Below, piece by piece: positions 1 through 50,028 of a stretch of DNA of 50,028 nt (the first letter of the stretch is position 1; each line of letters begins with the position of its first letter). Made by a program: the position numbers and the translations under genes. The notes under the pieces are model-generated. The model searched no databases, was not told the DNA's origin, and saw nothing but the letters and a program-made list of their open reading frames with translations. The stretch comes from a virus. The stretch lies in the IMG/VR virus record IMGVR_UViG_3300042934_000156, positions 1-50,028 of that record. One strand, given 5' to 3'.

Positions 1-449
1 TGGTACTTCGTAGGTGTGTCCGGTGAAGATGTGATGTTAGCCGTAGTGACCTCCTGCGGATCAGAGTCAGTATAGATATAAATCAATCGATCTCCCGGCA
101 CTTCCTGTTGATAGTTCAGGTAGAAGGCATTAGAAACGATGGAGTACCACGGATATCCATAAGCCGCGTATTCGTTGTTGTCATTGCGTTCGAATGGAAG
201 TTCTACAAAGTTGGTGTCGTCATTGATCTGAATGTTAACGACCTTTATTTTTGTCACGTCAAATTCGGAAGGGAATGGATAGAAGTTCTCTCCCTGAACC
301 GTTGTGAAGGCGTATGGTGGCGAATCTATTTCTAGTATGTCGAATAGTTCTAGTTGTTCTTCGTTGAACCACACGAGCTTTTGCGCGGTTGTAAATGTAT
401 TTCTGTATCTTAGGTCGATGTCATTTAAGATAGCTTGAGATGAAGCCAC
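1..449 (-). CDS. P22 gp4-like head-completion protein, C-terminus cut by window edge
   Basis: This is the N-terminal part of the protein that is complete at 46219-46878. In P22 the gp4 homologue closes the portal after packaging and starts tail assembly. I place the start at a GTG (449-447) that directly follows the TGA of the protease gene, with a GGGGGTG ribosome site about 7 nt upstream; the protein opens MASSQAILNDIDLRYRNTF. The right-hand allele uses ATG and opens MPTSQEILTDVDL. The remaining coding sequence is found at 46429 and below, which supports circular permutation. Confidence 0.8.
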   Translation of the reverse strand, partial: MASSQAILNDIDLRYRNTFTTAQKLVWFNEEQLELFDILEIDSPPYAFTTVQGENFYPFPSEFDVTKIKVVNIQINDDTNFVELPFERNDNNEYAAYGYPWYSIVSNAFYLNYQQEVPGDRLIYIYTDSDPQEVTTANITSSPDTPTKY

Positions 450-1079
450 TCATAACACCCCCGATTGCTCTAAAAAGTATTTGATGTGCTTAATCTGAAT
501 TCCATAAACGAAGTATTCAGCGTCTTCGCTACCTCTCACAACTCCGACAACCTTCCCGTCAGAATTGATCATCGCGCCTCCGCTATTGCCGTGAGTGGCA
601 AATACGTTAGCAACGATGTGTTGTTTCTCTTCTAGCTTTGCAATGATACCCGCATTAACTGCAAAGTCCACTTTAGCCGACCCGAGTACGAACACGTCTT
701 GACCAAGTACGGCATAGTCGGCGATCTCCAATGGCTCCGCTGTGCAATCCGTCTTTATGAGCGCGAGATCAACACCTTTATTCCGGTATCCGGCCGTACC
801 CGTGCAGACTTTATTGTCTGACATTCTAATTCGAATACCCGTTGAACCCTCACGGCTGACAACGTGATAATTAGTGATAATGGTGTTTTTGGCAACAAAA
901 AAGCCACTCGCATATGAGAGTGGCAGTATTCCTTCGCCTAGCATTTCGATCATTACCGTCGCTTTCATCGCGCGATCTATTCCGCTAAGTCTATGTTGTT
1001 CCTCCGTCAATTCTCCGGCAGATGATTGATATGGAATTATGAAAAGTAAAATCAGGATAAGCGTCATTATTTTCTTCAC
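450..1079 (-). CDS. Secreted trypsin-like serine protease
   Basis: The 209-residue product has a Sec-type signal peptide (Met-Lys-Lys, then a hydrophobic run to about residue 17 and SSA-GE as a likely cleavage site) followed by a compact chymotrypsin-fold domain. The triad is visible: His72 in TNYHVV, Asp104 in GVDLALI and Ser166 in HGNSGGAM. Cys92 and Cys112 could form a disulfide. The GTG start overlaps the stop of the 44-codon gene upstream (GTGA) and has AAGGAG 8 nt before it; the stop abuts the gp4 GTG. The gene is absent from the other allele at the same place, so it is a cassette or moron rather than a core virion gene. Export or virion attachment could let it cut host surface proteins; the target is unknown. 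Confidence 0.85.
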   Translation of the reverse strand: MKKIMTLILILLFIIPYQSSAGELTEEQHRLSGIDRAMKATVMIEMLGEGILPLSYASGFFVAKNTIITNYHVVSREGSTGIRIRMSDNKVCTGTAGYRNKGVDLALIKTDCTAEPLEIADYAVLGQDVFVLGSAKVDFAVNAGIIAKLEEKQHIVANVFATHGNSGGAMINSDGKVVGVVRGSEDAEYFVYGIQIKHIKYFLEQSGVL

Positions 1080-1210
1080 TTCATACGCTCCTTATGGTGG
1101 TTCATTTTATTGGTATGATGATTTCTCATCTTTATTGTCTTGGGATTGTCGGTAAGTGAATGGAGTAAAGCCCTATGATAGTAAAACCATAGGGCGTGAT
1201 AGTGTTTCAT
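1076..1210 (-). CDS. Small His/Tyr-rich protein, 44 aa
   Basis: ATG at 1210 has AAAGGA 6 nt upstream. The product begins MKHYHALWFYYHRALL and is rich in His, Asn and Lys. It starts 12 nt after the tailspike stop and its TGA overlaps the GTG of the protease gene, so the two are probably translationally coupled and travel as one cassette, both being absent from the right-hand allele. The gene contains an inverted repeat (1170-1195) that looks like a hairpin but lies in coding sequence. Function unknown. Confidence 0.6.
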   Translation of the reverse strand: MKHYHALWFYYHRALLHSLTDNPKTIKMRNHHTNKMNHHKERMK

Positions 1211-1222
1211 ATGATTTCCTTT

Positions 1223-2971
1223 CTAGACCGTAGTCCCGGCAGCATCTTTCCAAACCGTTCCGTTGTACCATATCGGCTTACCTAGAGTTGTGTCGTAGTA
1301 AAAGTCTCCAGCTATTACGGTCGTAGGCCTCTGAGCGGTAGTGCCCATGCGATATCTAATTCTTGGTATTACCGTTGAGAGCGTGCCTAGATTGTTAAGC
1401 ACCAGGGAATCTACAAAGTTATTGAACGCATTTACGATTCCATTTACTTCAATCCTGAAATACGATGTCGGTCTCCCCGTACCTAAGTCACCACCACCAA
1501 TTCGATCCTTGTAAAACGCGTTGTTGTTGATGTTTGCTACCGCATTATCCCGTACTCGAATGATGGCTTGTCCGTTGTTATTCCAACCTATTCCGCTAAA
1601 TGTATTGTTATCAATCTCAGCCTTTGATCCGTCAGCTACGTTTATGCCTTGAATAGACATATCGATTACGTAGTTGTTTTTGAATTCGAAGTACGTTCCT
1701 ATTCCGGAAGAAGAAAGAGCAGCTAGCGCGCCTGATATCCGGTTATTGTTTATTAAGATGTTCTTCCCTGCAATGTCCATCCCGTTTGTCGTTAAAGGGT
1801 TTGTCTCATATCCGAAAGTATTGTTAAGTATTTGAATGTCCTGACAGTCGATAGAGGAATTTGCTTCTGTGACCACAAAGTTAACGTTCAACCTCGTGTC
1901 ATAAATAACTGAATTACCGTCACACAGGATATCCTTGCATCCCGACAGGATAATCGCACCTTCCCTTATCCTGTTCCCTGAGAGGGTGCAATCATTCGTA
2001 AGGGTAAGCTTTATACCACGACCTACACCATCGCTGAATATGTTGTTACTGATCGTTAGTTTCGAAGTGTTTTTAGCGCCTATTTGACCTTCTAACGACT
2101 TGTTATCTTTGAAAGTATTTCCTTCAACGACGATTCTTTGTGTAGTTTGATTTAGAATCAATAGTCCGAATTGATCGTTGTTTTCAAAATGGTTTCCTAT
2201 GATCTTTAAGTCTTCTGTAATCTTCTCTGCGGTGAATGGTTCGATGTCTATACCACATGCGGGAGCTGTTCCGCTAGTATTGTTGAACCGTGAATTAGTT
2301 ATTGATCCCACTAACACAGATTCAATCGATGCTCCCTGCCTGCGGTTGTTATCGCAGGTTACATTATTCATTGTGATGTTTTTATTTTGCTTTTCGCGTA
2401 TCGGAATTGAAGGGTCGTTTCTTACGTCTTTATCAACTTGCCAAACAATTCCATCACCCCAACAATCTTTACAGGTAACGCTTTCGATGGTGATGTTCTC
2501 GCAGGAAAATACGCCTATTGCATATCCGAACTCCCCGCCAACACCAAGATGTTCATATCGTTCACCTTGGATAATGCCCCCGGTTATACTGGAGTTCATT
2601 GCTCTAGAAAAGTAAATGATGTTGTAATTAGAATACTCTGTCGGTATTTGCCTTAAAATAGCTGATTCATCTAGTACAAGATGAATGTTGCTAGGAATTT
2701 TAATGCCTCCACCTTGTCCTTCGTAGGTTACTCCGCCCGTTGCACCTTGGATCATATAAATTCCAGCAGGAATTCTTACTTCCCCGCCACCCGCAGAACT
2801 TGCAGCGTCTACTGCTTTTTGAATCGCTGATGTATCGTTAGTTTTTCCATTACCCTTGGCTCCATAATCTTTAACGTTATAAACCAAACCGCCCCATGTT
2901 TTAACGTTTGTAAGATAATTTCCGATATCACTACTAATCATTGAACTTACTCTCGACATTGGAGAAGACAT
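1223..2971 (-). CDS. Tailspike, pectate-lyase-like beta-helix (allele A)
   Basis: The 582-residue protein carries, after a short N-terminal adaptor (about residues 1-30), a Pectate_lyase_3-type opening (YNVKDYGAKGNGKTND, about 31-46) and then many parallel beta-helix turns rich in N-N and S-x-N motifs up to about residue 500. A C-terminal domain follows, ending RPTTVIAGDFYYDTT and KDAAGTTV. Such trimeric spikes bind and usually cut surface polysaccharide or teichoic-acid-like receptors. I count 21 substitutions against the copy at 47179-48927, most of them in the last third, where receptor contact is plausible. It sits between the spike-base gene and the cassette slot. Confidence 0.85.
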   Translation of the reverse strand: MSSPMSRVSSMISSDIGNYLTNVKTWGGLVYNVKDYGAKGNGKTNDTSAIQKAVDAASSAGGGEVRIPAGIYMIQGATGGVTYEGQGGGIKIPSNIHLVLDESAILRQIPTEYSNYNIIYFSRAMNSSITGGIIQGERYEHLGVGGEFGYAIGVFSCENITIESVTCKDCWGDGIVWQVDKDVRNDPSIPIREKQNKNITMNNVTCDNNRRQGASIESVLVGSITNSRFNNTSGTAPACGIDIEPFTAEKITEDLKIIGNHFENNDQFGLLILNQTTQRIVVEGNTFKDNKSLEGQIGAKNTSKLTISNNIFSDGVGRGIKLTLTNDCTLSGNRIREGAIILSGCKDILCDGNSVIYDTRLNVNFVVTEANSSIDCQDIQILNNTFGYETNPLTTNGMDIAGKNILINNNRISGALAALSSSGIGTYFEFKNNYVIDMSIQGINVADGSKAEIDNNTFSGIGWNNNGQAIIRVRDNAVANINNNAFYKDRIGGGDLGTGRPTSYFRIEVNGIVNAFNNFVDSLVLNNLGTLSTVIPRIRYRMGTTAQRPTTVIAGDFYYDTTLGKPIWYNGTVWKDAAGTTV

Positions 2972-2981
2972 TTTATCACCC

Positions 2982-3233
2982 CTAGTAAATAGCTATTAAC
3001 TTTGTGGCTGTGTTGTTCGTTGAATTAATCCTTATGACAGATAGATCATGGAATCCGACCGGGATATTTTCATATAAAACAACTTGACCATTAGCCATAA
3101 CCGCCGATAAATTACCCGTTACTCCTACGTATACCTTGAGCGTATAAGGAGTTCCGTTAGGAAAGGATATGTTAACAGTATCGCTTGGCGTAATTACCGT
3201 TGCCCCTTGACCGCTACCATTGACTCTGATCAT
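2982..3233 (-). CDS. Small spike-base-like structural protein, 83 aa (allele A)
   Basis: This beta-rich 83-residue protein has a T-P-S-D-T-V-N-I-S-F core followed by a G-N-L-S-A-V-M-A-N-G-Q-V segment and an aromatic end (IAIY). The pattern matches small phage proteins annotated as spike base or decoration subunits; that assignment is inferred from the pattern and from the position directly before the tailspike. The ATG overlaps the stop of the preceding gene (TAAATG). The counterpart at 48939-49196 keeps only the TPSDT-NISFP core and the spacing, so this is a divergence hot spot inside otherwise near-identical sequence. Confidence 0.65.
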   Translation of the reverse strand: MIRVNGSGQGATVITPSDTVNISFPNGTPYTLKVYVGVTGNLSAVMANGQVVLYENIPVGFHDLSVIRINSTNNTATKLIAIY

Positions 3234-3424
3234 TTATTTACGACCTTCTTTCTTCCGCGCCTTTGTGCGGGTTGTAGTTGTGTTACGACTTTATTTACTG
3301 GTTGCTCAACCGCTTGCGCATTACGGTCGAACAATCTTTCTATGTTTTCATTGAGTTTCCGCATTTCATTAAGTAAATCGTTGTCGTATCGTTCTCTCGG
3401 TGTGATACCTGGGAAGTGATCCAT
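3230..3424 (-). CDS. Small late protein, 64 aa (allele A)
   Basis: The product begins MDHFPGITPRERYDNDLLN and ends in a basic QRRGRKKVVNK tail; the middle is a predicted amphipathic helix. I chose ATG 3424 because AAGGAGG lies 6 nt upstream, and because a terminator hairpin (3447-3464) precedes it, so the longer reading frame above is unlikely to be translated. Compared with the right copy it carries a four-residue insertion in the helix. Not recognised; a structural or assembly role is inferred from its place between head and spike genes. Confidence 0.65.
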   Translation of the reverse strand: MDHFPGITPRERYDNDLLNEMRKLNENIERLFDRNAQAVEQPVNKVVTQLQPAQRRGRKKVVNK

Positions 3425-3441
3425 GATAAACCTCCTTAAAG

Positions 3442-3464
3442 AAAAAGAGGAGCCGAAGCCCCTC
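3442..3464 (-). terminator. Intrinsic terminator with UUCG loop
   Basis: On the minus strand GAGGGGC-TTCG-GCTCCTC forms a 7-bp stem (one G-T pair) with a UUCG tetraloop, followed by TTTTTC. It starts at the stop codon of the 62-residue gene and precedes the next late gene. An identical element is at 49393-49415. Confidence 0.8.
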
Positions 3465-3651
3465 ACTTTTCATCCATCAATCCATTTTTAATCAATGTGT
3501 TACGCATAAGATTGTAATTCGTGATGGTTAGTTTCTGTCCATCAGTCATTTGATCGTTGGACTTCAATTGTCCGATATAGGGAATTTTATCTTTTGGAGA
3601 AGAGGCGCTAACTGGTGCACTAGCGCTCCACACATTCCATGAACTGTTCAT
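3463..3651 (-). CDS. Small late protein, 62 aa (allele A)
   Basis: The product contains KDKIPYIGQLKSNDQMTDGQ and ends NTLIKNGLMDEK. I chose ATG 3651, which has AGGTGG 4 nt upstream and lies beyond the stop of the 106-residue gene; a longer frame from 3687 would overlap that gene by 28 nt. Not recognised. A virtually identical copy is at 49414-49602. Confidence 0.6.
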   Translation of the reverse strand: MNSSWNVWSASAPVSASSPKDKIPYIGQLKSNDQMTDGQKLTITNYNLMRNTLIKNGLMDEK

Positions 3652-3659
3652 TACACCAC

Positions 3660-3980
3660 CTAACCTTTCAGGACTTTGATTTTCCAAGTTCCCGATGCGA
3701 GGTCAATCGTTCCGGCAGTAGGATTGAACAGTGAAATCTTGACCGTATTCGCAGCAGATACGAATCCTTGGGCTATGATCCCTTGTAGGTCGTAAGGAGC
3801 TGTAACGACAACGATATCACCTAAAGCTGCACCAGTAACGGTGATACCACTTGATAATGCTCCTGTGACAGTAGCGAGTGAAGCGGGATCGAATGTTGTT
3901 GTTCCGTTTAATACAGCCGTGAATAGGTCGTTATCACCTAACGCCAATCCCGTAAAACTTGTTGTTCCAGCGCTTGCCAT
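3660..3980 (-). CDS. Probable head decoration/stabilising protein, 106 aa (allele A)
   Basis: This all-beta, Gly/Ala/Thr-rich protein contains FDPASLATVTGALSSGITVT, a YDLQGI motif and an ending LASGTWKIKVLKG. This pattern is widespread beside coat genes in phages and is usually annotated as hypothetical or head-stabilising. It lies directly downstream of the coat gene (12-nt gap). I count five substitutions against the copy at 49611-49931. Confidence 0.65.
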   Translation of the reverse strand: MASAGTTSFTGLALGDNDLFTAVLNGTTTFDPASLATVTGALSSGITVTGAALGDIVVVTAPYDLQGIIAQGFVSAANTVKISLFNPTAGTIDLASGTWKIKVLKG

Positions 3981-3992
3981 TCTAACCCCTCC

Positions 3993-4880
3993 TTATAGAC
4001 CAGTAGAGCCCACAACGCCCCTCCAGTTACGAACAACCGTGTTATCACGCAAGTAACCATCCCAAGATTGGGAACCGTTAGGATTCATGTATTTGCGTTT
4101 CAGGAACTCCGGTTTAACACGGTAGAAGTGAATCATCTTGTGTTGCTTGGATTGCAGGAACCACGCTGTTTTAGAAGCAATGAACGTGGAGTAGTTGAAT
4201 TTCAGATCTGGCAGAACGTTTTTGTCGTTGTTCGCCGTACCGGAACGCTGCGAAGATTGGAAGATTGTCGCAACCGTGAACTGATTGTCCTTATGAGTTG
4301 TCAGGCTAGAAGCGTTCATTTTTACACGCTTGCCAGCTTCGTCATTGATCGAGTTAAAGAGGTTGAGCCCGGCTTTAACCGTGATGTCGGACAAAGCTCC
4401 AGTCGTCAAGTTGGTTTGCGTTCCTGCAAGACCAGTTTTCCGGTAAGGGTGAGATGCGGAAATCATTGGTTGTCCATCGTACTGATTAACCGTGAAAGCA
4501 CCGTCCAATACGCTAACGGCATTCTGCTCAACCGTGTTGCGTCCTGCATGCCCGGCATCACGTGTCATGTCGATGACTTCGCCGTATTTTTGATCATCGA
4601 TGTATTCTCGGGAAAGCACGATTTCAACGCCGTACGGATCGAACTCAGTTACGATCAAATCCGCGAGGTTAAATGTGTCTTGCTCGGCGTTTTGCATTTC
4701 AGCCTTTGGACGCCAGTTCACCGTACCCGCGAAGGATTGGTATGTTTCATTGTGTTGATTGGATGTTTCGTTCTTTAAAAACTCCGGCCACTCTTCCGGT
4801 TCCTCATCCCAAGCCTCGAAGAACGTTTCATCAATCTTGCGTGTCCATAGGTTATTAAACTGACCTGTCATTACTGGCAT
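3993..4880 (-). CDS. Major capsid (coat) protein
   Basis: The 295-residue protein follows the scaffold and a 148-residue head gene, the normal place for the coat. Its N-terminus has FNNLWTRKIDETFFEAW, the middle has IVLSREYIDDQKYG and a mid-protein QPMISASHP segment, and the C-terminus has KYMNPNGSQSWDGYLRDN. The layout resembles Mu gpT-like/HK97-fold major head subunits, a family assignment I infer from these patterns. The SD is GGGGG 8 nt before ATG. The last 28 codons recur at 49944-50028 at the right edge. Confidence 0.8.
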   Translation of the reverse strand: MPVMTGQFNNLWTRKIDETFFEAWDEEPEEWPEFLKNETSNQHNETYQSFAGTVNWRPKAEMQNAEQDTFNLADLIVTEFDPYGVEIVLSREYIDDQKYGEVIDMTRDAGHAGRNTVEQNAVSVLDGAFTVNQYDGQPMISASHPYRKTGLAGTQTNLTTGALSDITVKAGLNLFNSINDEAGKRVKMNASSLTTHKDNQFTVATIFQSSQRSGTANNDKNVLPDLKFNYSTFIASKTAWFLQSKQHKMIHFYRVKPEFLKRKYMNPNGSQSWDGYLRDNTVVRNWRGVVGSTGL

Positions 4881-4893
4881 TTATAATTCCCCC

Positions 4894-5340
4894 TTAACCG
4901 ATGTTTACAAGGTTGGCATCACCAATGATGAAATCAACCGTGTTTAGTGTGTTGTTAAATCCTTGCACGAAGCACATGCCGCCTGTTGTGTCGTCCGGCG
5001 CGATGGTCGTCTTGTTCAGAAGATCGTAAGCTGTGGTGTACTTGTCTGCCTCTGCAAACGTCTTCTTGGTTCCACCTTGCGACACTGCGGCACGCACGAC
5101 AAAACCACGCACAAGAGCTACTGGGATAGTATCAGCGTCTGTCACCGTGGCACCAGTAGTGATTGCTTCTTGAGCGATACCGACGATCGTTGTAGATGCC
5201 GCGATAGCAGCCTCTCCTAACCGGCTTGTGGAATCGATCTGAACCAAGTCACCTACGCTGATTGTTTGGCTCACATCGATTTTGAGATGATAAATAATTG
5301 GCACATTGTCCGCATTCCTTGCAGAACGTACGATTTCCAT
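4894..5340 (-). CDS. Head protein, possible capsid cement/decoration, 148 aa
   Basis: The protein is beta-rich, with an ISVGDLVQID segment, an IVGIAQEAIT segment and a VALVRGFVVRAA segment, the kind of repeat seen in DUF2190-type capsid cement proteins. It sits between scaffold and coat, with a GGAGG-type ribosome site before ATG 5340. The assignment rests on position and pattern, not on a catalytic motif. Confidence 0.6.
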   Translation of the reverse strand: MEIVRSARNADNVPIIYHLKIDVSQTISVGDLVQIDSTSRLGEAAIAASTTIVGIAQEAITTGATVTDADTIPVALVRGFVVRAAVSQGGTKKTFAEADKYTTAYDLLNKTTIAPDDTTGGMCFVQGFNNTLNTVDFIIGDANLVNIG

Positions 5341-5353
5341 TCATAATTCCTCC

Positions 5354-6217
5354 TTATTTGGATGCTTTGTTTCTTGCCCGCCATTCGTCGATATTGTTGA
5401 CGGGTTCTTTCGTCATTAACTTCCTAGCTTCTGTTGCGCTGATACCCATTCTCTCGGCGTCCCTAACTACGTCAGAAGGTAAAGGCTTCTCTGTGGTAGT
5501 TGATACCTGGGTGTCGGTTATAACCGTTCTCGGAGTCTTCTGGCGCTTAACAGACTCGCGCATTTGAGCCTCTAACCTGATCTGTTCAGCTTTCTTGTGA
5601 CCACCTAGCGCCCAATAAGCTTCTTCTACACTCAGTTGCCCCTTGGTCTGGTCAATCTTTGCGAGGATTTCCTTTTCCATAGTGGAAATTCCAGCATAGT
5701 CAGGGTTCGCGCTAAGTTTGTTGATGCTTGATTGGACGCGAAGCTCTTTTAATTCACGTTCTTGCTTTTGTTGATTGATGTACCATTGCGTGTCTTCGTC
5801 GCTCCAGTCATTAGCTTCCGCTAATCGTTGAGCCTCTTGAGCGAGTTGGTTGTCGCGGATACGCTTTTCAATAGCGTCTGGATCCCCGCCAAGCATTTCA
5901 ATGACTTGTTTGTGACGTCCGTACTTTTGCTCGTATTCGGCTTCTAACTGTTCACGAAGCTTCTTTTCATCACGTTCGCGCCGTTTCTCGAAAGCCGTTT
6001 TCTCTTTCTCGTTAAGCGGTGGAAGATCGTCTTCCTCATCTTCTTCCTGCTCTTGCTGATCTTCCTGTTCCTCGTGCTCTTCTTCGTTCTCCACATCTTC
6101 TGATTCGGTAATAACTTCCTCCCGGTCATCGATAATGGTCGTTTCTGCATCTCGTAACGCGGCATCCGTTACAGTTCCGCCCGATTCTTTCAGTTGACGA
6201 AATTCATTTTGATCCAT
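5354..6217 (-). CDS. Scaffolding protein
   Basis: The 287-residue protein has an extremely acidic Glu/Gln/Asp tract at about residues 40-65, then a Lys/Arg/Glu-rich helical region (about 70-200) and a basic C-terminus. This is the charge pattern of phage scaffolds, which guide coat assembly and are then released. It lies between portal and coat genes. ATG 6217 (MDQNEFRQLKESGG) has GGAGGG 6 nt upstream; the frame is open further up, but only without a ribosome site. Confidence 0.75.
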   Translation of the reverse strand: MDQNEFRQLKESGGTVTDAALRDAETTIIDDREEVITESEDVENEEEHEEQEDQQEQEEDEEDDLPPLNEKEKTAFEKRRERDEKKLREQLEAEYEQKYGRHKQVIEMLGGDPDAIEKRIRDNQLAQEAQRLAEANDWSDEDTQWYINQQKQERELKELRVQSSINKLSANPDYAGISTMEKEILAKIDQTKGQLSVEEAYWALGGHKKAEQIRLEAQMRESVKRQKTPRTVITDTQVSTTTEKPLPSDVVRDAERMGISATEARKLMTKEPVNNIDEWRARNKASK

Positions 6218-6302
6218 TGTTAACCCTCCTAATTTTGAGTAGCGGCATCCCACTCTAAAGCCCGTCCGTTCTATTCACGGTGTCACCCCTAGAGGGAAAT
6301 AG

Positions 6303-6332
6303 AAAAGGCCACCCTACGACTAGGAATGGCCT
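6303..6332 (-). terminator. Intrinsic terminator upstream of scaffold gene
   Basis: On the minus strand AGGCCA and TGGCCT form the outer stem and CCTA/TAGG an inner stem around GTCG, followed by TTTTC. It lies just past the 97-residue zinc-ribbon gene. Confidence 0.7.
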
Positions 6333-6335
6333 GTG

Positions 6336-6629
6336 TTACTTGTAATATCCTTCTGCTAAGTGAATCTTAACCTTGTGCGTCTGTCCTTCCGGCGTCCAGT
6401 GGCCGCATGTAGGGCATTGTGCGCCTCCTTGGTGGTAGAAGGTGAATCCCTCGCACTTTCCGCATACAGGTTGATTCATGATCTCTCTGCGCATCTGAGG
6501 ATTATGTCTCAACTGTGATCGTATATAGTCACCAATTAAGGGGTCACCTGATAGGAACTTCATCCAGTACTTTTGTTCGTCCTGCGTCATTACCGTCGTG
6601 CTTTTGTCGTATCTCACCTTAGACAGCAT
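6336..6629 (-). CDS. Zinc-ribbon late protein, 97 aa
   Basis: Two CxxC pairs (CGKC and CPTC, about 19 residues apart) form a probable zinc ribbon in the second half. The N-terminal half is helical, with WMKFLSGDPLIGDYIRSQL. The ATG overlaps the portal 3' end by 11 nt and has GGGAGG 8 nt upstream, so it is coupled to portal translation. Function unknown; the place between portal and scaffold suggests a head-assembly or packaging accessory. Confidence 0.65.
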   Translation of the reverse strand: MLSKVRYDKSTTVMTQDEQKYWMKFLSGDPLIGDYIRSQLRHNPQMRREIMNQPVCGKCEGFTFYHQGGAQCPTCGHWTPEGQTHKVKIHLAEGYYK

Positions 6630-8463
6630 TCGGCATACCTCCCGGCATGACTGTTAATGGTGGTTGTCCTGGTATAGGAGGCTTACCCGGAGGCATTGGA
6701 GGCATTACGTCTGCATCTGCTCCCAATCTCATTCCTACATCGTTACGAAGGAAGTCGCGATACTCTTGCCATGTGACAACCGGCTTACCTTCAATGTTGA
6801 GTTTCGCATTTTCTTGCATCGTCTGATATTGGAACGTCTTATCATTAGGCAGTCCATCGCCAATGTTTAAACGTAAATCAAACTCAGCCTCGCGGGTCAT
6901 GGGTACGGCTTGCATCTGAGGTTGTCCCATCTCATCCAACATGGGTTCCTCGCCGTCCATCATTGGTTGGATGTCGTCCAGTTGCTTAATGGAATCCTCA
7001 CCTTTCATAGGCGATAGGTTTGGAACCATAACCGGAGCATTGGTTAATTGCGTTGGATCAAAGAACTTGTAATCCAACTCATTACCGTTAAGACGAATCC
7101 ACATCGGTTCATCCCAATGCGTAATCATATCGTCGTAGAGAAGCTCCAGCACCTTAGACCAACCTTGCTTCCACATCCTCGCTTTGTGTACGACTTGCTT
7201 TTGTCCGGCTTGTTGCAGGGCTAGGATTGCGGACGCTGCTGTAATTCCTCCAGGCGCTTCGCCACGGTTAACGTCTGGCCTACCGCTGATGATATTCGCC
7301 TCTTCGAAAGCTTTCTCTCGACGTTGTGGGATATCCGGAGACACTGGCATACCCTGCACGGCCGTCCATGCCGTGTGGTCACGCATCGGAATTCTAAGTC
7401 CCGGCTTGTTCGTCCACTTCCGCATGTCGAAACCTTTACCCGCATTCTGACCTACCACGATTTGTGGGTTGCCCATGAGACGCGCCGTCATGCGTATCTG
7501 ATCATCCAAGTCGTTTATAAGGTCTTGGGTAGGTATTAGAAGTTCAACGTCTCCCTGCCCCCATCCTGTGCCCCTCTGCGTGTAACAGGGAATGACCACG
7601 AATGGAAACTGATTGCGGCGCTGTAACTTCTCGCCTTTAAGCACCTTCCGGCTATCCTCAAGCACGATGTTGTTAGCCACATGAACGCAGTAGATGTCAC
7701 CGTTAACGTCCTTCATGTAGCACTCGATAAGCAATGCCTTTTGTGAAGTATCTACCTCGACCTCGTCCGTCTTAAAGTTAGGCGTATCCAAGTCCGGATC
7801 GTATGGGCATGTCGTCTCCCTGACCACATACTTACCGAGTTTAGGAAACTTCTTTCGAATCCAACTAAGCGGTCTTGATACCGCATGGATAACAAACTCA
7901 CATTCTTGTAAGAGGTGTGCTGCTGTCCATTTAGGATCCGGGAAAAAGTTAGCCGGACTGACGATCTCGAACGTCGGAAGACCCTTTCCTCCCAATGCCT
8001 CGCTATCGAAATATTCCTTGATGACCGTTGTCCCAAGCTCTAGCCGGTCATGCTCTGAGATATCAAGTTTCACAGGGAATTGATTGCGGTCGAGAACGAA
8101 GTCCATAGCGTGCTGCACGTCCTCCGCAAACATGTCATCTCCAGGCTCTCGTCCTTCTGCAACGGTTGAGAATGGTTTGTCCGTCAAGTCGCTTATCTGA
8201 CCTTCTATGATTGGATGGATGATGTTCGTTATGCTACCGGGATGATCAGGAGACAGTGGTTCATTCTGTAGGTTGTGCTTATAGTCGTCATATCGCGACC
8301 ATCGGTTCATTAAGTCCATTTGATCCTTGGCTTCGTATGATCCACGGAATAGCTTTTGAACCCTGTTACCCAGAGCTTGTTGTGCTTCTGTCTGTGGCGC
8401 TTCGTCATGGTCTATATTCTTTTCATCCATGATATCCGTAGGTTTATTGTCAACTTTCGGCAC
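6619..8463 (-). CDS. Portal protein (P22 gp1-like)
   Basis: The 614-residue protein is the right size and position for a P22-class portal, the dodecameric ring through which DNA is packaged and ejected. Visible features are a conserved portal-like core (QRGTGWGQGDVELLIPTQDL, about residues 294-313), an ISGRPDVNRGEAPGG loop and a Pro/Gly/Met-rich C-terminus. It follows terminase and a small membrane protein, and starts after a terminator hairpin. Confidence 0.85.
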   Translation of the reverse strand: MPKVDNKPTDIMDEKNIDHDEAPQTEAQQALGNRVQKLFRGSYEAKDQMDLMNRWSRYDDYKHNLQNEPLSPDHPGSITNIIHPIIEGQISDLTDKPFSTVAEGREPGDDMFAEDVQHAMDFVLDRNQFPVKLDISEHDRLELGTTVIKEYFDSEALGGKGLPTFEIVSPANFFPDPKWTAAHLLQECEFVIHAVSRPLSWIRKKFPKLGKYVVRETTCPYDPDLDTPNFKTDEVEVDTSQKALLIECYMKDVNGDIYCVHVANNIVLEDSRKVLKGEKLQRRNQFPFVVIPCYTQRGTGWGQGDVELLIPTQDLINDLDDQIRMTARLMGNPQIVVGQNAGKGFDMRKWTNKPGLRIPMRDHTAWTAVQGMPVSPDIPQRREKAFEEANIISGRPDVNRGEAPGGITAASAILALQQAGQKQVVHKARMWKQGWSKVLELLYDDMITHWDEPMWIRLNGNELDYKFFDPTQLTNAPVMVPNLSPMKGEDSIKQLDDIQPMMDGEEPMLDEMGQPQMQAVPMTREAEFDLRLNIGDGLPNDKTFQYQTMQENAKLNIEGKPVVTWQEYRDFLRNDVGMRLGADADVMPPMPPGKPPIPGQPPLTVMPGGMPNAV

Positions 8464-8484
8464 TTAATCACTCCTTCCTGCAAT

Positions 8485-8506
8485 AAAAAAGCCGCCTATT
8501 GGCGAC
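8485..8506 (-). terminator. Intrinsic terminator before portal gene
   Basis: On the minus strand GTCGCC-AATA-GGCGGC (one T-G pair) is followed by TTTTTT. The stem overlaps the stop codon of the 95-residue membrane protein gene. Confidence 0.75.
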
Positions 8507-8783
8507 TGGTTGAGCTATTTAGTGGGTCGCTTGGATTCCATGACCTTGGACGCGGTACTCTCCCACCATTCAACTGTGACTCATACTGCATTTGTTCGAT
8601 CTGACTATTCAGTCCAAGTATCTCGCGTTCAAGTCCTGCGATGTGTTCTATCGCCTCTTTGTACGAGTCCTCTAGGACGTTAGCGCGGTGCTGACGCTCT
8701 ACTACATGCTTGGAGAGGTAAAACCCTGCATACAAGATTGCAAGGCTCAGAAGGACGCATATAAGGCTTATAAGTATGGTCAT
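8496..8783 (-). CDS. Membrane protein with coiled coil, 95 aa
   Basis: A single N-terminal transmembrane helix (residues 2-22, ILISLICVLLSLAILYAGFY) is followed by a heptad-rich helix (about 30-68) and a Pro/Ser-rich tail. It starts 4 nt after the terminase stop, with GGGGG a few nt before ATG. Unusually for this position it is a membrane protein in the packaging cluster; spanin-like or head-membrane roles are guesses. Confidence 0.65.
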   Translation of the reverse strand: MTILISLICVLLSLAILYAGFYLSKHVVERQHRANVLEDSYKEAIEHIAGLEREILGLNSQIEQMQYESQLNGGRVPRPRSWNPSDPLNSSTSRQ

Positions 8784-8787
8784 TCAC

Positions 8788-10548
8788 TCACCCCCAATTG
8801 CTCAACCATCCGTCATCTTCCTTTCGTCTCTCGTCTTCAATCTCGCTTATATGCTTCACTCGTCCGTCTGCTTGGCGTATGAATCTCTCATTCGTTGTCT
8901 CAGTCGTTGTAGGAGCCAATATACTGAGTACCGGTATGGCGTATTGTTCCATGACCATTAGGATAATGGCTGTAGCCATGACCGTATCGTCATATGATCC
9001 TTGTTGAGCGTTCGTTGAGCCCTTCTCATCGATAACATAGCTCATGCACTCCTGTATAAGCCTCTTTGACTTGATGCCCAGTTTCTTTTCCCTAATAAGT
9101 CTCGCCATATTGTCGATAGCCAGTTTCTTTGTCTGCTCATTTGTCCACCATCCAAGCTCTTTCTTCGCTTTATCGTTTAGTTTGTCGTATGAGGTTCGAT
9201 AGTACAGATTTGAATAGCTTTTCTTCATGGAATTAAGGACGCTTAAGCCGTGGTTGTTCTCTTCCACCGCAATCAACGCATCGTTATACCATGTTCCCAA
9301 CATCGCCAATTGATCTGCAAATAAGTCAGGATCAATATGACCGTGCCACATGGCGTTCAGATCGTATTTGCTGTCCCACACTGGAGCTGCGGAGTAGTCA
9401 CCTGTAATCAATCCTTTGGCAACGTCCCCGCCTATGAAGTTCTCTAACTTATCACTTGGCTTACCCCACACCTCAATGTAACCGTTAGGGTCGGGTATGA
9501 ATTGCACCTTGCCACCTACACGTTCTAGGTACCCTCTCTGACCGTCCACACATTGCGCTAGGTATTCCCTGAGTACTGGAATGTCAAAGCGCGGTCTACC
9601 GGACGTTAGGAAAGCCTCTTCTGCTGTGCTTGGATACTCCTGGTGGAATGTCTCGATTGATCCTTGGCAATTGTTCTTTATGGTGCTTCTACGCCAGTTC
9701 AATTGCTCCAGCGTTAAATTAAAAAGGCCGACTAATTGTCTCTCCTCATCGTCTAGCGATTGAGCAAGAGCAATTTTGTCAGACTCATTGTAAAACGGGT
9801 TGCTGTATTCTTTATGTGTGAACCATGGCAGGAATATGGGAATGAAATCATTCTCTCCTGACTCGGCTTGATTCCATAATTCATGAAACGCGTCACCTGC
9901 GCCGTTGGCCGTACTCTCAACGATTACGATCGCGTTGTTCTTCGGCACGGATTGCATAAGGGACTTCATCGTCTCTTTCGGTTTGCTCCACTTCGATAAC
10001 TCCGATATGTGGACGTAGTTCATTGTCTTACCAGAACCGGCGAAAAGGTTGTTCGCTGTATCGATAAGGAACTTTGATTGTAGTCCCGGATTCTTCTCAA
10101 ACTCAGACTGAACGTTTGTGGGATTCTCTAGTATCAATCCCTTGCCACGACTGTTGCGTTTCATTGGCTTTATCTCAGAAGGTAGATGCTGATAGAAACG
10201 ATCTGACATCTCATTAATGGTCTGCGCCGAGTCCTCATCGTACGATATGACCATTGCCGTCTTCTGATATGGTGTGTCTCCCGGCATTCCAATCGTTATG
10301 GCCTTGAAGAACACTCCCTCTGTTGCTGTACTCATCCCCTGCTGCCTAGCCTTTAGAATGACAATGTAAAGCGTTGGGCGCGTCTTGGGATCCGGGTACT
10401 TCGAGTAATGATCCTCGATGATCTTGAGCAATTTATCTTGTGAATCGTTAGTCTCGAATGTGATGATCTCCGCGTTCTTATTCTTAATTTTCAAGGCTCT
10501 GCGGAAGTATAGTTGATTATCGTGTTGTAACTGTAGGAGTGGATGCAT
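8788..10548 (-). CDS. terL: Terminase large subunit
   Basis: The 586-residue packaging motor has a Walker A-like KARQQGMST (about 66-74), a Walker B candidate YVHISE (about 178-183), the coupling motif IVIVESTANG (about 207-216), and an RNase H-like nuclease domain beginning FIGGDVAKG (about 373). The ATG overlaps the small-subunit stop. Headful packaging by this enzyme agrees with the circular permutation seen at the window ends. Confidence 0.93.
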   Translation of the reverse strand: MHPLLQLQHDNQLYFRRALKIKNKNAEIITFETNDSQDKLLKIIEDHYSKYPDPKTRPTLYIVILKARQQGMSTATEGVFFKAITIGMPGDTPYQKTAMVISYDEDSAQTINEMSDRFYQHLPSEIKPMKRNSRGKGLILENPTNVQSEFEKNPGLQSKFLIDTANNLFAGSGKTMNYVHISELSKWSKPKETMKSLMQSVPKNNAIVIVESTANGAGDAFHELWNQAESGENDFIPIFLPWFTHKEYSNPFYNESDKIALAQSLDDEERQLVGLFNLTLEQLNWRRSTIKNNCQGSIETFHQEYPSTAEEAFLTSGRPRFDIPVLREYLAQCVDGQRGYLERVGGKVQFIPDPNGYIEVWGKPSDKLENFIGGDVAKGLITGDYSAAPVWDSKYDLNAMWHGHIDPDLFADQLAMLGTWYNDALIAVEENNHGLSVLNSMKKSYSNLYYRTSYDKLNDKAKKELGWWTNEQTKKLAIDNMARLIREKKLGIKSKRLIQECMSYVIDEKGSTNAQQGSYDDTVMATAIILMVMEQYAIPVLSILAPTTTETTNERFIRQADGRVKHISEIEDERRKEDDGWLSNWG

Positions 10549-10970
10549 TATGACGCACCGCCTAATAGCTTCTTAAGCTGCTCCTCGTAACTCAATCCAA
10601 TATCAGCAGTCTTGCCACCTGTCATAAGTGCGTGCTTGTCGTACATCGTACCGTAATAGGTGCTAACGTGATTCAACGGTATGTCTCGTTTGTTATCCAG
10701 CGCTTCTTGAACTAAGCGATCTCCAAGTGAAGCCGCCTTCATCATGCTGCTCCAAATAACATTAATCATTTCTGTTTTTTTATCTTCTCGTAGTTTCTCA
10801 AACTTAACTTCTTCTTCTGGCGAGTCTCTCATTTCCTTGTGTATCTTATCTACGGTTGCCCACGATACATTTAGATTCTTCGCTATTTCATTTTTGTTGT
10901 CGCTAATGACAAGGTGAGTGCGTATCTGCTCTTTCAACTCGTCGGTTAGCTTCTGCCCTTGCTTAGCCAT
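10548..10970 (-). CDS. terS: Terminase small subunit
   Basis: This 140-residue DNA-binding protein has an N-terminal helix-turn-helix (NKNEIAKNLNVSWATVDKIH) and a helical oligomerisation region, followed immediately by terL. It recognises the packaging start site on phage DNA. I chose ATG 10970 (MAKQGQKLTDELK), preceded by GGGGTG; an upstream in-frame ATG lacks spacing to a ribosome site. Confidence 0.85.
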   Translation of the reverse strand: MAKQGQKLTDELKEQIRTHLVISDNKNEIAKNLNVSWATVDKIHKEMRDSPEEEVKFEKLREDKKTEMINVIWSSMMKAASLGDRLVQEALDNKRDIPLNHVSTYYGTMYDKHALMTGGKTADIGLSYEEQLKKLLGGAS

Positions 10971-11061
10971 CTCTTCACCCCTATTCATCATAATTTGCAC
11001 TATTCTACATCAATCAAAGTATAAAGTGCTTATTTCGAGCATTTTGTTTGTACTATGTTAC

Positions 11062-11307
11062 TTATCGGAGATTAAATATGCTCGAATCTGACTGTGTTCT
11101 CCCCTCGCAAGCGCCTGAGCAGTTACAAGGATGTGCGCACCTTGTTGTGCCTCCGCTAGTTACCTTAGGTTGTAACCTCATCCACCCAGTATCGAGTGTA
11201 TCTTGCTTTACGGGCTTTCTCGCGGCTTGTTCTACCTGCATACGTTGATAATCCATGATCTCTTGAGGTGTTCCCTCTACGCTTATACCGTTTATTGTGG
11301 CTCTCAT
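11062..11307 (-). CDS. Cys-rich small protein, 81 aa
   Basis: ATG 11307 has GGAGGG 6 nt upstream. The N-terminal half contains SVEGTPQEIMDYQRM, and the C-terminus has a compact cysteine cluster (CAHPCNCSGAC) that could bind a metal. It lies just before the small terminase gene. Not recognised. Confidence 0.6.
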   Translation of the reverse strand: MRATINGISVEGTPQEIMDYQRMQVEQAARKPVKQDTLDTGWMRLQPKVTSGGTTRCAHPCNCSGACEGRTQSDSSIFNLR

Positions 11308-11319
11308 CTTCTTCCCTCC

Positions 11320-11520
11320 TCAATGTAAATGCCTAAACACCGCGCAACTCATAACATCCATCGCACATATCTGTTCTGGTCGTAAATTGGTGCTGTGTAC
11401 GGTTAATACGCCTATCTCTGTGTATTGTCTGTAGGCTCCGTTACGCTCTTCTTCGTCTTCATAGCCTATTAAGTTTGTTAGTCCGTCTATCGAATACGAT
11501 ATTAAATACTTCGATTTCAT
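11320..11520 (-). CDS. Small protein, 66 aa
   Basis: ATG 11520 (MKSKYLISYSIDGLTN) has GGAGG 4 nt upstream; the frame opens further up but overlaps the HNH gene. Probably an alpha/beta domain. Not recognised; it resembles small early/late-junction proteins of Firmicute phages. Confidence 0.55.
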   Translation of the reverse strand: MKSKYLISYSIDGLTNLIGYEDEEERNGAYRQYTEIGVLTVHSTNLRPEQICAMDVMSCAVFRHLH

Positions 11521-11530
11521 AAGACCTCCA

Positions 11531-12064
11531 TCATGAAGCATATTCTTTAGAAAATGGCATGTAGAGTCTCCTAGCTTCTATTGCGGCTAACTCTGCTTCT
11601 TGTAGTTCTTTAAAGTGACCTATAAGCTTCTTTTTCCCATTCAATATCATTCTGACCGCCCACATACTTCTTCGTTCTATCCAATGCACTCCGCGAATAC
11701 CTGATTTGCTATTCTTGCCTACACCATTTCTGTTCTGCTGATTTTCTGAAATAGTGCAAACTCTCAAATTTTCATCGGTGTTGTTTAAGGTGTCGTGATT
11801 GATGTGATCCACGACCATACCTTCCGGCGCATTAGTTATAAAGCGGTGTAACTTTACACTTTTCCGTTTATTTTTCGAATCAACGTAAGACCCCTGACAG
11901 TACGAATAACTTAAACCTGGATATCTGTTCAAGTGCCAACTCCCAGGATAAGATTTCATCATTTCTAGTTTGCTAGTAGAAATCAATACCTCGTCATCGC
12001 CAAACTTTTGACTCTTGATGAATATTGCAGTTACATCTCCGCGAATTTCATAATCGTTTTTCAT
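11531..12064 (-). CDS. HNH homing endonuclease with AP2-like domain
   Basis: The 177-residue protein has an HNH_3 core (LHRFITNAP, VVDHINHDTLNN, ENLRVCTISENQ, about residues 73-113) followed by a GIRGVHWIERRSMWAVRM segment typical of AP2-type DNA binding. The arrangement is that of free-standing homing nucleases. It is inserted between the late leader and the terminase genes, a common nuclease site in phages. ATG 12064 has AGGAGG upstream. Confidence 0.85.
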   Translation of the reverse strand: MKNDYEIRGDVTAIFIKSQKFGDDEVLISTSKLEMMKSYPGSWHLNRYPGLSYSYCQGSYVDSKNKRKSVKLHRFITNAPEGMVVDHINHDTLNNTDENLRVCTISENQQNRNGVGKNSKSGIRGVHWIERRSMWAVRMILNGKKKLIGHFKELQEAELAAIEARRLYMPFSKEYAS

Positions 12065-12094
12065 GTTCGCGACCTCCTGAATTTATCTTTATAA

Positions 12095-12121
12095 AACAAA
12101 AATAGCCGCACTAGGCGACTA
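12095..12121 (-). terminator. Terminator/attenuator in the late leader
   Basis: On the minus strand TAGTCGC-CTAGT-GCGGCTA (one wobble) is followed by TTTTTGTTTT. It lies 31 nt before the HNH gene and upstream of terminase, so late transcription must read through it or start after it. Confidence 0.7.
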
Positions 12122-12241
12122 AAGGAGAAGAGTATAGGTTGGAAATGTAATTGTTGCCGCCCCCACGTAGTCTGTATCCGTGAGAGCGGCGTGAGATTGT
12201 ACGCAGCCCGCGCATGATCTCATAATGTGAGGAAATTGTGT

Positions 12242-12280
12242 GAATGATGGGAAAGGGGGTCGCCTTTATTGCCATCATTC
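12242..12280. other. Long hairpin in the late leader
   Basis: GAATGATGG (12242-12250) and CCATCATTC (12272-12280) form a perfect 9-bp stem around a 21-nt loop that itself contains AAAGG/CCTTT complementarity. It lies in the 283-bp gap between the late regulator and the HNH gene, a gap without an open frame that I can support. It could be a regulatory RNA structure or part of a packaging site; no T-run follows, so it is not a simple terminator. Confidence 0.5.
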
Positions 12281-12294
12281 AGCGTCAATTCCCT

Positions 12295-12317
12295 ATGATA
12301 GAATTTTAACACGTGTT
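12295..12317 (-). promoter_or_regulatory. Candidate late promoter
   Basis: A TATCAT -10-like box (12300-12295, minus strand) has no recognisable -35 but has a perfect palindrome AACACGTGTT (12308-12317) just upstream. It follows the ArpU-like regulator gene, so activator-dependent late transcription could start here. Weak evidence. Confidence 0.35.
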
Positions 12318-12347
12318 GTGGGTACTTTGTGGGCAAAAATGGGACAT

Positions 12348-12782
12348 TTACGCGCCCTCTAGTTGCTCTTTGAATATCCAATCAGGATCGAATCGATGTG
12401 GGAAAGGTGTTATCTCCGTCTCCCGTTCAATGGGTTGAAGCGCTATGCTCAGTTGTTTTAACGCCTCTTTGTGCCGCCGCTGTACGGTCTTCCTGTCACA
12501 ATGTAGCACGTCCGCGATCTGTCCGAGTGTCAATGGGTTACGCTCCAGGTATCGGCGGTTAATGACTGTACGCTGTTCATCCGTTAGTACATCGTCAACA
12601 GCCCCGTTAACCGTGTTCACAATGCGACTGTACCTAGTAGCGTCCCACCTATTAGGACTCCGTTGTCTCTCTCCGTAGAGCGTAGGAGCTCCGTCTAAGT
12701 ATCCTTCTGTTTCTCCTACCTTTGCCGCATAACGGTATGATCGGAAGTTTGTTAGGATCTCTGAAACGTCTTCGTTATTCAT
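12348..12782 (-). CDS. ArpU/sigma-70 region-4-like late regulator
   Basis: The 144-residue protein has a C-terminal sigma region-4-like helix-turn-helix (DEQRTVINRRYLERNPLT then IADVLHCDRKTVQRR, about residues 67-103). Its size and place at the end of the early operon, just before terminase, are those of ArpU/RinA-type activators of late genes in Gram-positive phages. The ATG overlaps the upstream stop. It probably drives transcription from the long leader at 12065-12347. Confidence 0.75.
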   Translation of the reverse strand: MNNEDVSEILTNFRSYRYAAKVGETEGYLDGAPTLYGERQRSPNRWDATRYSRIVNTVNGAVDDVLTDEQRTVINRRYLERNPLTLGQIADVLHCDRKTVQRRHKEALKQLSIALQPIERETEITPFPHRFDPDWIFKEQLEGA

Positions 12783-13033
12783 TTGGATTCACTCCTCTCC
12801 GCTAATGTCTGTCTCGTTAATTGAATTACTTTGTATGCCGCCGTAAACACGTTGATATAACACCCACCGCATAAATCGAAATGTTCTGCGCGCCCTGAGG
12901 TTGGAAGACCGTGCTTATCAACGTATCCGGCTAATCTTCCCTCTGCAAATTCCACGATATGAATAAGAGGATCAAACGAGTGCGCTCTTTCCTCAATTTC
13001 ATATCCGCATGCGTCGCAGAACGTCTTTTTCAT
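12779..13033 (-). CDS. Zinc-binding small protein, 84 aa
   Basis: CDAC near the N-terminus and CGGC near residue 55 suggest one zinc site. It lies directly upstream of the late regulator with an ATGA-type overlap. A copy of the dispersed early-junction repeat (13078-13132) sits about 45 nt before its start. Not recognised. Confidence 0.6.
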   Translation of the reverse strand: MKKTFCDACGYEIEERAHSFDPLIHIVEFAEGRLAGYVDKHGLPTSGRAEHFDLCGGCYINVFTAAYKVIQLTRQTLAERSESK

Positions 13034-13077
13034 CCTTATCCCCCTTATAGGCGAGTTTCCCCGCCCATATAACTCTA

Positions 13078-13132
13078 TACGGCCTTCACTTTGTTGGGAT
13101 TATTCGGTCGTGACGATGGCGCTACGCGCTTA
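13078..13132 (-). repeat. Dispersed early-junction element, copy a
   Basis: On the minus strand it reads GTAAGCGCGTAGCGCCATCG, then TCACGACCGAATAAT and ends AAAGTGAAGGCCGTA. It shares this order of blocks with the copies at 16531, 17701, 18623, 23912 and, inverted, 27227. Its first bases supply the S-A-stop of the 81-residue gene. Confidence 0.75.
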
Positions 13133-13367
13133 CTGCCTCATACGTGGCTTCGAAGATGTCCGGCTTGCAAGGGTAACATTCGCCTTTAATCCCTCGTATA
13201 ATCCAATCCCCTGCTTCTGCCCGCATGACACCTTCTAGCGTGGATATTAGAATAACTCCGCCGTGATCTCTGCCGACATCCACATTGTCCAACCACTCAG
13301 GACATCCGTTATCGTCTGAGTTCTGCCACGCTTCGACCTCTACAGGCTTCTTGCGGTACTTAGCCAT
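13122..13367 (-). CDS. Conserved phage protein, 81 aa
   Basis: The opening MAKYRKKPVEVEAW and the ending GDWIIRGIKGECYPCKPDIF are a very common signature in phages of Firmicutes and Proteobacteria; no biochemical role is known to me. The last codons (V-S-A-stop) come from the dispersed repeat. The ATG abuts the stop of the coiled-coil gene. Confidence 0.75.
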   Translation of the reverse strand: MAKYRKKPVEVEAWQNSDDNGCPEWLDNVDVGRDHGGVILISTLEGVMRAEAGDWIIRGIKGECYPCKPDIFEATYEAVSA

Positions 13368-14431
13368 TAAGCCGCCGCCCCTTGATTGATTTCACCGAAT
13401 CCAACATGATATTTAAGCTTCTCAACATCTTTTTTCAGAGCTTCGAATTCTTCCCTTGTAACAACCCCACCTGCAACATCCTGTCCATCTTGTCCCGTAG
13501 TGGAGTATTCATCCACGATGTGTCCTGAGTCCACATTCTGTAGGTCGGGAATCGGTACTCCGGATTCTGGACGAAATTCCTCTACCGCCTCAACGGATTC
13601 TGAATCCGGTACGAGTGATGCATCATCTTGCTTGGCTTGATCAATCTCGTTGCGGATCTGCATTGCATCTTCGTAGCTCACTACGCGATATTTGCCAATG
13701 TAGTTCGGGTGAAACTCGATAGTTTCGTTGGTGTCTACCAGTACCGCCGTGGACTTCGTGCCGCTTACTTCAACCACGTTGTAAATGGCCGGACGGGAAG
13801 CTTTCAGACGTTCCATCGCTTGTGCTAATGCGCCGTTATCGAGGTTAGTCGTCGTAGTCGGCTTGCTTACTTGGTTGCGCAGCTCTTCAACCTGAGCTTT
13901 AAGTGATGCGTTCTCGCCGGACAGCAAAGTGTTATCTGCTAGAAGTTCATTCCGATCGCTCGTCGCCGCTAACCACTTGGATTCAAAGTCATCGCGCTCT
14001 AATCCGGTTTGATGGAGGTTTTCTCGTAACGATTGCTCGACTTGATCACGTTGCGCCAGTTCAGCGTTAAAGCTTGATTGAATCGCCTTCACTTCGGCTT
14101 GGTTAGTATCCTCGATCTCTTGGAGTTTGAGTTGGTATGCAATAGCCAACGCCTGATAGGATTCTTCCTTGTCGGTCACTTCCCGGAAATTAACCGTCAT
14201 GCCCTGAACGGAAATTCCAAACGATGAATCAGGATCCTGTGCGTTCGCTATGATCCCTTGCGTTTTTGTCAGTAGCTGTTCTTCCTCCATCACCAACTGC
14301 AATAACTCGGCCTCGCGTGTCTCCTTCGCTTTGTAACGCTCGTCCTCTTTGCCAACGCCTGATTGCGTAAGCTGATCCATTTCGTTTTTTACGTCCTGTA
14401 ATTCAGCCTCATACATCAATAATTTGCTCAT
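13367..14431 (-). CDS. Long coiled-coil protein, 354 aa
   Basis: Glu/Gln/Leu-rich heptads run from about residue 1 to 60 and 85 to 200, followed by a beta-like segment (IYNVVEVSGTKSTAVLV, IEFHPNYIGKYRVVS) and an acidic tail ending in a second short coil (EFEALKKDVEKLKYHVGFG). It is the first gene after the extended -10 promoter at 14490. Not recognised; possibly an early/middle scaffold-like or replication accessory protein. ATG 14431 (MSKLLMYEAEL) has GGGAG upstream. Confidence 0.6.
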   Translation of the reverse strand: MSKLLMYEAELQDVKNEMDQLTQSGVGKEDERYKAKETREAELLQLVMEEEQLLTKTQGIIANAQDPDSSFGISVQGMTVNFREVTDKEESYQALAIAYQLKLQEIEDTNQAEVKAIQSSFNAELAQRDQVEQSLRENLHQTGLERDDFESKWLAATSDRNELLADNTLLSGENASLKAQVEELRNQVSKPTTTTNLDNGALAQAMERLKASRPAIYNVVEVSGTKSTAVLVDTNETIEFHPNYIGKYRVVSYEDAMQIRNEIDQAKQDDASLVPDSESVEAVEEFRPESGVPIPDLQNVDSGHIVDEYSTTGQDGQDVAGGVVTREEFEALKKDVEKLKYHVGFGEINQGAAA

Positions 14432-14489
14432 TCTGCACGCTCCCAAGGGTTATTATTTCAACATTCCGAATATTCAAATTTCTATTGAT

Positions 14490-14498
14490 ATTATACCA
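14490..14498 (-). promoter_or_regulatory. Extended -10 promoter
   Basis: The minus strand shows TGGTATAAT (TG-n-TATAAT) inside AATATGTGGTATAATATC. The gap 14446-14542 is very AT-rich. The same core, ATGGTATAATATC, is found at 44037-44045. It probably drives the 354-residue gene and the genes down to the late regulator. Confidence 0.6.
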
Positions 14499-14542
14499 CA
14501 TATTGTGATATTTTAAAAGGTTATTCGCTATATATTGCGTTT

Positions 14543-14614
14543 TTATGCCGCGCCATCGGGCGGTTTCCAAGGCTTGAAATCACTCGGCTGCGGACGTTTT
14601 GTCTTCGGCTTCAT
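14543..14614 (-). CDS. Micropeptide, 23 aa, PPxGAA family
   Basis: ATG 14614 gives a basic peptide that begins MKPKTKRPQP and ends WKPPDGAA. It overlaps the 3' end of the YopX gene in another frame. A second peptide with the same plan (KPKKRP ... FPPGGAA) is at 28159-28224, which is the main reason to believe both are translated. Function unknown. Confidence 0.45.
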   Translation of the reverse strand: MKPKTKRPQPSDFKPWKPPDGAA

Positions 14615-15029
14615 CGGGACTACTTTCCCTACTGGTGGTATCTTCATCCTTACTCACCTCCTCGTATATGTTGCCTATGACCTCTCCTTTTCCTACATGG
14701 AACCTTAGAATTTCATTGAAAAACTCAACATCTGGCTTGTCCCAAACAATTTCAAACCTATCTTCGTTGTATTCAATCGTGCCCACTGCTTTCCCGTGTT
14801 TGAATCTGTCTTTTTCCCAAATCTCCTTACCGTTCTTATCTTTTAGTCCGGTGTATTGCATTAGAACGTAATTATCTAAATCGTTCCAGTCATGCGAAGC
14901 CAGTTGTCCAAGTGTGCTATCATCTACCAAGTCGAACTGTTCTCCTAGATCAGAAATAGCAAGCCCTCTTACGTCTACCATTTCTTCACGAAACTTACTC
15001 CACGCTCTAAACTTAATCTCCCTACTCAT
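14580..15029 (-). CDS. YopX family protein
   Basis: The product opens MSREIKFRAWSKFREEMVDV and contains VLMQYTGLKDKNGKEIWEKD and IGNIYEE, the hallmark pattern of YopX-family phage proteins (B. subtilis SPbeta yopX is the type member). These proteins are accessory early products of unknown mechanism. GGAGGG lies 6 nt before ATG. The Ser/Glu-rich C-terminus is likely disordered. Confidence 0.9.
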   Translation of the reverse strand: MSREIKFRAWSKFREEMVDVRGLAISDLGEQFDLVDDSTLGQLASHDWNDLDNYVLMQYTGLKDKNGKEIWEKDRFKHGKAVGTIEYNEDRFEIVWDKPDVEFFNEILRFHVGKGEVIGNIYEEVSKDEDTTSRESSPDEAEDKTSAAE

Positions 15030-15126
15030 GGTAACCCTCCTAATAGTGTTGTAACGCTCTGTACGCCCTTCTGAGCCTCTTTAGCCTAGTGATTGGAACA
15101 TTCTACTAGAGAGGCACAAATTACGC

Positions 15127-15279
15127 TCAAACAGCTTGATTTTTAACCTTGTCCAATTCCTGATCGATTGCCTCGATTCGTTCGATGATTCGATCTCTGC
15201 CCGGCGAGTTTACGTTGATCAGTTTCAATCGCTCGGTTAACCGTGTTCTTTCGTCGATTAGGCTCTCTTTGTCGCTCAT
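15127..15279 (-). CDS. Short helical protein, 50 aa
   Basis: The product begins MSDKESLIDERTRLTERLKL and is an alternating Arg/Glu/Ile helix pair, likely a coiled coil. The ATG overlaps the recU stop (ATGA), so translation is coupled. The 97 bp after it (15030-15126) hold nothing that I can name. Confidence 0.55.
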   Translation of the reverse strand: MSDKESLIDERTRLTERLKLINVNSPGRDRIIERIEAIDQELDKVKNQAV

Positions 15280-15869
15280 GCACTCAACTCCCTTATCATG
15301 TTCGTATCGATGTACTGATCTACCCAGTACACAAAGTCCAACATCACTCCGTTACCCTGTTCGATCTCTTCTCCCCAATCGATGAACCATTGATAAGGAA
15401 TACTCTTTCTTTCTCCGTCCTTCGAGTTATCCCAAGCGGTTATAAGTTGTTTGAAGGGTAGGAAGTAAACTTTCTTGTGTGTTTCAAACTCGATGATTGC
15501 AAACTTGATTCCTTTCCAGTTCCGCATAAACTCAATTTGATGATCCTCGAAGTTCGATAAAGGGAATGATGTTTTATTCTCTGTTTTCTTAGCTTCAAAG
15601 CAGATCGCTTGTCCTTTGTATTCACCCATGAAATCGACCGTGCTTTGACCGGATGGAAAAGCGTTAACGATTCTCGGCCCTTTGCGAATAACTGTCCATG
15701 GCGTTGATACTTTCTTAATGTTGGCTATTCCCTTTGATTCGTATTGTTCACACGCTGTTATGATAAGTTTTTCTAAACCCATTCCCTTGTTGGCTTGGTT
15801 CCCTTTTCTCGGCTTCTTCGGCTTTGGTGTATTGGTTATCTTTGCAAATTCCTCTTCGGTAACTTTCAT
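15276..15869 (-). CDS. recU: RecU-like Holliday junction resolvase
   Basis: The 197-residue protein contains the RecU signature: GKGMGLEK-like N-terminus (NKGMGLEKLI), then PSGQSTVDFMG, FEAKKTENKTSFPLS and DHQIEFM, carrying the acidic and Lys metal-site residues of this PD-(D/E)XK nuclease. RecU resolves recombination intermediates and is a Firmicute hallmark. In the phage it likely debranches concatemers before packaging and works with the ERF protein. ATG 15869 overlaps the previous stop. Confidence 0.9.
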   Translation of the reverse strand: MKVTEEEFAKITNTPKPKKPRKGNQANKGMGLEKLIITACEQYESKGIANIKKVSTPWTVIRKGPRIVNAFPSGQSTVDFMGEYKGQAICFEAKKTENKTSFPLSNFEDHQIEFMRNWKGIKFAIIEFETHKKVYFLPFKQLITAWDNSKDGERKSIPYQWFIDWGEEIEQGNGVMLDFVYWVDQYIDTNMIRELSA

Positions 15870-16033
15870 CCCGCCTCAACACTCCTTCGCGCCTCTCTGG
15901 CTTCAATGCTTTGATGGATTTGTATCCCTAATACTTCATCCTGTAACTGTTCTGCTATCTCATAGGCGTAGTTTAGGGATATATTGCGCTTGTACATGTG
16001 GTTACCGATTCTTATGTTCCACTTTGCTGTCAC
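15866..16033 (-). CDS. Small protein, 55 aa
   Basis: GTG 16033 overlaps the stop of the previous gene (GGGTGA), with GGGGCAGGAG just upstream. The product has SLNYAYEIAEQLQDEVLG and an Arg/Glu-rich helical end, and its TGA overlaps the recU ATG. Not recognised; the unbroken chain of 4-nt overlaps supports it as a real gene. Confidence 0.6.
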   Translation of the reverse strand: MTAKWNIRIGNHMYKRNISLNYAYEIAEQLQDEVLGIQIHQSIEAREARRSVEAG

Positions 16034-16161
16034 CCTCCTGCCCCTTTCAGGTGTTTATCCATTTCATCTTTCGTCATGCGATATGAGGTTACGGGACTAT
16101 TGGCGGGCTCGTGGAATATCTTTCTGTTGGGTACTGGTTTGCTGTATTTGGAGAGTTTCAT
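16030..16161 (-). CDS. Small basic protein, 43 aa
   Basis: ATG 16161 overlaps the stop of the ABA-sandwich gene (ATGGAATGA). The product begins MKLSKYSKPVPNRKIFHEP. Not recognised; a longer frame upstream has no ribosome site. Confidence 0.5.
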   Translation of the reverse strand: MKLSKYSKPVPNRKIFHEPANSPVTSYRMTKDEMDKHLKGAGG

Positions 16162-16505
16162 TCCATCACCGCCAGTAGTGCGGCTCTGCAAATCGCGAGT
16201 GGAGCCGTTGAGCAAGCGTTGGACGATACATCGTCGAAGTGACAAGTCCATTGGCCCATGCTTCCATGAACGATGCTTGATTTTTCTTTATCGAAATCTC
16301 CCTTTTCAAACACTTTCCAGGCCAAGTGTATGTAGGAGGACGGTGTCCAATCACTAACGAATACTAGTTTTAAATCACTTGATTCGAACGCATCCTCTTT
16401 ATAGCCGGTCATTCGTTTATATTTCCATCCCATCACCTTTTCAGCGACTAGCGCGTCTAACTCTCTTCCCGGCACCATGGATAGGATATCTTCTCGCTTT
16501 AACAT
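16158..16505 (-). CDS. Phage ABA-sandwich domain protein
   Basis: The opening IL-x-x-VPGRELDALVAEKVMGWKY and the later FVSDWTPS and AICRAALLAV segments match the phage ABA sandwich (DUF2591-like) family, common in early regions. Biochemical role unknown. A dispersed repeat (16531-16582) lies about 25 nt upstream of its AAAGGAG ribosome site. Confidence 0.8.
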   Translation of the reverse strand: MLKREDILSMVPGRELDALVAEKVMGWKYKRMTGYKEDAFESSDLKLVFVSDWTPSSYIHLAWKVFEKGDFDKEKSSIVHGSMGQWTCHFDDVSSNACSTAPLAICRAALLAVME

Positions 16506-16530
16506 TGTTTTATCTCCTTTGGGATCATAT

Positions 16531-16582
16531 TTACGGCCTCCGCTGCGCTGAGTATTGCGGTCGGGTCGATGCAGTGCGTTAA
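16531..16582 (-). repeat. Dispersed early-junction element, copy e
   Basis: Minus strand: CTTAACGCACTGCATCGACC, CGACCGCAATACTCAGC, then GCAGCGGAGGCCGTAAATAT. It fills the gap between the zinc-ribbon gene and the ABA-sandwich gene and overlaps the last codons of the former. It is the most degenerate copy in its first third. Confidence 0.65.
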
Positions 16583-16767
16583 GTTCTTAGTTCCCATTCG
16601 TTTGTATTTCCGTTTACACAATTAGGACACAACCATCCGTATTCTTTAGATGACTTCCACCCCATCTTACGAGCAATCTTTTCGGGTCTTCTATCTGCAG
16701 GGACATCGTCCCACCTGGTACAACGTCCGCACCAAACTGTATAGTATTTTCCGATGTACCCTTGCAC
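16579..16767 (-). CDS. Zinc-ribbon protein, 62 aa
   Basis: Paired WCGRC and LCPNC motifs about 33 residues apart make a clear zinc ribbon. The GTG start (16767) has GGCGGG 6 nt upstream. It lies 16 nt after the cytosine methyltransferase. Specific function unknown. Confidence 0.6.
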   Translation of the reverse strand: MQGYIGKYYTVWCGRCTRWDDVPADRRPEKIARKMGWKSSKEYGWLCPNCVNGNTNEWELRT

Positions 16768-16783
16768 AATTTTCCCGCCTTTT

Positions 16784-17488
16784 TCATGCCGAAACCTTTA
16801 CTTTCAGTTGTTCCATCAGCTGCTGTCCGATGAATTCCGTAAATGCTGGCGGTATGGCCTGCGCTAGCTCTGCCCGGTTCATCCAATCAATGCCCATTGC
16901 CATGCTCCAGTAGTCCACGATCTCCTTCGCCTTCATTCCCTTTACACCGCCCGTTCCGCAAACGCTTATGAATCCTTTTGGGCTTATCCCGTTCCCGGCG
17001 CTCGGCGTTTGATCATCGTGAGGGATGTGTTCCGGTTGCATGAGATACGCATTGCTTTCGAAAAGTCTGTGCCGGTATACCTTGAGTCCGAAGTTCAAGC
17101 CGCATAACTTGATGGGATCGATTAATTCTGCACCTTCTACGTTTTCAATCACATACGGCATGTAGTGCCAGGTATTCATTTCAACGAGTAACTTTCTGAT
17201 CGGATCAATCAAATCCGGATGTTCCTTTGCCTTGTAACTTCCGTTTCTAGCCATGCCTAAACTTTGCAACTTGCTGTTTCTTTGGCATGGTGGACTAGCG
17301 TGAATAGCGTCAAAGTTTGTGGCGATCATCATTGATCCGGTTCTCAAGAACTCAACGGCGTCTGCCTGAATGAACTTAAACGGGTAATTCGGCTGCGGTT
17401 CAATATCCACGCCTACCACTTCGAACCCTGCGCGGTGATATCCCATCGAACACCCCCCCGCCTTGCAGAATAAATCTAGTATTTTCAC
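16784..17488 (-). CDS. C5-cytosine DNA methyltransferase
   Basis: The 234-residue enzyme shows motif I DLFCKAGG (5-12), motif IV with catalytic Cys68 in ASPPCQ, motif VI ENVEG (115-119), motif VIII YRHRLFES and a motif X-like AIPPAFTEFIGQQL end. It is short, with little room for a target-recognition domain, so specificity is unclear. No cognate restriction enzyme is present; self-protection against host restriction is the likely role. It is encoded near an adenine methyltransferase in the same operon. Confidence 0.9.
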   Translation of the reverse strand: MKILDLFCKAGGCSMGYHRAGFEVVGVDIEPQPNYPFKFIQADAVEFLRTGSMMIATNFDAIHASPPCQRNSKLQSLGMARNGSYKAKEHPDLIDPIRKLLVEMNTWHYMPYVIENVEGAELIDPIKLCGLNFGLKVYRHRLFESNAYLMQPEHIPHDDQTPSAGNGISPKGFISVCGTGGVKGMKAKEIVDYWSMAMGIDWMNRAELAQAIPPAFTEFIGQQLMEQLKVKVSA

Positions 17489-17491
17489 CTC

Positions 17492-17692
17492 TTACCCCTC
17501 CCTCGGCTCCCATATTAGCTTCCCAAACTCTGTTTCAATGTGATTACCTTGTCCCTTTATGTGCTGTATGACTGCGTTTATGGCTTGATTGGTCATGATT
17601 GTTTTCTTGTCGTTTAGTACTCTTGGGTTACGTCTGTTTACTGTTGCTAGGTTTATTTCATTGGTTATGGGGCTTACTGTTAGTATTTGCAT
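17492..17692 (-). CDS. Small protein, 66 aa
   Basis: ATG 17692 has GGAGG 5 nt upstream and overlaps the end of the Cys-rich gene in another frame. The product begins MQILTVSPITNEINLATVN and ends FGKLIWEPREG. It precedes the cytosine methyltransferase by 3 nt. Not recognised. Confidence 0.55.
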   Translation of the reverse strand: MQILTVSPITNEINLATVNRRNPRVLNDKKTIMTNQAINAVIQHIKGQGNHIETEFGKLIWEPREG

Positions 17693-17885
17693 TAGATCCT
17701 CCTTCGGCTTGGGCTTGTTCGGTCGTTTCGATGGCGCTACGCGCAAATTCTTTATTCTCTTGCCAGAAATCAAAGTTATCTGCATGAGGCCATTGTGGTA
17801 TAAAATTATTAAGCTGACAGTTGTTACACCATGTTTTGTTTTCCGAATGATGCCAGATGCATGTCCTACAGTTCCTATCGTTCAC
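17658..17885 (-). CDS. Cys-rich small protein, 75 aa, with repeat-encoded tail
   Basis: CRTCIWHH and CNNC motifs suggest a zinc site in the first 25 residues. From about residue 47 the frame runs through dispersed-repeat copy b (ARSAIETTEQAQAE), so the tail seems to have been acquired with the repeat. The ATG overlaps the adenine methyltransferase stop. Confidence 0.55.
   Translation of the reverse strand: MNDRNCRTCIWHHSENKTWCNNCQLNNFIPQWPHADNFDFWQENKEFARSAIETTEQAQAEGGSNANTNSKPHNQ
17701..17746 (-). repeat. Dispersed early-junction element, copy b
   Basis: Minus strand: TTTGCGCGTAGCGCCATCG, then AAACGACCGAACAAGCC, then a divergent end in which GGAGG serves as the ribosome site of the 66-residue gene. 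This copy is read as protein in the upstream gene. Confidence 0.7.
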
Positions 17886-18406
17886 GCAGATTCACCCTTT
17901 AGCACAAAATTTCCATGACGGTCTATCGTGGTGAACGAATGTTTAATCTCGCCTTTGCGAAATATGACGACAGCGTTTGGAAATGGTGCGTTTATCTTGG
18001 ATCCACCGAACCGCAAACGATGGCGTATGAACCAAACTTCGCCTTTCATGCAGTAGTCATGCCACCAAGCCGAACAAGTGCGGGATGGGACTAAGCACAC
18101 CGCGACATCTACATTTCCGTTTTGCGTTTCCTCGTATGCCTTGCGGATCCACTTTCCTATCACGCGACCATAAGGAGGATTCATCCAAACGTTACGAGTC
18201 CATTTTTGCGATAGACCGTCTTCTTCTTTCGTGAAGAATGTTTCTGCTTTTGCATTCGTCGGATCCGCACATACATCCAGAGTGAAGTGGAATAATTTAT
18301 CTAAGTTATCGTAGAAGTCCTGCGGCGTTTCCCACACTTCTGTCGTGTTCTCGATGCTGAAAAATACGCCTTGGTTGAAATTCGTTTTGTTTGCTAGTAG
18401 CGTCAT
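17882..18406 (-). CDS. Phage N6-adenine DNA methyltransferase
   Basis: The 174-residue product belongs to the phage N-6-adenine-methyltransferase family: WETPQDFYDNLDKLFHFTLD (25-44), VCADP, the catalytic NPPYG (76-80) and WWHDYC. Such enzymes usually methylate phage DNA against host restriction or affect packaging and replication signals. ATG 18406 (MTLLANKTNF) has GAGGGG 7 nt upstream, preferred over a longer frame without a site. Confidence 0.9.
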   Translation of the reverse strand: MTLLANKTNFNQGVFFSIENTTEVWETPQDFYDNLDKLFHFTLDVCADPTNAKAETFFTKEEDGLSQKWTRNVWMNPPYGRVIGKWIRKAYEETQNGNVDVAVCLVPSRTCSAWWHDYCMKGEVWFIRHRLRFGGSKINAPFPNAVVIFRKGEIKHSFTTIDRHGNFVLKGESA

Positions 18407-18434
18407 TCCCTTACCCCTCACTTTGGTATTTTCG

Positions 18435-18524
18435 TTAACCTCTTTTTGAATGAATCATAGATAGAAATAGGATGATGATAAAATTCTGTATGACTATCAC
18501 AACCAAGGAAACTTCGCTATCCAT
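18435..18524 (-). CDS. Membrane micropeptide, 29 aa
   Basis: ATG 18524 with GGAGG 8 nt upstream encodes MDSEVSL followed by one strongly hydrophobic helix (VVIVIQNFIIILFLSMI) and a basic end. The strong ribosome site makes translation likely. Function unknown; single-helix phage peptides can modulate host membrane enzymes. Confidence 0.5.
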   Translation of the reverse strand: MDSEVSLVVIVIQNFIIILFLSMIHSKRG

Positions 18525-18527
18525 TTT

Positions 18528-18617
18528 CTATTCCTCCCGTTGCTTTCTCTCCCACTCCAATTCAGCTTGTCCGATCCTTATAAACTCTTCGAAGTCCCTA
18601 TCTGCTAAATAATTCAA
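18528..18617 (-). CDS. Possible decayed paralogue of the 38-aa gene, 29 aa
   Basis: From a TTG (18617) the frame encodes YLADRDFEEFIRIGQAELEW followed by ERKQREE, closely matching the end of the 38-residue product at 18813-18929. It lacks a good ribosome site, and its upstream frame is taken over by dispersed-repeat copy c. It looks like the remnant of a small duplication. Confidence 0.4.
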   Translation of the reverse strand: MNYLADRDFEEFIRIGQAELEWERKQREE

Positions 18618-18622
18618 CCCTG

Positions 18623-18677
18623 TTACGGCTTCCGCTTCGCTGTGTATTGCGGTCGATTCGATGGCGTTACACGCTTA
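18623..18677 (-). repeat. Dispersed early-junction element, copy c
   Basis: Minus strand: TTAAGCGTGTAACGCCATCG, AATCGACCGCAATACAC, then AGCGAAGCGGAAGCCGTAA. It supplies the final S-V-stop of the Cys-rich gene and sits before the decayed paralogue. Confidence 0.7.
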
Positions 18678-18810
18678 ATTTCTCAAGACATTCATCACAT
18701 ATTGGAGGCTCAACGGGTTTACCCATGCACCCGCACATATATCCGTCACAACACATTTGCACGTTATCATCTGGCACATCGTTTTCTTTGCACTCCCAAC
18801 ATTCGTACAA
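18667..18810 (-). CDS. Cys-rich zinc protein, 47 aa
   Basis: A TTG start (18810) has GGAGG 7 nt upstream. The product contains YECWECKEND, CCDGYMCGC and CDECLEKL, that is, eight cysteines in three clusters, consistent with one or two zinc sites. It is encoded directly after the 38-residue gene. Not recognised as a named family. Confidence 0.6.
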   Translation of the reverse strand: MYECWECKENDVPDDNVQMCCDGYMCGCMGKPVEPPICDECLEKLSV

Positions 18811-18812
18811 TT

Positions 18813-18929
18813 CTATTCCTCCGCTCTCTGCTTACGCTCCCATTCCAACTCGTCCAAGCCACGCCTTATGAATTCATCAAAGTCTCGATCTGCTAATGTG
18901 TAATCGTCGTCGGGTTGCGGTTGTCTCAT
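18813..18929 (-). CDS. Acidic small protein, 38 aa
   Basis: The ATG overlaps the stop of the upstream gene (ATGA), with GAGGTG 5 nt before it. The product is MRQPQPDDDYTLADRDFDEF followed by an amphipathic helix ending KQRAEE. A shortened copy lies at 18528-18617. Function unknown. Confidence 0.5.
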   Translation of the reverse strand: MRQPQPDDDYTLADRDFDEFIRRGLDELEWERKQRAEE

Positions 18930-19198
18930 GCTGACACCTCATCTTCCATGAGTAACTTCACATCGATTTCATTGCGCAATTGTCGAAGTGATCTCATTTT
19001 CAGTTCGTGCGCTTCTTCTTCTTTTTCTATCTCATGTCTTATTGCATCTTTCATCATGGTTGCTAATCTTATGACATTCATTTTGTTTGGATTGTTTGCA
19101 ATAAGGCTTATATACTGCCGTGTAAAGTTATTAACTTCTGCCAAGTCTGCACCACGAATTCCGGTTATCTCTTTGAATTTCTTGTATAGTGTCCTCAT
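18926..19198 (-). CDS. HTH-like early protein, 90 aa
   Basis: The N-terminal part (GADLAEVNNFTRQYISLIAN) looks like a lambda-repressor-type helix-turn-helix; the C-terminal half is a Glu/Lys/Leu coiled coil. It follows the helicase-loader cluster. It could be a small regulator; the domain call is by eye. Confidence 0.55.
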   Translation of the reverse strand: MRTLYKKFKEITGIRGADLAEVNNFTRQYISLIANNPNKMNVIRLATMMKDAIRHEIEKEEEAHELKMRSLRQLRNEIDVKLLMEDEVSA

Positions 19199-19200
19199 GC

Positions 19201-19365
19201 TTATCTATCCTCCATTAGTCGATTGGCTAGGTCGTAAACGCTTCGGTATGACTCATCTTCTTTAATCATTTCACCGGAAACATAAATGATCATAAACAGG
19301 CAGTGACGGCACATCATGTCGATAAAGTCATTGTGGTTGCACGTACACATCACTCTGACTGTCAT
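19201..19365 (-). CDS. Small Cys/His protein, 54 aa
   Basis: ATG 19365 overlaps the stop of the helicase-loader gene (ATGA), with AAGGAG directly upstream. MCTCNHNDFIDMMCRHC offers Cys and His ligands for one zinc. Not recognised. Confidence 0.5.
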   Translation of the reverse strand: MTVRVMCTCNHNDFIDMMCRHCLFMIIYVSGEMIKEDESYRSVYDLANRLMEDR

Positions 19366-20210
19366 GCTCCTTCGTCCTCTCTGAGCCTGTAGTTCATTTC
19401 CCTGCCGCCTTTCAGGATGATGCGGAAGTCCTTGCACATCTCGTTTATGCGGCTCCCAATGGCTTCGTCAATGTCGCACATTTGGTCTATGTCCCGTTCG
19501 CTCGATATCAGGACAGGTAGCTTTTCCATGTACCGATAGTTGATCACCGCAAAGGCTTGTTCGATCTGGAATGGAGTCGGTTCCTTTCTGCCTTTCCACA
19601 TGTCGTCGATGAAAAGTAAGTCAACCTTCTGCATTCGGTTTATCCGTTCTTCCGTTAGGGATAAGTCGTCTTTAATCTCGTTGAATCCCTCGACCCATGG
19701 GAAGTACAGCACCTTGATGTTCAGACTCATTAGGTCATTAGCGACCGCAGCGAGGAGATGAGTCTTTCCACTTCCGACATTTCCGAGCATACAAATGCTG
19801 TTTGAACGTGTTTCTCTTATCTTGTCGAACCCGTTGGCGTATATCCGCGCCATCTGGTATGCCTGTCGGATGCTTGCAGGTCGATTCTCTAGGCTGAATG
19901 CGTCGAAATTCTTCTTTTGGAACTCTAACGTGATCTTGCTTGTCTTAAATGTCCGCTCGATGCTTCTTTCCTCTTTGCATTCGCAGAACTTCCAAGCGTC
20001 TCGCATGATCTCCAATGTTTCGCCGTTGCGAACGATGATATCCGGGACTTTTACGATATAACCTTCTTCGTCCTTGCATTTAGGACACTTGTGAGTCGTC
20101 TTTGAGGAGGTGAATGTATTTGCTTGGGAGAACTCCTGACTTGCCGCCCGGAGTTTGTTTATCATCTCCAGCGCTTTCTCCTTGTCGAAGGGATTCTTTA
20201 GTTCCCCCAT
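19362..20210 (-). CDS. DnaC/DnaI-like helicase loader ATPase
   Basis: The AAA+ protein has an N-terminal zinc motif (CPKC ... CEC, about residues 42-78), a Walker A GNVGSGKTH (about 143-151), a Walker B VDLLFIDDMW and a sensor-like LISSERD. It would load the host replicative helicase at the phage origin. I place the start at ATG 20210 (MGELKNPF), 8 nt after GGCAGG. It overlaps the DnaD-type initiator gene by 131 nt in another frame, which is unusually long. Confidence 0.88.
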   Translation of the reverse strand: MGELKNPFDKEKALEMINKLRAASQEFSQANTFTSSKTTHKCPKCKDEEGYIVKVPDIIVRNGETLEIMRDAWKFCECKEERSIERTFKTSKITLEFQKKNFDAFSLENRPASIRQAYQMARIYANGFDKIRETRSNSICMLGNVGSGKTHLLAAVANDLMSLNIKVLYFPWVEGFNEIKDDLSLTEERINRMQKVDLLFIDDMWKGRKEPTPFQIEQAFAVINYRYMEKLPVLISSERDIDQMCDIDEAIGSRINEMCKDFRIILKGGREMNYRLREDEGA

Positions 20211-20913
20211 TTTGTTCACCTGCCTTTTCTTGTTTCCAAGGTTCGTCTATTCCGCTTGTTCTATAGCGATTCAAAATGCTTTTAACGTATGGAAGATTCC
20301 GCTTTCCGTAATAAGATGCTTCCTTCATTGCTTCTCGCACCCAAGGTTCTCCGAAGTCGTCAATCATGTCTCCGATCTTCTGACCCAATATTTCCGTCAG
20401 CATTCCGAATCCCTCAGATTCGAAAAGTTTGAACGGGTTAGGCGCAGGAGCAGTAGTATCACTTGAAACAGAAACAGAAGAAGAAACAGAAGAAGAAAGA
20501 GAAAAAGAAACGGGGTTTTGCGGTGATTCTCGGCGTTCTTCGGCGTTCTTCGGCGTTTTTGGGTAGTTGGAACCACTATCATCACCGCGTTTCGCTTTGT
20601 TAATGTACGATTGATGCTTAAACCAACTATCTTCAGGAATGGATACAACGCCTTTACCATCAACCTCATATCTAATCCATAGACCTACGGCAGCTACTTG
20701 ATTAATCGCTTCGTCAACATCCTTACTCGACACATCCAATGCTGGACACACAAGTAATTTGAATTGCCTTGCGTCACCTGTCATTCGACCCCAATCATCC
20801 ATGTGTGGTATTGACCATGTGTAAAGGAGCAAAGGGAGAATTCCGTGCTCCGATAGTTCAGCGAGTTTAATGTCAGTACTAATATCAGTACTGATGTAAC
20901 GTTTACGACTCAT
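20080..20913 (-). CDS. DnaD-domain replication initiator
   Basis: The 277-residue protein has a winged-helix-like N-terminus (about 1-110, with LPLLLYTWSIPHMDDWG and GLWIRYEVDGKG), a Ser-rich linker and a C-terminal DnaD-like module (FGEPWVREAMKEASYYGKRN, LPYVKSILNRYRTSG). This is the initiator organisation seen in Firmicute phages beside a DnaC-type loader. The origin may lie within or near this gene. ATG 20913 (MSRKRYIST) has AGGGTG 6 nt upstream. Confidence 0.8.
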   Translation of the reverse strand: MSRKRYISTDISTDIKLAELSEHGILPLLLYTWSIPHMDDWGRMTGDARQFKLLVCPALDVSSKDVDEAINQVAAVGLWIRYEVDGKGVVSIPEDSWFKHQSYINKAKRGDDSGSNYPKTPKNAEERRESPQNPVSFSLSSSVSSSVSVSSDTTAPAPNPFKLFESEGFGMLTEILGQKIGDMIDDFGEPWVREAMKEASYYGKRNLPYVKSILNRYRTSGIDEPWKQEKAGEQNGGTKESLRQGESAGDDKQTPGGKSGVLPSKYIHLLKDDSQVS

Positions 20914-21706
20914 CTGAATCACCCTTACCTTCGTGATCATTAATGAATCTTTCCATTTCGAACTGAAAATCAGTCCAATTTTTAACGCTTTTAGAGAATG
21001 ACGTTAAACTATCTTTTGATGCGCCAAGCAAGTACGCTTTTTCGTATAAAGAGATTGCAATGTGAGGATTTACATAATGCAATCTGTTTTTGAGTATTCC
21101 CCGTAGATAATACAAATCTTTTAAGTATGGTTTTTTTTCGGCAGCCTGGTTGAAAGATAGAATTCGTTCTACTTTCTTCCAAGCTTCTTCAACTGATGAT
21201 TGAATCGGCTTATCATCTTTGAATTTTAGATACTGACTGGCCGACGTTTCTATTGCATCCAAAACACTGTTTAGTCCGTGTTTTTTTAATAACTTTCGCA
21301 TTCCCTTCTTACCGTTCTCGTTTAGAGAATAAGTATCGTTCAAAACGTCTGACCACTTTTTCAATGCGAAATTTAGCTTGTCTTCTTCGATCGACATTAA
21401 TCCTTCGCGCCATTGCATCATCATTTCTAGCTGTAATCTCTTTTCGTTTAACTCCTGCAACTGCTTCTTTTGTTTCTCCATCATCGTATTGTCATCCAGC
21501 AAGGTAGCTTTCTTACCTGAATTACAGTCGAAGCACGAGGTTAACAGGTTGGTCATGCCGTTGTTTCCTCCGGCAGCTACGGGCTTAATGTGATCGACGT
21601 TGAGAATTACGTCAGGCGCTGACTTACCGCAATACTGACACTTGAATGAATCTCGCTTGAACACTTCAAAACGAACTTTCTTAGATATTGGTTTTCTCTC
21701 GGACAT
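20903..21706 (-). CDS. HNH endonuclease domain protein, 267 aa
   Basis: An N-terminal HNH module (FKRDSFKCQYCGKSAPDVIL, VDHIKPVAAGG, LTSCFDCNSGK, about residues 14-65) is fused to a long helical C-terminal region of about 200 residues. The nuclease fold is clear, but the large helical tail and position before the initiator gene suggest a replication or recombination partner rather than a simple homing enzyme. It overlaps the initiator gene by 11 nt. Confidence 0.75.
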   Translation of the reverse strand: MSERKPISKKVRFEVFKRDSFKCQYCGKSAPDVILNVDHIKPVAAGGNNGMTNLLTSCFDCNSGKKATLLDDNTMMEKQKKQLQELNEKRLQLEMMMQWREGLMSIEEDKLNFALKKWSDVLNDTYSLNENGKKGMRKLLKKHGLNSVLDAIETSASQYLKFKDDKPIQSSVEEAWKKVERILSFNQAAEKKPYLKDLYYLRGILKNRLHYVNPHIAISLYEKAYLLGASKDSLTSFSKSVKNWTDFQFEMERFINDHEGKGDSDES

Positions 21707-21709
21707 TCC

Positions 21710-21898
21710 TCACACCGCCTTGCGGCTTTTAATGTCGTACCATCTGTTCTGGCAGGAATACATCGTGCGGCTTAACTTAACGGATGCTTCTCGGAACAGC
21801 TCAGTCGTCTTTTTCCTATCCTTCAATCCTTCGTTCATGATCTTGTCGAGGGTCTTTTCTTCCTCGGAAGTCCATGCGTGGTAGAAATACTTTGTCAT
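21710..21898 (-). CDS. Small Myb/HTH-like protein, 62 aa
   Basis: The product contains AWTSEEEKTLDKIMNEGL and later SCQNRWYDIKSRKAV, a spacing of tryptophans and helices like a single SANT/Myb-type repeat, so DNA binding is likely. ATG 21898 has GGAGG 8 nt upstream. It is divergent from the ribbon-helix-helix gene at 22022, and the repeat operators lie between them. Confidence 0.6.
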   Translation of the reverse strand: MTKYFYHAWTSEEEKTLDKIMNEGLKDRKKTTELFREASVKLSRTMYSCQNRWYDIKSRKAV

Positions 21899-21940
21899 GA
21901 CCTCAACCTCCAATGTTTATATTCATCACTCTATCATACT

Positions 21941-22002
21941 TCGTGGTATATTGTAATACTTTGTGGTAAATAAGTATAAGAATTATTCTTTCGTGGTATA
22001 CT
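21941..22002 (+). promoter_or_regulatory. Triple operator and extended -10 promoter
   Basis: Three near-identical 10-mers (TCGTGGTATA at 21941, TTGTGGTAAA at 21961, TCGTGGTATA at 21991) are spaced 20 and 30 bp, whole helical turns. The last contains TGGTATACT, an extended -10 on the plus strand (TATACT 21997-22002). Direct repeats of this sort are typical of ribbon-helix-helix operators, fitting autoregulation by the gene at 22022. Confidence 0.65.
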
Positions 22003-22021
22003 TCGCTTGAGGTGAGCCGAT

Positions 22022-22168
22022 TTGGAGAAGGTAGAGAAGGTTAAAACGTCAGTCAGTATTGATAAAGACGTACTGGAATTCATTCAAAAACTTGCAGATA
22101 ATGAGAGAACCAACGTATCGCATATAATCAACCGGGAATTTTTAGTGAAGATGAGAGAGGGCAAATGA
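22022..22168 (+). CDS. Ribbon-helix-helix regulator, 48 aa
   Basis: A plus-strand TTG start follows GAGGTG by 6 nt. The product has a strand (VKTSVSID) and two helices (VLEFIQKLADN, NVSHIINREFLVKM), the Arc/CopG plan. It is a one-gene transcription unit running against the early operon and ended by its own terminator. It probably represses itself and the divergent minus-strand gene through the triple repeat upstream. Confidence 0.7.
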   Translation: MEKVEKVKTSVSIDKDVLEFIQKLADNERTNVSHIINREFLVKMREGK

Positions 22169-22182
22169 ACCCTCTCTTTTTT
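22154..22182 (+). terminator. Terminator of the RHH gene
   Basis: AGAGAGGG and CCCTCTCT form an 8-bp perfect stem followed by a T-run; the TGA of the RHH gene lies in the loop. Confidence 0.85.
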
Positions 22183-22190
22183 ATGTCCGA

Positions 22191-22313
22191 CTAGTTTTTA
22201 ATCATTGAAACGATCAAGGCGATGAGCGCAGCATCCAAGAGTAGAAATGCTATCCATAGTTTCTTTCTTGGCCTATAGTATTGAATTTCTCCGGTCTCGT
22301 TTATCTCTTTCAT
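22191..22313 (-). CDS. Membrane peptide, 40 aa
   Basis: The ATG overlaps the previous stop (GGATGA), with GAGGTG 6 nt before it. The product is MKEINETGEIQYYRPRKK followed by one transmembrane helix (LWIAFLLLDAALIALIVSMI). It forms a pair with the 35-residue membrane peptide upstream. Function unknown. Confidence 0.55.
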   Translation of the reverse strand: MKEINETGEIQYYRPRKKLWIAFLLLDAALIALIVSMIKN

Positions 22314-22417
22314 CCCACCCACCTCACTATCTCTACTAATCCCTCATAAGCTAGATATAAGATTAAGTAGATGGATAGAGAGAAGGCGAATCCGTATACT
22401 GCGTTATTTTGGAGCAT
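22310..22417 (-). CDS. Membrane peptide, 35 aa
   Basis: ATG 22417 has GGAGAGG 6 nt upstream. MLQNNAVY is followed by one hydrophobic helix (GFAFSLSIYLILYLAY) and an amphipathic end. The frame is open further upstream inside the preceding gene but has no ribosome site there. Confidence 0.5.
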   Translation of the reverse strand: MLQNNAVYGFAFSLSIYLILYLAYEGLVEIVRWVG

Positions 22418-23081
22418 CGGTACCCTCTCCTTTATCCGTCCTATTGGTGTATTGCTGGAGGATGGTACGGGCTTGTTCTCCTTTGTCCTTGTCCATCCAT
22501 ACATTGCGATCCGGACCCCATGGTTCCCAATTCGATTTGTTTCCGTACCATTCCAGCACCTTATCCTTTGCGGATAGTTCAGTACGGAGGTATGCGGACG
22601 TTTTTATCTCGCTACCTAGTTGATCCTCTGTGCGCTGATACATGCCCTGGTATCGTTCCAGTTCTTCCCTTGTCTGTTGGAGTTGGATCGCATGTTCCTT
22701 GTCTCGCTGTATGACAAGACGCATTGTTTCTGCTTTATCTCTTTTCAACCGTTTGTTCTCTTCCAGTAGGGCGCGGAGCCATTTGGGAGCGTTGGCGATA
22801 AGCCATGCGTCTGCGTGTTGATGCCCGTTGTCCTGGTCGCTATCGATTTCAGCTATCCATTTTGCTGTATGAATTCCGTCTTGGAACTTGTAGCCTATGG
22901 CAATTTGAACGGGATCGAGATCTACTACCTCCCACTCTCCCGGCGTAACTGCTTCCAACGCCTTCTCTATCTCGGCAATATCTATCAACTGCTCTTTAGG
23001 TTGCGTCATGACGTTTATCAACTCCCTCATACCTGGTAACGATACTCTTGCTATTGCTCCTTTATGTTGGGTATCACTCAT
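22404..23081 (-). CDS. Ead/Ea22-like early protein
   Basis: The 225-residue protein has the pattern IEKALEAVTPGEWEVV ... DAWLIANAPKWLRALLEENK (about residues 39-108) typical of Ead/Ea22-like phage proteins, followed by a long coiled coil. GGGAGG lies 9 nt before ATG. These proteins are accessory early products without known activity. Confidence 0.65.
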   Translation of the reverse strand: MSDTQHKGAIARVSLPGMRELINVMTQPKEQLIDIAEIEKALEAVTPGEWEVVDLDPVQIAIGYKFQDGIHTAKWIAEIDSDQDNGHQHADAWLIANAPKWLRALLEENKRLKRDKAETMRLVIQRDKEHAIQLQQTREELERYQGMYQRTEDQLGSEIKTSAYLRTELSAKDKVLEWYGNKSNWEPWGPDRNVWMDKDKGEQARTILQQYTNRTDKGEGTDAPK

Positions 23082-23359
23082 CTGATGGGACCTCCCGCAG
23101 ACTTAAGCCGACTATAACCCTCGCTTGTCTGCTCCTTGAAATTGACTACTTCTTCCTTGAAGCAGCGTTTGATGAAATCCACGTGTCGATCGTTGCGCAC
23201 GTTCGGATGACGATTAAGCAGATATTCCGGTCCGACGTGGTTAATCGATGACGGAGGGCTGCTCCACCAAGAATCGGTATAGATTCCTCTTCCGTCCGTG
23301 AACCGGGTCATTACGCCGCCATCGCGATGTTTCCACATTTCGAATTTAAGTCTCCGCAT
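23078..23359 (-). CDS. Small early protein, 93 aa
   Basis: ATG 23359 follows GGAGGGG and begins MRRLKFEMWKHRDGGVMTRF. It has aromatic and Arg-rich segments but no motif that I recognise. The stop overlaps the next ATG. Confidence 0.5.
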   Translation of the reverse strand: MRRLKFEMWKHRDGGVMTRFTDGRGIYTDSWWSSPPSSINHVGPEYLLNRHPNVRNDRHVDFIKRCFKEEVVNFKEQTSEGYSRLKSAGGPIR

Positions 23360-23885
23360 TGTTATCCCCTCCATCTGTAATGCCTGGAATGGTGATGCCG
23401 AGGGCTATCAACGATCCTTTTAGCGCTCGCATACCGTAGAAGCCATCTTGCCGCTTCATTTCGTCCCACAACTCCCGTACCTTCTGTATCCCTGTATCCT
23501 CTGTATGGAAGGAGAGGGCTTGCTTGACGATGTGTTTAACCAGAGTCTTGTACGTGTCGCTATCGTTTAGTTCAAGACCTTCAATTCGTTCCAGAACATC
23601 CCGCTGTCTTGCTGCTTCTCCCTGATTGGAGAGTCCGAGAACAACATACCCTGACTTCTGGTTATAGGTTGTCATGTAAGAAATAGTTCGCTCTTCCTCG
23701 TCGCCCGTATACTTTTGCATCCCCATGTGCCATTCCTTGAGGATCAATACATCACCGACTTTGTAATCTCGATCATTTTCACGGATCTCGAACGGCTTCG
23801 CTCCCGACTTAACTGCTTGGAAGTATTCCGGCCAACATTTCAAATAATGGACTGTTGCTCCATCTATCAATCGTTTATCTGACAT
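23346..23885 (-). CDS. DUF3850 (ASCH/PUA-like) domain protein
   Basis: The N-terminal domain reads HYLKCWPEYFQAVKSGAKPF, EIRENDRDYKVGDVLILKEW and SGYVVLGLS, the DUF3850 signature, a PUA/ASCH-like fold thought to bind RNA. The C-terminal half (about 95-179) is helical and unassigned. A dispersed repeat (23912-23965) lies in the leader before its AAGGAG site. Confidence 0.8.
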   Translation of the reverse strand: MSDKRLIDGATVHYLKCWPEYFQAVKSGAKPFEIRENDRDYKVGDVLILKEWHMGMQKYTGDEEERTISYMTTYNQKSGYVVLGLSNQGEAARQRDVLERIEGLELNDSDTYKTLVKHIVKQALSFHTEDTGIQKVRELWDEMKRQDGFYGMRALKGSLIALGITIPGITDGGDNNAET

Positions 23886-23911
23886 CTTATTAGTCTCCTT
23901 AGGGGCTATTT

Positions 23912-23965
23912 ATCGGCCTACACTTTGTTAAGCGGATTCGGTCGGGACGAGGGCGCTATGCGCAA
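23912..23965 (-). repeat. Dispersed early-junction element, copy d
   Basis: Minus strand: TTTTGCGCATAGCGCCCTCG, then TCCCGACCGAATCCGC, then AACAAAGTGTAGGCCGAT. It fills most of the 84-bp gap between two genes, starting just after a TAA stop. The 3' half shares AACAAAGTGNAGGCCG with copy a. Confidence 0.75.
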
Positions 23966-23969
23966 AATC

Positions 23970-24464
23970 TTAGTTCGCTTTTTTAATGACCATTGATTCG
24001 CGCATTTCCTTGTCTTTAAGTAGGGTGAGGTAATATAAGCAACTTTCCTTTTGCCCCTCTGATAACTTTTTGCTAGGATTTCTCAGACCTACCGCAAATA
24101 CTATCGAACCGTGTGAAGGCCCCATTCCGTAACTGCAATCACATTCTTGATGGCTCCACCGATCATAGTTTTTCACTCCAAAATATTGTTGTGACAATTT
24201 CGGCGTATCCAAGGCGATGTCTTTAATTGCTTCATCAATGCATCGACCGTTATATTCCCCATACTCCAAACCGCGAATATAGACCAATGCCTCTGCTTGC
24301 CTGATCATCCCTAAGTCGATACCTTTCATTGCCATACCTTTCTTGCGACTCAATTCCGCTATCTCTTTTGTGTTTTGTTTCATGAAATCCTCATGCGCTT
24401 TAATGGCTTCTTTACGAGTTTCGTTAAGTTGAATCAATTCGTTTTCAATTTTTAGTAAATTCAT
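23970..24464 (-). CDS. Early protein with coiled coil, 164 aa
   Basis: ATG 24464 (MNLLKIENELIQLNET) follows GGGAG by 9 nt. An N-terminal coiled coil (1-50) is followed by a domain with HQECDCSYGMGPSHGSIVFA. Not recognised. A GCGC-rich sequence resembling a fragment of the dispersed element lies just upstream. Confidence 0.55.
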   Translation of the reverse strand: MNLLKIENELIQLNETRKEAIKAHEDFMKQNTKEIAELSRKKGMAMKGIDLGMIRQAEALVYIRGLEYGEYNGRCIDEAIKDIALDTPKLSQQYFGVKNYDRWSHQECDCSYGMGPSHGSIVFAVGLRNPSKKLSEGQKESCLYYLTLLKDKEMRESMVIKKAN

Positions 24465-24554
24465 TTTTAATCTCTCCCTATGCGCCCTCGCGCAATGATT
24501 TTTTAAATCGTACACCTTCACCAGTCGTATCCAGATAGATGTGACAAGCCTTAC

Positions 24555-25106
24555 TTAGTTAACATGCTTCCAAGTCGCGCCACGTTTAACGTTACAGACT
24601 GTGCTCTTGTGCAGATTTAACTCTGCGGCTATTTCAATATTTCTTTTGCCTTCTGCCACCATTAACTTGATATTTCTCACTGTGTTTTCGTTAATCTTGC
24701 TCCAACCATGACGTTCGCCTTGCAGCAACCTGTTTCTTTTTACTGCATCCAATACATTGTCGCGCTGTGTGCCTAGTTCTAAATGCTCCGGATTTATACA
24801 ATTTCTTACATCACATTTATGCCTAACAACAAGTCCATCTGGTATTTCACCAAAACATTCCTCGTATATCAGTCGGTGAGCGGCCGTTCTCCCCCCACGA
24901 CTTCCGATCATCACGTATCCAGATGAATACGGTGCGTGCGAAATGACAACAAAACAACCATTATCATCAACATTAAAATTAATTGGCCTAGTCGTAGTCT
25001 TCTTCGTGTAGTAGTTGCCGTTTCTACGAAATCTCATGTAGTGCTTCTCGCAAACGGTTTTTCTTTTATGAACCTGGCTATCGCAGTTAAATACGCTACA
25101 TTGCAC
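24555..25106 (-). CDS. HNH homing endonuclease with C-terminal HTH
   Basis: The 183-residue protein has an N-terminal Cys cluster, an HNH_3 core (HRLIYEECFGEIPDGLVVRH, CDVRNCINPEHLELGT, about residues 90-130) and a C-terminal helix-turn-helix (NIEIAAELNLHKSTVCNVKR) as in free-standing homing nucleases. I chose GTG 25106, which follows GAGGAG by 10 nt and overlaps the stop of the previous HNH gene. Confidence 0.85.
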   Translation of the reverse strand: MQCSVFNCDSQVHKRKTVCEKHYMRFRRNGNYYTKKTTTRPINFNVDDNGCFVVISHAPYSSGYVMIGSRGGRTAAHRLIYEECFGEIPDGLVVRHKCDVRNCINPEHLELGTQRDNVLDAVKRNRLLQGERHGWSKINENTVRNIKLMVAEGKRNIEIAAELNLHKSTVCNVKRGATWKHVN

Positions 25107-25434
25107 GACTAGACAACTCCTCGACTCTTTTTTTCTTGAACCTAATGCCATCCACCGTTCGATCCATCCAAATGTGACAAGTTACGCAAGAGTGGAGAAG
25201 GTCTTCTGCGGTAGTCCTATGTTTGATAGTCCCTCTAGTGGTTAAATGTGCTTGCTCAACGGCAGGGGAGCCGTGACACTTTACTCTGATCTCACAGATC
25301 CCCTGACTTCTCTCGCGGACTTGCTTGCGTACTTTCTGACTGATGCTTCCCATCTGCTTCTGTGTGGGTTTGTTAGAGCGCTTAAAAGCTGGCTTTTGCA
25401 CGGCTACGCCCGGGCTTTTGGTATAGTCGATCAT
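25096..25434 (-). CDS. HNH-type nuclease, 112 aa
   Basis: After a basic leader the product has CEIRVKCHGSPAVEQAHLTT and LLHSCVTCHIWMD, a compact Cys/His HNH (zinc-finger-nuclease) core. Its position next to the ERF annealing gene suggests a recombination role (compare lambda NinG-type proteins), but it could also be a homing enzyme. The start overlaps the ERF stop. Confidence 0.7.
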   Translation of the reverse strand: MIDYTKSPGVAVQKPAFKRSNKPTQKQMGSISQKVRKQVRERSQGICEIRVKCHGSPAVEQAHLTTRGTIKHRTTAEDLLHSCVTCHIWMDRTVDGIRFKKKRVEELSSRAM

Positions 25435-26180
25435 CAGAATGGGAGATCGTCGTCAGCGATCGTTGTGACTGGTTGTGGGGTATAGTCTTGCAAGGTATTT
25501 ATAAGCTTCTTGGCTTCTGCCATTGTGAGGTCTTTGGTGCTTGTCTTAGGTGCAATCATTTGGCGGTAATCGTCATCCGGAACCTTCTTCTGCGTCTTCA
25601 AGGAACCGATAAACTTAATCTGTCCCTCGCTTACCATGACCACGGCTCCCTGTTGGCTCTGGGAAGCGTTGTATTGACTAGATTGTGTATTTGTCTGGGA
25701 TGGTTGTTGTGTCGCCTTAGGAGGCGTTTGGGACTGTTGTGAATTGTGCTGCGGTTTATCTTGTTTAGCGTCCGGATCATCTTCATCCGTAGGAAGTCCC
25801 AAGCATTTCAAGAGGAAGTACCTTTCCGAATACGTTAAAGCAGAACCAAATGCCTTCGATATGTCGTCCTGTTGACCGTAATAAGCCCATGAGACAACCT
25901 CCCTTTCCGAAGGTTCATCCCCGTTAATCCATGTGTAGGACATTTCACCTTTGACCACAAAATCCAGAACGTCTTTACCTTTAGCTGTTTTATATGCATG
26001 CGTGTGATGCTCTCCGATCTTGGTTGAAGGGAATAAAAGTAAGTTCAATTCGTTCATCTTGTCTTTGATCTTTCCGAGTACTTGGTTACCAGTAACGTAG
26101 GTGTAACTGTAGCTGGCTCCGTCTTTCGTGAATCCTTCGGCGACCTTTCGAACCTCAACGATCTTCTGATATAGGTTCAT
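25434..26180 (-). CDS. erf: ERF-family single-strand annealing protein with SSB-like tail
   Basis: The N-terminal domain (MNLYQKIVEVRKVAEGFTKD, ASYSYTYVTGNQVLGKIKD, SWAYYGQQDDISKAFGSALT, YSERYFLLKCLGL, about residues 1-145) is a clear ERF domain, the P22 Erf family that anneals single-stranded DNA and can circularise phage genomes. A Gln/Ser/Thr-rich linker follows, then a small C-terminal domain. The last six residues are DDDLPF, identical in form to the acidic tip of Firmicute SSB that recruits repair proteins. ATG 26180 is chosen because GGAG lies just upstream. Confidence 0.9.
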   Translation of the reverse strand: MNLYQKIVEVRKVAEGFTKDGASYSYTYVTGNQVLGKIKDKMNELNLLLFPSTKIGEHHTHAYKTAKGKDVLDFVVKGEMSYTWINGDEPSEREVVSWAYYGQQDDISKAFGSALTYSERYFLLKCLGLPTDEDDPDAKQDKPQHNSQQSQTPPKATQQPSQTNTQSSQYNASQSQQGAVVMVSEGQIKFIGSLKTQKKVPDDDYRQMIAPKTSTKDLTMAEAKKLINTLQDYTPQPVTTIADDDLPF

Positions 26181-26418
26181 TTGACTCCAACTCCCTATAT
26201 GAAATTTCAACCTCTACAACTTCGAAATCCGATGAATCTAAATCGTATATTTCAGGTCTGTAATAGCTATTAAGTAAGAATTCCGGGATCTGTTCAGGTT
26301 GGTAGAATTGCCTAGCCTCGCTGATCAGGTGAGTAAGTGGAAAGTTCTTCGAATCCCATGAGAGATAGCGTCCGTTGTGGTGTTTCAGCACATGCCGGAC
26401 TTTCGATTCACTTACCAC
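26155..26418 (-). CDS. Early protein, 87 aa
   Basis: GTG 26418 opens MVSESKVRHVLKHHNGRYLS; the later VVEVEISYRELE segment is strand-like. It overlaps ERF by 26 nt and the upstream gene by 7 nt. No good ribosome site is visible, so translation is probably coupled. Not recognised. Confidence 0.5.
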   Translation of the reverse strand: MVSESKVRHVLKHHNGRYLSWDSKNFPLTHLISEARQFYQPEQIPEFLLNSYYRPEIYDLDSSDFEVVEVEISYRELESNEPISEDR

Positions 26419-26555
26419 GGCAAATCGTTTATACTGAAATTAGGTATCATATCGTTTCTTGGGGATCTGTTAGCGCAGATTCCTTTTTCATGTCCAAGTA
26501 CCTGATTGATGAGTTCCTTGTGCTCACGTAAGCTCATTCGTGGGTTATCAGGCAT
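26412..26555 (-). CDS. Small early protein, 47 aa
   Basis: The ATG overlaps the stop of the previous gene (ATGCCTGA). The product begins MPDNPRMSLREHKELINQVL and ends NFSINDLPW. Not recognised; supported by tight coupling on both sides. Confidence 0.5.
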   Translation of the reverse strand: MPDNPRMSLREHKELINQVLGHEKGICANRSPRNDMIPNFSINDLPW

Positions 26556-26946
26556 TATTGTTACTTGTTCCATCTGGTGTGCCTCCTTGGATTGCTTTAT
26601 CAGCTACTTGCCATAGTCCATGAGAAGTGCGATCGTCGTGTTTTTTACACGCTAGCGTATCTCTGACAATTACCAACGCCTCTATCAGTTGTTTATTCTG
26701 TTGTTGGAGTGCGGTTATCTCTGATAAGCACCACTCAAGATATTTAGGGGTATTTACAATCAAGTGAGCATCGTTTTCACGGTTCTCATTTTTGAAAGAT
26801 TCAGCAACACGCGCATCCGTAATCGCGATCCTTCTGTGTGTCCCACGCAACGGATGACCATCTTTCCATTCAATGAAAGTTCCATCTGTATCCCATTCGT
26901 GCTGTGTTGAAGCATTATCAAGTGCTTTGCGAATTTCCGTTAACAT
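26548..26946 (-). CDS. Early helical protein, 132 aa
   Basis: ATG 26946 (MLTEIRKALDNAS) has AAGGAG 9 nt upstream, and the previous gene stops just before that site. The middle (GHPLRGTHRRIAITDARVAE, NDAHLIVNTPKYLEWCLSEI) resembles Ead-type early proteins and is followed by a coil. Function unknown. Confidence 0.55.
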   Translation of the reverse strand: MLTEIRKALDNASTQHEWDTDGTFIEWKDGHPLRGTHRRIAITDARVAESFKNENRENDAHLIVNTPKYLEWCLSEITALQQQNKQLIEALVIVRDTLACKKHDDRTSHGLWQVADKAIQGGTPDGTSNNNA

Positions 26947-26959
26947 ATCTCTCATCTCC

Positions 26960-27199
26960 TTATTGATCTGATTGGGGTTGTGATTGTTCGGTCGGTTCGA
27001 TTTCTTGTTCAATTAATCCAAGAGAGTCCAACCTTTCCCCTTGGATGTTATGCCACATTGCTTTAACTGCATCGGCGGCCTGATCTTCGCAACTAGGGTC
27101 AACATCAACTTCCAAGTTTTCATCATCCGACCAATATGCTCGATTTACCTTAATTCCTACATCCTCGATCGCTTTAATGATTTCCCACATTTTTTGCAT
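26960..27199 (-). CDS. Early protein, 79 aa
   Basis: The product has MWEIIKAIEDVGIKVNRAYW, an acidic middle and a Gln/Ser/Pro tail. AAAGGAG lies upstream of the ATG. The tail (EIEPTEQSQPQ) resembles the peptide read from repeat copy b, so an old repeat fragment may be incorporated here. Not recognised. Confidence 0.5.
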   Translation of the reverse strand: MQKMWEIIKAIEDVGIKVNRAYWSDDENLEVDVDPSCEDQAADAVKAMWHNIQGERLDSLGLIEQEIEPTEQSQPQSDQ

Positions 27200-27226
27200 T
27201 CTTTATCTCTCCTTTGAATTAGATTT

Positions 27227-27270
27227 GCATCGTCTCGACCGAATACGCTAAGCTTGCGAGGCCGTAGAAG
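27227..27270 (+). repeat. Dispersed early-junction element, copy f (inverted)
   Basis: Plus strand: GCATCGTCTCGACCGAATAC, then AGCTTGCGAGGCCGTAG. This is the only copy in plus orientation. It lies between a 45-codon gene, whose last codons it overlaps, and the 79-residue gene. Confidence 0.65.
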
Positions 27271-27385
27271 CCCTCTCTTTTCTTACTAATAATTTGTATT
27301 TATTAACGTAGTAGACCATAGACTTCCGACTCTTCGACATTCGTCCAAATTCCCGGCATAATTCCTTATCCCATAAGCGGAGCAT
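27248..27385 (-). CDS. Small basic HTH-like protein, 45 aa
   Basis: ATG 27385, 7 nt after GGGAG and inside the end of the previous gene, encodes MLRLWDKELCREFGRMSKSR followed by SMVYYVNKYKLLVRKE. The length and helix-turn-helix-like rhythm suggest a small DNA-binding protein. Its last residues are read from the inverted dispersed repeat. Confidence 0.45.
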   Translation of the reverse strand: MLRLWDKELCREFGRMSKSRKSMVYYVNKYKLLVRKERASTASQA

Positions 27386-27623
27386 TTTTCTTCTCCCTCT
27401 CTATAATCTGTGATACTCGCTTAATCTCCTCGTTAATCGCGTCATACAGCATCCATCTGTCCCAAAGTGGGTTAGTCTCGATAAAGTCATCCAGATCCGG
27501 TACGGTTCCTTTTTCCTCTATCCAGTTGTCAGTGAATGAGCTGACGTATATCTTTACTTCTGCTACGACATCGTTAAAGTCATCTTCGTTAAATATCTTG
27601 CGGTTATTGGGATCGTATCTCAT
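27366..27623 (-). CDS. Early protein, 85 aa
   Basis: The product begins MRYDPNNRKIFNEDDFNDVV and contains TNPLWDRWMLYDAINEEIKR; it is acidic and helical. The ATG overlaps the preceding stop. Not recognised. Confidence 0.5.
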   Translation of the reverse strand: MRYDPNNRKIFNEDDFNDVVAEVKIYVSSFTDNWIEEKGTVPDLDDFIETNPLWDRWMLYDAINEEIKRVSQIIEREKKNAPLMG

Positions 27624-27847
27624 GAAGCCACCCTACCCATCAATCGAATCTGACGTTTCAAGTCCAAGTTCTCTGATTCGAGGATGATGTATTCCTGCTC
27701 GTGTTGAACGGCTTCGTCGTACTCTAGAAGGGCTTGGTCACCATGCTCGCCAATTACCTCAAGTAGTTCAGCAAAGGCGGTGTGTGGGTTATGCGGCTTC
27801 ATTTTCGTTCTTGCGATGGCTTCCATTACTTTTTGTAGGTTTTGCAT
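27620..27847 (-). CDS. Early protein, 75 aa
   Basis: The product begins MQNLQKVMEAIARTKMKPHN and continues as a Glu-rich helix. The start overlaps the stop of the gene before it and the stop overlaps the next start. Not recognised. Confidence 0.5.
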   Translation of the reverse strand: MQNLQKVMEAIARTKMKPHNPHTAFAELLEVIGEHGDQALLEYDEAVQHEQEYIILESENLDLKRQIRLMGRVAS

Positions 27848-28158
27848 TAGTCGTTCACTCCCTCAATTTTGTGACCGAGCATATTTACCGTCTCCCTTAT
27901 GACATGTGCGATTTCCGGGAATGCACTATTCTTGTAATAAAACTCCCTCACCTTTTCTTTCGGTGTCTGTTCAACCTCATATCCGATGTACAACGCCTCA
28001 ATGAGTAGGTCAGGATCCATTTTGTTGAGAACAGAACACTCAGAATAAAACGTGACATGTGGATCAAGTCGAGACCATACAAGGTTCGATTTAGAATCCA
28101 CGTTAAGTTGATATTCAATCGCTTTTGCTTGCTCCTTGGTAATCTTCACCTTTTCCAT
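27847..28158 (-). CDS. Early protein, 103 aa
   Basis: The product begins MEKVKITKEQAKAIEYQLN and contains IEALYIGYEVEQTPKEKVRE, a pattern common in small early proteins of Firmicute phages (DUF1642-like). GGGAGG, encoded within the micropeptide gene, precedes the ATG. Function unknown. Confidence 0.6.
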   Translation of the reverse strand: MEKVKITKEQAKAIEYQLNVDSKSNLVWSRLDPHVTFYSECSVLNKMDPDLLIEALYIGYEVEQTPKEKVREFYYKNSAFPEIAHVIRETVNMLGHKIEGVND

Positions 28159-28224
28159 TTATGCAGCACCTCCCGGTGGAAAGTAGAATGTTTGTTTGAT
28201 CGGACGTTTCTTAGGTTTCAACAT
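28159..28224 (-). CDS. Micropeptide, 21 aa, PPxGAA family
   Basis: ATG 28224 overlaps the stop of the preceding gene (ATGTTGA), and its TAA abuts the next ATG. The peptide starts MLKPKKRPIKQ and ends YFPPGGAA, sharing K-P-K-x-K-R-P and P-P-x-G-A-A with the peptide at 14543-14614. Function unknown. Confidence 0.45.
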   Translation of the reverse strand: MLKPKKRPIKQTFYFPPGGAA

Positions 28225-28493
28225 GCGATAACCTCCATCACTTCTAAGTATTTTTTCTCCGTGTAGTAATCTCCGTATTCGTCTACTACTGTGCATCCGA
28301 TCCACTTAGCTCCAGTACCGCGAACCATGCATACGATGTCGCAATAACGTTGACCAGTAACCGCAGACTCTATGCATTCATGCTCGCCTTTAATCAGGTA
28401 TTGTCCGCATGGGCATTGCTGTATGTCCGGATTGATGTAAGCGAACGGGAAATCGAGAGGTTTCTTTAAGATATCTTTCAGGGACTTTGCCAC
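28218..28493 (-). CDS. Cys-containing early protein, 91 aa
   Basis: GTG 28493 has GGAGG 9 nt upstream. The product has CPCGQYLIKGEHEC, YCDIVCMV and WIGCTVVDEYGDYYTE, so a metal site is likely. It overlaps the upstream gene by 104 nt in another frame. Not recognised. Confidence 0.55.
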   Translation of the reverse strand: MAKSLKDILKKPLDFPFAYINPDIQQCPCGQYLIKGEHECIESAVTGQRYCDIVCMVRGTGAKWIGCTVVDEYGDYYTEKKYLEVMEVIAC

Positions 28494-28659
28494 TTCTCCA
28501 TACCTCCAGTTCCATTAAGTCTTCTATGACATCCGGTATATCGCTGACTACTAGCTTTGTGATTTGCACAATCTGTAAGTCGCCTTCGATCTTTACTTCA
28601 CGTTCGAACGTTTTAAGGTTATGGATCCGGAATAGGTTGTGCGCGGTTTCTATCCTCAT
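28390..28659 (-). CDS. Early protein, 89 aa
   Basis: The product begins MRIETAHNLFRIHNLKTFER and contains IVQITKLVVSDIPDVIEDLM; the last third overlaps the next gene and may be only weakly constrained. The start overlaps the HTH gene stop. Not recognised. Confidence 0.5.
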   Translation of the reverse strand: MRIETAHNLFRIHNLKTFEREVKIEGDLQIVQITKLVVSDIPDVIEDLMELEVWRSGKVPERYLKETSRFPVRLHQSGHTAMPMRTIPD

Positions 28660-28862
28660 GCGCTGATACCTTCACGGTTCATGTACCAGGCGAAGAAGTT
28701 GTCTCGGTGGATGCGTATACCCTTCTGTCCGCGCCGTATAACGATTCCCGGCTGAGTCCCGGCTTCTTTAACCAACCTGTACACTACAGAGCGTGAATAC
28801 TGCGTAGCGTCCATTACGTCTTCTATCTTTAGGTAAAGTGGGAATGCTTCGAATTGGTTCAT
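28656..28862 (-). CDS. Excisionase-like HTH_17 protein, 68 aa
   Basis: KIEDVMDATQYSRSVVYRLV is a MerR/AlpA-type helix-turn-helix, followed by VIRRGQKGIRIHRDNFFAWY, the wing and C-terminal strand typical of HTH_17/excisionase-like proteins. It could act as Xis for the integrase at 31506 or as a transcription factor. GGAGG precedes the ATG. Confidence 0.75.
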   Translation of the reverse strand: MNQFEAFPLYLKIEDVMDATQYSRSVVYRLVKEAGTQPGIVIRRGQKGIRIHRDNFFAWYMNREGISA

Positions 28863-28874
28863 GGTGTGGCCTCC

Positions 28875-29219
28875 TTAATGTGATGTAGGAAAAGGAATAA
28901 CGTTTGATAAAACTTCCTCAGTGCTCCGCAACAAGAATATTTCGAACTCTCGTTCCAACCCTTTTTCGTAGATGAATTTATAAGCGCCTCGATAGGTAAC
29001 GTCCGTAATAATCAAGTCCTCCATGTTATCCTCTAATGCCGCTATTCTTTCGCTTTGCGCATCCATGGTCACCCTTGATCTCTTAGAAATTTCAAAAACT
29101 GCATTCCATGCTTCGTCTAAGTTTTCTTGCAATATTGAAGTAGAGTTGGCGCAAACCATTTCATGATGTTTTAAGATAATGTCCTGTAGTTCCTTGTCCG
29201 TTAACTTTGCGAAGTCCAT
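28875..29219 (-). CDS. Early protein, 114 aa
   Basis: The product begins MDFAKLTDKELQDIILKHHE, is helical, and ends in FLLRSTEEVLSNVIPFPTSH. The ATG overlaps the antirepressor stop (TAATG). Not recognised. Confidence 0.5.
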   Translation of the reverse strand: MDFAKLTDKELQDIILKHHEMVCANSTSILQENLDEAWNAVFEISKRSRVTMDAQSERIAALEDNMEDLIITDVTYRGAYKFIYEKGLEREFEIFLLRSTEEVLSNVIPFPTSH

Positions 29220-30019
29220 TAAGCAGCTTCCTTTCTGTCCATGAAGGGGACAATACTACGTTTTGAAAGAATTTCATGGATGAACAATCTTCCTTTTTGC
29301 GTCCATCGCGTGTTCATAGTGACATCTGGATCGCCGTTGCTTCTGGTAATATCAATCGTTTCTGACTTTGTGTATCCTTCATCTTGGTGTTTTCGATAAA
29401 GCAACCATTGTTTGTTCTGCTTATATTGAACACATTCTTCGTGAAGTATCTTATTTAGTTGAGGTCCGGACATTCCGTAGTCCTTCGCTATTTGAGTTAT
29501 TGTCACGGTTCCTTTTGATTTAAGGATTGTATCGATGTAACTTATCTTTGGTTCGTACTCCTTCACTCTTTGTTCAAGCATCAAATTTTGCGTTTGAAGT
29601 ATTTCATTCTCTTCAACTTTATCTGCCAGCCTTCTGAGTGCTTCGCCGAAAGTTTGAGGCAATTGTTGTTGAACATTAAATGATCCGGTTTTCCTTATTG
29701 ATGGAAGAATGTCGAATGCAACCGTTCTTTGGAATGCAATAGCAGCATCATTACTTGCTTTCATTGAAAGCAGGTAAAAATAGCTTTCTTGGACATAATC
29801 AGGCAGACCGTCCTTACCAGTTAGTTCGTGCCCACGGATGGGCACGCCCATCTCTTCCAAATATCCTCGAACACGCTCCCACCTAATTACCTCGTTGCCA
29901 CTTGTGGCAATGCGAGTGAATCCTAATCCGCGCGAAACGTCTTCCAAATTCAGTTGAGCTGTGCCGCTTTCATCGATGTAACCTCGGACACCATGAATTG
30001 TGATTAGATTCAATTTCAT
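29219..30019 (-). CDS. ant: Antirepressor, Bro-N plus KilAC
   Basis: The 266-residue protein has an N-terminal Bro-N-like domain (ITIHGVRGYIDESGTAQLNL, LLSMKASNDAAIAFQRTVAF, DILPSIRKTGSF, about residues 7-114), a coiled linker and a C-terminal KilAC/ANT domain (ITQIAKDYGMSGPQLNKILH, YKQNKQWLLYRKHQDEGYT, about 170-215). This is the standard phage antirepressor plan: it would inactivate a repressor and favour lytic growth. It is the second gene of the early operon. Confidence 0.9.
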   Translation of the reverse strand: MKLNLITIHGVRGYIDESGTAQLNLEDVSRGLGFTRIATSGNEVIRWERVRGYLEEMGVPIRGHELTGKDGLPDYVQESYFYLLSMKASNDAAIAFQRTVAFDILPSIRKTGSFNVQQQLPQTFGEALRRLADKVEENEILQTQNLMLEQRVKEYEPKISYIDTILKSKGTVTITQIAKDYGMSGPQLNKILHEECVQYKQNKQWLLYRKHQDEGYTKSETIDITRSNGDPDVTMNTRWTQKGRLFIHEILSKRSIVPFMDRKEAA

Positions 30020-30089
30020 TCCTCCTCCTGAGTTTTAAAGGTATTTTTTAATTTCTGTCGAATGTTTAGAAATTGTTCATCATCGAGTG

Positions 30090-30317
30090 CTATGCGCTTT
30101 TTTTGTTAGTTCTACTCGTTTCGCGTAGGGTTTCTTCAAAAAAAAGCGTCCAACTGAACCCTAGATACTCGCCGATTATCTTACTCTTTTTTCCATTAGG
30201 AGTACGAACTCCCTGCTCATAAGCCGCATAACATGTGCGAGATAATCCACACTCTTTTGCAACGTGCTCCTGAGTTAATCCCTTTAGTTTTCTAATGTTT
30301 ATCAGCCATTCTCTCAT
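30090..30317 (-). CDS. cro: Cro-like XRE-family regulator, 75 aa
   Basis: The first early gene encodes an XRE helix-turn-helix (LKGLTQEHVAKECGLSRTCY, AAYEQGVRTPNGKK). ATG 30317 (MREWLINIRK) follows GGAGG by 8 nt. It is divergent from the CI-like gene with the operators between them, the classical cro position. Its stop (S-A-stop) resembles the start of the dispersed repeat. Confidence 0.85.
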   Translation of the reverse strand: MREWLINIRKLKGLTQEHVAKECGLSRTCYAAYEQGVRTPNGKKSKIIGEYLGFSWTLFFEETLRETSRTNKKSA

Positions 30318-30337
30318 ATTTCTCACCTCCAATTACG

Positions 30338-30443
30338 CGTTTCGTGTAGTTCCATGACACAAATATACTACACGAAATGAGTCATGTCAAACATAATTTT
30401 TACTCTTATTGTGTCATCTGTTTTTTGATGCGTTTTGTGTAGT
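30338..30443. promoter_or_regulatory. Operator cluster of the primary switch
   Basis: Three related sites lie between cro and the CI-like gene: CGTTTCGTGTAGT (30338-30350), ACTACACGAAA in inverted orientation (30367-30377) and CGTTTTGTGTAGT (30431-30443). The second overlaps the early -10 and spacer; the third abuts the -10 of the repressor promoter. The layout allows mutual repression by Cro and CI. Confidence 0.7.
30362..30390 (-). promoter_or_regulatory. Early promoter
   Basis: TTGACA (30390-30385), a 17-nt spacer and TATATT (30367-30362) on the minus strand make a strong sigma-A promoter for cro and the early operon; an operator site lies over the -10. Confidence 0.85.
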
Positions 30444-30449
30444 TATAAT
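30444..30449 (+). promoter_or_regulatory. -10 of the repressor promoter
   Basis: TATAAT on the plus strand, directly preceded by an operator site. No good -35 is seen (TTTTTT at the right distance), so activation or a weak promoter is likely. It lies 31 nt before the TTG start of the repressor. Confidence 0.6.
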
Positions 30450-30479
30450 ACTTTTAGGTTGTATGTGGAGGTGGGATTA

Positions 30480-30824
30480 TTGATTAGCGAAAAGCTATTA
30501 AAACTAAGAGAAAAAATAAATTTATCTCAAGAGGAAATAGCCCAGAGATTAGGAATTGCAAGAACTACCTATGCGAGCTATGAGCAAGGGAAAAGAGAAC
30601 CAGACATTGAGATGCTTAGGAAGATATCTACATTTCACGGCATTGAGCCTGGAGACCTTATAGGCGGCACAAAAAAGGAAGGCTCACGGCCTTCCAAAGT
30701 AGATGAGGCTGTGAGAAGAATAGAGAATGAATTGGGGGTTGTGTTATCGGATGATCCCATTATTATGAAAGGTTTGGAAAACTACCTTAGAATGGCGGGG
30801 GAATTGAAGAAGAGTTCAGAGTAG
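30480..30824 (+). CDS. CI-like XRE repressor without protease domain, 114 aa
   Basis: I place the start at TTG 30480, 8 nt after GGAGG; a longer frame would begin upstream of the promoter -10. The N-terminal XRE domain (INLSQEEIAQRLGIARTTYA, SYEQGKREPD) is followed by about 50 residues without any S24 (LexA-type) peptidase motif. It therefore probably cannot self-cleave upon RecA activation, so induction must work differently; see the LexA-box gene at 30816-30929. Confidence 0.85.
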   Translation: MISEKLLKLREKINLSQEEIAQRLGIARTTYASYEQGKREPDIEMLRKISTFHGIEPGDLIGGTKKEGSRPSKVDEAVRRIENELGVVLSDDPIIMKGLENYLRMAGELKKSSE

Positions 30825-30929
30825 ATCATCAGTTAATCGAGTAATTATTTCTTTAATTTCTTGTAAGGAAAGAGGAACGGACTTCTCTTCGATGATACGC
30901 AACGATAATTTTTCTAGTTCCTCTTCCAT
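30816..30929 (-). CDS. LexA-controlled 37-aa protein, candidate SOS antirepressor
   Basis: ATG 30929 has AGGAGG 7 nt upstream and encodes MEEELEKLSLRIIEEKSVPL followed by SLQEIKEIITRLTDDLL, two amphipathic helices. The gene converges on the repressor and overlaps its last 9 nt. Its promoter (TTGCCA-17-TATTAT) abuts a perfect LexA box. I infer a small protein made on DNA damage that binds and inactivates the repressor; the sequence itself shows only the location and control. Confidence 0.6.
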   Translation of the reverse strand: MEEELEKLSLRIIEEKSVPLSLQEIKEIITRLTDDLL

Positions 30930-30959
30930 TGACCCGCCTCCTAGTTGTTGGTAAGGATC

Positions 30960-31000
30960 ATAATACAGATGTTTTGCCAAATTGGCAAGAACATATGTTC
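30960..31000 (-). promoter_or_regulatory. SOS promoter with LexA (DinR) box and second palindrome
   Basis: The minus strand has TTGCCA (30988-30983), a 17-nt spacer and TATTAT (30965-30960). GAACATATGTTC (30989-31000) directly upstream fits the Gram-positive LexA consensus GAAC-RNRY-GTTC exactly. TTGCCAA-A-TTGGCAA (30974-30988) is a second 7-1-7 palindrome covering the -35, a possible operator for another regulator. Confidence 0.8.
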
Positions 31001-31123
31001 CCATTTTTGTTCATATAGTGACACGTGATGTAATTGTATGCGGTTTCCCCATTCAACACAATAGTTCATTTTACGCACAGAGTTTCATGTCTTTATGATC
31101 ATTTTTTTGTCGAAAATGGGAAC

Positions 31124-31143
31124 AAAAAAACCGCTTTCGCGGT
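31124..31143 (-). terminator. Terminator after the minus-strand RHH gene
   Basis: On the minus strand ACCGC-GAAA-GCGGT is followed by a run of seven T. It ends transcription from the RHH gene at 31335 before the SOS promoter. Confidence 0.85.
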
Positions 31144-31173
31144 CAAAAGGTAATCCGCACTAGGATGTATGTA

Positions 31174-31335
31174 TCATGATGTGGTCTTTCCATTTTTTCT
31201 CTTGTCTATGTATTCGTCAACGGCAATGCGAATAATATCGGACATGCTTTTATTATCTTTGAATGCTATTTTACGAATGGCTTCGTGCTGCTTGTCTTTA
31301 AGGTTAACAGGCAATCGCTTCATCATCTTTGACAT
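31174..31335 (-). CDS. Ribbon-helix-helix (Arc/CopG-like) regulator, 53 aa
   Basis: The product reads MSKMMKRLPVNLKDKQHEAI, then KDNKSMSDIIRIAVDEYIDK, a strand plus two helices as in Arc/Mnt/CopG. The exact start among the first three Met codons is open; AGGTG precedes them. It sits alone between its promoter (31347-31374) and a terminator, divergent from the integrase gene. It may control integrase and itself through the GATATCAATT repeats. Confidence 0.75.
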   Translation of the reverse strand: MSKMMKRLPVNLKDKQHEAIRKIAFKDNKSMSDIIRIAVDEYIDKRKNGKTTS

Positions 31336-31346
31336 CACCTAATTTA

Positions 31347-31374
31347 AATCTACCATATTGCACCATGATATCAA
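31347..31374 (-). promoter_or_regulatory. Promoter of the RHH gene
   Basis: TTGATA (31374-31369), a 16-nt spacer and TAGATT (31352-31347) on the minus strand. The -35 lies within the first of two GATATCAATT repeats. Confidence 0.55.
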
Positions 31375-31411
31375 TTCGTTTGAAGCAATCCGAAGCATCA
31401 AGATATCAATT
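31367..31411 (+). repeat. Direct repeat GATATCAATT, putative operator
   Basis: GATATCAATT occurs at 31367-31376 and 31402-31411, with GAAGCA doubled between them. The pair lies between the divergent RHH and integrase genes and overlaps the RHH -35, so an RHH operator is the likeliest reading; integrase arm sites are an alternative. Confidence 0.5.
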
Positions 31412-31452
31412 ATTTTAGATCCGAATATGACAGATGAAAGTCAACGTGATGA

Positions 31453-31458
31453 TATAAT
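31453..31458 (+). promoter_or_regulatory. -10 of the integrase promoter
   Basis: TATAAT on the plus strand, 48 nt before the integrase ATG; a -35 is not clear. Confidence 0.45.
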
Positions 31459-31466
31459 TACCTAGA

Positions 31467-31488
31467 AGCTCCTTAACCGGAGTTTTTT
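31467..31488 (+). terminator. Hairpin with T-run before integrase
   Basis: AGCTCC-TTAACC-GGAGTT followed by TTTT on the plus strand lies between the -10 and the ribosome site. It would stop read-through from upstream; for a transcript starting near 31465 it would be a 5' hairpin. Confidence 0.55.
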
Positions 31489-31505
31489 CTATAAGGAGGC
31501 ACACT

Positions 31506-32627
31506 ATGGCATCGTTCAAACAAAACGAGAAAACAAAACTCTGGTACTTTGTCATAGACATAGGCGAGGACTTAGTGACTAACCGGAGATTGCAGAAGAG
31601 GTTTTCTGTAGATGATCGGGATAATCCATTCGAGACGGAACAACAGGCTCGGCGGTATGCGATTAAAATAGAGGACGATCTAGCGCGTGGCAGGAAATTC
31701 GACTCCATCAAGCTCGGGCCGTATATGACGGAGTATTTTGAAAAGGTTGTCGTAGAAACGGTATCCGAGGTTTCCTATGACAACTACTGGAGAACGGCTT
31801 CATTACATATCATCCCCTTCCTCGGAAACATGCAGCTAGATAAAATTACGGATGAAACGATCGAGAAATTCTACGTAAGGCTTACAAAAGAAAAAAGATC
31901 CCGTGCTATCATTTCGATGGTTCAAACTGTACTAAGCAAATTCTTTAGATTTGCCGTTAAGAAACGTAAGATCGTCGATAACCCTATGAAGCTCGTCACG
32001 ACACCATCGTACAAGCCGAGGATAAAAGAAGTGTGGTCTTCGGAACAAGTCGATCAATTCCTGGAGTGTAACCGGGATAGTAGGTTCTACACCCTGTATG
32101 TCGTGGCTGAGAGCACCGGGATGCGTCGCGGGGAATTGTTATCGCTCAAATGGTCTGACATCGATCTCGATAACGGGAAGATAACGGTCAATAAGTCCAT
32201 TAAGTATTCTACGGCATCTAAGAAGCACGTTAAGGGCACCAAGACGGAGAATAGCCGTAGGACAGTATCAATACCGCAGTATACCGTGGAAGCCCTCCGG
32301 GAGCATATGAAAGGGCGCATGGAAGGTGTAGACATCGTGTTCGATAATTTCGGGGAGTATTACGCAGCCACTTACCTGTCTGACGAATTTTCGAGGGATG
32401 CAGCTAAAACGGATCTGCCTTACAACACATTGCACGGACTACGACATTCTCACGCTACCTATCTCCTATCGAACGGATTCAGCGTTGCGGATGTAGCTGC
32501 TCGATTGGGTGACACAAAAGAGACCATTATGAAGACTTATGCACATGTTTTGCCGAATACACAGAATGAAATTGTGTCAGCTCTGGATAGACGAAAAAGT
32601 GTGGATAAGCAGGAATCAAAAGCCTAA
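31506..32627 (+). CDS. int: Tyrosine-recombinase integrase
   Basis: The 373-residue protein has an AP2-like N-terminal arm-binding region (about 1-60), a SAM-like core-binding domain (about 70-165) and a catalytic domain with Arg207 (STGMRRGELLSLKW), His310 and Arg313 (HGLRHSHATYLL) and Tyr345 (MKTYAHVLP). The usual box II His of LGHS is Asp336 (LGDTKET), a variant known in Firmicute integrases. AAGGAGG precedes the ATG. It integrates the phage genome by recombination at attP, which I expect in 32628-32932 downstream. Confidence 0.95.
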   Translation: MASFKQNEKTKLWYFVIDIGEDLVTNRRLQKRFSVDDRDNPFETEQQARRYAIKIEDDLARGRKFDSIKLGPYMTEYFEKVVVETVSEVSYDNYWRTASLHIIPFLGNMQLDKITDETIEKFYVRLTKEKRSRAIISMVQTVLSKFFRFAVKKRKIVDNPMKLVTTPSYKPRIKEVWSSEQVDQFLECNRDSRFYTLYVVAESTGMRRGELLSLKWSDIDLDNGKITVNKSIKYSTASKKHVKGTKTENSRRTVSIPQYTVEALREHMKGRMEGVDIVFDNFGEYYAATYLSDEFSRDAAKTDLPYNTLHGLRHSHATYLLSNGFSVADVAARLGDTKETIMKTYAHVLPNTQNEIVSALDRRKSVDKQESKA

Positions 32628-32661
32628 ATTATCCTCAATTCCTGTGTATAAGTGATTAGAT

Positions 32662-32863
32662 GTGACGTTCTGTGTGATTTTCTAAATATCACGACGCTGG
32701 AAGCTCGTTACTGTAAGGGAAAGAGAGACTTATGATATATTAGAAACAAAGATGGATAGTGTGTCAGAATTGATCGACACCTAGAACTTATTATATTTTA
32801 TTGGTCACAATAGCGCAAAATAACTCATATTTAACCTTTATTGCGTGACGTTTTCTGTGATTT
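32662..32863. other. Candidate attP region with arm-type repeats
   Basis: The 305-bp gap 32628-32932 is AT-rich and without genes. GTGACGTTCTGTGTGATTT (32662-32680) recurs with small changes as GTGACGTTTTCTGTGATTT (32845-32863). A pair of near-identical ~19-mers flanking about 160 bp just downstream of int resembles integrase arm-binding sites around an attP core. A GTGTC/GACAC inverted repeat lies between them near 32760-32780. The core itself cannot be fixed without a host attachment site. Confidence 0.5.
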
Positions 32864-32885
32864 AAAACAATCATAATTCATTCCG

Positions 32886-32914
32886 TTGAATAAGAACACA
32901 CATTCCCGTACAAT
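32886..32914 (+). promoter_or_regulatory. Promoter of the 136-aa gene
   Basis: TTGAAT (32886-32891), a 17-nt spacer and TACAAT (32909-32914), 18 nt before the ATG. Confidence 0.7.
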
Positions 32915-32932
32915 ATAGATGGGGGTGCAGCC

Positions 32933-33343
32933 ATGAACGAAAACGAAGTTAACCTAATCAGACAGTACCTACACATCCATTACCTCATTAAAGAAGCAGT
33001 CTCTACTATAGAATGGTTACCGACATCTAGGATCGCTCTCAGCGATATGCTAAAGCTTGGATTAAAACAATTCGGCGGGAAGTTAAGGAATCGGTTGAAG
33101 GATACTGAGAAGGAGTTACGCACTCTAGGCGTTCATGTGTGGATCGAGGACGATGGAGACGAAGTTGTATTCGTATGTACGAATAAACGTGGCGTAAAGG
33201 GTAGGCATGGGGTTAAGCGTAGGATACTGCGCGAGGATATGGAAGTGACTTTGCAGACGTTAATGGATGCGGAGTTTAGCAAGGATTACACTTCGCAATA
33301 TAAAGTAATGACTTCTGCTGGATCTGAGATACCGAGGGTGTAG
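32933..33343 (+). CDS. Unknown protein, 136 aa, probable lysogeny gene
   Basis: GGGGGTG precedes the ATG. The protein is helical at the N-terminus (NLIRQYLHIHYLIKEAVSTI), has a VHVWIEDDGDEVVFVCTNKR strand pair and a basic KGRHGVKRRILRED segment. No family is recognised. It has its own sigma-A promoter, runs on the same strand as repressor and integrase and converges on the lysis genes, so it is likely expressed in the lysogen; superinfection exclusion or host modulation are guesses. Confidence 0.6.
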   Translation: MNENEVNLIRQYLHIHYLIKEAVSTIEWLPTSRIALSDMLKLGLKQFGGKLRNRLKDTEKELRTLGVHVWIEDDGDEVVFVCTNKRGVKGRHGVKRRILREDMEVTLQTLMDAEFSKDYTSQYKVMTSAGSEIPRV

Positions 33344-33353
33344 AAAGAGCCCC

Positions 33354-34145
33354 TTATAGGAGCCCCTTCTCTTTTGCAAAATCATGATAAATCTCAAGCT
33401 TCCTGTTCGCTTCCTTCAACGTCTTTAACTTACCGTACAAGTCTTCGCACACTCTAGCATAAAGCTTGTCAACGTCTGCAATCCCTTCTACGGACAGGAA
33501 AAGCGTTAGCTTGCGTTTGCGCTCATTGCCGTATTTGGCATCTCCTAGACCGCTGTGGAGGCTTTCTATGCGCTTGGCTATGGCGAATGCTTTAACGAAT
33601 TGTGCAGAAGGTTGATTAAGGTAATGTAACTGTTCCTCGGTTGCGAGGATGTCGGCGCGGATCATGTTCATATCGGTGCATGGGCATGACGTTTTCGAAA
33701 TTTGATTATGCCCCTTAACCCACAGATTTTCTTTCATTTCCTTCAGTCCGAGAGCTACACCCGTTAAAGCGCGGCGTTCGAAATCTGTAATAGGTCGTTT
33801 GGACAAGTCACCGCCTATACAAACTCCCCATGATGAGTCGTTACCGCCGCTGGCGTGTGTTGTGCGCTTGTCCAGATAGTTTGTCTGTAGGATTTGACCA
33901 TCACGAATAATGACCGCATACGCGATCCCTGCCCATCCATGAGCGTTGATATGATAGTTCGCCTGATTGACGATAGGTGCTTCACTGGCGAAATGATGGA
34001 CGGTGATTCCTTCTAATAAATTGAAGTTACGCGCAGGCCATGTCTTCGTTGGATGCTTGGGTAACTGGTCAATGATATTAATTACTTGTGGTATGCCCAA
34101 CGTCTTCCGAATCTGTTCTGATAGCATCAAGAGCTTTTGCGTCAT
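33354..34145 (-). CDS. Endolysin, N-acetylmuramoyl-L-alanine amidase
   Basis: The 263-residue enzyme has an Amidase_2/PGRP domain: His50 in ITVHHFAS, Tyr76 after GWAGIA, His146 in KGHNQIS and Cys154 in SCPC, matching the T7-lysozyme zinc ligands (His, His, Cys with the same 8-residue spacing). The C-terminal 100 residues (SGLGDAKYGNERKRKLTLFL onwards) are helical and may bind the wall. ATG 34145 follows GGAGG by 9 nt and lies within the end of the holin gene. No signal peptide, so release depends on a holin. Confidence 0.88.
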   Translation of the reverse strand: MTQKLLMLSEQIRKTLGIPQVINIIDQLPKHPTKTWPARNFNLLEGITVHHFASEAPIVNQANYHINAHGWAGIAYAVIIRDGQILQTNYLDKRTTHASGGNDSSWGVCIGGDLSKRPITDFERRALTGVALGLKEMKENLWVKGHNQISKTSCPCTDMNMIRADILATEEQLHYLNQPSAQFVKAFAIAKRIESLHSGLGDAKYGNERKRKLTLFLSVEGIADVDKLYARVCEDLYGKLKTLKEANRKLEIYHDFAKEKGLL

Positions 34146-34335
34146 AAGGGAGTACCTCCGGTGTTTTTCTACGAGCATCAACAGCCGCCTCGCCCAGTAT
34201 CCAAGTTGCGACGATACCGACTACGTACATAATTGTTTCTGTGTCCAATCCCAAGCCTAATCCATCATTCAGGATGACCAGTAAACCCGTTGCTAAGGCT
34301 AAGATGAACTTCCTCGAAAGCAATTTTGACTTCAT
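34078..34335 (-). CDS. Putative holin, 85 aa
   Basis: ATG 34335 has AAAGGAG 7 nt upstream and gives MKSKLLSRKFILALATGLLV, a turn with GLGLGLDTET and a second hydrophobic stretch (IMYVVGIVATWILGEAAVD), then a hydrophilic tail. Two membrane segments directly before the amidase fit a class II holin. The same frame is open further up to 34710, which gives a longer form. Confidence 0.7.
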   Translation of the reverse strand: MKSKLLSRKFILALATGLLVILNDGLGLGLDTETIMYVVGIVATWILGEAAVDARRKTPEVLPYDAKALDAIRTDSEDVGHTTSN

Positions 34336-34710
34336 GTTCATTCTCCTTTGTGACAAATGGTATGTTTCCTTTGACCGTATGAAAAACTTTGTGAAAATTA
34401 CATGCGCATATACCGCCAGTTGCGATAATGATCTCTTGCGATGACCATTTATTACGTTCTGCGCGTTCCTTCCAGTCGTTGAGTCTGCAACCCATATGAC
34501 CTCCTGTGCGCTCATTAGAGCGTCTACTTTCCTCTCGATTCTCTCTAGCCTGTCCTCGTGCCTAAAGCGCCTTGGTAGCCTCCTAAGAAGCATTTTCTGA
34601 ATCAAGGAGATACGAAAAAGAGCCACGATCACCAATATAAAGGTGGTCAGGCTCCATCCGTGTTTTAATGTTGCTGTTATGGCATCTGCGATGAAGTGGA
34701 TGATGTCCAT
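34078..34710 (-). CDS. Membrane protein, possible long form in frame with the holin
   Basis: From ATG 34710 the frame encodes a transmembrane helix (WSLTTFILVIVALFRISL, about 19-36), a basic region and a coiled coil (RLERIERKVDALMSAQE, about 54-70), and then runs in frame through to the holin end (210 residues). Residues 70-120 look like non-selected sequence because a second gene (34265-34495) occupies another frame there. A small holin-like or antiholin protein that has lost its stop is one explanation. Confidence 0.4.
   Translation of the reverse strand: MDIIHFIADAITATLKHGWSLTTFILVIVALFRISLIQKMLLRRLPRRFRHEDRLERIERKVDALMSAQEVIWVADSTTGRNAQNVINGHRKRSLSQLAVYAHVIFTKFFIRSKETYHLSQRRMNMKSKLLSRKFILALATGLLVILNDGLGLGLDTETIMYVVGIVATWILGEAAVDARRKTPEVLPYDAKALDAIRTDSEDVGHTTSN
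34265..34495 (-). CDS. Small protein in the lysis region, 76 aa
   Basis: AGGAGG lies 5 nt before ATG 34495. The product is MGCRLNDWKERAERNKWSSQ followed by an ATGGICACNFH segment. It overlaps the long membrane frame entirely and the holin start by 71 nt. The ribosome site favours translation; function unknown. Confidence 0.5.
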   Translation of the reverse strand: MGCRLNDWKERAERNKWSSQEIIIATGGICACNFHKVFHTVKGNIPFVTKENEHEVKIAFEEVHLSLSNGFTGHPE

Positions 34711-34844
34711 TCAGGAATAGTCACTTCCTCTGATATAGAGTCCGCAAATTTATCCCATCCAAACTGACGTAATCCAATTTGAAACCTACATTGATCCGTT
34801 GGCTGTCCGCAATCTCTGCATATTTTTGTCACCATTCTGATCAT
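34677..34844 (-). CDS. Small Cys protein, 55 aa
   Basis: ATG 34844 follows GGAGG by 6 nt, after a terminator. CRDCGQPTDQC offers three cysteines; the rest contains RQFGWDKFADSISEE. Not recognised. It overlaps the downstream membrane-protein start by 34 nt. Confidence 0.55.
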   Translation of the reverse strand: MIRMVTKICRDCGQPTDQCRFQIGLRQFGWDKFADSISEEVTIPEWTSSTSSQMP

Positions 34845-34873
34845 GGCATACCTCCATAGTTGTGATTGTATAT

Positions 34874-34902
34874 AAAAAGCCATCCCCACTAATGGGGACG
34901 AC
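34874..34902 (-). terminator. Intrinsic terminator before the lysis genes
   Basis: On the minus strand GTCGTCCCC-ATTAGT-GGGGATGGC forms a 9-bp stem (two G-T pairs) followed by TTTTT. Confidence 0.85.
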
Positions 34903-34907
34903 TTAGG

Positions 34908-35183
34908 TTAACGAGTATAAAGTGCGTTTATTTCTTGTTGCAAGTTCATTCCTTCGGATACGCCAATGCGATACGATGCCGATATGACACTTGTTAAGAG
35001 AAGGCTGATAGCATAATCTAGTTCATGAGCAATTGAAGATACTTTATCGCCCATATCGCGCAACAATATCTGAGTTAGATTTTCAACTTGCTCTATTGCG
35101 AGTACCACGTCATTGTCTTTTTTCTCAACAACTTCTTGAATTTCTAAAATCCGTTGGTTTAAACCTTGATCGATAAGTTTCAT
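34908..35183 (-). CDS. Helical protein, 91 aa
   Basis: AGGAGG precedes ATG 35183. The product is a continuous amphipathic helix pattern (ILEIQEVVEKKDNDVVLAIE, VENLTQILLRDMGDKVSSIA) with a more hydrophobic end. Not recognised. It is the last gene of the second immunity transcript before a terminator. Confidence 0.55.
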   Translation of the reverse strand: MKLIDQGLNQRILEIQEVVEKKDNDVVLAIEQVENLTQILLRDMGDKVSSIAHELDYAISLLLTSVISASYRIGVSEGMNLQQEINALYTR

Positions 35184-35249
35184 ATACCCTCCTAGGTAAA
35201 GGGTACACCCACACTTTTAAATTTTGTATGTATGGTTTATAATGTTTGT

Positions 35250-35321
35250 GTGGGCGATAGCCCCGGTGTTGTTACCTCATCCGATCCTGCCAAGGTTATA
35301 GGGATGGGGTATTTTCTTTTT
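35250..35321 (+). ncRNA. Predicted small RNA of the second immunity region
   Basis: TATAAT (35238-35243) on the plus strand is followed after about 7 nt by GGGC-GATA-GCCC, then a 10-bp stem TACCTCATCC/GGATGGGGTA (one wobble, 35273-35311) and TTTTCTTTTT. This is a free-standing ~72-nt unit running against the minus-strand genes and overlapping the last ~9 codons of the 78-residue gene. No -35 is clear. P22 immI also encodes a small antisense RNA (sar), but here the antirepressor start is not covered. Confidence 0.55.
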
Positions 35322-35532
35322 CGGAACCGAAATTCCCTTGATCGTCCATAATTCCTTTTTGTCTTAACGATCCTTCATAATACAACATGTATTCTTTGCC
35401 TAGATCCTTAGCCGCAATGAAATTCGCCATTATTTCCAAGTTTGTAGTTAAAACATGAATTTGGCTGTCTTTTTCAGCTATTTCCTGTGCCAACTCTTCT
35501 AGGAAATCCGGTAGTTTGTTCTCTTTGCTCAC
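35296..35532 (-). CDS. Small acidic coiled-coil protein, 78 aa
   Basis: The GTG start overlaps the stop of the antirepressor-like gene. The product begins MSKENKLPDFLEELAQEIAE and has a heptad-like helix. Its 3' end is antisense to the predicted small RNA. Not recognised. Confidence 0.55.
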   Translation of the reverse strand: MSKENKLPDFLEELAQEIAEKDSQIHVLTTNLEIMANFIAAKDLGKEYMLYYEGSLRQKGIMDDQGNFGSEKENTPSL

Positions 35533-36383
35533 TTACTGATCGCCTCTTTCTCTACTGCCTCGATAACCGCTACTCTACCGGCTTCGTTATATACCCACTG
35601 CGGAACTTGCTTAGATGAATGTCGCGACTTGCCCAAGATCGTATAACCATACTCGGCTGTTTTTAACTCGTTTTTGTTTGCAATCCTACCTACCATGACC
35701 GAGGAAATACCTAGTTCATTGCCGATCTGCTCCGCTGTATAGGTGACATCTATCCTTGGTTGCGGCAAAAGTGGTTGTCCGGTCAATACAGTTGTAGCTG
35801 CGTTTAGCATTGCTGTTATTGACTCCGGGGAAAGTTTATCCTTGTAGGAATTGGTGAACTCCATCATCAACTTGGCTTCTTTAATTGCGGCGTTCTTCTT
35901 TGCAGTTTCGGCGCGCATGGACTTCAATTCAATTTCTTTTAGCTTTTGTTTTACCAAAGCTTCGTCAATTACTTCCGGCGCTTTCTCCTTAGACACCTCT
36001 TCCACGTTTAATAAATAATCCCGTATGGATTTTGCAACGTGACTGTCTCGAAGAAGCATTCCGATTCTCAACATCGAACGGCGAGTAATGAGGGTTAGAT
36101 GCCGAGCTTTGGAGTTAATCTTACAAGTGTTCTTAATGTACACTAGTCCTTTTCCCTCGACCGTCTTCAATCCGTCTTCTTCGAGCTCATGACGATTTCT
36201 TTTTATGACCATGTTCATTACTTCTTCGCCGACCTCAAAATAATTTGCGGCCATTTCAACCGTTACATGAAGATCATTAGGCAGTAGTACTAATTTTTTA
36301 ACCTTATCAAGAACATCAGTACGGTTAATTACTTTCTCACGAAGCGTCTTGCTCTCAATCAGAGCATCGATTTTAATATCCAT
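35529..36383 (-). CDS. Antirepressor-like DNA-binding protein, 284 aa
   Basis: The N-terminal part contains LVLLPNDLHVTVEMAANYFE, KTVEGKGLVYIKNTCKIN and LITRRSMLRIGMLLRDSHVA followed by KSIRDYLLNVEE (about residues 31-130). The R-x-x-L-R-x-G-M-L-L-x-D-S-x-V-A pattern is typical of Bro/Rha-like phage antirepressors. A coiled linker and a C-terminal helix-turn-helix (AEQIGNELGISSVMVGRIAN) follow. It sits behind the Cro-like gene of the second switch, as ant does in P22 immI; the function is inferred. Confidence 0.65.
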   Translation of the reverse strand: MDIKIDALIESKTLREKVINRTDVLDKVKKLVLLPNDLHVTVEMAANYFEVGEEVMNMVIKRNRHELEEDGLKTVEGKGLVYIKNTCKINSKARHLTLITRRSMLRIGMLLRDSHVAKSIRDYLLNVEEVSKEKAPEVIDEALVKQKLKEIELKSMRAETAKKNAAIKEAKLMMEFTNSYKDKLSPESITAMLNAATTVLTGQPLLPQPRIDVTYTAEQIGNELGISSVMVGRIANKNELKTAEYGYTILGKSRHSSKQVPQWVYNEAGRVAVIEAVEKEAISK

Positions 36384-36428
36384 TTACCTTCCTCCTTTTA
36401 ATCCGTACATTTTGTGCGTATAATGTTG

Positions 36429-36617
36429 TTAAACAACTTTTAAGAGCTCGCGGTACGAAACTCCAAACAAGTCCTCAAGCTTTTCTAGTGATTCTACAGA
36501 TGGATCTCGATCACCGCTTTCATAGTACTGGTAAGCCCTACGCTTTACCCCGAGTAAATCAGCCATAGATTCGGAAGATAGACCATTCTTCTTCCTGATT
36601 TCTCTTAAATACCGCAT
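36429..36617 (-). CDS. Cro-like XRE regulator of the second switch, 62 aa
   Basis: The whole protein is one XRE domain (IRKKNGLSSESMADLLGVKR, RAYQYYESGDRDPSVESLEK). It is divergent from the 152-residue repressor with a promoter and operator-like repeats between them. GGAGG precedes the ATG. Confidence 0.8.
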   Translation of the reverse strand: MRYLREIRKKNGLSSESMADLLGVKRRAYQYYESGDRDPSVESLEKLEDLFGVSYRELLKVV

Positions 36618-36656
36618 TACATCACCTCCAAATATGCAACTTTTGTTCGTAAATCA

Positions 36657-36685
36657 AATATAACGCACATTATTTGCGTAGTCAA
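36657..36685 (-). promoter_or_regulatory. Promoter and operators of the second switch
   Basis: TTGACT (36685-36680), a 17-nt spacer and TATATT (36662-36657) on the minus strand. The spacer is an inverted repeat ACGCA/TGCGT; related TTGTTCGTA (36643) and TTGTGCGTA (36412) lie nearby, the latter before the antirepressor-like gene. Confidence 0.75.
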
Positions 36686-36695
36686 GGGGAGTTCT

Positions 36696-37154
36696 ATGAA
36701 TATTTTTGGAGAACGATTAAAGGTCCTTCGGAAGTCTAAAGGAATGACCCAAACCGAATTGGGCAATAAGATAAACTTAAAACTCCGGATGGTTCAATAT
36801 CTAGAATCTGGAGAACGAGAACCTAATCTAGAAACTATAAAGTTGATATCCGAGATTTTTGATTGCACAACCGACTATATTTTAGGGATAACTGATGACC
36901 CGCTAAAAGAGGTTCCTATAAAGTGGGCGGATTTTCAAAATCAAATGAAATACCTCTACACACTTGTTCACTTGGCAGATCCTGTACAAGCTGATGTCAT
37001 AAAGAATATAACTTCCAATTTCCCTGATGATGATACTGAAATAATTGGTGTAGAGGCCGACATGGTAAACGATATATTGACTCAATTCGCAGATGGACTA
37101 GGAAGAGCTATTGAAGAAGTAAAAAAAGAACAAAACCAAAAGGACTCCCAATAG
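36696..37154 (+). CDS. Second XRE-family repressor, 152 aa
   Basis: The N-terminal XRE domain (SKGMTQTELGNKINLKLRMV, QYLESGEREPNLETI) is followed by about 85 residues with no S24 peptidase signature. It is encoded on the plus strand opposite a Cro-like gene and ends at its own terminator, forming a second immunity switch. AAGGGGAG precedes the ATG. Confidence 0.82.
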   Translation: MNIFGERLKVLRKSKGMTQTELGNKINLKLRMVQYLESGEREPNLETIKLISEIFDCTTDYILGITDDPLKEVPIKWADFQNQMKYLYTLVHLADPVQADVIKNITSNFPDDDTEIIGVEADMVNDILTQFADGLGRAIEEVKKEQNQKDSQ

Positions 37155-37170
37155 CAGGAGTCCTATTTTT
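37141..37170 (+). terminator. Terminator between repressor 2 and ejection gene
   Basis: AGGACTCC-CAATAGCA-GGAGTCCT followed by ATTTTT on the plus strand; the repressor stop is in the loop. On the minus strand the same stem is followed by TTTTGGTTTT and may also end the late transcript. Confidence 0.85.
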
Positions 37171-37174
37171 ATGT

Positions 37175-40100
37175 TTACCTGATTCCCTTTAACTTCCTAT
37201 ATTCTTTCTTCGCCTTTTCCCCCGCGTCTCCAATTATTTGATCAACGCGCTTAATCTTCTTCTCGTCGGAGATATTCGGGTTGTTAAGATATTCAATATT
37301 CCTATTAAGACCTGCGGTTAGTTGTGCGCCGGTAGACTTTTGATATTTTAAATACTCTTCCGGTGTGAATTTGATTTGGTTCTTCTTGAATGTGAAAGAT
37401 TTTTGCGGCCTGTCCGGCGCTAATCTCGTTTCCCCGGTGCGTTCGATCAGATCAAGAACCGCTTTAGCTTCGGAGGATGGTTCGTAAGTGTCCACGATAG
37501 AAGGGTTTAAAAACGAGTTCAGGATTCGTTTGCCTACGCTGAAATCATTCTTTTTATCATCCCCAAAGGTATCTACCCTTCTCGGAAGTTGGTTAGACAA
37601 ACCAGGAATACGGTTCATTAACTGACCTTTCGCCTGACCGAGGAATCCAGGCTCCTTTGACTCCCTTTGATACGGATCCAAAACGTTCCTCGTCTGCCCT
37701 AGAATAGATGGGACGAATGCAGATGCGGCATTAGCTGAAAGCTTTCCTAGTTTCTCGCTTGGCGTGCTGTAGGAGCTTCCGACTAGATCCTTAATGTTTT
37801 TGTATGCAGACATGTTTCCGAAACTCTCTAGAGCTGCATCAACAGATTGGGTAGCAACGTCAGCGGCGTTAATGCTCGTTTTAAGCCTTCCGGGTTTATC
37901 TGCTTGTCCATATGCTGCGCCAACCGATAAAGGGATAGCGAGAGGCTGGAACCAGTCTACGGATGCGTAAGTGTCACCATCTCGTGGTTTGGCTTCTTCG
38001 GGGTCGCCAAAACTCAATACATACCTCTTGAGAGCATCGATGTTTAGGCTATTAGGAATTTTCCCCGCCTTACGTTCAAGCTCAGACATGCCAACATTCT
38101 TGCTTGGTAGAACATTCAGGATTCCGAGTTGAGAAAGGTACATGCCCATTCCTGCAATGCCGGTTCCTGCCAATGCGCGAGTGAACGTGTTGATTAATTG
38201 TTTTTTAGTGATGTCTTTACCCGCTATTGCCTTACCCACCTGAGTCATAAACTTCACATATCCAAGTGGGCTGTAATCTATGGCTCTCATTAGGATGTTG
38301 GCCGGGGTTTTCGGGTAGTTAAGAACGATATTACCAAGCCCGAAATCCTTGCCAGCATTCAAAACTTTGTCGCGCAGATTAACGGCGGCATCCGACAAAA
38401 AGTTTTTATCTTGAAACGTCATATACCTACCGTACTCATCGGCTTGTGCGCTCATGGTTTCGTCTGCCGTATGGAAATACTCTTCTGCCTTCCTCGCAAG
38501 ATCCTTCCCTCTGTAACCCTCTGCGTACGCTTTAGCGTGAGCCACTTGGTTAAGCTCAGTACTTATTGCACGGTTAGACGCGGCGTAATCTCCTGCCTTC
38601 AGGAAAGCCCCTACGTTGCGTTCCAGGAACGATCCTAGTTTATCCGTAATCTTTGTAGACGTAGGGTTAAAAGCCAAGTTACCAAGGTCATACTGTGACT
38701 GCAAACCTCCGGGATTTAGTCCCTTTCTGCCTTCGACGTACCCTGTTTTCCAATCCTTGAAATACTGTCTCCAAGAGCTAGGATTTCCCTTCCAGAATAT
38801 CTCCCGATCCTTTCCGGTTAGCTTGGATGCGACCAAATCTATTGGCGTATCAAGGAACTTTCGTTTCATCTGCTCTAACGCATAGAATGCATTGTTTGAA
38901 ATCTCATTACGAATGATTGTGCGCGCATTTCCTAGTTGAACCGAACGAAGCACAGATGCTGCTTTCTTCCCTCTGCTTCCTTCCCGTAATGTGTTGAAGG
39001 CTACTTGAAGTTCAGACATGGCATCGTTTCTAGCAACTCCTTCTAACTGACTAAGTTCAATCGCCATTTTACGAAGTAAATCCGCATCTGCTTCGGTGAA
39101 TCCTTGCCCCGATATAGCGCGGTTTGTTATCTTTTCAAACTCGCTTTGAGGTATTTTATTAACCCTGCGGTATCGGTTGAACGCGTTTAAATACGTTTTA
39201 TCCAGATAATCATTAATGCCTTCACCGAATTCGGTACGCATCTTTCCTGCAAAGTCTGCAAACTTAACAGCGCCGTTCATCATATGGTCGAAACCAATGA
39301 TAGCGAGATCCTTGTAATAACCTAACGGAGTCGCGTTCAACTGGTTCCTCGATGCTTTAAGTCTCTTCCTGGCTGCATCAGCCGCCGAAGCAGATGCTTT
39401 TTTAACCTTATCTACTACACGAGTTTTAGGATCGCCCGGTATTGTAGGTTCTCTTGCAATGAGTTTATTAGCTTCGTTAGCAAATGACTTTATTTTTGCA
39501 ACCTCTTCTTCTGTCAGAGTCGCGCCTGTTCGGGACTTTTCGATGATCGTAATTGCTTCTTTAGCTAAGTTTTGCTTTCCTGTTGCATCTCTCATTGCTG
39601 TTGCCGCTGTAGAAAGTTGCTCCGTCAACTCAGGACTTAATGCCTTCTGAGCTTGAACATCCTTAACGCCTTCATTTAGCACTCTTGTAGCAACCTTTAG
39701 GATTCCTTGGGGTGTTAGACGATTGTAAATGGCGTTAATCTGAATGGATTGACCACCTAAAGTACCAGCTTTAGACAACTGCTGCACAAGCTCAGCGACA
39801 CTATCATAATCCTTAATGGCACTGTACTCATCAATCAGTCTGAATCCCAATGCGATATCTTCAGGCGAGAAGTAATCTTTCCCAGGATCCTTATTCATTA
39901 GGTATCCTTTGTTGCTCCCCATTCCACCTTCTTCGAGTCTAACGTTAGCCTGTCTGACCGTTTCGGCATTGGTTATAGGATCGTAGGAAGTATCGCCTTG
40001 CCTAATGGTGTCCATTGCCTCATCGCTGAGCTTTCCGGACGATTCAATGTTCCCTACAAGTCCGCGCTCTCTCGATACCGAAGGTTCTTCTCCTCGAATA

Positions 40101-41083
40101 TCACTTAACCTAACTGGCTGATTAGCGGAAATTGGATTGTCTGCAGATAGTGTGACGTTTTTCGCTTTAATTGCAGGAGAAACATTACCGCCCTGAGAAG
40201 CTCTACGCGCAATAATAGGTTGATTGGGAGGCAGATTTTCGGCGGCATTGAGGAATGGTCTTGCAACAGTCTCCCTCGCTGCTCTTAATCCTGATCCAAT
40301 CGCCGGGATTGCTGCACCTATTGCACCACCTAGTCCCGCACCTAAAGCCACGTTCAAAGGATCGAACTGCCCTTCCCGAAATGCAACGTCCCCAACCTCT
40401 TGCGCGGCTGAATCCAACGCGCCTGATGCACTCCCCCTCACAAGTCCCTGAGAGACCTTTGGAAGTCTCTTTAATGCTTCGCCACCTAGTTTAACAACTG
40501 CTCTATCAGCGATCACACCAGGAGCCACATAGCCCGCAATCTGCCCTGCTTTATAAGAAGTGCTATCCAATCTATCCTGTAATATCGGCTTTAGGTTTTC
40601 TTCTCCGCCCAGAATGGCTTTGAGTGACTCCCTGCCAATCCCCTGCGTTAATCCGAGTGTACCGGTATCAAGTGCGCCGGCCTTGAAATTGGATACTGAC
40701 CTGTCGGCACCTTGTAGCTTATCCAAAGTTTTACCTATGAAAGTATCTCCTACGTTATTTTCGTACCATTTTTCGTAAGGAGATAGGCTTTCGTCAAACG
40801 ATTTCTGTTCTTTTTTATTTTTTTCACTTTCTACTTCCTTCACCTTAACTGCATCGGTATTTATTTTCTTTATCCTGCTGTCCATTCCTACCGACTCTTT
40901 AGCTACCATTTCATACGGGCTTATTTCCTTGTCGGGTTGGTTGAAACTTGTACTTTTTACCGGGAGCATCGATGGTTCGGAACTTTTGGTTTCACGTAAG
41001 TCCGATAACCGAACGACACCGCTTTTCTTTTCTTTTTTTTCTTCACTCGTTCCGTTTCGAATATCGCTTAACCGTACGACCAT
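37175..41083 (-). CDS. Large DNA-ejection (internal virion) protein, 1302 aa
   Basis: The size, the place at the end of the structural genes and the long Lys/Glu/Ala-rich helices fit the P22 gp16/gp20 class, which leaves the head before the DNA and forms a conduit through the cell envelope. Hydrophobic glycine-rich segments (LGAGLGGAIGAAIPAIGSGL, about residue 245, and ALAGTGIAGMGMYLSQLGIL, about 975) could enter membranes. The short motif VRLSDIR is repeated three times (residues 3-9, 24-30 and about 322-328), perhaps a docking signal. Confidence 0.75.
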   Translation of the reverse strand: MVVRLSDIRNGTSEEKKEKKSGVVRLSDLRETKSSEPSMLPVKSTSFNQPDKEISPYEMVAKESVGMDSRIKKINTDAVKVKEVESEKNKKEQKSFDESLSPYEKWYENNVGDTFIGKTLDKLQGADRSVSNFKAGALDTGTLGLTQGIGRESLKAILGGEENLKPILQDRLDSTSYKAGQIAGYVAPGVIADRAVVKLGGEALKRLPKVSQGLVRGSASGALDSAAQEVGDVAFREGQFDPLNVALGAGLGGAIGAAIPAIGSGLRAARETVARPFLNAAENLPPNQPIIARRASQGGNVSPAIKAKNVTLSADNPISANQPVRLSDIRGEEPSVSRERGLVGNIESSGKLSDEAMDTIRQGDTSYDPITNAETVRQANVRLEEGGMGSNKGYLMNKDPGKDYFSPEDIALGFRLIDEYSAIKDYDSVAELVQQLSKAGTLGGQSIQINAIYNRLTPQGILKVATRVLNEGVKDVQAQKALSPELTEQLSTAATAMRDATGKQNLAKEAITIIEKSRTGATLTEEEVAKIKSFANEANKLIAREPTIPGDPKTRVVDKVKKASASAADAARKRLKASRNQLNATPLGYYKDLAIIGFDHMMNGAVKFADFAGKMRTEFGEGINDYLDKTYLNAFNRYRRVNKIPQSEFEKITNRAISGQGFTEADADLLRKMAIELSQLEGVARNDAMSELQVAFNTLREGSRGKKAASVLRSVQLGNARTIIRNEISNNAFYALEQMKRKFLDTPIDLVASKLTGKDREIFWKGNPSSWRQYFKDWKTGYVEGRKGLNPGGLQSQYDLGNLAFNPTSTKITDKLGSFLERNVGAFLKAGDYAASNRAISTELNQVAHAKAYAEGYRGKDLARKAEEYFHTADETMSAQADEYGRYMTFQDKNFLSDAAVNLRDKVLNAGKDFGLGNIVLNYPKTPANILMRAIDYSPLGYVKFMTQVGKAIAGKDITKKQLINTFTRALAGTGIAGMGMYLSQLGILNVLPSKNVGMSELERKAGKIPNSLNIDALKRYVLSFGDPEEAKPRDGDTYASVDWFQPLAIPLSVGAAYGQADKPGRLKTSINAADVATQSVDAALESFGNMSAYKNIKDLVGSSYSTPSEKLGKLSANAASAFVPSILGQTRNVLDPYQRESKEPGFLGQAKGQLMNRIPGLSNQLPRRVDTFGDDKKNDFSVGKRILNSFLNPSIVDTYEPSSEAKAVLDLIERTGETRLAPDRPQKSFTFKKNQIKFTPEEYLKYQKSTGAQLTAGLNRNIEYLNNPNISDEKKIKRVDQIIGDAGEKAKKEYRKLKGIR

Positions 41084-41095
41084 GTTCCCACCACC

Positions 41096-42511
41096 TTAAA
41101 GGTTTTCATTAATGTAATCGTTTAGTTTCTTGTAATCTGAGTCGCTCAGGAATGAAGAATTCTGAGATAACAGATTTCTTGCTTCTTCTTTTGATGCAGG
41201 ACTATCAGCATTGTTTATGTCGTCCAGTAAGATATTGAACGTGTCAGTGGATGCCTTAGAATCAATATCAGTAGCTGGATTTTCCCTTTGTTCAATTAAA
41301 TCCTGTTCCTGCCTATACTTGAACTCTTTCTCCCGGAAAGCTTGATCTGCAATGAATTCTTTATCTCGCTGTCCTAGACTTGCCCATTGAAGTCCGCGAG
41401 AAGCAGCGGCCTCTTTCATATCTTGAGCGAAAGACTTCTCTTTGAATGCTCTCTCCCACAGCGTTGCGGCTTTGCTCTCGTCGAACTGCGCTTGATTGAA
41501 GTTGTTTTCCCACTCTTGCTGGATCTTCTGCATTTCAAGGTTCTGACCGCCGATTGTCTTAACTCCAGCCTTGCTGAATCCACTCTGAGCCTGTTCTAAT
41601 GTTTTGTTAGCTCCGTACTGATCGGGATCGATACCCATTGCCGCTAACTGGTTTCGTGCATTGGTGGCGCTTTGAGTCTCAGCCGCCCTTTGTTCTGGCG
41701 TTGAGGCTGCGGCGTAATCTTGTTTATCTTGAAGTATTTTATTGATCAGTTGGTCAGCTTGCGGATCCCGGAAGTTACCCGTTAGTTCTCCTTTGTTTAA
41801 AGCATATTGATTGGCGTTATTAAACCGATTGTCGTAAACGTTTTGTTGACCCATCAGAGCATCTAGCGTACTAAACTGATTCTGGAATTGTTGCTGTCTA
41901 GAAGCCGATTCCTGCGCCATGAGTTGAGGCAGTACTTGCGTGTTCAGATATTCATTAGCATCGTTCTGAATGCCCTGTGCGCGCTCTCCGAGGGTTGTAG
42001 AACGTCCGAATCCAGCTCCGCCTAACGATTCCTGAGAAGCGCGGACTCCCTGTTGCGCACCCTTCTGCACTTGTGCTTGGTATGCCGCCCATTGCGGAGA
42101 GTTGTAGATAGCATTAGCATCCACCGGCGTAGGGTTTTTAGCCTGATCCATAAGCGTTTTAAGTAGGTCGTTATATTGCGAGTCATAAGGATTATTCGTT
42201 TTGTATGGATCGTATGCGTTTGTGGTTGACTGTCCGGTTGCTGACGCCGCCGCCCCCGCATTAACTTGACCCCCCGCAGGTTGCTGTAACGACTTATTAT
42301 AGTTGTTCCAGTCGTCCGTAAATCCTTGCTTCGTGGTGTATGACGTTCCGTTGTACGTCTTAGGTGCTTTAATAGCGTCCTTGCCGCCAACGGTGACGTA
42401 TCCGGTTGCTTTGTTCATTCCGATATCTGAATCCTTTACGCCTTGACCTATGAGGTTCTGACGTATGCTTTGCGTGTATCCACTGTTAATTGGACTGTAG
42501 GGCGTTGCCAT
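41096..42511 (-). CDS. DNA-ejection protein, 471 aa
   Basis: The protein is Gln/Ala/Asn-rich and helical, with an N-terminal QNLIGQGVKDSDIGMNK region, an AAYQAQVQKGAQQGVRASQE segment and long charged coils towards the end (FREKEFKYRQEQDL). It precedes the 1302-residue ejection gene by 12 nt, as P22 gp7/gp20 precede gp16. Similar coiled proteins are found in many Firmicute podovirus-like prophages. The assignment is by pattern and position. Confidence 0.65.
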   Translation of the reverse strand: MATPYSPINSGYTQSIRQNLIGQGVKDSDIGMNKATGYVTVGGKDAIKAPKTYNGTSYTTKQGFTDDWNNYNKSLQQPAGGQVNAGAAASATGQSTTNAYDPYKTNNPYDSQYNDLLKTLMDQAKNPTPVDANAIYNSPQWAAYQAQVQKGAQQGVRASQESLGGAGFGRSTTLGERAQGIQNDANEYLNTQVLPQLMAQESASRQQQFQNQFSTLDALMGQQNVYDNRFNNANQYALNKGELTGNFRDPQADQLINKILQDKQDYAAASTPEQRAAETQSATNARNQLAAMGIDPDQYGANKTLEQAQSGFSKAGVKTIGGQNLEMQKIQQEWENNFNQAQFDESKAATLWERAFKEKSFAQDMKEAAASRGLQWASLGQRDKEFIADQAFREKEFKYRQEQDLIEQRENPATDIDSKASTDTFNILLDDINNADSPASKEEARNLLSQNSSFLSDSDYKKLNDYINENL

Positions 42512-42532
42512 GGTAACCCTCCTTTAGACATG

Positions 42533-42556
42533 AAAAAAGTCGCCCGTTAGGACGAC
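42533..42556 (-). terminator. Terminator after the GNAT gene
   Basis: On the minus strand GTCGTCC-TAAC-GGGCGAC (one wobble) followed by TTTTTT; it isolates the acetyltransferase module from the ejection genes. Confidence 0.85.
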
Positions 42557-42573
42557 TCACTCAAAGTATTAAT

Positions 42574-43083
42574 TTATATATCAAGGGTTTCAAGATTGTA
42601 AAACATAGCTGTATAATCTCGGTCGATCTGTCTGAGCTTCTGAAATTCGTATTTCTCATAAAACCCGTAAGAGGAGTTTAATGATTCAAGCGTTACAAAA
42701 TTACATCCGGACATATTTGAAATTTGTTTAATCACATACAACGCTTCGAATAATAAATATTCTCCGAATCCACGCTTTCGGTATCGCTCGTCAACACCTA
42801 AGTAATGCATCTTTACTGCCGGCAAATGCTTATCTTTTGGCATGTGGTCTAAGTCATGTTTCCTTCTTTTCTCTTCGCTCATAAACACCATTTCGTTATA
42901 CAATGTAAAATACCCAATTAAGTTTCGATTGTCATCGAAAAATAACCGGGTAATAGCACTATTTATTAAATGCAGACCAAGTGCATGTTCTTTAAGAAAA
43001 ACGGCTACACTTATTTCATCGGAGCAATTAAATGCTTGTATGTTTTCTTTATGTTCATCTGAAATAAACTCACAATTAAGCAT
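42574..43083 (-). CDS. GNAT-family N-acetyltransferase, 169 aa
   Basis: The acetyl-CoA site is visible as GVDERYRKRGFGEYLLFEAL (motif A, R-x-x-G-x-G, about residues 95-114), followed by FVTLESLNSSYGFYEKYEF (motif B). The order LGVDERYRKRGFG ... FYEKYEF resembles the TacT type of tRNA-acetylating toxins as well as ordinary GNAT enzymes. It abuts a small basic gene (TAAATG), lies between hairpins and is not a structural gene, so it is a moron. Toxin, antibiotic-type or protein-modifying functions cannot be told apart here. Confidence 0.8.
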   Translation of the reverse strand: MLNCEFISDEHKENIQAFNCSDEISVAVFLKEHALGLHLINSAITRLFFDDNRNLIGYFTLYNEMVFMSEEKRRKHDLDHMPKDKHLPAVKMHYLGVDERYRKRGFGEYLLFEALYVIKQISNMSGCNFVTLESLNSSYGFYEKYEFQKLRQIDRDYTAMFYNLETLDI

Positions 43084-43269
43084 TTATTTTTTCCTTTGCT
43101 GAATGTGCTTTTTCATAAGGTCGTTCATCTTTTTACTTGGCAATTTCTTTTTAAGAACTTCGTTGTGGATGAAATTGTCCATGTCTTTTTGGCTGTCGAA
43201 CTGCACTTCTGTAGGTCTTATTGGCTTAACGGTAGTCACCATTTTACCTCGACCTCCTTTTTCGATCAT
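43084..43269 (-). CDS. Small basic protein coupled to GNAT, 61 aa
   Basis: ATG 43269 has AAGGAG 8 nt upstream; a second ATG (43242) follows AAAGGAGG by 10 nt, so either may be used. The product contains MVTTVKPIRPTEVQFDSQKD and ends in a Lys-rich helix (KKMNDLMKKHIQQRKK). Its stop abuts the GNAT start. If the GNAT is a toxin this could be its partner, though no ribbon-helix-helix fold is evident. Confidence 0.5.
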   Translation of the reverse strand: MIEKGGRGKMVTTVKPIRPTEVQFDSQKDMDNFIHNEVLKKKLPSKKMNDLMKKHIQQRKK

Positions 43270-43457
43270 AAAGCTCACTCCTTAACCATCCATTCTTCCC
43301 TAACGGAGAGTGGATCAATCATGGCCTGAGACTTTTAAACATCGTAGCACATTCAATATTGCATATTCAATGGGTTTTAGGAATGTTTAGTTGATAAAAG
43401 CCTTATTTTACTTGCTATTACCACATTTGGGCTTGATCAAAACCCGGAGAAACAAGA

Positions 43458-43478
43458 AGACCCCCGTTATGGGAGTCT
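43458..43478 (-). terminator. Terminator after the stalk-domain gene
   Basis: AGACTCCC-ATAAC-GGGGGTCT (minus strand, one wobble) follows the 171-residue gene; the T-run is weak (TCTTGTTTC). The 212-bp gap 43279-43490 otherwise shows nothing that I can support. Confidence 0.6.
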
Positions 43479-43490
43479 GCAATTTATTTA

Positions 43491-44006
43491 TTATTGCGCT
43501 TCTAACTCTGCCTTACGCTTGTTCAGCGCGTCTAGTTCTTCTTGTATTGGTTTGCCTTGGGCTTCGAGATCCTTAATCTTTTGTTCTGCTCCCGGTTCTG
43601 CCTTCGAGAATATCAGGAGAGCCTCCTGCTTTATCTTTCCATATTCGCCTTCCAGTTCTTTAATTCTGTCATTCACTTTTTGCAATTCTGTTTTCGTTGG
43701 TGTTTCCATTGGAATTGGCGTTGGTGTTGGTGCAGGATCAACTATTACTTCTGGCTCTGTTGTTTCTCCGCTTGTCAAAGTGGCTTTTCCCTCCCCGAAA
43801 CTAACTTTATACCCGGCTTCATTACCAAACTTTCGTACTGGAAGGTAACTAACTCCGCCTATTACCGGAGCCTGTCCGAGATTCTGCCCATCTACTTCGA
43901 CATTAATAATTGCATCAACTCTTGAATCCAGTAGAGTAGCAGCTCCCGCCTGTACTGCGAACGTAAGAGCGCCGCCGACCAACATACCTATGACATACTT
44001 CCTCAT
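43491..44006 (-). CDS. Secreted stalk-domain (copper amine oxidase N-like) protein, 171 aa
   Basis: A signal peptide or anchor (MRKYVIGMLVGGALTFAVQA, then GAA) precedes a stalk domain (INVEVDGQNLGQAPVIGGVS, YLPVRKFGNEAGYKVSFGEG, about residues 34-75), a Pro/Thr linker and a coiled coil. Such domains are common in Paenibacillus surface and phage proteins. It has its own extended -10 promoter, so it may be a lysogenic-conversion or envelope protein rather than a virion part. Confidence 0.75.
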   Translation of the reverse strand: MRKYVIGMLVGGALTFAVQAGAATLLDSRVDAIINVEVDGQNLGQAPVIGGVSYLPVRKFGNEAGYKVSFGEGKATLTSGETTEPEVIVDPAPTPTPIPMETPTKTELQKVNDRIKELEGEYGKIKQEALLIFSKAEPGAEQKIKDLEAQGKPIQEELDALNKRKAELEAQ

Positions 44007-44036
44007 AATATCTCCCCGTTCCCTAAATTTGGGGAT

Positions 44037-44045
44037 ATTATACCA
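44037..44045 (-). promoter_or_regulatory. Extended -10 promoter of the stalk gene
   Basis: TGGTATAAT on the minus strand within TTAATATGGTATAATATC, the same core as at 14490-14498. The leader contains CCCCAAATTTAGGG and CCCC/GGGG complementarity that could cover the GGGGAG ribosome site. Confidence 0.6.
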
Positions 44046-44047
44046 TA

Positions 44048-44791
44048 TTAAGGAATGTTTACGGTAGCTATTGTTGATCCATTGGGAGCAAACAGTTTTA
44101 AATTTCTCGTTCCTGAATCAAAAGCCATGTTAGAAGCGAGACTTGAAGTTACATACGAATAGTCTGCCTTGGAACTCATAGAAGAAGCCAGTGCGGATAT
44201 TGAATTGGATAGGTTATCTAGTGCGGTCTGTAGTGTCTGCGCATCTGCTGTGCTGTAAAACTGAGACCAATCAGGAACCACCACATTAAATCCAGGGTCA
44301 GGCAACAAATGAAGGTTGCAACCATTCGCAAGTATGCCCACAGCTCCTCCTAGTGCGGATAACAGAGCTATGCTAGCGCTTATTGATCCATCCGTTATAG
44401 TCATCCGAGGAGCTCCTACAACATTGGGTAGTATCTTCAAGGAATTCGTCGCGCTCTGATAAGCAGCAAACAAATTTCCCGCGACATCCATCTCCGACCT
44501 TGGGTATGTTCCCTCTGCTGTAGCGATGTATGAACCGTATATGGATATACCTCGAATGATCCCGGCTATGATGGTTCCAAGGTTAGCTGTGATCGCGGAA
44601 AGTTCTGTGACATTCATCTTGTCTGCTGTGATCGTCCCGGCTTCTATGACCTTCGCATTTAAAGTCACGACATTTAACGTGTCTAAGTTAACCAATAGAT
44701 TATTGTACTTCTGAACAATCTCATTGATTTTACTTTTCAACATATCGAAATCAGCAAATGGCGGAATACCATTTGTGTCTGGAATCGGCAT
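44048..44791 (-). CDS. Tail fibre/needle candidate, 247 aa
   Basis: An N-terminal coiled coil (FDMLKSKINEIVQKYNNLLV) is followed by the phage tail-tip motif VIEAGTITADKMNVTELSAI, then Ala/Ser-rich beta segments and a C-terminal coil with TLQTALDNLSNSISALASSM. Trimeric fibres have this plan. It is encoded directly after gp10, where P22 encodes its gp26 needle; whether it plugs the tail or binds receptors is open. Confidence 0.6.
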   Translation of the reverse strand: MPIPDTNGIPPFADFDMLKSKINEIVQKYNNLLVNLDTLNVVTLNAKVIEAGTITADKMNVTELSAITANLGTIIAGIIRGISIYGSYIATAEGTYPRSEMDVAGNLFAAYQSATNSLKILPNVVGAPRMTITDGSISASIALLSALGGAVGILANGCNLHLLPDPGFNVVVPDWSQFYSTADAQTLQTALDNLSNSISALASSMSSKADYSYVTSSLASNMAFDSGTRNLKLFAPNGSTIATVNIP

Positions 44792-44801
44792 CTAATCACT
44801 C

Positions 44802-46214
44802 CTAGTACTGAATAGGTTGAATCCTGAAATACCTCTGCTGAGAGTAGAGTCTGAATGTACCCGTGCCACTGATCCTGAAACGTATCCAGAATCCCAATGG
44901 AACGGTATCTAAAGGAATAATAGCAGGATCATTTTGCGGTGTTGTAGAAGCCGCTATAGAGTCTCCTATGGTGTGCCAAGTTGTACCCTGATCTACGGAA
45001 GCTTCTAGGAGGAATGTTGAACCTGGAGGGAAGTAGCATTGGTTATAAAGCTCCCAATATTCTTTCTCTGCTTCTGACCGGTCAAAGTCCTTCGTCTCCA
45101 TCATCCATGGCCCCGTAGATGGTGCGGCGTTTACTTTGTATGTCTGTCCGCTTGAATTTCCCGCATATGGGATTCCGTTTAGCTGAATTCCGTATCGATA
45201 TGATTCGTTGATTGCTGACACTCGCCATATCTGATAATTCTTACGGGTGTCGTACATCAGTCGAATATTAGGTTCTGTTGATCCATCTATAACGAGGTTC
45301 AGGTAATACCGAATACCATCGGTGAATGCGGAACATTTATCTAAATACGTTTTGTTGATGCGATTGATAAAACCCCGCACAGGCTCCCCAATTCGGCTAG
45401 AAGCACCTGCCGCGCCAATGTATATGTCGTTATCACCCAACCAATACAAAGCCTCTCCAACGCCCACCAGAGTCTTGTGATTCACACATCCAACGTTGTC
45501 GGTAGATGGTACAAGGCGATACGCAGCTCGACTATCTCCAGTGTGGAAGATATTGCAGAATGAATCCTTCTTGAATACCCATATGGTTCCTCCGAAAGAT
45601 ATCATGGCCGTGATTGCCCCGCCGTTTGGCGTGTAGTATTGCACGACTCCTGAGTTTTCAGGACTCACCCAGTCTGTAGCGTCTTGAAACCCACAATAGT
45701 GGATGTAATCCGGCGCATCGTCTGTTGGCACATTACCAATAAACACCCGTAGGTTGTCTGCGGTCATGTACTTTCCTTTCGGAGCATCTGCCGATAAGTC
45801 CGCTATCACTGAACCATTCCAGAACTTTACCGGATCCGTGCCGTTAGTCATGATCAACGCCGCGCCAAGGACATCAAAGTTAGCCGCCGACCAATCGGTG
45901 TCGGTTAATCCTGTTGCGATGTCCGACCAAGCGCCTGACACTTCTTTCTGTAATTTCGTGCCAACGGCGCGAATCAACTGTACGTTCCCATAGTTCATGA
46001 GAAGTCGAGTTGTCGCGCCGCCTGTGGATCCGTATACTGTTGGTGATAATGAAGTAGATAATGCCGGGTAATATTCGTCTGTGTCCCATCCGTACTCGTT
46101 AACGGTCTGTGAATCGTCTATGCTGAAGCTATTGCTTCCGGTGTTGATTCCACCCGAGAACACAACTTCTACCTTGCGATCATATCCCTTAGACAACGCT
46201 TGCCATTGCGCCAT
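44802..46214 (-). CDS. P22 gp10-like tail accessory protein
   Basis: The 470-residue, beta-rich protein begins KVEVVFSGGINTGSNSFSID and contains TDDAPDYIHYCGFQDATDWV, a propeller-like ALYWLGDNDIYIGAAG and the ending FRLYSQQRYFRI, the pattern of P22 gp10 homologues that stabilise packaged DNA and hold the tail hub. It follows gp4 by 4 nt, as in P22. Confidence 0.78.
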   Translation of the reverse strand: MAQWQALSKGYDRKVEVVFSGGINTGSNSFSIDDSQTVNEYGWDTDEYYPALSTSLSPTVYGSTGGATTRLLMNYGNVQLIRAVGTKLQKEVSGAWSDIATGLTDTDWSAANFDVLGAALIMTNGTDPVKFWNGSVIADLSADAPKGKYMTADNLRVFIGNVPTDDAPDYIHYCGFQDATDWVSPENSGVVQYYTPNGGAITAMISFGGTIWVFKKDSFCNIFHTGDSRAAYRLVPSTDNVGCVNHKTLVGVGEALYWLGDNDIYIGAAGASSRIGEPVRGFINRINKTYLDKCSAFTDGIRYYLNLVIDGSTEPNIRLMYDTRKNYQIWRVSAINESYRYGIQLNGIPYAGNSSGQTYKVNAAPSTGPWMMETKDFDRSEAEKEYWELYNQCYFPPGSTFLLEASVDQGTTWHTIGDSIAASTTPQNDPAIIPLDTVPLGFWIRFRISGTGTFRLYSQQRYFRIQPIQY

Positions 46215-46218
46215 TTAC

Positions 46219-46878
46219 TCACCGCCCATAGTAAGAACCGTAATAGTTTCGTCCTCTGTTGCTCCTAGGCATCATATCAACCGCAGCAGTAAACTCCGGC
46301 TCCTTCATCTTCCTGAGAAATAACACATCCGATACCTTCTCTTGGTATTCAGCATCGTAGCTGTTACGCATCTGAATGTCTTTCCTGGATCCAGCAATAC
46401 GCTTCAAGATGCCTAGTTTAAGTATCTCCTGGTACTTCGTAGGTGTGTCCGGTGAAGATGTGATGTTAGCCGTAGTGACCTCCTGCGGATCAGAGTCAGT
46501 ATAGATATAAATCAATCGATCTCCCGGCACTTCCTGTTGATAGTTCAGGTAGAAGGAATTCGAAACGATGGAGTACCACGGATAACCATAAGCAGCATAT
46601 TCGTTGTTGTCATTGCGTTCAAATGGCAACTCTACAAAGTTGGTATCATCGTTTATTTGAATGTTAACGACTTTAATCTTTGTCATATCAAACTGATCAG
46701 GGAAAGGATAGAAGTTCTCTCCCTGAACTGTAGTAAAGGCGTATGGTGGCGAATCTATTTCTAATATGTCAAAGACCTCTCTTTGCTCCTCATTGAACCA
46801 CATTAGCTTTTGCGCAGTTGTGAAGGTATTTCTATATCTTAAATCAACGTCCGTTAAAATTTCTTGTGACGTAGGCAT
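46219..46878 (-). CDS. P22 gp4-like head-completion protein (complete, allele B)
   Basis: The 219-residue protein opens MPTSQEILTDVDLRYRNTF and has FNEEQREVFDILEIDSPPYA and later YIYTDSDPQEV; the C-terminus is basic and aromatic (RSNRGRNYYGSYYGR). Position before gp10 and length agree with gp4-class gatekeepers. GGAGGG precedes the ATG. The N-terminal part is repeated, with substitutions, at 1-449. Confidence 0.8.
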   Translation of the reverse strand: MPTSQEILTDVDLRYRNTFTTAQKLMWFNEEQREVFDILEIDSPPYAFTTVQGENFYPFPDQFDMTKIKVVNIQINDDTNFVELPFERNDNNEYAAYGYPWYSIVSNSFYLNYQQEVPGDRLIYIYTDSDPQEVTTANITSSPDTPTKYQEILKLGILKRIAGSRKDIQMRNSYDAEYQEKVSDVLFLRKMKEPEFTAAVDMMPRSNRGRNYYGSYYGR

Positions 46879-46891
46879 TTTCTACCCTCCT

Positions 46892-47164
46892 TCACACATC
46901 TACTGCAATTGAAAAATCAGGTAATGTTTTAAGATGCTCATATCCTTGCTTAATGAAGTTGTCTGCTCCCTCAATAACGGAAGGTTCAAATGTGAATATT
47001 TCCTCTTGTAGCCACAAGCAGCCTTCCTCACATTTATCCTGCGAGAAGTACCACCTAACTCGGAGGGATATCAATTCCTTTCCACCGCTCTGCTCATCAA
47101 TTCGCACATATGATTCAGGAATGTCTATCCCGTAGTTCGTTGAAACTGCCATTATAAGTGCCAA
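46892..47164 (-). CDS. Small late protein, 90 aa, in the variable slot (allele B)
   Basis: I place the start at TTG 47164, 7 nt after AAAGGAGG; the in-frame ATG four codons later is too far from that site. The product has AVSTNYGIDIPESYVRIDEQ, ISLRVRWYFSQDK and NFIKQGYEHLKTLPDF, a plan common in small head-tail proteins of Gram-positive phages. It occupies the slot filled by the 44-residue gene and protease in allele A, so it is dispensable in at least one variant. Confidence 0.7.
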   Translation of the reverse strand: MALIMAVSTNYGIDIPESYVRIDEQSGGKELISLRVRWYFSQDKCEEGCLWLQEEIFTFEPSVIEGADNFIKQGYEHLKTLPDFSIAVDV

Positions 47165-47178
47165 TCCATAACCTCCTT

Positions 47179-48927
47179 TTATACCGTAGTCCCGGCAGCG
47201 TCCTTCCAAACAGTTCCATTCCACCAGATTGGTTTTCCTAGACTTGTATCATAGTAAAAGTCCGCTGCAATGACCGTAGTCGGTCTTTGAGCGGTGGTTC
47301 CGAAACGATATCTAATTCTTGGCACTACCGTTGAAAGCGCGCCTAGATTGTTAAGCACCAAGGTATCCACAAAGTTATTGAACGCATTTACAACTCCATT
47401 TACTTCAATCCTGAAATACGATACTGGTCGACCCGTTCCTAAGTCTCCTCCACCGATTCTATCCTTGTAGAATGAGTTATTGTTGATGTTTGCCACCGCA
47501 TTATCCCGCACTCGAATAATGGCTTGTCCGGCGTTGTTCCAACCTATTCCACTAAATGTATTGTTATCAATTTCAGCCTTTGATCCGTCAGCTACGTTTA
47601 TGCCCTGGATAGACATATCGATTACGTAGTTGTTCTTGAATTCGAAGTATGTTCCTGAACCGGAAGAGGAAAGTGCAGCTAGTGCGCCAGATATCCGGTT
47701 ATTATTTATTAAGATGTTCTTCCCTGCAATGTCCATACCGTTTGTCGTTAAAGGGTTTGTCTCATATCCGAAAGTATTGTTAAGTATTTGAATGTCCTGA
47801 CAGTCGATAGAGGAATCTGCTTCTGTGACCACAAAGTTAACGTTCAACCTTGTTTCGTAAATAACAGAATTACCGTCACACAGAATATCTTTGCATCCTG
47901 CCAAGATGATCGCGCCTTCTCTTATCCTGTTACCGGATAGGGTGCAATCGTTTGTAAGGGTCAGCTTTATACCGCGACCTACACCATCGCTGAATATGTT
48001 GTTACTGATCGTTAGTTTTGAAGTATTTTTAGCGCCTATCTGGCCTTCTAACGACTTGTTATCTTTGAAAGTGTTTCCTTCAACGACGATTCTTTGCGTA
48101 GTTTGATTCAGAATTAATAGTCCGAATTGGTCGTTGTTTTCGAAGTGATTTCCAATAATCTTCAAGTCTTCTGTGATCTTCTCTGCGGTGAATGGCTCGA
48201 TATCAATTCCACATGCGGGAGCTGTGCCGTTTGTGTTGTTGAACCTTGAATTAGTTATTGATCCCACTAACACGGATTCAATTGAAGCTCCTTGCCTGCG
48301 GTTGTTATCACAGGTCACATTATTCATTGTGATGTTTTTATTTTGCTTTTCTCTTATTGGGATTGAAGGATCGTTTCTTACGTCTTTATCTACTTGCCAT
48401 ACAATTCCATCTCCCCAACAATCCTTACAGGTAACACTTTCGATGGTGATGTTCTCACAGGAAAATACGCCTATTGCGTAACCGAATTCCCCGCCAACAC
48501 CAAGATGTTCATATCGTTCACCTTGGATAATACCACCGGTTATACTGGAATTAGTTGCTCTGGAAAAGTAAACGATATTATAGTTCGAATACGATGTTGG
48601 TATTTGCCTTAGAATAGCCGATTCATCCAATACGAGGTGGATATTGCTCGGAACTTTAATCCCACCACCCTGACCCTCGTATGTAACTCCCCCCGTTGCG
48701 CCCTGAATCATATAAATTCCAGCTGGAATTCTTACTTCACCGCCACCCGCAGAACTTGCGGCGTCTACTGCTTTTTGAATAGCTGAAGTATCATTAGTTT
48801 TCCCGTTACCCTTGGCTCCATAATCTCTAACGTTATAAACCAGACCGCCCCATGTTTTAACGTTTGTAAGATAATTACCGATGTCACTACTGATCATAGA
48901 GCTTACTCTCGACATTGGAGAGGACAT
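47179..48927 (-). CDS. Tailspike, pectate-lyase-like beta-helix (allele B)
   Basis: The same 582-residue beta-helix spike as at 1223-2971, with 21 substitutions that I can count and no length change. About half of the changes lie after residue 450, including three in the last 25 residues. Adaptive change in receptor-contact surfaces is possible. Confidence 0.85.
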   Translation of the reverse strand: MSSPMSRVSSMISSDIGNYLTNVKTWGGLVYNVRDYGAKGNGKTNDTSAIQKAVDAASSAGGGEVRIPAGIYMIQGATGGVTYEGQGGGIKVPSNIHLVLDESAILRQIPTSYSNYNIVYFSRATNSSITGGIIQGERYEHLGVGGEFGYAIGVFSCENITIESVTCKDCWGDGIVWQVDKDVRNDPSIPIREKQNKNITMNNVTCDNNRRQGASIESVLVGSITNSRFNNTNGTAPACGIDIEPFTAEKITEDLKIIGNHFENNDQFGLLILNQTTQRIVVEGNTFKDNKSLEGQIGAKNTSKLTISNNIFSDGVGRGIKLTLTNDCTLSGNRIREGAIILAGCKDILCDGNSVIYETRLNVNFVVTEADSSIDCQDIQILNNTFGYETNPLTTNGMDIAGKNILINNNRISGALAALSSSGSGTYFEFKNNYVIDMSIQGINVADGSKAEIDNNTFSGIGWNNAGQAIIRVRDNAVANINNNSFYKDRIGGGDLGTGRPVSYFRIEVNGVVNAFNNFVDTLVLNNLGALSTVVPRIRYRFGTTAQRPTTVIAADFYYDTSLGKPIWWNGTVWKDAAGTTV

Positions 48928-48938
48928 TTCATCACCCC

Positions 48939-49196
48939 TTAATAGAACGCTGTAATACCCGTTGCTGTCGTTCCTGAAGCGTTGATTCTCTTAACCGCAT
49001 ATGGATGGTCAAAGTCTGCTACAACGTTCGCTAACGTCACCACGGAATTGTCAGCCATAACCATGCTCAAAGCACCCGAAACATCTACCCTGATTGCTCT
49101 GGAATACTGAATATTTGCAGGGAATGAGATATTGTCCGTATCGCTTGGCGTAACTTCTACCCCACCTTGATGGCTATAGTCGATATGCTTAGTCAT
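48939..49196 (-). CDS. Small spike-base-like structural protein, 85 aa (allele B)
   Basis: The counterpart of 2982-3233. The core VTPSDTDNISFPANIQYSRA and SGALSMVMADNSVVTLANV keep the pattern of small spike-base proteins, but most other residues differ from allele A. It overlaps the previous stop. Confidence 0.65.
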   Translation of the reverse strand: MTKHIDYSHQGGVEVTPSDTDNISFPANIQYSRAIRVDVSGALSMVMADNSVVTLANVVADFDHPYAVKRINASGTTATGITAFY

Positions 49197-49375
49197 TTAT
49201 TTACGACCTTCTTTCTTCCGCGCCTTTGTACAGGCTGAATTTGAGTTATCTTTGTTTCTTTGGGTTGCTCAACCGCTTGCGCATTGCGTTCGAGCATTTG
49301 TCTGATCATTCGCATCTCGTTAAGTAGATCGTTGTCGTAGCGTTCTCTAGGGCTAATCCCTGGGAAGTGATCCAT
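49193..49375 (-). CDS. Small late protein, 60 aa (allele B)
   Basis: Allele of 3230-3424: the same MDHFPGISPRERYDNDLLNE start and basic end, with a shorter, changed middle (MIRQMLERNAQAVEQPKET). ATG 49375 follows AAGGAGG. Confidence 0.65.
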   Translation of the reverse strand: MDHFPGISPRERYDNDLLNEMRMIRQMLERNAQAVEQPKETKITQIQPVQRRGRKKVVNK

Positions 49376-49392
49376 AATAAACCTCCTTAAAG

Positions 49393-49415
49393 AAAAAGAG
49401 GAGCCGAAGCCCCTC
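49393..49415 (-). terminator. Intrinsic terminator with UUCG loop (allele B)
   Basis: Identical to the element at 3442-3464: GAGGGGC-TTCG-GCTCCTC then TTTTTC on the minus strand. Confidence 0.8.
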
Positions 49416-49602
49416 ACTTTTCATCCATCAATCCATTTTTGATCAATGTTGTTCGCATTAAGTTGTAGTTTGAGACTGTCAGCTTTTGGCCTTCCGTCAT
49501 TTGATCATTGGATTTCATCTGTCCGATATAGGGGATCTTGTCTTTTGGAGAGGGCGCACTCCCCGGTGCACTAGCGCCCCCTACATTCCATGAACTATTC
49601 AT
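49414..49602 (-). CDS. Small late protein, 62 aa (allele B)
   Basis: Allele of 3463-3651, with the same KDKIPYIGQMKSNDQMTEGQ core. AGGTGGG lies a few nt before ATG 49602. Confidence 0.6.
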   Translation of the reverse strand: MNSSWNVGGASAPGSAPSPKDKIPYIGQMKSNDQMTEGQKLTVSNYNLMRTTLIKNGLMDEK

Positions 49603-49610
49603 ACTCCCAC

Positions 49611-49931
49611 CTAACCTTTCAGGACTTTGATTTTCCAAGTACCCGATGCAAGGTCAATCGTGCCGGCAGTAGGGTTGAATAATGAGATCTTAATCGTATT
49701 CGCTGCCGATACGAACCCTTGGGCAATGATACCCTGTAAGTCGTATGGAGCCGTTACGATAACGATGTCACCGAGCGCCGCACCTGCTACCGTGATGCCG
49801 CTTGATAACGCTCCTGTCACAGTGGCGAGTGATGCGGGATCAAATGTTGTTGTTCCGTTTAGAACTGACGTGAATAGGTCATTATCCCCTAACGCCAATC
49901 CTGTAAAGCTTGTTGTTCCTGCGCTTGGCAT
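49611..49931 (-). CDS. Probable head decoration/stabilising protein, 106 aa (allele B)
   Basis: Allele of 3660-3980 with five conservative substitutions and the same length. Confidence 0.65.
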   Translation of the reverse strand: MPSAGTTSFTGLALGDNDLFTSVLNGTTTFDPASLATVTGALSSGITVAGAALGDIVIVTAPYDLQGIIAQGFVSAANTIKISLFNPTAGTIDLASGTWKIKVLKG

Positions 49932-49943
49932 TCAAACCCCTCC

Positions 49944-50028
49944 TTATAGACCAGTAGAGCCCACAACGCCCCTCCAGTTACGAACAACCGTGTTATCACG
50001 CAAGTAACCATCCCAAGATTGGGAACCG
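49944..50028 (-). CDS. Major capsid protein, last 28 codons (cut by window edge, allele B)
   Basis: The window ends inside the coat gene. The 85 bases present are identical to the corresponding end of the complete coat gene at 3993-4077. Confidence 0.85.
   Translation of the reverse strand, partial: GSQSWDGYLRDNTVVRNWRGVVGSTGL

Follow-up and report, generated by a model that had tools for sequence, protein, structure and literature searches.

A small gene behind a LexA box faces the non-cleavable repressor of a temperate phage: a probable SOS-to-lysis relay with a layout found in related phages

To our knowledge, damage sensing is an open question for most phages of Gram-positive hosts whose repressor is not cleavable. 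How such a phage could be induced is the question raised by the immunity locus of a temperate, tailed phage (SU10/P22-type portal, tyrosine integrase) whose sequence, an entire IMG/VR virus record (50,028 bases, GC content 44%), is referred to as the window (Table 1). As claimed in the first-pass annotation of this DNA, the 114-residue repressor carries no S24 self-cleavage domain: HTH_3 is the only domain detected in it, Peptidase_S24 is absent from the repressor and from the whole window record, and no M78/ImmA protease was found in that record either. The modelled repressor consists of the HTH, a low-confidence linker (63-71) and a two-helix C-terminal domain (CTD). This type-A CTD was not found when sought in named phages and plasmids.

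Table 1. Features of the immunity locus and its flanks, with window positions
Feature	Position	Strand	Remarks
Ant, KilAC antirepressor-type	29219..30019	-	PF03374 E 2e-35; phrog_130 E 2e-57
Cro-like XRE protein	30090..30317	-	first gene of the putative lytic operon
Divergent repressor/cro promoter region	30333..30479		repeated TTTCGTGTAG-like elements (seen by eye)
CI-like repressor, 114 aa	30480..30824	+	TTG start; HTH_3 only; HTH and short two-helix type-A CTD (..VVLSDDP..)
Putative intrinsic terminator of the small-ORF transcript	30671..30695	-	in the linker codons of the repressor
37-codon small ORF, putative SOS antirepressor (family smORF-A)	30816..30929	-	ATG 30929, TGA at 30816
Ribosome binding site AGGAGG	30937..30942	-	7 nt before ATG 30929
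Sigma-A-type promoter TTGCCA-17-TATTAT	30960..30988	-	-35 30988-30983, -10 30965-30960
7-1-7 palindrome TTGCCAATTTGGCAA	30974..30988		over the -35; unique in the window
LexA (DinR) box GAACATATGTTC	30989..31000	-	exact match
Intrinsic terminator upstream of the LexA promoter	31129..31144	-	would insulate the promoter from the RHH gene
Arc/CopG-type RHH protein (neighbour)	31174..31338	-
Tyrosine integrase (neighbour)	31506..32627	+

Read along the minus strand, the RHH gene is followed by a terminator, the LexA box, the promoter, AGGAGG and the 37-codon ORF, which is faced by the repressor gene on the plus strand. Beyond the repressor, the cro-like gene and then ant lie again on the minus strand, co-directional with the small ORF. 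A promoter, TTGACA-17-TATATT (30390-30362), stands inside the divergent repressor/cro region, whose repeated elements are likely operators. The elements on which the first-pass annotation had built its proposal are all in place: the box matching the LexA consensus exactly, the promoter abutting it (TTGCCA begins at the base next to the end of the box), and the AGGAGG-started gene of 37 codons whose end overlaps the repressor gene by 9 nt. The second palindrome that it had placed over the -35 exists as well; as it has no second copy in the window and none in the promoters of relatives, it is probably incidental. A longer reading of the small ORF, 62 aa from an ATG at 31004, was rejected, its start preceding the promoter and relatives beginning at the equivalent of 30929.

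The layout is not confined to the window. A survey of loci with a related Ant revealed several heteroimmune phages in which an exact LexA box lies about 150-225 nt past the stop codon of the repressor gene and precedes a small ORF directed towards that gene. Profile scans of IMG/VR for two repressor types, A (CTD ..L.DDP..) and B (CTD LP..KRKI..), yielded 24 loci, 23 of which have an exact box in this slot and a convergent small ORF, the exception, L217, matching weakly (29% identity) and having another tail. When reduced to 21 non-redundant loci, window included, every one displays an exact GAACNNNNGTTC within 260 nt (expected: 0.08; average of ten control palindromes in the same slot: 0.1), and in every one the box is followed by a convergent ORF of 37-58 codons. 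The first-pass annotation had proposed to look in related prophages for a conserved LexA box and a 37-residue frame; the box and a convergent small ORF do recur in these loci. Across these loci, the half-sites of the box are invariant (2.0 bits) and its centre is variable (near 0), and a TATTAT/TAATAT-like -10 is located at a similar place in relatives. The terminator upstream of the box is found in the window and is not general among relatives. Over the first 112 loci as a whole, LexA boxes were not enriched over the reversed pattern; hence the enrichment is specific to the slot. The layout is also found with a third repressor type (L082, L091), whose boxes deviate from the consensus by one mismatch. 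The arrangement recurs in at least 20 other phages; the records of L200, L201, L204 and L207 bear IMG identifiers of isolate type. Neither S24 nor M78 was found in the 21 kin records or in the window (22/22 records searched).

In two of the related loci (L083, L084), the start of a divergent XRE gene encoding 70 aa lies immediately upstream of the LexA box (L083 3431-3643 and equivalents). Other relatives also show conservation of this stretch, and LexA may control both sides.

The small ORF of the window is divergent and shorter than those of its relatives (37 vs 52-58 aa). When it was searched with a family-A HMM built only from relatives, with the window excluded, the 37-mer scored 12.6 bits, whereas the next window ORF reached 1.8 bits and none of 2000 shuffles attained 12.6. 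Among 1527 small ORFs from 120 loci, scores of at least 12.6 bits were obtained only by true members and the copy of the window. By its profile score, the 37-mer is a remote member of small-ORF family A, and its alignment retains the start, the II pair and the second hydrophobic stretch. AlphaFold2 predicts a two-helix hairpin (pLDDT 89), with which a fold search gave weak matches only. The pN/pS of the small ORFs, which is near saturation, ranges from 0.71 to 0.88, mildly below 1. No relative of the 37-mer was found in named phages, Pfam, PHROGs, NCBIfam, PADLOC or the PDB.

Taken as a whole, the locus is probably an SOS-to-lysis relay in which a LexA-controlled small protein would disarm the repressor and release the lytic operon. 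In the lysogen, host LexA on its box would silence the small ORF while the non-cleavable repressor keeps the divergent cro-ant operon off. Upon DNA damage, RecA would become active, LexA would be lost and the 37-residue protein would be made. This protein would inactivate the repressor, for which binding to the short C-terminal (dimerisation) domain is the most probable route; the repressor would leave its operators, turning on the cro-ant lytic operon. The transcript of the small ORF would also run antisense into the repressor gene, and in type A this overlap may add to the effect. LexA binding, the binding of one protein to the other, induction and the role of the terminator are steps that we infer from the sequences. 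The earlier proposal that the peptide, made under SOS control, is the inducer that acts on a non-cleavable repressor agrees with all comparative tests and is supported at sequence level, on the grounds of the conserved box, the convergent ORF, the lack of S24 and M78 in all 22 records and an ORF type that tracks the CTD.

The antisense part of this scheme is associated with a terminator that appears to be embedded in the repressor gene itself. The repressor gene of the window contains, 129 nt from its 3' end, a perfect hairpin followed by a T6 tail. Such an antisense terminator is found in 12 of the 15 type-A repressor genes, window included (11 by stricter criteria). Among the 14 other type-A genes, 11 have it at the equivalent place (126-148 nt; 10 in the stricter scan), with a sequence differing from that of the window and within the KESEYxLPE codons linking HTH and CTD. 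Among the controls, an antisense terminator-like hairpin was present in 1 of 91 XRE genes, and 6 of 300 synonymously shuffled versions of the same genes also had one. In the alignment of the embedded stem, 95% of the cells are paired without compensatory changes, and shuffles do equally well, so that the terminator claim rests on position, on the contrast with controls and on the unrelated hairpin of the window. The type-A SOS transcript is thereby predicted to enter the repressor gene for about 140-150 nt and then to stop, the embedded terminator lying about 130 nt inside the gene. Since cro and ant lie in the direction of the small ORF, the embedded terminator would prevent leaky SOS transcription from reaching the lytic operon, and it would also set the length of the antisense overlap. 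Codons of a protein linker would then double as an antisense terminator.

Such a design could also be read as a switch at the RNA level, the antisense SOS transcript lowering repressor synthesis by RNA pairing or colliding polymerases and the ORF being minor or serving to stabilize the RNA. Although the convergent overlap, with a length defined in type A by the embedded terminator, is what this reading would predict, it is unlikely. Indeed, type-B small ORFs end 12-30 nt before the repressor, without overlap, and no embedded terminator was found in type B; the small ORFs are conserved as proteins outside the overlap and have good ribosome binding sites; and an antisense RNA leaves the existing repressor in place.

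A protein acting on the repressor is better matched by the way in which both partners vary. The type of small ORF tracks the type of repressor CTD in 23/23 loci, which comprise nine HTH clusters and two CTD types. For example, the HTHs of L197 and L201 are 43% identical, while their CTDs and the N-termini of their small ORFs are both 100% identical, the corresponding values for L200 and L204 being 37%, 89% and 89%, and L207, of type A, belongs to an HTH cluster shared with type-B loci. As the small ORF follows the CTD across HTH clusters, operator specificity is exchanged while CTD and small ORF stay paired, and these natural domain swaps already act as a specificity experiment. The repressor CTD is likely the target of the small protein. 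The co-segregation is what a protein-protein pair predicts, yet it may be partly due to linkage because CTD and small ORF are physically adjacent. Mimicry of the CTD by the small protein, as in SinI, was considered and rejected: the hhalign score of small-ORF A against CTD A was matched in 2-6 of 100 column shuffles and exceeded by the A-vs-B control, though the window peptide resembles the CTD of its repressor by eye.

The co-variation also bears on the idea that the small protein is SOS-controlled with another target, be it a host factor, Ant or, as a modulator of the SOS response, LexA itself. A precedent is gp7 of GIL01, a small phage protein binding LexA (PMC4551915), but a small-ORF family that changes with the repressor CTD is unexpected for a host target, and this option is quite improbable. 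That a spurious, unregulated ORF merely lies beside a random GAACNNNNGTTC is hardly credible: although about 0.8 exact boxes are expected by base counting in 50 kb and the window has just two, the other one (28944) within a coding ORF, the constancy of the box in the slot across the 21 loci and the score of the window ORF as a family member refute chance, unless the window alone is an exception.

A LexA-controlled relay to a non-cleavable repressor has counterparts elsewhere. A small gene under a LexA box, together with a repressor devoid of self-cleavage domain, seems to be shared with GfoA, GftA and GfhA of Gifsy-1/-2/-3 (Salmonella), Tum of phage 186 and AntC of N15, whose sequences are nevertheless other, the box of the window being Bacillota-type. 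The Gifsy antirepressors are LexA-controlled, inactivate non-cleavable repressors and tie prophage induction directly to SOS (PMC3121763). The absence of S24 separates the window repressor from lambda-type self-cleaving CI.

The position of the small ORF in the window locus, in the slot past the 3' end of the repressor gene and pointing towards it, is reminiscent of AimX, as arranged in L063 and L067. These are AimR-encoding (arbitrium) phages in which a small ORF occupies the slot of the window. According to PDB titles, AimX is a small antirepressor whose target is an HTH repressor carrying a short CTD, and the matches of the window repressor in a fold comparison include 9SF2 (phi106 repressor with AimX) and 9IAQ (entitled as arbitrium acting via a small antirepressor), both released on 2026-01-14. 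In phi106, SOS and arbitrium may jointly control aimX (PMC12768286). In contrast to arbitrium AimX, the small gene of the window has a LexA box directly upstream and no sequence similarity to it, neither the 37-mer nor the family profile resembling AimX chains among PDB sequences. AimR (PF22871) was found in none of the 22 records (window and 21 kin), whereas the controls L063 and L067 matched; because AimR is absent, the window is not an arbitrium member.

An exact LexA box also occurs upstream of aimR in four loci (L063 2029, L064 2052, L067 1322, L099 2061), followed by a promoter-like TTGTGATAAAATATG. The distance from box to aimR is about 390-395 nt in L063, L064 and L067, and AimR was confirmed by NF038310 for L063 and L067. 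This suggests that the aimR transcript is under SOS control in these four phages.

By fold, the repressor model also matches SinR of Bacillus subtilis in the SinR/SinI complex (1B0N, E 4e-3, TM 0.54), SinI being a small helical antirepressor. However, the 37-mer has no match to the Pfam SinI domain at E<=10, and SinI/SinR is not a phage SOS switch. Relief of a non-cleavable HTH repressor through a second factor is likewise known from ImmR/ImmA of ICEBs1 and from prophages with a LexA-box M78 gene. The factor of ImmR/ImmA is a protease, and the window is not of this kind because it has none, as is the case for the 21 kin records.

Among Bacillus-type prophages with related non-cleavable repressors, five (L002, L015, L025, L027, L028) have a LexA box, exact or with one mismatch, before an M78 (ImmA/IrrE-type) gene located between repressor and integrase. 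M78 was confirmed by Pfam for L015 and L028.

The literature search found no description of the LexA-driven cassette, which is apparently undescribed; the AimX paper, outside this search, may mention relatives. For at least 20 phages, the cassette offers a concrete and testable answer to damage sensing, with a molecule of 37-58 residues and a predicted target domain, and one genomic slot links SOS induction with arbitrium signalling. A broader reading is offered tentatively, as it may well go too far. The cassette would be widespread among temperate phages of Bacillota type, CTD and facing SOS small ORF forming an exchangeable unit under swapped DNA-binding domains. Its linker codons would serve as opposing terminator, a single transcript as both antirepressor mRNA and length-defined antisense RNA, and the slot, also taking the arbitrium-linked ORF, as an interchangeable lysogeny input port.

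Both the LexA box and the ribosome binding site of the window are of Bacillota type. As Ant is moreover similar to proteins of Paenibacillus larvae phages, a Paenibacillaceae-like host is suggested. A scan of genome contigs found no host. The 37-mer was not found in 398 genomes from the phylum to which a Ruminococcaceae MAG belongs, a negative of little weight because the host is probably in another phylum.

Elsewhere in the window, a second XRE regulator (152 aa, 36696-37154, plus strand) stands beside an anti-repressor-like gene (phrog_1726, 35529-36383, minus strand), far from the integrase. A phage-encoded trypsin-like serine protease (PF13365; 450-1079, minus strand) with a signal-peptide-like start adjoins tail genes. 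The two ends of the window (1-4077 and 46430-50028) share 85-89% identity, and both contain a tail gene of beta-helix (pectate-lyase-like) type, which reflects either a true duplication or an assembly of two strains. Another contig, IMGVR 3300042923_000170, corresponds to window 30521..149, its first 6.3 kb being 100% and its last 20.4 kb 99.9% identical. It ends inside the repressor gene (window 30521), as if co-resident strains differed in the immunity region.
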